Below, piece by piece: positions 1 through 34,362 of a stretch of DNA of 34,362 bases. The notes below the pieces were generated by a model that worked only from the letters and a program-made list of their open reading frames with translations, searched no databases and was not told where the DNA came from. Every line of letters begins with the position of its first letter. Positions within the stretch are counted from its first letter, which is position 1. A program made the translations under genes and the position numbers. Source of the DNA: Nitrososphaerales archaeon (GTDB lineage Archaea; Thermoproteota; Nitrososphaeria; Nitrososphaerales; CADDZS01); the NCBI GenBank assembly GCA_030037995.1, contig JASHPQ010000103.1:1-34362 (forward strand). The letters are read 5' to 3'.

Positions 1-31
1 CCGTTCAGAGATCCATAGGTATAGCAAAAAG

Positions 32-1039
32 TTGGATCGTCCATTTAGAGTTTCTTTGCTGTTTGGAGAGAACGAACCTTCTGAGACTAGAGACTGCGTC
101 ATTCTAGCCGACAAACTTGGTTTCGACTGTGCTTGGGTAGCGGATCATTTGATGCCCTGGGTTCACGCCGTCAATCAATCACCCTTCGTCTGGTCCGTTT
201 TGGCGGCGTGCCTGCAGGACACCCGCCAAATTAGTGTGGGCCCCTGTGTGACTACGCCCATCGGAGGCCGGTATCATCCAATGGTGACTGCCCAAGCCGG
301 GGGGACTTTGGGGAATATGTATCCCGGCAGATTCAAGCTTGCGGTGGGAAGCGGGGAAGCGCTAAACGAAGCGTACTTTCCGATGGGCTGGCCTCCGATC
401 GGGGAGCGAATGGATAGGCTTGTAGAAGGGATAGCCCTAATCAGGAAACTATGGGAAAGTGATCATTTCTTCAATTTCCCGGGCAAGTATTTTCCCATGA
501 AGGAAGTCTATCTTTACACAAAACCACGCCCGACCCCTCCGATTTACTTTTCGGCTCTCGGTCCCAAATCCGCTTACTCCGCAGGAAGGTTTGGTGATCA
601 TCTTTTCACGCTGATAGTCAACATTAGTGCTCAAGGAAATACCTTTGAAAAGATCCGGGACAAAATATTTCCGAATTTCGAGGCAGGGGCGAGAGCTGCA
701 GGCAAAGATCCTACAAGAATGGAAAAGGTGGTGAGCTTGTCGCTAACTTTGGACGGAAAAGATCGATACTTGGCAGAAAATAGAAAATACGCTGGATTGT
801 ACACTAAAGGTACCATAGACGAACCTGATCCCAGAAAAATCGAAAGCCACGATTCTTCTCTTGTGACGGATGACGAGTTACTGAGGGATATCTACCTCTG
901 CTCGAGCTGGGATGGTGCCGTCGATGTTCTAAAAAAGTTTCAGGAGCTGGGTGCTACAGAGGTCGCGCTAGGGACAGCTCCAAATCAAGATACGATCAGA
1001 CAGTATGCAGAAAAAATACTGCCTTATTTTAGACCATAA
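32..1039 (+). CDS. F420-dependent LLM-family dehydrogenase, FGD-like
   Basis: Luciferase-like (LLM) TIM-barrel oxidoreductase closest in pattern to F420-dependent glucose-6-phosphate and alcohol dehydrogenases. Visible family landmarks are the N-terminal FDCAWVADHLMPW segment (about residues 31-43), HPMVTAQAGGTLGNMYPGR, and VGSGEALNE with the following MGWPP and ERMDRLVEGIALIRKLW. These correspond to F420-binding and barrel segments of FGD-type enzymes. The substrate cannot be read; a hydride transfer to or from F420 on a sugar or alcohol is expected. The start used is TTG at 32, but the frame is open to the window edge without an ATG, so the true start may lie outside the window. It ends cleanly with PYFRP. 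No purine-type palindrome precedes it in what is visible, so it need not belong to the purine genes. Confidence 0.8.
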   Translation: MDRPFRVSLLFGENEPSETRDCVILADKLGFDCAWVADHLMPWVHAVNQSPFVWSVLAACLQDTRQISVGPCVTTPIGGRYHPMVTAQAGGTLGNMYPGRFKLAVGSGEALNEAYFPMGWPPIGERMDRLVEGIALIRKLWESDHFFNFPGKYFPMKEVYLYTKPRPTPPIYFSALGPKSAYSAGRFGDHLFTLIVNISAQGNTFEKIRDKIFPNFEAGARAAGKDPTRMEKVVSLSLTLDGKDRYLAENRKYAGLYTKGTIDEPDPRKIESHDSSLVTDDELLRDIYLCSSWDGAVDVLKKFQELGATEVALGTAPNQDTIRQYAEKILPYFRP

Positions 1040-1320
1040 CTGAAGGAAGCAATCTCGTTGATCTTATTAGATTTCATAATTGCAGCATGAAAGGCGTCTC
1101 TGGACTTAGATTATCTTTCAATATAGTCCAATGCATCCATAGGTACTAAACTGCCCACTTCCAACCGAAATCACTCTACAAAGATCTCTTATGAGGATAA
1201 GACCGCAGAGATGAAGGTGCAGTCTGCTACTCATTCCTGTTTTGAACGGAAGTCTTGCTCGACGATAGATTGATTTAGTCCGGTGCTTCCCGCAAAATAT
1301 GTCGAAGCAGATCTTGTAGA

Positions 1321-1554
1321 GTGAAAGCCACAGTGATGGGTAGCGGTGGACTAGGTGGGTACGTGGGTTATCTTCTCTCGTGTGCAGGGAATGACGTTCA
1401 CTTCATCGCGCGTGGAGCTCACCTTGACACGTTGCACAAGAACGGCCTTCGGTTGATTACAAATGAGGGAAAGGAATATGGGATTGCAACACCTATGAAT
1501 TTGGCAATTTATGCAGCATTGAGTCCCTATACGAACGGCTCAGGAACGCATTGA
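1321..1554 (+). pseudogene. Ketopantoate reductase (PanE/ApbA) remnant with internal deletion
   Basis: The 77-residue frame joins the two ends of a 2-dehydropantoate 2-reductase. Residues 1-47 carry the Rossmann start (MGSGGLGGYVGYLLSCAG, then HFIARGAHLDTLHKNGLRL), which is the NADPH-binding N-terminus. Residues 49-72 (EGKEYGIATPMNLAIYAALS and what follows) match the extreme C-terminus, normally some 230 residues further on. The junction falls near base 1460-1475 and keeps the frame. Everything between, including the catalytic lysine region and the helical C-terminal domain, is missing, so the product cannot be active. It starts at GTG, with a TATA-like GCAAAATATG about 28 bases upstream, so it may still be transcribed. 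The alternative, a misassembly collapsing the gene, cannot be excluded. Confidence 0.7.
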
Positions 1555-1670
1555 CGCATAGACACCCCTCGAAGAAAATACCGGTAGATTTACGAATCCC
1601 TCAAATCATTTCGCTAGTTGCGAGCCGAATGGAACTATCCAATAATATCGATATCTTAGAAAGTGAACGA

Positions 1671-2261
1671 CTAAAAGCCACGCCATTGCACCTTTGTTTC
1701 CAAGGGACTTCTCTTGGAAGCCCCGGGAGGGTCGATCGGGTAACCAAGATAAACAAGTCCCACGAGTGATTCTTTTTCTTGCAATCCCAAATAATCTCTG
1801 ACCGGTTGCAGGTATGAATGTGGGCCAGATCTCACCATCGCACCAAGACCCAAAGAGTGTGCGGCAAGCAGCATGTTCTGAAGAGCGGCGCCCGCAGCTA
1901 CGATTTCTTCTTGCGGAACAATCTTTTCTCCTCCGCTCTGGCTAGATATGACAGCAATTATGACTGGTGCGCGGAGTGTTTTTTCCCGCTCCAACTTTAG
2001 AACCTCCTCAACTCTCGGATCACCTGTTTTCATGGTAGTTTTCAGTGCTTCTGCCATGCTCTCTCCGAGCCGCAATCGTTCATTTTTCGCTATCACGACG
2101 AACCTCCAAGGCTCCGTGAGATGGTGATTAGGCGCCCATGTGGCAGCTTCCAGAATTTCTTCAATCAGATCTTGCTCGGGAATCTCTTCTCGATTTACAT
2201 TTTTTACGCTTCGCCTGTTTTTGATTGCATCAATGACTGGATTCAGGTTCCGAACCGACAT
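1671..2261 (-). CDS. Nitroreductase family protein (YdjA-like)
   Basis: FMN-dependent NAD(P)H oxidoreductase of the nitroreductase fold, 196 residues, the normal length for the short YdjA/TdsD-type members. It shows the FMN-phosphate arginines in IKNRRSVKNV near the N-terminus, the diagnostic WAPNHHLTEPWRF segment (residues about 42-54), the helix AAGAALQNMLLAAHSLGLGA, and a C-terminal VGLVYLGYP. Such enzymes act as dimers in the cytoplasm on nitro compounds, quinones or enones; the natural substrate is not predictable. The start is ATG. A minus-strand TATA-like TAATATTTTT at 2291-2300 would give a leader of only a few bases. It stands alone between the ketopantoate reductase remnant and the toxin gene. 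Confidence 0.85.
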   Translation of the reverse strand: MSVRNLNPVIDAIKNRRSVKNVNREEIPEQDLIEEILEAATWAPNHHLTEPWRFVVIAKNERLRLGESMAEALKTTMKTGDPRVEEVLKLEREKTLRAPVIIAVISSQSGGEKIVPQEEIVAAGAALQNMLLAAHSLGLGAMVRSGPHSYLQPVRDYLGLQEKESLVGLVYLGYPIDPPGASKRSPLETKVQWRGF

Positions 2262-2374
2262 ATCTCATTTCTAAAAAATATTGAACGCAAAAAAATATTA
2301 TTGTCTTTCTCAAGACATCGTGGGACTTACTCGGAAGTTGGCAGCAATTCCGTGAATCACATAGACACTATACA

Positions 2375-2617
2375 TCAATGCTTGTTCACGTTACTTGTTA
2401 ATTCAGCCAAAAGGAGGATCTCTTTGCTCGTCTCATTTATGGAATAAAAAACTCGATGGTAGCCAAATCTTGCGTTTCGAATATCCTTGAATCCTCTGGT
2501 CAATTCTTTGTAAGAATATGGATCAGCTACTAATTCCTCAAGGACCCTTCTGGCACGATGTTTGTCGGCATTCGACAATTTTAAGCCCCGGGCAAAGTTG
2601 GCGGTAGAAACTATCAC
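2375..2617 (-). CDS. RelE/ParE-family toxin-like protein
   Basis: An 80-residue basic protein with the RelE-superfamily layout: an N-terminal strand leading into FARGLKL, a helix KHRARRVLEELVADPYSY, then the diagnostic LTRGFKDIRNARFGYHRVFY segment followed by EILLLAEL. Known relatives are ribosome-dependent or free mRNA interferases, or gyrase-directed ParE toxins; which activity this has cannot be told. It starts at GTG 2617, five bases after the stop of a small upstream frame (2623-2796) that looks like its antitoxin, the usual antitoxin-then-toxin order. Because the antitoxin appears damaged, the toxin may be inactive, silent, or neutralised by another locus. Confidence 0.6.
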   Translation of the reverse strand: MIVSTANFARGLKLSNADKHRARRVLEELVADPYSYKELTRGFKDIRNARFGYHRVFYSINETSKEILLLAELTSNVNKH

Positions 2618-2622
2618 GTATG

Positions 2623-2796
2623 TTAATGCAATCTTTGATCAATATTGGAGAACAGTGACCTGACGTCTTTGTTTCTAGTGTATCTCCCTTCCCTCAAGTC
2701 CTTGAGACCCCTTTCTATACTTCTTACTAGTTTTTTATCGCTAATTATCTCCAAAGTCTCTTCAAGCTCGTCGACCCGATTTTCGAGCTTTCGTAG
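2623..2796 (-). pseudogene. RelB-like antitoxin, start region damaged
   Basis: Reading the minus strand from 2796 gives 57 codons, LRKLENRVDELEETLEIISD then KKLVRSIERGLKDLREGRYT and RNKDVRSLFSNIDQRLH, ending in TAA at 2623. The heptad-rich N-terminus followed by 'SD..LV.SI..GL.DL..GR' is the pattern of antitoxins encoded just before RelE toxins. No ATG or GTG lies in this frame. A TGA sits directly before it (2797-2799), and an ATG at 2798-2800 is one base out of frame, suggesting a single-base frameshift. A TTG at 2752-2754 could still give a 43-residue product that lacks the coiled-coil part. I assign it as antitoxin from position and pattern only. Confidence 0.45.
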
Positions 2797-3208
2797 TCAT
2801 TGATGAGCAGCTGTCAAAACACGTTTGATACCTGTGCAGGTGCAGAATTCATCGAACGGCACACCGTATGATTTTTTGCACTGATAGAATCTTAAAAATT
2901 CATTTTTCAAATTTCCAAAAACAAGATTCGATGGTTCACTAAAAACAGTACAGCGAACGGAGATTCCGAACTAGGGATACGATCCGTCATCACGGTCGCC
3001 TGAGCTTAGAGCTCGTATTTGGAGGTAACGAAAAGAAACTAATCGGGTTCGGGCTCCGCCCGATTCGCATTCAAATGGTTTTACTTAAATTCGTGCCCCC
3101 TTACCTTCATTAAATCTGTGTTGTTGCTAGGTTCATATCACGCCATCCTCGCGACTCCACCTTGTCTTCGATGACCGAATCATGCCCTAACTCCATGGAT
3201 CGTGTTCT
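2797..3208. other. Non-coding stretch with one G+C-rich hairpin
   Basis: No convincing gene is seen here. The antitoxin frame continues upstream past TGA 2797-2799 on the minus strand to a TAG near 2975 without an ATG; I do not consider that upstream part coding on present evidence. The only clear structure is an inverted repeat, AATCGGG (3041-3047) pairing with CCCGATT (3059-3065), which also holds a nested CGGGC/GCCCG stem (3050-3062). No T-run follows, and it does not fold as a tRNA arm. Confidence 0.4.
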
Positions 3209-3247
3209 GATTCTCAATGATGACAATCGTATTTCCAGCTTAAATGG
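3209..3247 (+). promoter_or_regulatory. Palindromic operator plus TATA box of adeC
   Basis: GATTCTCA at 3209-3216 and TGACAATC at 3221-3228 form an 8-4-8 palindrome with one mismatch from the consensus GATTCTCA-N4-TGAGAATC. A TATA-like TTAAATGG begins at 3240, 12 bases after the palindrome end. The adeC ATG lies 32 bases downstream of that box, so the transcript is probably leaderless or nearly so. The same operator-to-TATA geometry recurs at five other starts in this window. Confidence 0.7.
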
Positions 3248-3271
3248 TTAAGAACAATCTTACAATTTTAA

Positions 3272-5086
3272 ATGTCCGCGCAAGTCTTCAAGACTCATAG
3301 GAAATCTACATTGGCCGTTCCTTTAGACGGATACATTTCAGCTGCATTGGGCAAAAGGCAGTTGACGCTTCTCATACGAGACGTCACATTGCTAAATGTC
3401 TTCACCGGAGAGATGTATGAGACTTCGATAGGTGTTTACAAAGACAGAATAGTCTACGTCGGTAAGACTTCAACGGCTCCCCCAGCAAGCGAGAAAATAA
3501 ACGCGAAGGGTTTGATCGCAATACCAGGCCTGATAGACTCCCATCTGCACGTTGAGAGTAGCATGATGACGCCATCAAAGTTTGCAGAGGCAACACTGCC
3601 TCATGGATTGACGACGGCATTCGCTGATCCACATGAGATTGCAAATGTCATGGGGAAACCTGGCGTAAGAGCCATGATAGAGGATAGCAGAGGTCTCCCA
3701 TTGAAGATCTATTACTATGTACCAACATGCGTTCCAGAGTCAAAAGCGGTCACATCGGGAGCAGAATTAGCGCCCAGCGACATCGAGGAAATGCTCGGCT
3801 GGGAAGGAGTATGGGGGCTGGGCGAAGTTATGGACTACCCAGGGGTCCTGAGTGGAGACAAAAGGATGATGAGCATATTGAGCTGGGGTGTGGAACACGA
3901 TGTACTAATAGACGGCCATGCTCCACTTCTATCAGGCCGAGAGCTCAATGCGTATACTGCATCCGGGCCGGAGGCAGATCATGAGAATTTCACTGTAGAG
4001 TCCATGCTAGAAAAGCTGAGGCTTGGTATGTACGTGAAACTGAGGGGCCCGTATGTCCTTGATACGAAGAAGTTTGTTGACGCGCTAAGTCTCATTCCTG
4101 AACCCTACAACTTGATTCTTTGCACGGATGACGTTATGCCTGACAATCTTGCGAAGTTAGGCCATCTAGACTATGTCTGCAGATCATTCATCGAGGCCGG
4201 TATGGATCCTGTAGAGGTGATAAGAAGTGTCACCTTGAGACCGGCTCTGCATGTAAGGATGCATCGACTTGGCGCAATTTCGCCCGGTCGAGTAGCTGAC
4301 ATAGTACTGCTCAATGATCTCAAGAAATTTATTATTGACCTCGTTGTAGCAAGTGGAGTCCCGGTCGCCAAACAGGGAAAGATGCTGGTTGATTTAGAAA
4401 AGAGGAGTACGCTTGGGAGCTCGGCAAGGAAGACGATGAAGCTCAAGCCTCTCAGGTTGGCGGACTTCGATGTGCATCCTCCTGTCACGAATGGTTCTGT
4501 TTATGTCAACACCATAGACTTTGCTGACTTCGGCGATCATGAAGATAAAGGAGAAGCGTTCCTTAAGATGCTTCTCACAAAACTGAACAAAGTGAAGGTC
4601 GAAGTCAAGAATGGCGAGCTCTCTCCCGGTGATGTTGCGCGCGTATTCGTCTTTGAAAGACATGGGAAAAATGGAGGAAAAGGCTTTGGCTTTGTGAGAA
4701 ACCTCATACACAGTGGGGGTGTCGCAACTACCGTGGCGCATGACTCTCATAACCTTCTGGTCGTCGGAACGGACGGTAGAGACATGCAAATGGCCGCGAA
4801 TCTGGTAATAGAAAGCGGGGGTGGCATTGCCGCAGTTCAGGGACAAAAAACTCTTGCATGGATAAAATTGCCAGTTGCAGGTTTGATGTCAGATCAGTCT
4901 CTTGAACAAGTCGCAAAAGAAATGGAAGCGCTGCGGAGAGCCTTTAAGAAAATGCGTGTCCTAGATCATCCCTACATGCCACTACCGTGTCTTCTTGCGC
5001 TCTCTGTAATTCCTCACGCCAGAATAACCGACAAGGGGATATTTGACGTGGATAATCAGAGATTTATCGATCCCTTTATCATTTAA
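3272..5086 (+). CDS. adeC: Adenine deaminase
   Basis: Converts adenine to hypoxanthine and ammonia in the cytoplasm; the hypoxanthine can feed the molybdenum hydroxylases encoded downstream. The 604-residue length fits AdeC/Ade enzymes (about 570-610). The diagnostic metal-site motif PGLIDSHLHVESSMMTP is at residues 85-101 (His91, His93, Glu95), followed by FADPHEIANVMG (117-128) and LCTDDVMPDNL in the barrel. The C-terminal Ade domain is complete (HDSHNLLVVGTD, GGGIAAVQ, MPLPCLLALSVIPHARITDKG). The first 30 residues are a family-typical lead-in. ATG 3272 is chosen because it sits at the expected distance from the TATA box. It is a single-gene unit under the recurring palindrome and is the clearest purine-specific enzyme here. 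Confidence 0.95.
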   Translation: MSAQVFKTHRKSTLAVPLDGYISAALGKRQLTLLIRDVTLLNVFTGEMYETSIGVYKDRIVYVGKTSTAPPASEKINAKGLIAIPGLIDSHLHVESSMMTPSKFAEATLPHGLTTAFADPHEIANVMGKPGVRAMIEDSRGLPLKIYYYVPTCVPESKAVTSGAELAPSDIEEMLGWEGVWGLGEVMDYPGVLSGDKRMMSILSWGVEHDVLIDGHAPLLSGRELNAYTASGPEADHENFTVESMLEKLRLGMYVKLRGPYVLDTKKFVDALSLIPEPYNLILCTDDVMPDNLAKLGHLDYVCRSFIEAGMDPVEVIRSVTLRPALHVRMHRLGAISPGRVADIVLLNDLKKFIIDLVVASGVPVAKQGKMLVDLEKRSTLGSSARKTMKLKPLRLADFDVHPPVTNGSVYVNTIDFADFGDHEDKGEAFLKMLLTKLNKVKVEVKNGELSPGDVARVFVFERHGKNGGKGFGFVRNLIHSGGVATTVAHDSHNLLVVGTDGRDMQMAANLVIESGGGIAAVQGQKTLAWIKLPVAGLMSDQSLEQVAKEMEALRRAFKKMRVLDHPYMPLPCLLALSVIPHARITDKGIFDVDNQRFIDPFII

Positions 5087-5187
5087 AACAAAGGACAGCT
5101 TCTGGCGAGCACTTTTGAAAAAAGAGTTCGCGAAATAGGATTCTTTGCGTTTCTTTATACAAGATGGAGAGTCCGCGATGTGAGCTC

Positions 5188-5225
5188 AATTATCATTGTT
5201 GAGAATCGCATTCAGACATAAATAT
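5188..5225 (+). promoter_or_regulatory. Palindromic operator plus TATA box of XDH operon 1
   Basis: AATTATCA (5188-5195), a four-base spacer and TGAGAATC (5200-5207) form the 8-4-8 element; the right half is perfect and the left matches 6 of 8. The TATA-like ATAAATAT is at 5218-5225. The eleven bases CATAAATATTC around it are identical to those before the second XDH operon. The transcript is expected to start near 5246-5250. Confidence 0.65.
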
Positions 5226-5305
5226 TCTAATTCTTCCCTTATTGATGAGTCAATTTTGCTTAATATTGTTTGGCAAGGTTTGGTTGGCGCGTGACAACAA
5301 ATGAT

Positions 5306-6184
5306 ATGATTCTGCTAACCGGTGCACTCAGGCTTCCAGCAATTAATTTTCTGATGCCATCCACAATAGATGAAGCACTGGCTATTCTTTCAGAAGACGC
5401 AGACGCAAGACCCATCGCAGGAGGAACCTATTTAGTACCAGGCCTAATGTCCCGCCGGCTCAAAGCCAAAACATTGGTGGATCTAACTGGCGTCAGTGAA
5501 TACAGATACGTAAAGTGGGAGAAAGAGTCTCTAAAGATTGGCGCTCTCACAACAATGGCAGAGCTGGTCGAGAACGAGTATCTACGAAGTTTCGACGCGA
5601 TTACCACTTTCAAGAGCGGTTTCGTATCACCTCCAGTCATGAATCTTGCTACTGTTGGCGGAAGCATTGCGCTGAGAGCATACACAGAGGATCTCGTCAT
5701 TATTCTCTATTCCCTTGGTGCGAAGCTGAAAATGATGAGGAAAGGTGGTTTCGAAACAGTTCCCCTAGAAAGATATCTGTCTTCTCCCGCCGAGGACTCT
5801 GGTCTTGTAGTTGAGCTCGAGATTCCTTCGCCGAGAGACAACTTGTTCTGTTTCTTCGATAAGTTAAACATGTCAGTCTCCCGTATCCCATTCGCAAGCC
5901 TCTCGCTGAAGGCAGAATTCGACAGAGACGTTTTCTCTAAGGTAACTTTGGTCGCAAACTGCGCCAGAGGCACGACTCCCGGTAGGCTCCTTGAAGCGGA
6001 GAATGCTCTAACAAATACCAAATTTGATGAGGCCCGGGTGGTTCAAGCTGTCAACAAGCTCAAGACCGAGGTAGATCCTCACTCAGATTACATGGCTCCT
6101 GCGTGGTACAGAAAGGAGGCGCTGGGAGCCTTGTTAAGGAAGCTCTCGTCCCGAGCACGTCAAAAGGTGATTTCAAGAGCATGA
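5306..6184 (+). CDS. XDH-type FAD-binding (medium) subunit, operon 1
   Basis: CoxM/YgfM-like medium subunit of a molybdenum hydroxylase. It should carry FAD and pass electrons from the iron-sulfur subunit to the acceptor. The opening INFLMPSTIDEALAILSED and the first FAD-pyrophosphate motif IAGGTYLVP are clear. The second motif, usually TIGGN followed by a small-residue stretch and D, reads TVGGSIALRAYTED here, so GGN has become GGS; FAD binding may be altered. The start is uncertain: ATG 5306 gives about 14 residues before the domain, while GTG 5291 and TTG 5270 are in frame. Its stop overlaps the next ATG (6181) by four bases, showing translational coupling. It is the first gene of a medium-small-large operon. 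Confidence 0.85.
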   Translation: MILLTGALRLPAINFLMPSTIDEALAILSEDADARPIAGGTYLVPGLMSRRLKAKTLVDLTGVSEYRYVKWEKESLKIGALTTMAELVENEYLRSFDAITTFKSGFVSPPVMNLATVGGSIALRAYTEDLVIILYSLGAKLKMMRKGGFETVPLERYLSSPAEDSGLVVELEIPSPRDNLFCFFDKLNMSVSRIPFASLSLKAEFDRDVFSKVTLVANCARGTTPGRLLEAENALTNTKFDEARVVQAVNKLKTEVDPHSDYMAPAWYRKEALGALLRKLSSRARQKVISRA

Positions 6185-6657
6185 TAGAGAGAAAGCTACG
6201 ACTTTCCTTCACAGCGAATGGGAAGCCACGCTCTCTTGATCTGAAAGGGAATGAAAGATTGATTGATGTTCTGAGAGACTCCTTGGATTTAAAGAGCGTA
6301 AAGGAAGGTTGCGGAGCAGGGGACTGTGGTCTCTGCCTCGTTCTGGTCGATGGTAAACCGATGCATTCCTGCCTCACGATGGCTGCCCGAATTGAGGGTA
6401 AAACTGTGATTACTGTCGAAGGACTAGGTGATGAGCGACAGCTCTCCCCTATTCAGAAGGCCTTTGTTGAAACTGGGGCTGTCCAGTGTGGATATTGTAT
6501 TCCCGCCCAAATTCTAGCCGCGAAGAACCTGCTAGACACGAATCCCCGGCCAACTAAGGCCGAGATAAGGAAGGCATTGAGCCCAGTGCTATGCCGATGT
6601 GGAAGTTATCTCCGATTTGAAGAGTCGGTAATCCTCGCCTCCGGTGGAAGTACCTAG
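6181..6657 (+). CDS. XDH-type 2Fe-2S (small) subunit, operon 1
   Basis: Small subunit (158 residues) of the first molybdenum hydroxylase, carrying two [2Fe-2S] clusters that relay electrons from the molybdenum site to FAD. Plant-type ferredoxin cysteines are at residues 44, 49, 52 and 64 (GCGAGDCGLC then HSC). The alpha-helical cluster domain has Cys103, 106, 138 and 140 (QCGYC and CRC). The usual CTPG and CRCTGY are CIPAQ and CRCGSY here, but all eight ligands remain. I start it at ATG 6181, which overlaps the medium-subunit stop in ATGA; a longer in-frame ATG at 6103 lies inside that gene and adds residues not typical of the family. Its 3' end overlaps the large-subunit gene. Confidence 0.93.
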   Translation: MIERKLRLSFTANGKPRSLDLKGNERLIDVLRDSLDLKSVKEGCGAGDCGLCLVLVDGKPMHSCLTMAARIEGKTVITVEGLGDERQLSPIQKAFVETGAVQCGYCIPAQILAAKNLLDTNPRPTKAEIRKALSPVLCRCGSYLRFEESVILASGGST

Positions 6658-8983
6658 ATTGGACTCACAGCAAGCCATCCAGCTTGGAGAAATGAAAGAA
6701 GCTGAAAGTTTCTCTGTTGTCGGAAAGAAGGTTCCCAAGGTGGGGGTCCTCGAAGCGGTGCTTGGCAAGCCAGCATACACGGCCGATCTGGTTTCAGGTG
6801 AACTGCTGTATGTGAAGGCGGTCCGCTCGCCCTACGTCCACGCCTCAATACAGAATTTAGACACATCCGGGTGTACGGCTAATCATGATGTGGTGAGGGT
6901 ACTCACTTGGAGAGATATACCAGGTGCCAATGACGCAGGCTCGATATTATCTGACAGACCCCTCCTAGCACAGGATAAAGTTAGACAGCGCGGCGAGGCG
7001 CTGGCCATTGTCGTTGCAAAAACCCGTCAAGCTGCCGAAGATGCCGCGAATCTGATAAAGATTACCTACGCTCCCTTGCCGGTGGTTACAAATCCGGTTG
7101 ACGCCCTAAAGCCTGATGCCCCAAAAGTCCAAGAGCAAGGTAATCTTGTGAAACACATGAAAATTCGGAAGGGGAACGTGGAAAGAGGATTCTCCGAGTC
7201 AGATCTTATTGTGGAGAATACGTTTAGGACAGAGTTTATGGATGGGTTGCCACTCGAAACAGAAGTCGCCTACAGCTATCTTGAGCCGAACGGAAGGATA
7301 ACGTGTGTCTGCTCTATGCAGAACCCATTCGACGTCTACGATAAGGTGGCCAAGATCCTTGGCGTTCCAGAAGGGAAGCTGCGTATGATTCAAGCAAAGA
7401 CTGGTGGAGGTTTCGGACCTAAATCCGACGAGACCCCCATCGATGTGGCGGCATATGCTTGTCTCGCAACGCTGAACACCGGTAAGTCGGCACTGGCGCA
7501 GTTCACGAGAGATGAATCTATGATAATTCAATGCAAGCGCCATCCCTTCACCATTAGAAATAAAACCGGAGTCAAAAACGATGGCAGACTCATCGCTTGG
7601 GAATCAGAGCTTATCGAAGACACAGGAGCATACATATCCAAAGGGCATCTGGTCCTTGGTAGAGCAATTTTTCACTGCACTGGGCCCTACGAAGTCCCAA
7701 ACGTCAAGGCAGATGGATATTGCGTTCTTACTAATAACACCACAGCGGGTTCGACAAGAGGTTTTGGTTCACCTCAGGCTCATTTCGCGGCTGAGGTACA
7801 AATGGACATGATTGCGGATAAATTAGGCATGGACCCCGTTGTTTTTAGAGCGAAGAATATTCTCAGGCCAGGGACATCTACCGCAACAAACCAGAAGATC
7901 GAAGATCCTGGGTTGGAAATCTGCCTCGAAAAAGTAGTCGAAAAATCTGGCTGGTACCGCAGGAGAAGGGACTATGAACAATGTAACGAGCGTAATGGTT
8001 CGCTGAAAAAGGGGATTGGAATAGCCTTGCTCTATCACGGCAATACTCTCGGACCTGAGGGAGGGGATTCCACGACGGTGTACATCAGTATCACACCAGA
8101 TGGGAAAGCAGTCGTCGAAACGGGATTGACAGACTTTGGCGCAGGAGGAACGACATCGCTGCCAATAGTCGTTGCGGAGGTACTCGGCCTGCACTACGAT
8201 GAGGTCAAGTTGGAGCAGCCAGACACTAGCCGAATCAGCAATTCTGGACCAACGGTGGCTTCAAGGGTAACGGTGATCGGGGGGAGAGCGGCCTTCGATG
8301 CGGCTCAGAAAATCAAGGAGAAGCTTAAGCCCGCTGCGGCAGCTATGCTCCATTGCGATGAGTCGCTTTTGATCTTTAGAGAGGGAAGCGTTTATTCTAG
8401 AGCAATGCCTGGGAGAAGAATTGCCTTCAAAGATCTTGTGACTGAAAGCTTGAATCGCGGCACAGAGCTGAAAGCCGTTGGATATTACAGCGCACCACCT
8501 ACTATATGGAATGCCGAAACGGGGCAAGGCGCTCTGTACAATCAGTATACTTTTGGGGCCCTAGTTGCAGACGTGGAGGTCGATACACAGACAGGGTTCA
8601 TCAAGGTCAGGGAGTTGACACCCGCGTACGATGTTGGCAAGGTCATAAATCCGTTGGGCCTACTCGGTGTCTATGAAGGGGGTTCGATTATGGGAATTGG
8701 ATACGGCATCATGGAGAGAATCGTTAGCAACAATGGAACAATCATGAACCCAACCCTTCACACGTACTGGATACCGACGATCATGGATTGCCCCGACAAA
8801 ATAAACAGTATAGAAGTCGAGTCTGCTGGACCAATAGGAGTTTTCGGTGCAAAGTCCATGGGCGAGATTCCCATTGTCCTACCTGCTGCGGCGATAGCAA
8901 ATGCTGTGGCCCACGCGACAGGGTTGCGAATAAAGCAACTCCCTATGACTCCCGACAAAATTTTGGCAGCTATGGGAGACTAA
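6644..8983 (+). CDS. XDH-type molybdenum-binding large subunit, operon 1
   Basis: Catalytic subunit (779 residues) of a xanthine dehydrogenase-family hydroxylase binding molybdopterin cofactor. Visible are the entry SVVGKKVPKV...GKPAYTADL, the cofactor loop TGGGFGPKSDE, the arginine loop TAGSTRGFGSPQAHFAAEVQ, TDFGAGG in place of the common 'E.GQG', and the C-terminal GVFGAKSMGEIP with the catalytic glutamate. The CO dehydrogenase active-site signature AYRCSFR is absent, so a purine or other N-heterocycle is the likelier substrate. Start GTG 6644 overlaps the small-subunit gene by 14 bases; ATG 6692 is an alternative. Context beside adenine deaminase favours hypoxanthine/xanthine hydroxylation, but specificity is inferred. 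Confidence 0.92.
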   Translation: MEVPRLDSQQAIQLGEMKEAESFSVVGKKVPKVGVLEAVLGKPAYTADLVSGELLYVKAVRSPYVHASIQNLDTSGCTANHDVVRVLTWRDIPGANDAGSILSDRPLLAQDKVRQRGEALAIVVAKTRQAAEDAANLIKITYAPLPVVTNPVDALKPDAPKVQEQGNLVKHMKIRKGNVERGFSESDLIVENTFRTEFMDGLPLETEVAYSYLEPNGRITCVCSMQNPFDVYDKVAKILGVPEGKLRMIQAKTGGGFGPKSDETPIDVAAYACLATLNTGKSALAQFTRDESMIIQCKRHPFTIRNKTGVKNDGRLIAWESELIEDTGAYISKGHLVLGRAIFHCTGPYEVPNVKADGYCVLTNNTTAGSTRGFGSPQAHFAAEVQMDMIADKLGMDPVVFRAKNILRPGTSTATNQKIEDPGLEICLEKVVEKSGWYRRRRDYEQCNERNGSLKKGIGIALLYHGNTLGPEGGDSTTVYISITPDGKAVVETGLTDFGAGGTTSLPIVVAEVLGLHYDEVKLEQPDTSRISNSGPTVASRVTVIGGRAAFDAAQKIKEKLKPAAAAMLHCDESLLIFREGSVYSRAMPGRRIAFKDLVTESLNRGTELKAVGYYSAPPTIWNAETGQGALYNQYTFGALVADVEVDTQTGFIKVRELTPAYDVGKVINPLGLLGVYEGGSIMGIGYGIMERIVSNNGTIMNPTLHTYWIPTIMDCPDKINSIEVESAGPIGVFGAKSMGEIPIVLPAAAIANAVAHATGLRIKQLPMTPDKILAAMGD

Positions 8984-9021
8984 CACTCAATACCATCGCG
9001 CCACCCTTCATTCTTCCCAAC

Positions 9022-9027
9022 TTTTTT
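9022..9027 (+). terminator. Possible poly-T terminator after XDH operon 1
   Basis: A run of six T lies about 40 bases after the large-subunit stop, in a pyrimidine-rich stretch, and before the next operator at 9108. Archaeal termination often uses such T-runs without a hairpin. The evidence is only positional. Confidence 0.3.
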
Positions 9028-9107
9028 CCGAGCTGTTGTGTAACATTTACCTAGTTTGGATCCGTTTGTCTAAGGATTCGATGTGAGCAACTTGTGATTC
9101 TAGAAGT

Positions 9108-9143
9108 GATTCTCAGATTTGAGAATCGAATCAAGTCTAATAT
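9108..9143 (+). promoter_or_regulatory. Perfect palindromic operator plus TATA box of ygeW1 operon
   Basis: This is the best copy of the recurring element: GATTCTCA (9108-9115), spacer GATT, TGAGAATC (9120-9127), with both halves perfect. An extra half-like GATTCTAG lies at 9096-9103. The TATA-like TCTAATAT is at 9136-9143. The ATG at 9165 is about 25 bases from the centre of that box, so translation probably starts at or next to the first transcribed base. Confidence 0.75.
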
Positions 9144-9164
9144 CCCCAGTGAGGTATTTTCTTC

Positions 9165-10238
9165 ATGATTTCAATGACAATCCCATCATATGTCGGATCG
9201 ATGGCTGGAAAGGATTTTCTCAACACGAATGATTATACGCAAAAAGAGATTGCTGCGATTCTTACTGCATCAGATGACCTAAAGAAGAAGTTCAGGAGAA
9301 GGGCTTCAACCGAGTATCTGCCGGGCAGAACGATCTTCTTGCTTTTCTACAATCGGTCTTTGAGAACAAGGAACTCTTTTGAGGCAGGTATCTATCATTT
9401 AGGCGGGCACGCTCATTTTCTCAGTCCGAGTGACATGTATACTCCAACGTTGCCAGAGGACATGGTTCCGTACCAGACTGAGGCCATCGCTGATGTCGGA
9501 AGGGTACTTTCTCGCTATGGTGACGCAATCGCGATAAGGGTTTATGGAGATGCCGCAAAGTGGGTGATTGGAAGGGGCCATAAAATCATTGAAGAATTTG
9601 CACGCTGGAGCAATGTTCCGGTTCTGAACATGGAGGACGACGTGTACCATCCATTTCAAGCTTTAGCAGACATGAAGTCAATATTGGAAGTAACTCCTAA
9701 ACCAAAAGGAAAGAAATTTGTCGTATCGTATGCGTATTCAGGAGGTCTCAAACCTCTTGCTGTTCCTCAAAGCTGTGTGTTGATAGGGACTCAATTCGCC
9801 ATGGATGTCGTGTTGGCTCATCCCAAAGGATTTGAACTCGAAGACAGCCTGATCAAGTCAGCCAGAGAAAACAGCGACAGATACGGGGGAAGCTTCGAAG
9901 TAGTAAATGATATGAAAGAGGCTTTCAAGGATGCTGACTTTGTTTACCCTAAGGCATGGTCGCCCAAAAGCTTCGTCCCTCCATACAACATAACGGTAGA
10001 CAAGAATGGGGCTTCAGAATATCAAGACAAGTTCAAGGATTGGAAATGCACGCAAGAAATGATGGACCTCACTAACAAAGGAAAGTACATGCACTGTGGA
10101 CCCGCGGACAGGGGGCAGGAAGCAACCGATGATGTTATTGACAACCAGACATATTCACTCTACTTCGAGCAGGCGGAAAATCGATTACATGTTCAAAAGG
10201 CTGTCATGGCAATGATCATGGGCTCCAAACGCAGATAA
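9165..10238 (+). CDS. YgeW-like carbamoyltransferase 1
   Basis: Aspartate/ornithine carbamoyltransferase superfamily, 357 residues. The carbamoyl-phosphate motif is SLRTR (residues 65-69, in NRSLRTRNSFEAG) rather than STRTR, a variant also seen in acetyl- and succinyl-ornithine transferases. VYHPFQALADM corresponds to the usual HPTQ.L.D. The amino-acid loop is MHCGPADRGQEATDDVID (from residue 309) instead of HCLP..RG. These changes argue against ordinary arginine biosynthesis. In the direction expected here it would move a carbamoyl group from a ureido compound to phosphate, making carbamoyl phosphate for the carbamate kinase at 21.7 kb. It is first in an operon with two PLP enzymes. The ATG is fixed by the TATA spacing. 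Confidence 0.82.
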   Translation: MISMTIPSYVGSMAGKDFLNTNDYTQKEIAAILTASDDLKKKFRRRASTEYLPGRTIFLLFYNRSLRTRNSFEAGIYHLGGHAHFLSPSDMYTPTLPEDMVPYQTEAIADVGRVLSRYGDAIAIRVYGDAAKWVIGRGHKIIEEFARWSNVPVLNMEDDVYHPFQALADMKSILEVTPKPKGKKFVVSYAYSGGLKPLAVPQSCVLIGTQFAMDVVLAHPKGFELEDSLIKSARENSDRYGGSFEVVNDMKEAFKDADFVYPKAWSPKSFVPPYNITVDKNGASEYQDKFKDWKCTQEMMDLTNKGKYMHCGPADRGQEATDDVIDNQTYSLYFEQAENRLHVQKAVMAMIMGSKRR

Positions 10239-10255
10239 TCTCCGGGGGATCGTGG

Positions 10256-11287
10256 TTGTCCGGCGGAAATTATAGTATCCTTGACGCTATTGGGAACACT
10301 CCAATTGCAAAGCTCTCCAAGATACCTCTGTCAGAGAAGTTACAGTCGGAAATCTATGCGAAGCTGGAATTCTTCAACCCTACTGAAAGTCTGAAGGACA
10401 GAGTCTACAAGGAGATGATCTTGGACGCCGTAAAAAGAGGGGAGCTAAAACCAGGGATGGAGATTTTGGAGGCTTCAACGGGAAACGCGGGAATCTCCTG
10501 CACCTTCATTGGCACATTGCTGGGGTACAAAGTTACAATTGTCATGCCCGAGGGGATGAGTGATGAACGGAAAAAGCTCATCAGAGCCTTCGGCGGAGAA
10601 TTGATCCTTACGCCCGGGCGCGAAAGTGACGTAGACCTGTGTCTAAAGAAAATAGATCAGCTTTTGGAAGGCAATAAAGGCAAATATTGGTTTCCAGCTC
10701 AGTTTACGAATCCGGACAATCCTTCGGCCCACTATCGAACCACCGGGGCGGAAATCTGGAGCCAGCTAGATGGAAAAGTGGATTGTTTTATCGCATCTCA
10801 GGGTACTGGTGGAACGCTGACGGGGGTCGGGAGGTATCTGAAGGAAAGAAATCCCCGCGTCAAACTTTATGCCGTTGAACCCTCAGAGACTCCTATCCTC
10901 TCCCGAGGGAAATGGGGGACTCATAAGATCGAGGGGATAGGCGACGGATTCGTTCCGAAGAATCTGGATTTGAGCCTGCTGGATGGTATCATCACGGTTG
11001 CTTCCGACGAAGCAATCGAAATGGGGCGTCGCCTTATGAGAGAAGAAGGGATCTTCTGCGGCATATCTTCAGGATGCAATGTGTCCGCGGCCATCAAGTT
11101 ACTGAAAAAGCACCCGGAGATACACAGACTCGTTACAATGATAAACGACTCTGGAAGTAGGTATCTCTCCACCGAATTATTTGGAGAGAAGAAGATGTTC
11201 ACTGCGACCCGAAGCACGCGTGAACTCGATCAATACAGCTTGGAGCAGCTGGGGAAATACCAAACAAGGTTCGAGATCATAAATTAG
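10256..11287 (+). CDS. Cysteine synthase-like fold-type II PLP enzyme
   Basis: A 343-residue PLP enzyme of the cysteine synthase/cystathionine beta-synthase group. The Schiff-base lysine is Lys47 in NPTESLKDRV. The substrate loop is STGNAGIS (residues 74-81) where O-acetylserine sulfhydrylases have TSGNTGIG-type loops. The phosphate loop is GTGGT (183-187), and GIGDGFVPKNLDLSLLD and GISSGCNVSAA follow. The altered loop and its place 17 bases after carbamoyltransferase 1 suggest a beta-elimination of a diamino- or ureido-amino acid (for example an ammonia-lyase) rather than cysteine synthesis; that is inference. Start TTG 10256 has a GGGGGA about eight bases upstream. No cysteine biosynthesis gene is nearby. 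Confidence 0.85.
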   Translation: MSGGNYSILDAIGNTPIAKLSKIPLSEKLQSEIYAKLEFFNPTESLKDRVYKEMILDAVKRGELKPGMEILEASTGNAGISCTFIGTLLGYKVTIVMPEGMSDERKKLIRAFGGELILTPGRESDVDLCLKKIDQLLEGNKGKYWFPAQFTNPDNPSAHYRTTGAEIWSQLDGKVDCFIASQGTGGTLTGVGRYLKERNPRVKLYAVEPSETPILSRGKWGTHKIEGIGDGFVPKNLDLSLLDGIITVASDEAIEMGRRLMREEGIFCGISSGCNVSAAIKLLKKHPEIHRLVTMINDSGSRYLSTELFGEKKMFTATRSTRELDQYSLEQLGKYQTRFEIIN

Positions 11288-11356
11288 AATAAATGCACCG
11301 CAGGAGTCGTTTAGGGCAAAGCCGAGCAGTTAACATCTTCTGGAGTTGAGAGAAGA

Positions 11357-12604
11357 TTGGTTTTCGTAGAGAGGCTGGTCTGCTCTAAATGTAGCTCAAA
11401 TTATCGGGCCGAAGATAGCCCCATCATGTGTAAGAAAAGAGATTTCGGACGGCTCGATATCGTCTATGACTATGCTGCTATTTCGAACAAATTTGATCGA
11501 ACCACGTTGGAAAAAAGAGAAGTTAGAGACGTGTGGCGATACGAGGAGCTTTTGCCCGTGTCCTCGAAATTCTCCGTTAGACTTGGAGAGGGTGGAACGC
11601 CTCTCATTCACGCAAGAAGACTGGGTGAAAAGCTCGGTATGAGAAATCTGTTCTTGAAAGACGAGACTAGAAATCCTTCCGCCTCGTTCAAGGATAGAGC
11701 TATGACTGTGGGTTTGGCAAAGGCATCGGAGCTCCAAAAACGGGATGTCGTAATTGCTTCAAGCGGCAATGCCGCCGCATCGTTAGCTGCATATTCCGCG
11801 GCTGCAGGTATAACATGCCATGCTTTTGTTCCCCAGGATGCATCCAAAGGGAAAATTGCCCAGCTTCTTTTGTTTGGAGCTGACGTACTTCGTTGCAAAC
11901 AAATCAAGGAGGGAGAGGATCCCACTGTCAAAATGATGATCTCGGCCATAGACAGATTTGGATACTATCCTTGTCCGAGCTTCGGACCATTCAATCCATA
12001 TCAAGTAGAAGGCCCGAAAACGATTGTCTATGAAGTCTACGAACAGCAAAACTGGGGAAATCTCGACTTGATCCTTGTTCCCACTGGATCTGGTTGCCTT
12101 TTGACAGGCATATGGAAAGGTCTTGAAGACTTCAAGAAGCTTGGCTTCATTGAATCTTACCCGCGCCTTGTTGCGGTTCAACCAAAGGGAAACTCGGCTC
12201 TCGTTAGGGCGGTGAGCCAAGGCTTGGAATTTGATCAAATAGTACCCGAGGCTTTTCCTGCATCTGTCGCATCAGGACTTTTAGATCCATACCCATGGGA
12301 TGGAGACGCCGCGATGGTCGCGATCCGGAAGAGCAAGGGTGCGGGTATTTCTGTAAGCGACGAGGAGATCATGAAGGCGGTGAAAGAACTCGCGGCCTAC
12401 GAGGGTACATTCGCGGAACCTTCGGGGGCAGCTGGCCTCGCAGGACTGGAGAGAATGATAGAAGACGGACTCATTGATAAGAATGATAAGGCGGTAGTTC
12501 TCATCACCGGTTCCGGCCTAAAGGAACCAGAAAAGGTAATGGGAATGTATTCTGAGCCTCATCTCATCGAACCTGAAATAGAAAATGCTCAACCGAGTCG
12601 GTAG
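11357..12604 (+). CDS. Threonine synthase-like fold-type II PLP enzyme
   Basis: A 415-residue protein with the threonine synthase layout: N-terminal ribbon, then a fold-type II domain with Lys112 in PSASFKDRAM, the loop SSGNAAASLAAYSAAAG, VPTGSGCLLTG and a C-terminal ITGSGLKEP. The ribbon is incomplete: Cys9 and Cys12 (CSKC) are present, but the second pair is only Cys25 in IMCKKRDFGRLD, so a four-cysteine zinc site is lost. It follows the cysteine synthase-like gene by 69 bases with no operator between, so it is probably the third gene of the ygeW1 operon. A catabolic lyase such as threonine/serine dehydratase or diaminopropionate ammonia-lyase is possible; true threonine synthase cannot be excluded. 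Start is TTG. Confidence 0.82.
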   Translation: MVFVERLVCSKCSSNYRAEDSPIMCKKRDFGRLDIVYDYAAISNKFDRTTLEKREVRDVWRYEELLPVSSKFSVRLGEGGTPLIHARRLGEKLGMRNLFLKDETRNPSASFKDRAMTVGLAKASELQKRDVVIASSGNAAASLAAYSAAAGITCHAFVPQDASKGKIAQLLLFGADVLRCKQIKEGEDPTVKMMISAIDRFGYYPCPSFGPFNPYQVEGPKTIVYEVYEQQNWGNLDLILVPTGSGCLLTGIWKGLEDFKKLGFIESYPRLVAVQPKGNSALVRAVSQGLEFDQIVPEAFPASVASGLLDPYPWDGDAAMVAIRKSKGAGISVSDEEIMKAVKELAAYEGTFAEPSGAAGLAGLERMIEDGLIDKNDKAVVLITGSGLKEPEKVMGMYSEPHLIEPEIENAQPSR

Positions 12605-12615
12605 CTGGTCGCTAC

Positions 12616-12656
12616 GATTCTCACTTCTGATAATCGTACTCAGCCCATAAATATTC
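12616..12656 (+). promoter_or_regulatory. Palindromic operator plus TATA box of XDH operon 2
   Basis: GATTCTCA (12616-12623), spacer CTTC, TGATAATC (12628-12635): left half perfect, right half 7 of 8. The TATA-like ATAAATATTC starts at 12647, in the same CATAAATATTC context as XDH operon 1. The transcript should start near 12677, just before the TTG at 12686. Confidence 0.7.
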
Positions 12657-12685
12657 TGGTCCTCTCTAAATGAGAGAAGCCCATT

Positions 12686-13147
12686 TTGCAATTTAGAAAA
12701 TACTCGTTCAAGCTTAACAACCAATCTATCGCGGTGGAGGCTCCGCCTGCATATACCCTCCTTGAAGTCCTGAGGAACGTCTTGAATCTCACTGGAACCA
12801 AGGATGGTTGCAGCGAGGGCGAGTGCGGAGCTTGTACAGTAATTATGAACGGCAAGGCAGTTAATTCATGTCTTACAATAATGGAGCAAGTGGAAGGTGC
12901 CGACGTGATCACAATCGAGGGCCTGGCCAAAGATTACGAAGGGGACGCACTTCTTAGGGCGTTTATCGAGGAAGGAGCCGTACAGTGCGGTTATTGCACA
13001 CCCGGACTAATGATGTCTTCAAAGGCGCTCTTGGCAACAAATCCGAAACCCAGCGCTGATGAGATCAAGAAAGCACTGAGGGGGAATATCTGCAGGTGTA
13101 CAGGATACGCGATGATCCTAAAGGCAGTTTTGAGAGCCGGGAGTTGA
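12686..13147 (+). CDS. XDH-type 2Fe-2S (small) subunit, operon 2
   Basis: Iron-sulfur subunit (153 residues) of the second molybdenum hydroxylase. All eight cluster cysteines are in the standard setting: 42, 47, 50 and 62 (GCSEGECGAC then NSC) and 101, 104, 136 and 138 (QCGYCTPG and ICRCTGY). It is more canonical than the operon 1 subunit. Start is TTG 12686, about nine bases after the transcript start predicted from the TATA box; no in-frame ATG gives a family-like N-terminus. First gene of a small-medium-large operon that continues into a carbamoyltransferase and an aminohydrolase. Confidence 0.94.
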   Translation: MQFRKYSFKLNNQSIAVEAPPAYTLLEVLRNVLNLTGTKDGCSEGECGACTVIMNGKAVNSCLTIMEQVEGADVITIEGLAKDYEGDALLRAFIEEGAVQCGYCTPGLMMSSKALLATNPKPSADEIKKALRGNICRCTGYAMILKAVLRAGS

Positions 13148-13153
13148 GCTCAC

Positions 13154-14026
13154 TTGATAACACTCTCTGAAATCGAAGTGGAGACCCCGAAAACACTTGA
13201 GGAAGCTCTGCCGAAGATCGATAGCACAAGATACAGAATCATTGCGGGAGGCACCGACGTTATAATTCAAATGAAAGAGGGAACGCTGCCAAAGAAGAAG
13301 CTGTTGAATATCTATCAACTCAACGAATTGAGGTACATTCGGACAGACGGAGAGAATCTCCGCATAGGATCTCTGACGAGCTTGGCAGACATAGCCAACT
13401 CAAGAGAAATAAATGAATTTGCGACAATCCTCGCCCATGCAGCGGGTAAAATTGGATCAATGCAGATCACCAGCAAGGCGACTATTGGAGGCAATCTGGG
13501 TAATGCTTCTCCTTCGGGAGATTGCATTCCACCTCTGTACGCACTAGATGCACGAGTAGTTGTAGCGAGCACAAAAGGTAGCAGGGAGATTCCAGTCAAA
13601 GACTTCTTCGATGGGTACAAGCATCCAGACTTGCGCCAGAACGAACTGATCATCGAGATTAATTTCAAGAGAATGGATGACGGAGAAGATGGTCTTTTTC
13701 TGAGACATGCCCTTAGGCTCGCTGAGGCTTGCTCAGTAGTTAGCGTCTCTATATGGCTCAGGAGAAGCGTTAGAAAAGCAGAGTTTTCCGACGCAAGAAT
13801 TGCCTTAGGAGCCGTAGCGCCCACCGTAGTTAGAGCGTACGAATCCGAGGAAATCGTGAAGTATGGTATTCTCGATGAGGATAGGATAGAAGCAGCCTCA
13901 AATGCAGTTCTGGGATCCATTTCTCCTATAACAGACGTAAGGGGAACTGCAGAATACAGACGAGACATCGCTGTGAACCTGACCTATCAAGGCCTCCATG
14001 ATCTTCTGGCCAGGAACGTGGGATAG
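13154..14026 (+). CDS. XDH-type FAD-binding (medium) subunit, operon 2
   Basis: FAD subunit (290 residues) with both FAD-pyrophosphate motifs intact: IAGGTDVIIQM (about residues 35-45) and KATIGGNLGNASPSGD. The length and the C-terminal CO dehydrogenase flavoprotein domain are normal. It starts at TTG 13154, six bases after the small-subunit stop, and its TAG is immediately followed by the ATG of the large subunit, so the three are translated from one message. Comparison with the operon 1 paralogue shows that the GGS variant there is a departure, not a lineage-wide trait. Confidence 0.92.
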   Translation: MITLSEIEVETPKTLEEALPKIDSTRYRIIAGGTDVIIQMKEGTLPKKKLLNIYQLNELRYIRTDGENLRIGSLTSLADIANSREINEFATILAHAAGKIGSMQITSKATIGGNLGNASPSGDCIPPLYALDARVVVASTKGSREIPVKDFFDGYKHPDLRQNELIIEINFKRMDDGEDGLFLRHALRLAEACSVVSVSIWLRRSVRKAEFSDARIALGAVAPTVVRAYESEEIVKYGILDEDRIEAASNAVLGSISPITDVRGTAEYRRDIAVNLTYQGLHDLLARNVG

Positions 14027-16354
14027 ATGACAGTACGAGACTTCAAATGGATAGGCAAGCCCATTCCGAGAAGGGACGCCTCCAAGAAAGCCAGCGGCGC
14101 GACAAAATATGCATCGGACATGTTTCTGCCAGGAATACGGTGGGCAGGTGTGCTTAGAAGCAGATATGCCCACGCACTAATCAAGCGAATAGACACCTCC
14201 AAGGCTGAGGCGCTTGCCGATGTTGATGCAGTTCTAACCCACAAGGACGTGCCGAGGGCGAGTGACAACAGATACGGAGTGTACATGCACGACAGGCCTG
14301 TCCTATGCGACGATAAAGTGCGCTATATCGGAGACCCGGTGGCACTGGTCGTAGCTAAAAGCGCAGAGAAGGTAAACGAAGCGCTTGCCCTAATAGACGT
14401 TGAATACGATCCTCTACCAGTCGTTTCAGATCCCGTTCAGGCTCTCAAACCTGATTCGACGCGAGTGCAGGAAAATGGGAACGTTTGCAGAAAGACGAGA
14501 ATATCATTCGGAGAAGTGGAAAAAGCTTTTCAAAAAGCGGCCGTGGTAGTTGAAAATACATATCGTACAGGCTGCCCTTTGCATGCTTATCTAGAAACCG
14601 AGGCAGGGGTAGCTTACCCGGATGAGGAAGAAAGGATAACGCTAGTAGTGGGAGGGCAGGGGCCGTATAAGGACAGGTCGGAAATATGCAAAGTCCTTGG
14701 ATTACCAGAAAAGCGCATCAGAGTGATCACGCCCCCAGTCGGAGGAGGCTTCGGCGGAAAGGACGACGTTACAGTGCAGCTTCATCTTGCTCTCGCGGTC
14801 CTCAAGACAGGGAAACCAGTGAAGCTCGTCTGGACGCGCGAGGAATCATGTATAGCAGGGGTAAAGAGACATCCCAGCATAATTAGAATGAAGACGGCGG
14901 CTAACTCTGAAGGCTCATTGATCGCAAACAAGGCCGAGATAATTTATGATACGGGAGCATACGCGGTACTCGGCCCGGCCGTTCTAGATGTGGCGATAGA
15001 AAACTGTTCGGGACCGTACAGAATTCCGAACATTGATATCGAGGCCACGCTAGTCTACACTAACAATCATGTTGCGAGCGCCTTCAGGGGATTCGGCGCA
15101 CCACAAGTCATGTTCGCAATTGAGAGTCAGATGGATATTCTAGCCGAGCGGCTTGGTTTGGACCCAATAGACTTCAGACTCAGGAATGCTCTAAGAAAAG
15201 GTGACGTCGGTCCTTTCAAGAACAAGCTCGAGGGAGGGATTGGAATCTGTGAAGCGCTGGAGAAAGCTAGAAGGCATGATCTATGGATAAATAAAACAAG
15301 GAAGGTGTCGAATGATCACCTTTGGTTAAGACAGGGCGTGGGAGTTGGGGCGGCAATCAAGGGATACACCTTGGGTGCTCTTCCCGACAAAGGTTCCGCA
15401 AAGATAGAACTCACGGAAGATGGAAAGTTTTTGGTGAAGGTCGGCACTACGGAGCTCGGTCAAGGCATGTCAACAACCTTCGCCCAAATAGCCGCGGAAG
15501 CTCTAGAATGTGACTTGAATGGCGTATCTGTCGTTTTCGCAGATACACTTCAAACGCCGGATACTAGCGTGACTTCGGCATCGAGGCAAACCTACGTAGG
15601 TGGCAATGCGATCCTGACAGCAGCTAGGAAGATGTTGGATCTGCTTCTCGAATCATCAGGGAAAGCACTTGATGAGCCTGTTGAGGATCTGAAAATCGAA
15701 TCGTCAGAAGTGATCTCCACGAAAACGGCTGGAAGGATTTCTTACACCAAAATAGCTGAGTATGTTAGACGGAGAAAACTTCCCGCCGAGGTGGTTGGAA
15801 CATTTGACGTACCTCGCGTCGACCCAATCCAAGGTTCTCTGGAAATACCCCATCTATTCTACATGTTTGCTTGCGCCTTGGCACAAGTGGAGGTAAACAC
15901 GCTGACAGGACTGGTCAAAATAGTCAAATTAGTTTGCCTTCCAGATGCAGGGAAGATAATCAACCCACAGATCTTCGAGGGACAAATAGAGGGAGCTGCT
16001 CTCCAAGGTGTTGGATTTGCAGTCATGGAGGAAGCCAAGATCGAGGAAGGACTGCTGAAGACGCCTGACTTTTCGACGTACCTTATACCAACAATCCAAG
16101 ATGCTCCTGAGATGGAAGTAGTTCCCGTAGAAATTGAAGAGGATACCGGTCCTTTCGGTGCGAAGGGGGTTGGTGAAATCGGGCTCATACCCATCGCGCC
16201 AGCTATAATAAACGCGATCTATGACGCCACAGGAACTAGGTTATACGAGATTCCGGCTACACCAGAAAAAGTATACTGGGCGCTGAAAAAAAGAAAAAAT
16301 GAAGCGAGCGAGGCAGAGGGAAGAATGAAGCAAGTTTTGGTTCGCTCACACTAA
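14027..16354 (+). CDS. XDH-type molybdenum-binding large subunit, operon 2
   Basis: Catalytic subunit (775 residues) of the second hydroxylase. Landmarks are GKPIPRRDASKKASGATKYA at the start, GGGFGGKDDV, VASAFRGFGAPQVMFAIESQ, the TTELGQGMSTTFAQIAAEAL segment, TSASRQTYVGGNA, and GPFGAKGVGEIGLIP with the catalytic glutamate. These are the standard xanthine dehydrogenase-type loops; the CO dehydrogenase AYRCSFR loop is absent. Compared with the operon 1 enzyme the loops are closer to consensus, so the two may act on different positions or different purines. ATG 14027 directly abuts the preceding stop. The basic tail after the family C-terminus is of unknown meaning. Confidence 0.93.
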   Translation: MTVRDFKWIGKPIPRRDASKKASGATKYASDMFLPGIRWAGVLRSRYAHALIKRIDTSKAEALADVDAVLTHKDVPRASDNRYGVYMHDRPVLCDDKVRYIGDPVALVVAKSAEKVNEALALIDVEYDPLPVVSDPVQALKPDSTRVQENGNVCRKTRISFGEVEKAFQKAAVVVENTYRTGCPLHAYLETEAGVAYPDEEERITLVVGGQGPYKDRSEICKVLGLPEKRIRVITPPVGGGFGGKDDVTVQLHLALAVLKTGKPVKLVWTREESCIAGVKRHPSIIRMKTAANSEGSLIANKAEIIYDTGAYAVLGPAVLDVAIENCSGPYRIPNIDIEATLVYTNNHVASAFRGFGAPQVMFAIESQMDILAERLGLDPIDFRLRNALRKGDVGPFKNKLEGGIGICEALEKARRHDLWINKTRKVSNDHLWLRQGVGVGAAIKGYTLGALPDKGSAKIELTEDGKFLVKVGTTELGQGMSTTFAQIAAEALECDLNGVSVVFADTLQTPDTSVTSASRQTYVGGNAILTAARKMLDLLLESSGKALDEPVEDLKIESSEVISTKTAGRISYTKIAEYVRRRKLPAEVVGTFDVPRVDPIQGSLEIPHLFYMFACALAQVEVNTLTGLVKIVKLVCLPDAGKIINPQIFEGQIEGAALQGVGFAVMEEAKIEEGLLKTPDFSTYLIPTIQDAPEMEVVPVEIEEDTGPFGAKGVGEIGLIPIAPAIINAIYDATGTRLYEIPATPEKVYWALKKRKNEASEAEGRMKQVLVRSH

Positions 16355-16390
16355 GTTGCTCGCGACGACAAAATTGACGAGTTTTAGATT

Positions 16391-16397
16391 AAGGAGG
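16391..16397 (+). promoter_or_regulatory. Shine-Dalgarno-like AAGGAGG before ygeW2
   Basis: A strong AAGGAGG lies 17 bases before the ATG at 16415, longer than the usual spacing, with no other in-frame ATG, GTG or TTG between. No operator or clear TATA box lies in the 60-base gap after the large subunit, so the gene is probably read from the XDH operon 2 promoter. Confidence 0.4.
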
Positions 16398-16414
16398 CTT
16401 TCGAACTAATTCGC

Positions 16415-17452
16415 ATGCAATCTTCCGAGCTACGTGGAAAGGACCTCATATCCACGCAAGAGTGGAAGAGGGAGGAAATTGACTACCTGATGCAATTTGC
16501 CAAGGATATAAAACAAGAGTACTATTCGGGGCGCGTTCCTGAGCTGTTCAAGAACAAAACCTTCTTCATGCTTTTCTACAATACCTCGACAAGGACCAGA
16601 TCAAGCTTTGAGGCCGCGGCAACGATTCTAGGGGGTCATGCACAGTTCATTGACTTCGCCACTACAAGAGGCTCCGAAGGCGAATCAGTCAAAGACATGG
16701 CAAAAATGTACGAAAGGCTCGGACATGCTCTCGGAGTCAGAGTCCTGGAATCTGCCGTGGATTACGTCTACGGCCGGGGAAATGCCCTAATAAGGGAATA
16801 CGCAAAGTATGCGGATATACCCGTCATAAACATGGCTGATGATGTCTATCACCCCACCCAAGCGATAACTGATATTTTCACTCTCCGAGAAAAATTTGAT
16901 GGAAAGTTAGCGAAGAAAAAATATGTCATCGCGTGGACCTACAGCGATCATATTAGAAGCTGGGGAAGCGTACAAGATGAGATGCTGATAGCCACCAAGT
17001 ACGGAATGAATACACTGCTAGTCTATCCGGAGGGATTCGACCTTGACGAGAATCTGATCCAAGAAGCCAGGAATAATGCTGGACAATTCGGTGGCAAGCT
17101 GGAGATAAGTCATAACTTGGAGGAATCTGTGACTGGAGCTGATGTGGTCTTCCCCCGAAGCTGGGCGAGTCATGAATGTGTCTTGACTGGAGTAAACCGG
17201 TTTACAAAAGAGAGGGAGGTAGATCTTCACAACGAATACAGAGATTGGCGTCTGACAACAAAGTTGACCGACTCCATGGACAAAGAAGGCGTCGTTACGC
17301 ATGTGCTCCCAGTCTTTAGGGGGCAGGAGGCTGATGACGAAGTGATGGACGGTCCGAGAAGCATTATTTACGATCAAGCGGAGAATCTCTTATACGTGAG
17401 AGCAGCGGTTTTGGCGTTGCTTCCAGGCAGTCTTACTGCGAACCTCAGGTAG
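16415..17452 (+). CDS. YgeW-like carbamoyltransferase 2
   Basis: Second member of the carbamoyltransferase superfamily (345 residues). It keeps the carbamoyl-phosphate motif STRTR (residues 58-62, TSTRTRSSFEAAATILGGHA) and ADDVYHPTQAITDIFTLRE. In the amino-acid loop it has THVLPVFRGQEADDEVMDG (from residue 295), so the cysteine of the ornithine transferase HCLP motif is valine. It differs from carbamoyltransferase 1 in both loops, which suggests a different ureido substrate or position rather than redundancy. It follows the XDH 2 genes by 60 bases and precedes an aminohydrolase. Arginine biosynthesis is unlikely from context. Confidence 0.83.
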   Translation: MQSSELRGKDLISTQEWKREEIDYLMQFAKDIKQEYYSGRVPELFKNKTFFMLFYNTSTRTRSSFEAAATILGGHAQFIDFATTRGSEGESVKDMAKMYERLGHALGVRVLESAVDYVYGRGNALIREYAKYADIPVINMADDVYHPTQAITDIFTLREKFDGKLAKKKYVIAWTYSDHIRSWGSVQDEMLIATKYGMNTLLVYPEGFDLDENLIQEARNNAGQFGGKLEISHNLEESVTGADVVFPRSWASHECVLTGVNRFTKEREVDLHNEYRDWRLTTKLTDSMDKEGVVTHVLPVFRGQEADDEVMDGPRSIIYDQAENLLYVRAAVLALLPGSLTANLR

Positions 17453-17541
17453 AGAAAGAAGCCAAATTTTCTTCTACTTTCTTGATCCCTGACGATGCTG
17501 CTAGAGGCGAAAGAGTAAAGACAGGAGATCGACAAGCGTAG

Positions 17542-18948
17542 ATGGATATTCTTGTTCAAGATCCAACCATTCTGACAATGCGGTTAGGATCGAATGAAGT
17601 GATCCGAACAAGCATTGCAGTCAATGATTCAAAAATCGTTGGAATCGGAGACCAAAATGATCTGAAGAAGAAATTTGGATCACCGGATAAGACGCTTGAC
17701 GCGAAAGGCAGGATCGTTGTCCCAAATTTCATAAACGCTCACACGCATACCTACCAGACTCTGCTCAAAACTTTGGGCGATGGCCTTGTAATACTCGATT
17801 GGTTGAAAGCTCTAATCCATCCTTTGGCCGGGGGGCTCACAACTGAGCAAGCGAAAGTGGGAGCCATGTTGAGCTGTGTCGAAGCTCTCAGGTCCGGCTC
17901 TTCATTCTTAATAGATAATCTCTACCTGAATACTAGCGAAGAAGCAGTAGATGCTGTCGCGGACGTGTTTCTAAGATCAGGAATCAGGGGCGTTGTCGCT
18001 CGAGGATTCACGAGAAGGACAAGAAGGCATGAGTTATGGGGAACTACGCCCAAATACTTTCCTTACACGACCGAACAAGACGTTGAGATTACAGAGCGCT
18101 TGATAAGAAAATGGTCAAAAACTGGCAAGGGTCGAGTTTCTGTTTGTCCATGCCCAGTTGCTATCAATAGCTGTGGTCCTGAGCCATTTACAGAAGCAAA
18201 GAAACTTTCAGACAAATATGGAGTGTACTTGCATTCACATATTGCCGAGTCAAAAAGGGAGGTCGAAACTACAATTGAGGACTATGGAAAGAGGGAAGTT
18301 GAATTCTTGAACGATCTCGGTGTTTTGGGCCCCCGGACGGTAATCGCGCACGGAATTTGGCTAAGCGAAGAGGAAATAGAGATGTGCGCCAAGTCAAGTA
18401 CTTGCATTGTATACAACCCCATCAGCAACATGTATCTTGCTTCCGGAGTTCTGCCCCTTGAGAAGCTCCTCTCCAAGGGAGTGCCGGTAGCTCTGGGTTC
18501 CGATGGCGGCACGGTTGGCAACAGTCATGAAATGTTCTCGGTCATGAAAGCTGCTTCGCTTCTTCAAAAAGTCTCGACTCTCGATCCCACCCAGGGTCGT
18601 TGTCTCACTTCACTTGAGCTTGCGACTGCGAGAGGTGCAAGGGCTCTCGGGCTTCAGGACTCTCTTGGCTCGATAGAAGTTGGTAAAAAAGCTGATTTCA
18701 GCATTCTTGACCTCAATTCTCTTTACACAACGCCGTATCACGATTTGGCGACGGCGATAGTTTACTACGGTAGTCCCCAAAATGTTGAGACTGTCCTAGT
18801 TGATGGGCAGATTATTGTAGAAAACAAGAGGCTCTTGACCATAGACGAAGAAAAAGTCATTAAAGAAGGAGCAAGAGTCTCAGAAAAACTAGTTAGTGAT
18901 CTCGGCTTGAAGAACCTTACACTTTCAAAGACCTTGCGACCACAGTAG
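17542..18948 (+). CDS. Amidohydrolase, TRZ/ATZ-type ring aminohydrolase
   Basis: A 468-residue metal-dependent aminohydrolase of the cytosine/guanine deaminase-SAH deaminase group, expected to hydrolyse an amino group or ring bond of a purine-derived heterocycle. The metal histidines are His67 and His69 in [12 protein letters not shown], then HSHIAES and [13 protein letters not shown], with the catalytic aspartate in [16 protein letters not shown]. The C-terminal composite-domain lobe ([27 protein letters not shown]) is complete. It starts at ATG 17542 with CAGGAGAT about 20 bases upstream, 89 bases after carbamoyltransferase 2, and is probably last in that operon. It is less SsnA-like than the gene at 19.0-20.4 kb; guanine or 8-oxoguanine deaminase is conceivable. 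Confidence 0.85.
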
Positions 18949-19033
18949 AGAGTGATCGACTTCTTCGGGCCCCTCAATACGATGGCCGTTGATCATGATA
19001 ATTGGATTGTTTCTCATTTCTTCTTATGTTCTT

Positions 19034-20416
19034 TCAGACAAGCGAGGGTTTTCCCAATCGCAGGGGCTCAATAGTCGCTGGCGGAGATGACCCAAACCTT
19101 CGCCATAGTCCGTCCATCGATTTCAGAATCTGTTGCTCCGCCTTCTCGATGTCGAGCTTCATCATTTTTCTCCCTCTCATTATTATTTCTCCGTCGATGA
19201 TGACGTCCCTTACGTCTGGCCCCTTCAGTCCATTTACTACGTAACCATAAATCGAGCCTGTGTACGGGGTAGCCAGGAAAGCTGGCCGTATGACTATGAT
19301 GTCCGCTTGCTTGCCCACCGCAATGGATCCGATTGAGCTAAGGCCGTATGCCTTTGCAGCATTGACAGTGCACATCTCTACAACTTCTTGCGGGGACGGC
19401 CGATTGGGATCCCTCCTTGCAACTCTGTGCAGGAGGAAAGCAGCACGCATATTCTCAAACATGTCAAAGATGTATCCATCATTTCCCAGGCTTACATTGA
19501 TCCCGCGTTCGATCATTTCCATAAGAGATGTCATTCCCACTGCATTTAGCATATTGCTCATCGGATTATGAGCAACATTTGCTGAAGTTTTGCTGATCAG
19601 TTCAAGTTCTCGCTCGTTAAGGTGAACGCAGTGTGCGAGCACCGCTCTAGAAGAGAGCAAACCTATTTCATGCAATCTTTCTACGGTTCGCTTTCCGTAC
19701 CTTTCCATATTATGATAGGTATCATTCTGTCCTTCCGAAACATGTATTGTAAGGGGCAAATTGTATTTTGCACTTGCCTCAACTCCCTGCATAATGAGTT
19801 CATCTGAAACTGTAAAAGATGCATGCAGGCTTATCATCGCCAGCGCTCTTCCTTTATCTTTCTTGTTCTTGAAACGGATATTTTCCTGTAACCCTCTTCT
19901 CCCCTCCGCAGCGTTCCTCCTTTCAGTTGCCTCAAATGAGATCATTCCCCTCATACCAACCTCGTTCAATGCCCTTGAGATGTGGTCAAGAGAACCTGCG
20001 ATCTCGTTTGGAGCCGAATAGGTATCCGCGTAACAAGTCGTCCCATTCATGACGGATTCTATACTCGAAGCTAAAGTAGTCGCATACGCGTCTTCATTCG
20101 TTAGTTTCTCATCAAGCGGCCACCAAGTTCTTTGAAGAATCTGTAAAAAGTCTGAGGGTGGCTTTACGTTCAGTGCAGAACCTCTTAGAGCTATACCATA
20201 CAAGTGCGTGTGAGCACATATCAGCCCGGGCATTACTATGCACTGGCTGGCATCTAGTACTTCGTCTGCAGCGAAACCTCTGGACACAGAATCTGCGGAG
20301 CCAACCTTGACGATTTTGCCATCTTCAATGGCCACCGCTCCGTTATGAATAATCCTTCTCTTTTCGTCCATCGTTAAGACGACCGCGTTTTGGACCAGTA
20401 GTTTCTTAGATGCCAA
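19034..20416 (-). CDS. ssnA: SsnA-like aminohydrolase
   Basis: A 460-residue amidohydrolase whose sequence follows the E. coli SsnA pattern closely: VMPGLICAHTHLYGIALRG (His69, His71), SDFLQILQRTWWPLDEKLT (about residues 88-106), the segment SAPNEIAGSLDHISRALNEV, SFEATERRN and LQENIRFKNK. Further metal-site segments are SLHASFTVSD, TIHVSEGQND, LAHCVHLNE and LGNDGYIFDMFENM. SsnA belongs to the gut bacterial purine/uric acid gene set, where it is assigned a hydrolytic step on an opened purine; the exact reaction here is inferred. It starts at TTG 20416 with an AAAGGAGG motif 11 bases upstream, and lies 31 bases behind the LLM gene in one operon. It converges on the aminohydrolase ending at 18948. 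Confidence 0.83.
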   Translation of the reverse strand: MASKKLLVQNAVVLTMDEKRRIIHNGAVAIEDGKIVKVGSADSVSRGFAADEVLDASQCIVMPGLICAHTHLYGIALRGSALNVKPPSDFLQILQRTWWPLDEKLTNEDAYATTLASSIESVMNGTTCYADTYSAPNEIAGSLDHISRALNEVGMRGMISFEATERRNAAEGRRGLQENIRFKNKKDKGRALAMISLHASFTVSDELIMQGVEASAKYNLPLTIHVSEGQNDTYHNMERYGKRTVERLHEIGLLSSRAVLAHCVHLNERELELISKTSANVAHNPMSNMLNAVGMTSLMEMIERGINVSLGNDGYIFDMFENMRAAFLLHRVARRDPNRPSPQEVVEMCTVNAAKAYGLSSIGSIAVGKQADIIVIRPAFLATPYTGSIYGYVVNGLKGPDVRDVIIDGEIIMRGRKMMKLDIEKAEQQILKSMDGLWRRFGSSPPATIEPLRLGKPSLV

Positions 20417-20447
20417 AGAATTCTACTCCTCCTTTCTCAAGATCGCG

Positions 20448-21461
20448 TTATGCTAGCGACTTGACCATATACTCAACATTGGCGCTCAACGGGAGAAGCA
20501 AAGGAGATTTACATCCAGTTGCCACATACTCGGCAATCTTTTTTCGGCAATCTTCTGGGCTACCAGATGCGGTAAGCATTCGAACAACATCATCAGGAAC
20601 TAGTCCCGCGGCCCTTTCGATTCCTCCGGGCTTCGCAGGCCAGCCACCCATCCTTTCCTGAACCGCCCTAATAAGTTCGTCCTTAACTCCGCTTGCCTTC
20701 ATTATGTGAGGTTGCTGTCCAAGGGTCATGGTAACGTGATTTTTGGCGAGCCTTACGGCCTTGTCTGGATCCTCGTCTACTGAGCATGCGATAAGCTGGG
20801 CCGTGTCTATTTCATCCATCCGTCTACCTGCCTTTTCCGCACCGCGTTTAATACTCGAAAGAGCATCTTCGTTGTATTTTGGAGACACCAAGTAATTCAG
20901 GAGTACTCCATCGGCAATTTCACCCGCAAGCTCCAGCATCTTGAAGCCTGTTCCGCCTACGAAAATCGGAATTGCTCTTGGCCTCTCTCCAGTTCCATGA
21001 AGCATGTCGAGCTTCACTCCATCCATCTTCACGAATTCTCCTTCAAAGTTAACCTCTTCCGCCCTAAGGAGCGATCTGATTATCTGCACGTACTCCCTCA
21101 TGCATTGAAGCGGTTTTGTCCTCTTTATTCCGACCTTTCGCGCCAAAGGATCCCACCACGCCCCTAGCCCGAGCAAGACTCTGCCATTGGATAATTCATC
21201 CAGTGTTGCAAACGTCTGCGCAATTAGGGCTGCATTTCTAGTCCACGTGTTTATGACACCAGTGCCCACCTTTATCCTGTTCGTGTCCGTGGCGATAGCT
21301 GTTGCAGGTACGACCGCATCCCTTGCCAACCTGGACTCTGCAACCCAAACCGATTCAAATCCATATTGCTCTGCTATCCGGGAATAACTTACCATATCTC
21401 TAACATGCATATCTTGGAGGTAGAGGCCTAATCTCCGAATCTTCTTTCCATTTTCCGCCAA
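20448..21461 (-). CDS. LLM-family flavin/F420-dependent oxidoreductase
   Basis: Luciferase-like monooxygenase-fold protein (337 residues from the start chosen) resembling archaeal Mer and F420-dependent reductases: KIRRLGLYLQDM, AEQYGFESVWVAES, GTGVINTWTRNAALIAQTFATL, GRVLLGLGAWWDPLARKVG and PIFVGGTGFKMLELAGEIADG. I choose TTG 21461 rather than the first in-frame ATG (21491). The TATA-like TTAAATTC (21493-21500, minus strand) predicts a transcript start near 21470, downstream of that ATG, and the domain begins soon after. It is co-transcribed with ssnA under one palindrome, so it likely acts in the purine route, perhaps as an F420H2-dependent ring reductase. That role is an inference. Confidence 0.82.
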   Translation of the reverse strand: MAENGKKIRRLGLYLQDMHVRDMVSYSRIAEQYGFESVWVAESRLARDAVVPATAIATDTNRIKVGTGVINTWTRNAALIAQTFATLDELSNGRVLLGLGAWWDPLARKVGIKRTKPLQCMREYVQIIRSLLRAEEVNFEGEFVKMDGVKLDMLHGTGERPRAIPIFVGGTGFKMLELAGEIADGVLLNYLVSPKYNEDALSSIKRGAEKAGRRMDEIDTAQLIACSVDEDPDKAVRLAKNHVTMTLGQQPHIMKASGVKDELIRAVQERMGGWPAKPGGIERAAGLVPDDVVRMLTASGSPEDCRKKIAEYVATGCKSPLLLPLSANVEYMVKSLA

Positions 21462-21492
21462 TTCGGTCGCGGTGTAACACGATCCCATCACT

Positions 21493-21531
21493 GAATTTAA
21501 GAGAGAGATACGATTCTCAGAACTGAGAACA
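21493..21531 (-). promoter_or_regulatory. Palindromic operator plus TATA box of LLM-ssnA operon
   Basis: On the minus strand the element reads TGTTCTCA-N4-TGAGAATC (21531 down to 21512), with the half near the gene perfect. The TATA-like TTAAATTC starts 12 bases further on (21500-21493), exactly the offset seen at adeC and arcC. This placement predicts a transcript start near 21470 and supports the shorter protein start at 21461. Confidence 0.7.
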
Positions 21532-21584
21532 ATTGTAATTCAGACAGTGGAGTAAAACGTTCCCAAGATTTTAGACAGGTGGCT

Positions 21585-21621
21585 TATTCTCAAAATTGGG
21601 AATCGTGTAGTCCAATTAAAC
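21585..21621 (+). promoter_or_regulatory. Palindromic operator plus TATA box of carbamate kinase
   Basis: TATTCTCA (21585-21592), spacer AAAT, TGGGAATC (21597-21604): each half matches the consensus at 7 of 8 positions. The TATA-like TTAAAC starts at 21616, 12 bases after the palindrome. With the copy at 21512 it forms a divergent control region serving both strands. Confidence 0.68.
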
Positions 21622-21665
21622 AGCTATTTCTGTGCAATGGATCAACAAGGTAAGATGATCTTCTT

Positions 21666-22604
21666 TTGAAAATTCTTGTTGCGCTAGGTGGAAACGCAAT
21701 CCTTCAACACAAAGATACTGGTACCGCGGAAGAACAGTTTACAAATGTTAGGACAACGTGCAAACAACTTGTTCAACTTATGCTTCAAGAACATCATATC
21801 GCGGTCACGCATGGAAACGGACCGCAGGTCGGGGACATTCTATTGAAGAATGAAATAGCAAAAAACACGCTTCCTCCAATGCCTCTTGATATTTGCGGTG
21901 CCGAGAGTCAAGGAATGATTGGCTACATGATGCAGCAATCGCTAGATAATGAGCTCAAGTCTGTCGGAATGGACAAAGGCATCGTTACATTGCTAACCCA
22001 GACTCTGGTTGACGCAGCTGACCCTGCCTTCGAAAATCCATCCAAGCCGATTGGTCCCTTTTATTCTGCAATGGAAGCTTCAAAGCTGCGACAAGAGAAA
22101 GGATGGACAATTATCAACGATAGTGGCAGGGGGTATCGACGAGTTGTTCCTTCCCCGAATCCTATGGAGATAATCGAGGGAAAAATAATCAGGAGTCTAT
22201 TTGACGCAGGCTTCGTGGTAATATCGACTGGAGGAGGAGGAATTCCGGTAGTTCGTAGGAATGACGGAAGAATTCTAAAAGGTGTCGAAGCAGTGATAGA
22301 CAAAGATCTTGGGGCTGCATTACTTGCAAGCAACCTTGGCGTTGAAGTTTTGCTGATCCTAACTGACGTTGACAAAGTCTCCCTGAACTTTGGAAAGCCG
22401 AATCAAGAGGCACTGGATAAATTAACAAATGCGGAATGCAAGAGGTATATTTCGGAAGGCCAGTTTCCTCCGGGGAGCATGGGCCCCAAAATTGAGGCAG
22501 CCCGTCGGTTTGTGGAGGCTGGGGGGAAGAAGGCGATAATCACTTCCCTTAATCATGCGCTGGATGCACTGGGAGAAAGAAATGGAACTACAATAACCAG
22601 ATAG
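21666..22604 (+). CDS. arcC: Carbamate kinase
   Basis: Transfers the phosphoryl group of carbamoyl phosphate to ADP, giving ATP, carbon dioxide and ammonia: the energy-yielding end of ureide fermentation. The 312 residues match the family length. Visible motifs are KILVALGGNAILQHKD at the N-terminus, AVTHGNGPQVGDILLKNE, the RRVVPSPNP-M-EIIE segment, VISTGGGGIPVVR, GVEAVIDKDLGAALLA, LLILTDVDKV and FPPGSMGPKIEAARRF. It starts at TTG 21666; the only nearby ATG (21655) is followed by an early stop. No arginine deiminase gene is present and two carbamoyltransferases share its operator, so carbamoyl phosphate probably comes from ureido compounds. Confidence 0.95.
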   Translation: MKILVALGGNAILQHKDTGTAEEQFTNVRTTCKQLVQLMLQEHHIAVTHGNGPQVGDILLKNEIAKNTLPPMPLDICGAESQGMIGYMMQQSLDNELKSVGMDKGIVTLLTQTLVDAADPAFENPSKPIGPFYSAMEASKLRQEKGWTIINDSGRGYRRVVPSPNPMEIIEGKIIRSLFDAGFVVISTGGGGIPVVRRNDGRILKGVEAVIDKDLGAALLASNLGVEVLLILTDVDKVSLNFGKPNQEALDKLTNAECKRYISEGQFPPGSMGPKIEAARRFVEAGGKKAIITSLNHALDALGERNGTTITR

Positions 22605-22632
22605 AGCAAGTCTTGAAAAGTAAATAGCAAGA

Positions 22633-22662
22633 ATGCTTTAGCGACAAGAACGACTAAAGCAT
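22633..22662. repeat. Inverted repeat ATGCTTTAG / CTAAAGCAT
   Basis: A perfect 9-base inverted repeat (22633-22641 and 22654-22662) with a 12-base loop lies 28 bases after carbamate kinase and about 140 bases before the ECF S component. It may be a transcript-end hairpin of arcC or a regulator site for the transporter. Two weaker stems follow (CGCTA 22677-22681 with TAGCG 22705-22709; GGAC 22718-22721 with GTCC 22733-22736). No T-run follows. Confidence 0.5.
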
Positions 22663-22753
22663 GAGAGAGTCTGCCGCGCTATCGTCCAAATGGTAAGACA
22701 AAGTTAGCGGGAACGAAGGACCCTGTTATCAAGTCCGAGAAACGTATACCCAG

Positions 22754-22792
22754 TTAAATATCGCGGCATCCAAATCTATCCGCCAAGGAGGG
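22754..22792 (+). promoter_or_regulatory. TATA box and Shine-Dalgarno of the ECF operon
   Basis: The TATA-like TTAAATAT at 22754-22761 predicts a transcript start near 22784, directly before a strong AAGGAGGG (22785-22792) that lies 11 bases from the ATG at 22804. The GATTCTCA palindrome is absent, so the transporter is not obviously in the same regulon. Confidence 0.55.
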
Positions 22793-22803
22793 AAACTAAA
22801 GAA

Positions 22804-23508
22804 ATGCAACCTGAAAAAAGCATGCCGGAGACAAACAAGCACCAATATCCATGGAGCAACTATACTTTAAGGATTCACAGGGAAAGACCGGTTTCATCGA
22901 CTCAATATACACTCTACATCGTCCAGATAGCAGTCGTGATAGTTCTATCGTATCTCAGCGTTGTATTGCTAGGCCCATTAAGTTACTCAGGAATTTCTCT
23001 CTTCTACTTCGTCTATCCATTCATCATAGTCTTCACCTTGTGGTGGGGACTTTGGGGAATGTTAGGCGGATACATAGGATGCGTAATCGGCGCAGGATTG
23101 ATGGTTGGCCTCGGGGTCGTACCTTCTGTCCTGTATGCCGTAGCTGATTTGGTGCCTTTCATATTCATGTTCGCCATCTACAGGGGCGTTCTGGCAAAGA
23201 GAGGCATTGACCCACTGATGAGAGATCTGACTGAGAAGGACATAAGGGGAACCAAAGCAAAAAGAGCACTCGCTTGGTTAGCATTCATCGGAATAAACGC
23301 AGTAGTTCTGAACGCGATCAGCGCTGAGCTAGGCGTCGGAATCGAATACGTCTTAGGACTGATACCTTCTGGAGCTTACTGGCTCTGGTGGTGGGGCTGG
23401 TTCGCAGGCGACGCGGTAGCTATGATCATAATCACTCCAATACTAATCAAAGGCTTAACGAGCCTTGTTGAAAGACAGGGACTGGTAAACGAAGGTTGGC
23501 TGACTTAG
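22804..23508 (+). CDS. ECF transporter S component-like membrane protein
   Basis: A 234-residue membrane protein with a short soluble N-terminus and about six hydrophobic segments (beginning YTLYIVQIAVVIVLSYLSVV and FYFVYPFIIVFTLWWGLWG, ending GDAVAMIIITPILI). The arrangement and the genes that follow (ECF T component and double ATPase) make it the substrate-binding S component. The substrate is unknown; a purine, pyrimidine or ureide is inferred only from neighbours. The C-terminal region SGAYWLWWWGWFAGDAVAM is unusually tryptophan-rich and may line the binding pocket. ATG 22804 is supported by the ribosome site upstream; ATG 22822 is also possible. First gene of the operon, with a 40-base gap to the next gene. 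Confidence 0.72.
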   Translation: MQPEKSMPETNKHQYPWSNYTLRIHRERPVSSTQYTLYIVQIAVVIVLSYLSVVLLGPLSYSGISLFYFVYPFIIVFTLWWGLWGMLGGYIGCVIGAGLMVGLGVVPSVLYAVADLVPFIFMFAIYRGVLAKRGIDPLMRDLTEKDIRGTKAKRALAWLAFIGINAVVLNAISAELGVGIEYVLGLIPSGAYWLWWWGWFAGDAVAMIIITPILIKGLTSLVERQGLVNEGWLT

Positions 23509-23548
23509 CTGGCATAAACACAAGAATGAAATGAGCGAACAGTGAACC

Positions 23549-24607
23549 ATGGCAAAAGAAGACGTCGAAGCACGTACTAAGAAACAGTACGTGCGAACTT
23601 TTATTTTTTCAATGAAGGTCGGCACGCCGGTTGAAAAACTGCATGCCATCACGAAAGTGTTCATGATAGTTGTGATGTCGATTGTTGCCCTCTACATGTT
23701 TGACATACCAGTGACAAAAGGAGGGCCTGATATCGTAGGATTATTGCTGTTGTTGACTATGGTATTCGTATTGCTGGGTTTGGCTGGGACCACCAAATAT
23801 CTCGTCAGCTCATATCTCGCGCTTGCACTACCGGTTTTGTTTGGGCAATTCTTTTGGTGGCTATTCTTCAACCGGACTCTACCTGGTGCCCAAGCTCCTT
23901 TCTATCTTTGGCCCGGATATTTTCCTATCGGGGTATCCACAATCATATTCATAGTGACCTTCGTAGGGCTGTATTATCGGATGCGGGGAATCTTATGGCC
24001 TTTGTTGGCTGCAGTACTCCTGTGGTTCTTTTCGATTACTCCAGCCGTCCTAGATAGGAGCCCGTACACTTGGGCTACACTCTCAATCGGAACGGCGTAC
24101 GCTTTCACTCTGCCTTCAGCAGCTGTTACCGTGGCATTTGCAAAGGCTTTGGGTTATGGCGTTCTGATCTACACATCATTTCTGTTTCTATTGACCACAA
24201 GAGATACCGAAATAGCGGGCGCGTTGACTCAATTGAAAGCCCCCTACAAAGCCTCCTTCTTCACGGCGCTAATGTTCAGGAATCTGAACATAATACTGCT
24301 TGACTATGAAAACATAAAGATAGCCCAGAAGGCTAGGGCCGCCACGGTTTTCAGGAGGAATGTGTTCAGCCGGATAATGGACCTAGCGCGTATTTCAATA
24401 CCATTGGTGGCATCGATGATCAAAAGATCCACAGAAATGGGGATTGCCCTTTACGCGAGAGGTTTTGAGAATGTGAAGAAAGTCTCGTATTACAAGGAAA
24501 CTAAAAGCCTTTCATACATGGATGTCCTGATTATTGTAATTTTGCTAGGATTTTTGATTTACACAGTGATATTGGGGCACACCTTAACAGCCTTGATACT
24601 GAGGTGA
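23549..24607 (+). CDS. ecfT: ECF transporter T component (EcfT)
   Basis: Transmembrane coupling subunit (352 residues) linking the S component to the ATPase. It has several hydrophobic helices between residues 35 and 220, then a cytoplasmic region with the two Ala-Arg coupling elements: KIAQKARAATVFRRN and MGIALYARGFENVKKVSY. A final membrane helix follows (VLIIVILLGFLIYTVILG). The 'ARGF' element is the EcfT hallmark that contacts the ATPase groove. It is longer than many bacterial EcfT proteins (about 260 residues), mainly in the membrane part. Its stop overlaps the GTG start of the ATPase gene by four bases, consistent with coupled synthesis of the complex. Confidence 0.85.
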   Translation: MAKEDVEARTKKQYVRTFIFSMKVGTPVEKLHAITKVFMIVVMSIVALYMFDIPVTKGGPDIVGLLLLLTMVFVLLGLAGTTKYLVSSYLALALPVLFGQFFWWLFFNRTLPGAQAPFYLWPGYFPIGVSTIIFIVTFVGLYYRMRGILWPLLAAVLLWFFSITPAVLDRSPYTWATLSIGTAYAFTLPSAAVTVAFAKALGYGVLIYTSFLFLLTTRDTEIAGALTQLKAPYKASFFTALMFRNLNIILLDYENIKIAQKARAATVFRRNVFSRIMDLARISIPLVASMIKRSTEMGIALYARGFENVKKVSYYKETKSLSYMDVLIIVILLGFLIYTVILGHTLTALILR

Positions 24608-26430
24608 AGGAGACGCCAATAATTGAAGTAAAAGACTTTTGGTGGAGATATCCCTCGTACTTAGGCCAAGATTACCCTTTCTCACTTAGGGCGCTGAATT
24701 TCGAAATAAACAAGGAAGAGTTTTTCGGAATAATAGGGCCGAGTGGAGCCGGTAAAACATCGCTGTGTTATGCATTAACTGGAATAATCCCCCATGTCTT
24801 TAGACCCCCAACTGGGAAGGAGGCTGAGAACGTAAAAGGAGAAATAAGGGCATTTGGGCAAACACTCACCAAGGTAGAAAGTGTAAAGGAAGAAGGGACC
24901 GGCTTAACTAAAGACAAGATAGTAGGGATGGCCCAAACTGCCCCGAGAATGGGTCTATTGCTGCAGGATCCGGAAAATCAGTTCCTGAGGATGGATTTAT
25001 TGCACGAGATAGCTTTCGGAATGGAGCTGCTCGGGTTACCTTCAGATGAAATAGAGAGGAGGGCAAAGGAAGCGCTTGAGATAGTGGGCTTGAGCGCCCT
25101 TTGGCCTGTGGCTGGCCTTGTGCATCCGAGTGAATTGTCCGGTGGCCAAAAACAGAGAGCCGCCATTGCGTCTTTTTTGGCGTTGAGACCCGAAGTACTT
25201 GTGCTAGATGAACCCACATCCGATCTTGATCCCGAGGGTAAGCTCAGCATAATAAAGTCAATAGACACTATAAGAAAAGAGCACAAACTCACCATCGTGT
25301 TGGTGGAGCATAACCCCGAAGTGATTCAGAAATATGCCGACAGCGTCTTGGCGATAGATAAGGGTGGGATTGTCGCCTATGGGACCATGGAGGAAGTTTA
25401 CTCGGACATGAAACTCTTTGAAGACCACGGACTGTACTCATCTGACATAGCTCGAATAGGCTATAACGCGAATTTGCGATACAACAACAGAGTACCGTTT
25501 ACAATTGATGAAATGATGAGCTCCCTTGGAGACAGACGGTTGAACAGCTTTACCCTGGAGGAGGAGGAAGTCAACCCGAATGAACGGGAAATAATAGATG
25601 TTAAGAGTCTCAATTTCTGGTACGACGATGGCACTTACGCACTGAGAGATGTCAATTTCACAATCAGACAGGGAGAGTTCGTAGGTCTCATAGGTCAAAA
25701 CGGAGCGGGAAAGACTACGGTCTCAAGGATAATTGCTGGCTTGTACAAGAAATACAAGGGGTCAGTTAAAGTCCTGGGGAAGGATCTTCGGGATAAGAAG
25801 GTGGTAGAGAATATCCCGAAATATGTTGGCTATGTGTTCCAAAATCCAGATCATCAGCTTTTCATGAGACACGTTTACGATGAAGTCGCTTATGGTCTCA
25901 AGAACCTGAGAGTTCCGCAATCGGAAATAGACAGCAGAACAAAGGAAGCCCTCGAAGCTGTAGGCTTGAGTGGCAAGATAAATGAAGACCCGATGTTCTT
26001 GGGGAAAGGAGAGAAGAGGCGCTTAACTGTTGCATCAATACTGGCCATGAAACCAAGTGTAATGATAGTGGATGAGCCCACAACCGGCCAAGACTACAGG
26101 ATGTCTGAAGACATAATGCAGCTACTTGGAAAATTGAACAGTCAGGGGACTACGATAGTTGCGATAACTCACGACATGACTCTGGTTTCTGAACATACGA
26201 AAAGAGTAATAGTCATGTACCATGGCGGTGTCATATATGATGGATCCACACGCGTTTTCTTTTCAAACGAAGACTTACTCGAGAAGGCCGCGATTATACC
26301 ACCATTGGCTGTAAGGCTGAGTCATGCCTACGTCAAAAAGCATCCGGGATCGCCTTACTTAATTAATGCGAAGGAGTGGGTGCAAGCTATCTCCGGTAGG
26401 ATTAGTAAGGAGCCTTTGCTCGTTACGTGA
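24604..26430 (+). CDS. ecfA: Fused ECF transporter ATPase (EcfA1-EcfA2)
   Basis: A 608-residue protein holding both ATP-binding cassettes of an ECF transporter. Domain 1 has Walker A GPSGAGKTS (residues 45-53), Q-loop LLQDPENQFL, signature LSGGQKQR (178-185), Walker B VLVLDEPTSDLDP and switch His236. Domain 2 has Walker A GQNGAGKTT (364-372), Q-loop VFQNPDHQLF, signature LGKGEKRR (466-473), Walker B VMIVDEPTTGQD and an AITHD switch. The second signature is non-canonical, as is common in fused ECF ATPases. Domain 1 has a longer stretch than usual between Walker A and the Q-loop. GTG 24604 overlaps the ecfT stop. The complex would import a micronutrient or nucleobase-type substrate; which one is not visible. 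Confidence 0.92.
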   Translation: MKETPIIEVKDFWWRYPSYLGQDYPFSLRALNFEINKEEFFGIIGPSGAGKTSLCYALTGIIPHVFRPPTGKEAENVKGEIRAFGQTLTKVESVKEEGTGLTKDKIVGMAQTAPRMGLLLQDPENQFLRMDLLHEIAFGMELLGLPSDEIERRAKEALEIVGLSALWPVAGLVHPSELSGGQKQRAAIASFLALRPEVLVLDEPTSDLDPEGKLSIIKSIDTIRKEHKLTIVLVEHNPEVIQKYADSVLAIDKGGIVAYGTMEEVYSDMKLFEDHGLYSSDIARIGYNANLRYNNRVPFTIDEMMSSLGDRRLNSFTLEEEEVNPNEREIIDVKSLNFWYDDGTYALRDVNFTIRQGEFVGLIGQNGAGKTTVSRIIAGLYKKYKGSVKVLGKDLRDKKVVENIPKYVGYVFQNPDHQLFMRHVYDEVAYGLKNLRVPQSEIDSRTKEALEAVGLSGKINEDPMFLGKGEKRRLTVASILAMKPSVMIVDEPTTGQDYRMSEDIMQLLGKLNSQGTTIVAITHDMTLVSEHTKRVIVMYHGGVIYDGSTRVFFSNEDLLEKAAIIPPLAVRLSHAYVKKHPGSPYLINAKEWVQAISGRISKEPLLVT

Positions 26431-26433
26431 TGT

Positions 26434-26453
26434 GGATGACGGTGGAGTCGTCC
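26434..26453. terminator. Stem-loop just after the ECF ATPase gene
   Basis: GGATGAC (26434-26440) pairs with GTCGTCC (26447-26453), seven pairs including one G-U, around a six-base loop, four bases after the ecfA stop. It could end or stabilise the ECF message, although no T-run follows. The rest of the gap to 26728 shows no gene; a TATA-like AAATATTA near 26689-26696 precedes the hydantoinase. Confidence 0.4.
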
Positions 26454-26728
26454 ATTAGCCAAGCTCGTTTGAACACGATACGAGAAGTACGGAAGGGGAA
26501 AAAGACTACCGAGAATCTTCGTGAGCGATCCGGTTAGCATAAATTGTTTCCGAAATTAACATGAAAAGTCAACTAAATTCCTTGATTCATTTACTACACT
26601 AGAATTTCTGAAATCATCGACTCACAATTAAGCAAATGCGAAGGAAGCACCTAGCTGGCAGGGAATTTCTCTTCACAGGGTGTTAAAGAAATATTATTCT
26701 GTCCGCTGAAATGTTTCTTGCCACAATT

Positions 26729-28153
26729 ATGCTCGATCTCGTAATTAGGGATGGAAAGGTAGTTCTTGCAGACGGAACCTTCAATTTCGACATTGGCATT
26801 GAAGATGGACTTATTACACAGCTTGCTCAAACGATAGATGAACAAGCGGATAGAACAATCGACGCAGCTGGTAAAATAATTATTCCAGGCGTTATAGACG
26901 GTCACACCCACTTTGACATGCCATACGTGACCGCTGCAGGAAATTTCCATACCTCAGACGATTTCGCTTCAGGTACAACCGCCGCAGCCTGTGGCGGTTG
27001 TACCACAATTTTGGATTTTGTTACGCCGGAGCCTAAACAATCACTAGTTGAGGCGTTCAATGAACGAAAAGATCTTGCGAACGGCAAAGCCGTAATCGAC
27101 TATGGATTTCATGTCATAGTGAACAGTGCTTCAGAGGAGTCACAGGAACAGATGGATGTACTAGTGAAAGAGTACGGCGTCACTAGCTTCAAAGTCTTCA
27201 CTGCTTACAAAAAACGTGGGCTAATGCTAAACGACGGCGAGCTGTTTGAAATTCTGACCAAAGCTGCTTCTCTCCGCACACTTATTCTTGCTCATTGTGA
27301 AAATGAAGACATGATCAATGTTAACACATCCAACCTCCTCTCTCAGCAAAAAACGGAGCCTCAATACCATATCTTAAGCAGACCAGATTTTGTTGAAGCC
27401 GAAGCCGTTCAAAAGATTGGATTCCTGTCCAAACTGACAGGTGCCTGTGTGCTTGTCGTACACATCTCTTCAGGTGTCGGACTGCAGATGGTTGTAGATG
27501 CAAACGCAACGGGTGCAAAGCTTTATGCCGAAACCTGTCCGCACTATCTTACCTTCACAAATGAAGTCTACCAAAGGAAGGACGCAGCAAAGTTCATCAT
27601 GTCTCCTCCCCTGAAGAGCAAGGCAGATCTCGAGCGACTCTGGAGAGGTATAGCAGTTGGCGAGATCTCAACCGTGGGGAGCGATCACGCGTGTTTCAGT
27701 CTCGAACAAAAGACGAGGTCGAAGGTATTCACCGATATCCCAGGGGGGGTTCAAGGAACGGAAAATATCTTGCCCATATTGCTAAACGGAGTGTCGCAAG
27801 GACGAATAACCATGGAGCAGCTTGTAAGAGTAACTTCTTTCAATCCTGCGAAGCTCTATGATCTTTATCCGAAGAAGGGAATAATTTCACCCAACGCGGA
27901 TGCAGACTTGGTCATTATAGATCTCAAAAAGACAATGAAGCTCGAGAAGATGAACCTACACAGCGATCTAGACTACTCTATATATGAGGATGTCAGTGTG
28001 GAAGGATATCCCGTGGCAACCATTGCACACGGCGCGCTTGTTTTTGAAGACGGAAAATTCATTGGAACACACGCGAGTGGTGATTATATCTTTCGAAGAA
28101 TTGTGGAGTCAAATTTCTGCCCTTCGCAAGCTACTATTAAGGAGTCGTCATAA
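26729..28153 (+). CDS. hyuA: Hydantoinase / dihydropyrimidinase
   Basis: Cyclic amidohydrolase that opens five- or six-membered ureide rings (hydantoins, dihydropyrimidines and probably a purine-derived ring). Using ATG 26729, the metal ligands are His59 and His61 in GVIDGHTHFDMP. Lys155 in TSFKVFTAYKKRG is the expected carboxylated bridging lysine. Later come LILAHCEN, VVHISS, AETCPHYLTF and the catalytic aspartate in VGSDHACFS. About 474 residues, normal for the family. An in-frame ATG at 26711 adds MFLATI, but the later start fits the family N-terminus and the TATA box near 26692. HyuA accompanies YgeW, carbamate kinase and SsnA in the E. coli region. No GATTCTCA palindrome precedes it, so control may differ. 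Confidence 0.92.
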   Translation: MLDLVIRDGKVVLADGTFNFDIGIEDGLITQLAQTIDEQADRTIDAAGKIIIPGVIDGHTHFDMPYVTAAGNFHTSDDFASGTTAAACGGCTTILDFVTPEPKQSLVEAFNERKDLANGKAVIDYGFHVIVNSASEESQEQMDVLVKEYGVTSFKVFTAYKKRGLMLNDGELFEILTKAASLRTLILAHCENEDMINVNTSNLLSQQKTEPQYHILSRPDFVEAEAVQKIGFLSKLTGACVLVVHISSGVGLQMVVDANATGAKLYAETCPHYLTFTNEVYQRKDAAKFIMSPPLKSKADLERLWRGIAVGEISTVGSDHACFSLEQKTRSKVFTDIPGGVQGTENILPILLNGVSQGRITMEQLVRVTSFNPAKLYDLYPKKGIISPNADADLVIIDLKKTMKLEKMNLHSDLDYSIYEDVSVEGYPVATIAHGALVFEDGKFIGTHASGDYIFRRIVESNFCPSQATIKESS

Positions 28154-28606
28154 GATGTGTCTCTAACAGTATCACAAAGCCGAAGCGTGTACCTGTTTTC
28201 GCCAGGTTTTGACTAGATAATTTTTGTTGTAGAGGAAGCAAAATTGATGCGGTTAGAGAATGTAAGATCGGCAGGTATCGAAATAACCCGTCAATCGTGA
28301 ATTTTTCATTAAACACTTCTTACGCAAATAAATCAGGAAATAGTCTCACCATATTTTGCACTTCACAAAATAAACCATTTACGTGTGTCACTGACGAAGC
28401 CTATTGGGCTACGAACGTCCAGGTGCTTGCCTTTTTGTCAGACTTCATGTCGCTTCTGTTGAAAAGCTAGCCTATCCACTAATTAATTTGATCTGATAAT
28501 CCTCGTTGACTCTTGCTTCAACTTGTCATTTACCGGTGTAACGATGAAAATTTGATTCTTCAGGCGAAGATTTTTTAGATCTTCCACAGATTGAAGCAAT
28601 TCAACC
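28154..28606. other. Gene-free stretch between hyuA and the formamidase
   Basis: No supported gene is seen here. The last 55 bases hold a cluster of related short repeats: GATTCTTC (28554-28561), GAAGAT (28566-28571) and ATCTTC (28579-28584), with a T-run at 28571-28576. These could be promoter or operator elements of the downstream gene, or a hairpin. A single TGATAATC (28494-28501) resembles one half of the purine palindrome, but its partner half is missing. Confidence 0.35.
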
Positions 28607-29530
28607 ATGATAGAAATCGATGGCACCCTTCGACAAAATATCCACTACAAATGGTCGAAAAGTAACAAGCCGATCGCTAGATTAAAACAGGGCGAGAGCG
28701 TGAGGATGGAGATCCCGGATTGCTTTGTAAATCAGCTGACAGAGAACTCCACCCTTGAAGATCTGAAGAAGATAGATCCTGATTCCATCGATGGCGCGAG
28801 CGGTCCGATCTGGGTAGAAGGCGCTGAAGTAGGCGATACGCTGGAGGTGGACATTCAGGAGGTAAAATCGGGAGCATGGGGATTTTCGATGACGGAGAAG
28901 CTCTATGGCTTGCTGAAAGATCGGTTCCCCGACAATTTGACGATCTGGGATATCCACGATGGCTTTGCCGTACCCAGATCCGCGTTCCTCAAGGGAATCA
29001 AGTTGCCAACGAACACGTTCCTAGGAGTGATGGGTGTCGCGCCAGCAGAGGGCGAATTTGGAATGATGCCGCCGCAGTATTTCGGTGGGAACATGGATAA
29101 CAAGTATCTGACCGCGGGATCAAAGCTCTATCTTCCCGTCCTAAATGAGGGAGCCCTTTTCTCTGCCGCAGATCCGCATGCTGCGCAGGGAGACGGCGAA
29201 ACGGGAGGTACGGGAATCGAGACAAGCGCGACCGTGACGCTGCAGTTTCGAGTTATCAAGGGCGTCAGCATTCGATATCCTCGAGCGCTTGTAAACTTGA
29301 ATTCTAAGAAATGTTTGCTGACGATGGGAATGTCCGATGATCTTTACAAAGCTTCGCAGATTGCCATGGATGGTATGATCGACGAGTTAGGGCGCTGGGG
29401 GATCTCGGGGCCAGAGGGCTACACTCTCTGCAGTCTTGCCGCCGACATGCACATTTCCGAGATGGTGGACGAACCAAATTACGTCGTCTCCATGACGATT
29501 CCCATCGACCTGATCGAGAGACGAAGTTGA
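28607..29530 (+). CDS. Acetamidase/formamidase family protein
   Basis: FmdA/AmdA-family amidase (307 residues, the short archaeal/bacterial type), hydrolysing a small amide such as formamide or acetamide to the acid and ammonia. Recognisable segments are IDGASGPIWVEGAEVGDTLE (about residues 61-80), FLGVMGVAPAEGEFGMMPPQ, and SAADPHAAQGDGETGGTGIE, which carries the conserved acidic and histidine residues. YTLCSLAADMHISEMVD is near the C-terminus. A formamide-releasing step in purine breakdown would fit, but no palindrome precedes it and the 450-base gap separates it from hyuA. ATG 28607 lies about 30 bases after a T-rich box. An 18-base palindrome follows the gene. Confidence 0.88.
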   Translation: MIEIDGTLRQNIHYKWSKSNKPIARLKQGESVRMEIPDCFVNQLTENSTLEDLKKIDPDSIDGASGPIWVEGAEVGDTLEVDIQEVKSGAWGFSMTEKLYGLLKDRFPDNLTIWDIHDGFAVPRSAFLKGIKLPTNTFLGVMGVAPAEGEFGMMPPQYFGGNMDNKYLTAGSKLYLPVLNEGALFSAADPHAAQGDGETGGTGIETSATVTLQFRVIKGVSIRYPRALVNLNSKKCLLTMGMSDDLYKASQIAMDGMIDELGRWGISGPEGYTLCSLAADMHISEMVDEPNYVVSMTIPIDLIERRS

Positions 29531-29559
29531 GCTCGCATTTCTTTTCTGATTGTGTCATC

Positions 29560-29577
29560 TTCTGAGGGCCCTCAGAA
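29560..29577. repeat. Perfect 18-base palindrome TTCTGAGGGCCCTCAGAA
   Basis: The sequence is its own reverse complement with no spacer, 29 bases after the formamidase stop and 25 bases before the aminotransferase start. As RNA it folds to seven pairs with a GGCC loop; as DNA it would suit a dimeric regulator. No T-run follows. It is unlike the GATTCTCA element upstream in the window. Confidence 0.6.
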
Positions 29578-29602
29578 ATAGAACAGCTGCAGTGGACAAA
29601 TC

Positions 29603-30940
29603 TTGACTGATAACTCGGATGAGATCCTTCGCAGACTGGGAGAAAGAATTGCGACCAGCAACAGAATTCTCTACTATCCCCTGCTGGTGAAGAGCGCCCA
29701 CGGGTGCGTCATCACTGATGTCAGCGGCAAAGAGTACCTGGATTTCAACGCGAGCTGGACCGTGGCAGGTCTGGGCTACTCCAATCCCGCCGTAATAGAC
29801 GCGATCAAGTCTGAGATAGAGTCGAGCGCGGGGCTGGCTACCTGCTCCTTTCCCAACGAGACTGTTTTGAAATTTGCCGACGAACTGGCTTCCATCACCC
29901 CGGGAGATTTTGCGAAAAAAGTCTGGTTTGGGCATTCCGGGGGTGATGCGTGCGCGGCCGCGTACAAATTGCTCCCACTTTCCACGAAGAGGCCCAGAGT
30001 ACTGTCTTTTTACGGCGGTATGCACGGCACGGATCTTGCGGGGATCGCGATGGCCGGACATCCCTCGACAGTACGGTTCGGCGTCCCCAGTCTGGTCACC
30101 AAGGTACCCTACGCCTACTGCTACCGCTGTCCCTTTGGCCTGGAGTACCCGAGCTGCGGCGTGTACTGCGCCAGCGAATTCATCGAAGACCAGGTCTTCA
30201 AGTACGTGAGCGTGCCGGACGAGACCGCCTTCATGATGGTCGAGGCGATGCAAAGCGACGCGGGCGATATTGTCCCGCCCAAAGAGTATCTGAGAAAACT
30301 AAAGCAGACCTGCGACAAGTTGGGAATTCTCTTCGTCGCAGACGAAGTAAAGGTGGCGCCGAGCAGGACCGGTAAGCTCTTCGGGGTGGAAAACTACGGA
30401 GTGGTCCCAGACGCGGTGGCTATGGGGAAATCGATTGCCTCAGGGATGCCAGTGGGGGCACTGGTTGCGGAGGAGGATCTTTTGGACGGCCCCTTCCTCA
30501 CCTCGACGCTCGCGGGCAACTCTATATCCGCAGCTGCGGGACTCGCCACCATTCGCCTGCTGAAGAAAGAAAACCTGCTGCAACACGTGGCGGAAGTGGG
30601 GGAGCAGCTCAAGGCAAGGCTCGAAGAGATGAAGGAGCGTCACCAGCTGATCGGGGATGTGCGTGGCAGGGGGCTATTCGTTGGAGTGGAGTTTGTCAAG
30701 GACAGGAGGACCAAGCTCCCGGCGAAGCAAGAAACTGCAAAGATAGTTTACCGCGCGTGGCAGCTTGGCCTCATCACAGTCTTCGTGGGAGCCGATCAGA
30801 ACGTGCTGGAGCTCACTCCTCCCCTGATCATCACTCAAGCGGAAATGGAAAAGGGATTGGACATCCTGGAGAAGGCGATTTCGGATGTCGAGAATGGCCT
30901 CGTTCCAGATTCGCTAGTGCAGGGCTACACTGGATTTTAA
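29603..30940 (+). CDS. Class III aminotransferase
   Basis: PLP-dependent aminotransferase of the acetylornithine/4-aminobutyrate/beta-alanine group (445 residues). It has YLDFNASWTVAGLGYSNP near the N-terminus, HSGGDACAAAYKL, HGTDLAGIAMAG, the PLP aspartate in LGILFVADEVKVAPSRTGKL, and Lys276 in AVAMGKSIASGMPVGALV. A cysteine cluster, Cys173, Cys176, Cys185 and Cys189 in AYCYRCPFGLEYPSCGVYC, is seen in a subset of these enzymes. The substrate is undetermined; beta-alanine or a related omega-amino acid from pyrimidine or ureide breakdown is possible. It starts at TTG 29603, as no in-frame ATG fits. It is visibly richer in G+C than the purine genes and converges on the next gene with seven bases between stops. 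Confidence 0.88.
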   Translation: MTDNSDEILRRLGERIATSNRILYYPLLVKSAHGCVITDVSGKEYLDFNASWTVAGLGYSNPAVIDAIKSEIESSAGLATCSFPNETVLKFADELASITPGDFAKKVWFGHSGGDACAAAYKLLPLSTKRPRVLSFYGGMHGTDLAGIAMAGHPSTVRFGVPSLVTKVPYAYCYRCPFGLEYPSCGVYCASEFIEDQVFKYVSVPDETAFMMVEAMQSDAGDIVPPKEYLRKLKQTCDKLGILFVADEVKVAPSRTGKLFGVENYGVVPDAVAMGKSIASGMPVGALVAEEDLLDGPFLTSTLAGNSISAAAGLATIRLLKKENLLQHVAEVGEQLKARLEEMKERHQLIGDVRGRGLFVGVEFVKDRRTKLPAKQETAKIVYRAWQLGLITVFVGADQNVLELTPPLIITQAEMEKGLDILEKAISDVENGLVPDSLVQGYTGF

Positions 30941-30947
30941 TCGGTAC

Positions 30948-32144
30948 CTAAGTCGATTCTTTTAGAAATCTCTTCAGCTGCTCCGAGATAATTTTCTCGT
31001 CGTCATCTGCGAGGTACAACGCGTTGATCTCCAAACTGTTTCCACCGTGGTGGTAGAGCCACACCGAGGGATCCCCGTCTCTGAGCTTGTCGTCCAAGCT
31101 CGTGACGGCGGAGGCCGACAGTTTTTCGAAAGTGATCTTGAGGCCGAGCTGGTGGTAGCCGATTCCGTCTACCAGCTCTTCGGGCCAGCTTGAAAATTTG
31201 AGACCTGAGACGTCGGAGAGGTGCTCTTTTAATTTCTTTATCTTTTGTTGCGCCGGCTCGATCCGCTCCTTGTTGTGGTCCATTTTCTCCCACCTTTGTA
31301 GTGCCGCGAGAGTCCCGACAATTTCCTGACGATCGAGCTTGTAGCCCCTCCCCACGCTTTTGTAAAATCCGGGCCTGGGGTCATAGCTCCCGGCCTCCTG
31401 ACCGATGAAACTGTGCAACGAAACCGCCTCGATTAGGTCCTTTTTGCCGCACACCCATCCAGCGGAGTTGGCGCCCTGAATGTATTTTGCCGCGTAGCAA
31501 ACGAGATCCGCTCCCATCTTCACGAATCTTCCGAGGAGCTCAATGGGATAAGTTTGCCCCGCCGCGTCCACGATGATCGGTACTCCGTGTTTGTGTCCGA
31601 TTTCTATGACCTCCTGAAGCAGGATAATGTCACTTCTCGAGTCAGGAATGTCTGGGACCTGGAAATGAATCGCAGCCGTCCTGTCGGAGAAAGCCGCTTC
31701 TAGATGTTCCGGACGGGCTCCCCACACTTCATGACCGATCTGTACTAATTTTCCGCCGGCAACCTCCATGCTCCTGTCGTACATCCCGAGATCGCCGCTG
31801 TGTGCGCCTCTAAGATTGCGCTGGATTATGATCTCGTTTTTCATGCCCGAAGTATCAGGAAGGCGTCTCATCTTTTCAGGATCCTTTCCCGCGATGCATG
31901 CGGCGGCGGACAACACTAGCGCGGCGAAAGATCCGCTGGTAACGTGGGCGGCTTCTGCGGAGCAGATGCGGGCGATCTGCCTTCCGACTTTGTCCTCCAG
32001 CTCCCACAATCCGCACCAGTTGTTGGTCGCCTCCTCCATGGCGTCGAGTACCTCTCTTGGAATTACAGAGCCCCCAAGGCGGGTTACCGGAAACTGTCCG
32101 TTCACAACTCTCCTGACACCCAGATCTTTGTACGATACGTTCAT
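30948..32144 (-). CDS. SelA-like PLP-dependent enzyme
   Basis: A fold-type I PLP enzyme (398 residues) related to the selenocysteine synthase/glucosaminate-6-phosphate ammonia-lyase group. Features are the N-terminal RRVVNGQFPVTRLGGS, HVTSGSFAALVLSAAACIAG, IIVDAAGQTYPIELL with the PLP-ring aspartate, and Lys220 in CYAAKYIQGANSAGWVCGKK. No selenocysteine tRNA or selD is visible, so selenocysteine synthesis is not supported; an ammonia-lyase, racemase or aldolase-type reaction on an amino acid is more likely. ATG 32144 is preceded on the minus strand by a TATA-like ATTAAAAATAG near 32190-32200. It is G+C-rich like the aminotransferase it faces. Confidence 0.8.
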   Translation of the reverse strand: MNVSYKDLGVRRVVNGQFPVTRLGGSVIPREVLDAMEEATNNWCGLWELEDKVGRQIARICSAEAAHVTSGSFAALVLSAAACIAGKDPEKMRRLPDTSGMKNEIIIQRNLRGAHSGDLGMYDRSMEVAGGKLVQIGHEVWGARPEHLEAAFSDRTAAIHFQVPDIPDSRSDIILLQEVIEIGHKHGVPIIVDAAGQTYPIELLGRFVKMGADLVCYAAKYIQGANSAGWVCGKKDLIEAVSLHSFIGQEAGSYDPRPGFYKSVGRGYKLDRQEIVGTLAALQRWEKMDHNKERIEPAQQKIKKLKEHLSDVSGLKFSSWPEELVDGIGYHQLGLKITFEKLSASAVTSLDDKLRDGDPSVWLYHHGGNSLEINALYLADDDEKIISEQLKRFLKEST

Positions 32145-32485
32145 AGTATCTCTAGATCTTTTCCTTAGAAAAGCCGCGTTCAGAATACTATTTTTAATGT
32201 TGAGGTCAGCATGCTACAGTCCGCTGCTAGCTAAGTCCGCAGAGTTATCTCATCTTTTTCTGCTTACTAGCTTTTCAATTTTCGACTGGGGCGTCAGCTA
32301 ATGAATATTTGAGAACGACGTTCCTGCTTCTTAGTTCATCGAGAAATCTCCAGAGCGAAACACCAGCAATGCTAGACGACTGTATTAATGGGATTACGTG
32401 CAAATACGACGGGCATCGCAATTGGACTGGAGCTCTGCAAACTCTATTTTAACCAGATATTTTGCACTAACGAAGCGGTCCTTAG
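32145..32485. other. Divergent intergenic region, SelA-like gene to SDR
   Basis: This stretch is gene-free as far as can be supported. It holds a minus-strand TATA-like box near 32190-32200 for the SelA-like gene and a plus-strand CTATTTTAA (32443-32451) that predicts a transcript start shortly before the dehydrogenase ATG at 32486. No palindrome of the purine type is present. Confidence 0.4.
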
Positions 32486-33322
32486 ATGATGAAATCAGAA
32501 AGCAGCTTAGAGACAAAGAACTTTTTCGAAGACATGAAGGAGAAAAGTGCCATAATCACCGGGTCGACAAAGGGGATTGGACTAGAGATTGCCAAAATCA
32601 TGCTGTCTTCGGGGGCAAACGTTCTCGTAAATTCCCGAAATCAGAAGGACGTGGAAACCACAATCAAAAAGTTGCAATCGGATCCTCAAGCAAAAGGCTC
32701 CGTAAAAGGGCTTGATTGTGACGTAGGTCTCTTTGAAAATTGCCAAAAACTGGCAGAGTTTGCTGTCGAAAGCTTTGGCAAAATCGATGTCCTTGTTAAC
32801 AACGCCGGAACGTCCATGATCAGCGATAGCCTGGAGCTGAAGAAAGACGACTGGGAAAGAACGATCAGAACCAATCTCTCTGGCCCCTTCTTTCTGTCTC
32901 AGGCCTGTGGCAAGATAATGGCGAAGAACCACGGTGGATCGATTGTCAATATCTCCTCAATGTTCGGAAGCGGTGGGGTGCCTAAAAGGCTCGCATACTG
33001 CTCGTCAAAGTTCGGACTGAATGGCTTGACCAAGACCCTGGCTGCGGAGTGGGCCCATTACAACATCAGAGTCAACGCAGTTTCTCCAGGATACATCGAG
33101 ACGCCAATGGATCAGGGCGATCAGACTTCTGGCGGATACACCGTCGAAGACATCAAGCGAAGGGCCCCGATGGGAAGGTACGGCACCTCTCGAGAGGTGG
33201 CGCAGGTCGTTTTGTTTCTGGCGTCGGATCTGTCGTCTTACATCACCGGAACCAATATACTCGTGGACGGAGGATGGATCAGTTATATTGGCTGGGAAAA
33301 GTTGCTGAACGAGATAAGATAG
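32486..33322 (+). CDS. Short-chain dehydrogenase/reductase (SDR)
   Basis: Classical NAD(P)-dependent SDR (278 residues): cofactor loop ITGSTKGIGLEIA (about residues 24-36), LVNNAGTSM, active-site serine in NISSMFGSG, and the catalytic Tyr171 and Lys175 in AYCSSKFGLNGLTKTLAAEW. The C-terminal segment YITGTNILVDGGWISY is complete. Lineage members reduce 3-oxoacyl compounds or oxidise sugars and alcohols; the substrate is not visible. ATG 32486 fits the TATA position, but the domain proper begins at MKEKSAIITG, so ATG 32534 is a plausible shorter start. It stands between the SelA-like gene (divergent) and the winged-helix gene (convergent). Confidence 0.9.
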   Translation: MMKSESSLETKNFFEDMKEKSAIITGSTKGIGLEIAKIMLSSGANVLVNSRNQKDVETTIKKLQSDPQAKGSVKGLDCDVGLFENCQKLAEFAVESFGKIDVLVNNAGTSMISDSLELKKDDWERTIRTNLSGPFFLSQACGKIMAKNHGGSIVNISSMFGSGGVPKRLAYCSSKFGLNGLTKTLAAEWAHYNIRVNAVSPGYIETPMDQGDQTSGGYTVEDIKRRAPMGRYGTSREVAQVVLFLASDLSSYITGTNILVDGGWISYIGWEKLLNEIR

Positions 33323-33396
33323 GCATGCATTGAGTAGGCTCCAGACGTCTGTTTTCAGAATTGAAAGTCGTAGCTGGACTAATTATAGACTCACTT

Positions 33397-33624
33397 TCAG
33401 TGCACAGCCACGTACTTTCCCTCGCTTGATTTCTCAATTATATTATGAACAGTCAATCTCCGTAGAATTCTGGACAGAATTTCTTGGTGAAAGTTGGATG
33501 CCTGCCTTAGCTCGGTGAATGAAACCGGATTTCTATTCGAGCAAATCAAGCTGCAAACAGAATACTCCTTGTCCGTTAATTCGACACAGTTCCCTGTCTG
33601 CGGGTTGCAACAAAGGGGCATCAT
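33397..33624 (-). CDS. Small winged-helix DNA-binding regulator
   Basis: A 75-residue protein with a helix-turn-helix and wing: LTDKEYSVCSLICSNRNPVS, then FTELRQASNFHQEILSRILR, then RLTVHNIIEKSSEGKYVAVH, the layout of compact archaeal MarR/ArsR-like regulators. Four cysteines lie near the N-terminus (CC at 5-6, and others), which could sense metal or redox state. I start it at ATG 33624; a TTG at 33636 would add four residues. It is divergent from the FAD oxidoreductase with a shared promoter region, so control of that gene is a reasonable guess. Confidence 0.6.
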   Translation of the reverse strand: MMPLCCNPQTGNCVELTDKEYSVCSLICSNRNPVSFTELRQASNFHQEILSRILRRLTVHNIIEKSSEGKYVAVH

Positions 33625-33650
33625 CAATCGGGACAAGAAGGGGGAGAGGA

Positions 33651-33663
33651 GTTATTTATAGAC
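33651..33663. promoter_or_regulatory. Shared AT-rich box between divergent genes
   Basis: TTATTTATAG on the plus strand reads CTATAAATAA on the minus strand. About 26 bases away on either side lie the ATG of the FAD oxidoreductase (33680) and the ATG of the winged-helix gene (33624), so one box may serve both directions with nearly leaderless messages. Positions are approximate. Confidence 0.45.
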
Positions 33664-33679
33664 TAACCAAAAAATGCGC

Positions 33680-34362
33680 ATGACTACGACCTCGCCAAAC
33701 GCTTCCTCCTCCTTCGACGTAATCGTTGTCGGAGCGGGCCACAACGGACTGGTCACCGCCGCCTATCTCGCAAAAGCGGGTATGAAAGTTCTCGTTCTGG
33801 AGTCGAGACCGGTCGTTGGAGGAGCCTGCGTTACCGAACAGCTTTTCCCCGGTTTTTCGTTTTCAACGTGTGCTTATCTCTGCTACTTCTTGCAGGACAA
33901 AGTCGTGGAGGATCTGGAGCTGAGAAAGTTCGGGTTTGAGGTTTTCCCAATCGATCCGTACCATTTCGTACCGTTCGACGACGGCCGCTACATCTTCACG
34001 TGGAGGGACTTTGAGAAATCATGCAAAGAGATAGGAAAGATCAGTGGCAGAGACGAAGCCGGATACAGAAAGTGGACAGAGTTCTGGCGAAAAGCCGCGG
34101 CCCTGTATCACCCCTTTTTTCTTCGCGAGCCCCCCAGAGTTGATGAAGTAACCTCTCTCGCCAAGAAAACTCACTCAGACGAAGTACTTGAAAGACTTCT
34201 AAACTCAAAAATGAGTGAACTTGTCGATGAATTTTTCGCTGATGAATCTCTTAAGGGATATTTTGTAAATCTGGGACAGGATTTGGGCGATCCAGATGCG
34301 GTGGGCGGCCCTCTGTCAATGGTTTACCAGTACTGTTCAAAGTTTAGCTCTCCATCAAATGT
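33680..34362 (+). CDS. FAD-dependent phytoene desaturase-like oxidoreductase (partial)
   Basis: The N-terminal 227 residues of an FAD/NAD(P)-binding amine-oxidase-fold protein, cut by the window end. The FAD Rossmann motif is SFDVIVVGAGHNGLVTAAYL (residues 11-30), followed by LVLESRPVVGGACVTEQLFP, which positions the adenine-binding glutamate and the GG doublet typical of phytoene desaturase and PYROXD2-like proteins. No stop occurs before the end. The natural substrate is unknown; carotenoid chemistry is only one option in this broad family. Start ATG 33680 fits the shared TATA-like box for a leaderless message; ATG 33674 is two codons longer. A short Ser/Thr/Asn-rich lead precedes the fold. 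Confidence 0.8.
   Translation, partial: MTTTSPNASSSFDVIVVGAGHNGLVTAAYLAKAGMKVLVLESRPVVGGACVTEQLFPGFSFSTCAYLCYFLQDKVVEDLELRKFGFEVFPIDPYHFVPFDDGRYIFTWRDFEKSCKEIGKISGRDEAGYRKWTEFWRKAAALYHPFFLREPPRVDEVTSLAKKTHSDEVLERLLNSKMSELVDEFFADESLKGYFVNLGQDLGDPDAVGGPLSMVYQYCSKFSSPSN

Follow-up and report, generated by a model that had tools for sequence, protein, structure and literature searches.

Two divergent carbamoyltransferases in a possible archaeal route of reductive uric acid breakdown

In Escherichia coli, the reductive uric acid pathway comprises XdhD-YgfM, YgfK, SsnA, HyuA, YgeW, YgeY, YgeX, and YqeA (PMC12507026), and the route through 2,3-diureidopropionate has meanwhile been reconstituted for bacteria (PMC12507026). 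Elucidated in 2025, the pathway has been described as confined to certain anaerobic bacteria and as possibly having arisen recently in the gut (PMC12990295). Its carbamoyltransferase YgeW belongs to a family whose motif is HxLP, with H[AVC]LP for YgeW-type enzymes according to Barba et al. (PMC4016543, PMC4581275). Here, we analyzed a stretch of 34,362 nucleotides from a Nitrososphaerales archaeon (contig JASHPQ010000103.1 of assembly GCA_030037995.1; “the window”), which encodes two carbamoyltransferases on the plus strand, CT1 (9165..10238; 357 amino acids) and CT2 (16415..17452; 345 amino acids). We consider it probable, though well short of certain, that the locus encodes an archaeal reductive uric acid route in which CT2 replaces YgeY and 2,3-diureidopropionate gives up both its ureido groups as carbamoyl phosphate.

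Both proteins belong to the carbamoyltransferase superfamily: they match the Pfam domains OTCace_N and OTCace far above the cut-offs and carry SxRT and HPxQ, with HCGP replacing HxLP in CT1. The original prediction described them as divergent enzymes that keep the carbamoyl-phosphate arginine motif, and indeed SLRTR in CT1 (residues 65-69; 9357..9371, plus strand) and STRTR in CT2 (residues 58-62; 16586..16600, plus strand) are present in intact sites. Alignment of 38 CT1 and 31-32 CT2 sequences showed that SxRTR, the beta-4 Arg, HPxQ, and H..P are invariant, and because these carbamoyl-phosphate residues do not vary, both proteins appear to be catalytic. The further suggestion of unusual substrate loops held for CT1 and failed for CT2. 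The CT1 sequence YMHCGPADRGQ contains HCGP (residues 310-313; 10092..10103, plus strand), a Leu-to-Gly departure from HxLP; glycine occupies this position in 35 of the 38 CT1 sequences and leucine in the remaining 3, and the HPGP of some ATCases provides a precedent. HVLP in the CT2 sequence THVLPVFRGQ (residues 296-299; 17300..17311, plus strand) lies inside the known HxLP range (PMC4016543), and the view of it as unusual was thus dismissed. The proline-rich loop of knotted transcarbamylases reads KPLAVPQ in the AOTC/YgeW-like CT1 and is missing from CT2, which features RSWGSVQ. In CT2, Arg248 and Ala141 stand where knotted enzymes have Lys and Glu/Gln, and CT2 has an invariant set of its own (R85, A141, R181, R248, and V297), fitting a substrate different from that of CT1.

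Neither CT1 nor CT2 reached the curated cut-offs for OTC, AOTC, PTC, YgeW, or ATC, and all five assignments were therefore rejected. AOTCase was the top-scoring curated model (259.9 for CT1 and 224 for CT2, with a cut-off of 288) and the top solved-structure match for both; the knotted AOTCase and SOTCase of arginine biosynthesis gave the best fold match (TMq 0.84-0.86), and CT1 keeps the Glu and Lys of AOTCase. Both proteins nevertheless differ from these enzymes in scoring under the AOTCase cut-off and in forming separate clades; CT2 additionally has no proline-rich loop and neither the Glu nor the Lys. YgeW (YTCase) has its carbamoyl-phosphate site in common with both proteins and K196, K263, the KPxxVP loop, and HxxPAD in common with CT1; however, its extended 240s loop is absent from CT1 and CT2, which fall about 40-50 residues short of its length and reach 156-160 and 124-131 bits, respectively, where the YgeW cut-offs are 453-500. 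Both also lack the RxQxER loop of ATCases, the DxxxSMG loop of OTCases, the HDLP motif of DPTCases (HCGP in CT1 and HVLP in CT2), and the H[ST]LP motif of UGTCases; neither belongs to the ATCase branch, in a tree that contained no UGTCase sequence. As the original prediction implied, neither protein was placed inside a biosynthetic clade: in the trees, CT1 and CT2 form separate clades, each outside OTC/PTC. The branching order of CT1, CT2, YgeW, and AOTC/SOTC differs between two trees and is not decided by AU tests, which allow the grouping of CT1 with YgeW (p-AU 0.33). CT1 may be the sister of AOTCase/SOTCase, a placement with support of 97/95 in one of these two disagreeing trees.

The surrounding genes point to purine breakdown. 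On the plus strand before CT1 lie an adenine deaminase-like gene (3272..5086; 460.6 bits, cut-off 472.5) and a first xanthine dehydrogenase-type set, with FAD (5270..6184), 2Fe-2S (6187..6657), and Mo (6644..8983) subunits. CT1 is adjoined by a CysK-like PLP enzyme that exceeds the cysteine synthase cut-off (10256..11287, plus strand); a threonine synthase-like PLP enzyme, the candidate 2,3-diaminopropionate ammonia-lyase (11357..12604, plus strand), and a second xanthine dehydrogenase-type set directly upstream of CT2 (12686..16354, plus strand; 12686-13147, 13154-14026, and 14027-16354) come next. An alignment of both sets at the position of E. coli XdhD Glu606 was gapped, and this residue was dropped as a guide to which set reduces uric acid. 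Beyond CT2 are a guanine/8-oxoguanine deaminase-like amidohydrolase (17542..18948, plus strand), for which no counterpart was found in the cluster of the relatives G007 and G005; an SsnA-like aminohydrolase, the marker of the reductive uric acid pathway (19034..20416, minus strand); a luciferase-family (F420-type) oxidoreductase (20448..21491, minus strand), proposed as yanthine reductase as in Chloroflexota (PMC12507026); a carbamate kinase, which converts carbamoyl phosphate to ATP (21666..22604, plus strand; TIGR00746, 411.8 bits, cut-off 358.25); and a HyuA-like hydantoinase that would form 2,3-diureidopropionate (26711..28153, plus strand; TIGR02033, 465 bits, cut-off 393). The SsnA-like protein scores 391.6, under the curated SsnA cut-off of 444, which counts against our favored explanation. 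With this marker, xanthine dehydrogenase, HyuA, a carbamoyltransferase, and a PLP lyase candidate, the reductive uric acid gene set is represented, and the window contains no M20 protein that could serve as YgeY for the second ureido group. Because orthologs of YgeX, YgfK, and YgeY are missing, several steps rest on nonorthologous replacements.

The two carbamoyltransferase genes had been assigned to different palindrome-controlled operons, and each is indeed preceded by its own site. The palindrome GATTCTCANNNNTGAGAATC, with up to 3 mismatches, occurs at 6 sites in the window, where 0.35 would be expected: upstream of CT1 (as GATTCTCAGATTTGAGAATC, 9108..9127), the xdhCBA2-CT2 operon (12616..12635), the adenine deaminase (3209..3228), and the first xanthine dehydrogenase set (5188..5207), and as two copies (21512-21531 and 21585-21604, spanning 21512..21604) between the luciferase-family/ssnA and carbamate kinase genes. 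It recurs at corresponding places in relative G007. A purine-specific role was rejected, as the 30 sites genome-wide include others near pyruvate:ferredoxin oxidoreductase, CBS, and universal stress genes.

Among 398 genomes of the phylum, CT1 was found in 37 and CT2 in 35, with both present in 35 (p=3e-48); the two genomes with CT1 and without CT2 are incomplete assemblies, and a CT2 match in genome G235 was removed from the count since it falls on that genome's CT1. Genomes with the SsnA-like marker carry CT1 in 35/35 cases and CT1 plus CT2 in 34/35. No genome carrying both transferases had a YgeY match at E<=1e-60. Conversely, a CT1 relative (40-43%) stands together with YgeY in 15/15 distant loci from Bacillota and Heimdallarchaeota, whose genomes lack a true CT2, while CT2 is present in 9/10 genomes with a close CT1. 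One bacterial locus (L060) holds YgeY plus two CT1-like genes, which counts against a replacement of YgeY by CT2. Within the CT genomes tested, a threonine synthase-like ortholog (CT-pair genomes) and a HyuA homolog were each found in 20/20, and a xanthine dehydrogenase-type subunit was found in 16; in the 4 without such a match, the pathway may start differently. In other lineages, CT1, CT2, carbamate kinase, the threonine synthase-like enzyme, SsnA, and a PydA/UacX-like DHO_dh-Fer4 protein lie in one cluster.

Together, the near-constant association of CT1, CT2, and uric acid enzymes suggests that two urea-like groups are removed in sequence and both saved as ATP. The core idea of the original prediction, two successive carbamoyl removals from a purine-derived diureido compound, is thus backed by the strict co-occurrence of CT1, CT2, and SsnA, by the absence of YgeY where the pair is present, and by its presence beside distant CT1 relatives without CT2. 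From gene content, conserved gene order, intact carbamoyl-phosphate sites, co-occurrence, and the absence of YgeY, we infer the substrates of CT1 and CT2, the order and direction of the steps, and the identities of lyase and reductase. In the proposed route, the xanthine dehydrogenase-type enzymes, the luciferase-family reductase, and the SsnA-like and HyuA-like proteins would yield 2,3-diureidopropionate. CT1, for which a YgeW-like first step is the most likely role, would remove the first ureido group by transferring its carbamoyl group to phosphate; CT2, acting where E. coli uses the hydrolase YgeY, would then transfer the second. The resulting 2,3-diaminopropionate would be broken down to pyruvate and ammonia by a PLP enzyme, most probably the threonine synthase-like one. 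From the two carbamoyl phosphates, carbamate kinase would form two ATP, versus one in E. coli. As to whether these archaea ferment uric acid reductively, conserving both ureido groups as ATP, with CT2 representing a new transcarbamylase class that cleaves the mono-ureido intermediate, we regard the case as evenly balanced.

Alternatively, only one of the two transferases might act on 2,3-diureidopropionate, with the other working on, e.g., N-carbamoyl-beta-alanine from reductive pyrimidine breakdown and an unlinked hydrolase taking the second ureido group. The HyuA-like and PydA-like proteins could serve pyrimidines too, a review has put forward a catabolic beta-alanine transcarbamylase (PMC4581275), and 15 M20-type matches lie elsewhere in the genome, outside the window; that such M20 peptidases could hydrolyze a ureido group counts against the two-transferase route. 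Yet CT2 almost perfectly tracks CT1 and SsnA, and a beta-alanine route needs no diamino-acid lyase, for which a candidate is present in all 20 CT genomes tested, so we judge this explanation unlikely. The near-obligate pairing could also mean that CT1 and CT2 are two subunits of one hetero-oligomeric enzyme catalyzing a single step, all the more as carbamoyltransferase active sites lie at trimer subunit interfaces (PMC4581275). This appears quite improbable, given that each protein has a full carbamoyl-phosphate site, that the substrate-side residues are unlike between the two and invariant within each, and that their genes are about 55 kb apart in the genome matched to Staphylothermus marinus. 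An anabolic role of the pair in arginine or pyrimidine biosynthesis, to which the AOTCase matches might point, seems very improbable: besides the missed cut-offs and the absent DxxxSMG and RxQxER motifs, the grouping of CT1 with OTC/PTC is rejected (p-AU 0.019), the two genes sit in a purine cluster, and two standard OTC-type genes, whose products (C79 and C280) carry DxxxSMG, are found elsewhere in the genome.

Since the reductive uric acid pathway has so far been described for bacteria only, the archaeal variant preferred here appears to be new. That matching, strictly co-occurring genes are present in several lineages of archaea, hyperthermophiles among them, speaks against an origin in the gut alone; if the proposal is true, the presence of the pathway in Nitrososphaerales, relatives of Caldarchaeum and Calditenuaceae, Hadesarchaea, and Desulfurococcaceae would locate it beyond the gut and point to an ancient beginning in the environment. 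It is testable, as the gene set is also present in the cultured Desulfurococcaceae S. marinus and Thermosphaera aggregans. Moreover, it bears on the question of which ureido group is cleaved first (PMC12990295), since having two distinct transferases allows the steps to be assayed one at a time. Should CT2 have the proposed role, the standard labels for these genes (ornithine/acetylornithine carbamoyltransferase, threonine synthase, and cysteine synthase) are misleading.

Among known systems, the ureidoglycine transcarbamylase (UGTCase) of Rubrobacter (PMC4016543) resembles the proposed scheme in breaking down a purine-derived diureido compound by phosphorolysis, together with carbamate kinase, but it acts on allantoate in the oxidative route and belongs to the ATCase branch. 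Nocardioides sp. JS614 (ygeW, pseudo-ATCase, xdhABC, and hyuA; PMC4016543) likewise has two different carbamoyltransferases beside xanthine dehydrogenase and hydantoinase genes; this putative system is bacterial, and its second carbamoyltransferase falls in the ATCase branch (H[ST]LP). The Clostridioides difficile variant (PMC12507026) shares a UacX-like DHO_dh-Fer4 protein with Desulfurococcaceae-type clusters; in C. difficile, UacY hydrolyzes one ureido group and YgeY is kept, whereas the archaeal set has two transferases and neither hydrolase. The archaeal locus resembles the E. coli pathway in clustering the genes for xanthine dehydrogenase-type, SsnA-like, and HyuA-like proteins, a carbamoyltransferase, a PLP enzyme, and carbamate kinase. 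It differs in that a luciferase-family or PydA/UacX-like protein takes the place of YgfK, the PLP enzymes lie outside the YgeX family, and the combination of a transferase with the hydrolase YgeY gives way to a second carbamoyltransferase.

Both divergent carbamoyltransferases of the window, CT1 (9165-10238, forward strand, 357 aa) and CT2 (16415-17452, forward strand, 345 aa), matched the two carbamoyltransferase domains well above cut-off, and neither reached the curated cut-offs for OTC, AOTC, PTC, YgeW, or ATC. The motifs quoted in the original prediction are present in both proteins, and neither looks like a dead enzyme, since the carbamoyl-phosphate residues are invariant across every CT1 and CT2 ortholog examined. 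The proposed departure from HCLP holds for CT1, whose HCGP is fixed in 35 of 38 CT1 sequences, but not for CT2, whose HVLP is ordinary given the family motif HxLP and the H[AVC]LP listed for YgeW-type enzymes (PMC4581275, PMC4016543). More telling than this position are the substrate-side residues. CT1 retains the Glu and Lys used by AOTCase, and its KPxxVP loop and HxxPAD are common to YgeW and bacterial relatives. In CT2, CT1-type residues are replaced by Ala141, Arg248, Arg181, and, in the 80s loop, Arg85, which are invariant in 31 to 32 sequences; CT2, moreover, has no proline-rich loop, the hallmark of knotted transcarbamylases. The predicted models (pLDDT 90 and pTM 0.91 for CT1; pLDDT 81 and pTM 0.85 for CT2) had AOTCase as their top structural match, with TMq values of 0.86 for CT1 and 0.84 for CT2.

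As anticipated, neither protein fell inside a biosynthetic clade in two trees, where each formed a single clade and OTC/PTC split from CT1, CT2, YgeW, and AOTC/SOTC (100/100 in the careful tree, from which one divergent archaeal sequence was excluded). The quick tree grouped CT1 with YgeW and the careful tree placed it beside AOTC/SOTC; AU tests choose no branching order among CT1, CT2, YgeW, and AOTC/SOTC. The only other PF00185 proteins in the window's genome, C79 (L040) and C280 (L041), both carry the OTC motif SMG, and the assembly, which is incomplete (3.3 Mb in 323 contigs, of which the window is contig 187; 87.7% complete, 5.2% contamination), yielded no aspartate carbamoyltransferase.

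In counts that ignore shared ancestry, yet in which many families are represented and presence differs among members of one of them (f1), CT1 occurred in 37 and CT2 in 35 of the phylum's 398 genomes, leaving out one CT2 match that was that genome's CT1; 35 held both. SsnA, a marker of reductive uric-acid breakdown, was found in 35 of the 398, always with CT1, and all three co-occurred in 34. A YgeY-like match (E<=1e-60) was found in 1 of the 398 genomes and in none with the CT pair. In a GTDB genome scan, distant CT1 relatives from Bacillota and Heimdallarchaeota had a YgeY homolog (55-74%) at 15 of 15 loci, in whose genomes true CT2 was absent, and 9 of 10 close-CT1 genomes carried CT2, the tenth probably being partial because it comprises only 0.9 Mb. 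CT2 and YgeY are thus mutually exclusive within this sample, the outcome predicted by replacement of YgeY by CT2. Since CT1 relatives stand beside YgeY, CT1 would most likely perform the YgeW-like step, and CT2 would perform YgeY's step by phosphorolysis, with carbamate kinase then yielding two ATP. We infer every functional assignment, including substrates, direction, and order, from sequence and context; which ureido group the bacterial enzymes remove first is itself an open question (PMC12990295).

In other lineages, carbamate kinase, a threonine synthase-like gene, and SsnA lie in a cluster with CT1 and CT2, and a DHO_dh-Fer4 protein (PydA/UacX type) takes the place of the luciferase-family protein. 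The leading candidate for the diaminopropionate lyase is the threonine synthase-like enzyme, found in 20 of 20 CT genomes tested; the window's genome has other paralogs. A xanthine dehydrogenase-type match was absent from 4 of the 20 CT genomes checked for it. The two PLP enzymes encoded at 10256-12604, one CysK-like and one threonine synthase-like, exceed the curated cut-offs for cysteine synthase and threonine synthase yet sit in the purine cluster, and for each of them standard annotation may be incorrect. One bacterial locus, from an Eubacteriales MAG (L060, 8765-13403), holds two CT1-like genes flanking YgeY, followed by carbamate kinase. Heimdallarchaeota carry YgeY-type clusters (L054, L056, L057, and L059), in some cases together with SsnA and UacX-like genes, so that the pathway appears to extend to Asgard archaea too. 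The closest named relatives of CT1 are from MAGs labelled Nitrososphaerales archaeon, and putative cultured holders are Staphylothermus marinus and Thermosphaera aggregans; no description of the pathway was found in the searched passages of papers on these two species (PMC2678158, PMC3035292) or on Caldarchaeales or deep Thaumarchaeota.

The palindrome GATTCTCANNNNTGAGAATC has six sites in the window, against 0.35 expected. It precedes adenine deaminase, the divergently transcribed SsnA/reductase and carbamate kinase genes, CT1, and both xanthine dehydrogenase sets, the second of which runs into CT2, in keeping with the proposed palindrome before each carbamoyltransferase operon. Two genomes belong to the same family as the window's: G007, which keeps the gene order and has the palindrome at matching places, and G005, which keeps the order across split contigs. 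Genome-wide, 30 sites (<=2 mismatches; e.g., L171 at 7224 and L172 at 5689 and 5947) were found in the window's genome, some adjoining genes for pyruvate:ferredoxin oxidoreductase, CBS-domain proteins, and universal stress proteins; the palindrome therefore marks a wider regulon, which these neighbors suggest may be of an anaerobic or energy-starvation type.

The cluster further encodes an SsnA-like aminohydrolase, another amidohydrolase, and a HyuA-like hydantoinase, downstream of which lie a formamidase-like protein, a class III aminotransferase, and a DgaE/SelA-related PLP protein (28607-32144). Its ECF-type transporter (22804-26430), a candidate purine or urate uptake system, consists of a membrane protein with no Pfam match above cut-off, a CbiQ-like protein, and a double ABC ATPase; in G007 its first gene is preceded by its own palindrome copy (L033, 13561). 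YgeY, YgeX, and YgfK orthologs were not found in the window. Overall, the gene set closely resembles that of the pathway by which E. coli and Clostridium degrade uric acid reductively: reduction yields yanthine, SsnA and HyuA open this to 2,3-diureidopropionate, YgeW (by phosphorolysis) and YgeY (by hydrolysis) remove the ureido groups to leave diaminopropionate, and YgeX splits the product to pyruvate (PMC12507026). In Chloroflexota, a luciferase-family protein has been proposed in YgfK's place (PMC12507026), a substitution that the window, with its luciferase-family oxidoreductase, shares.
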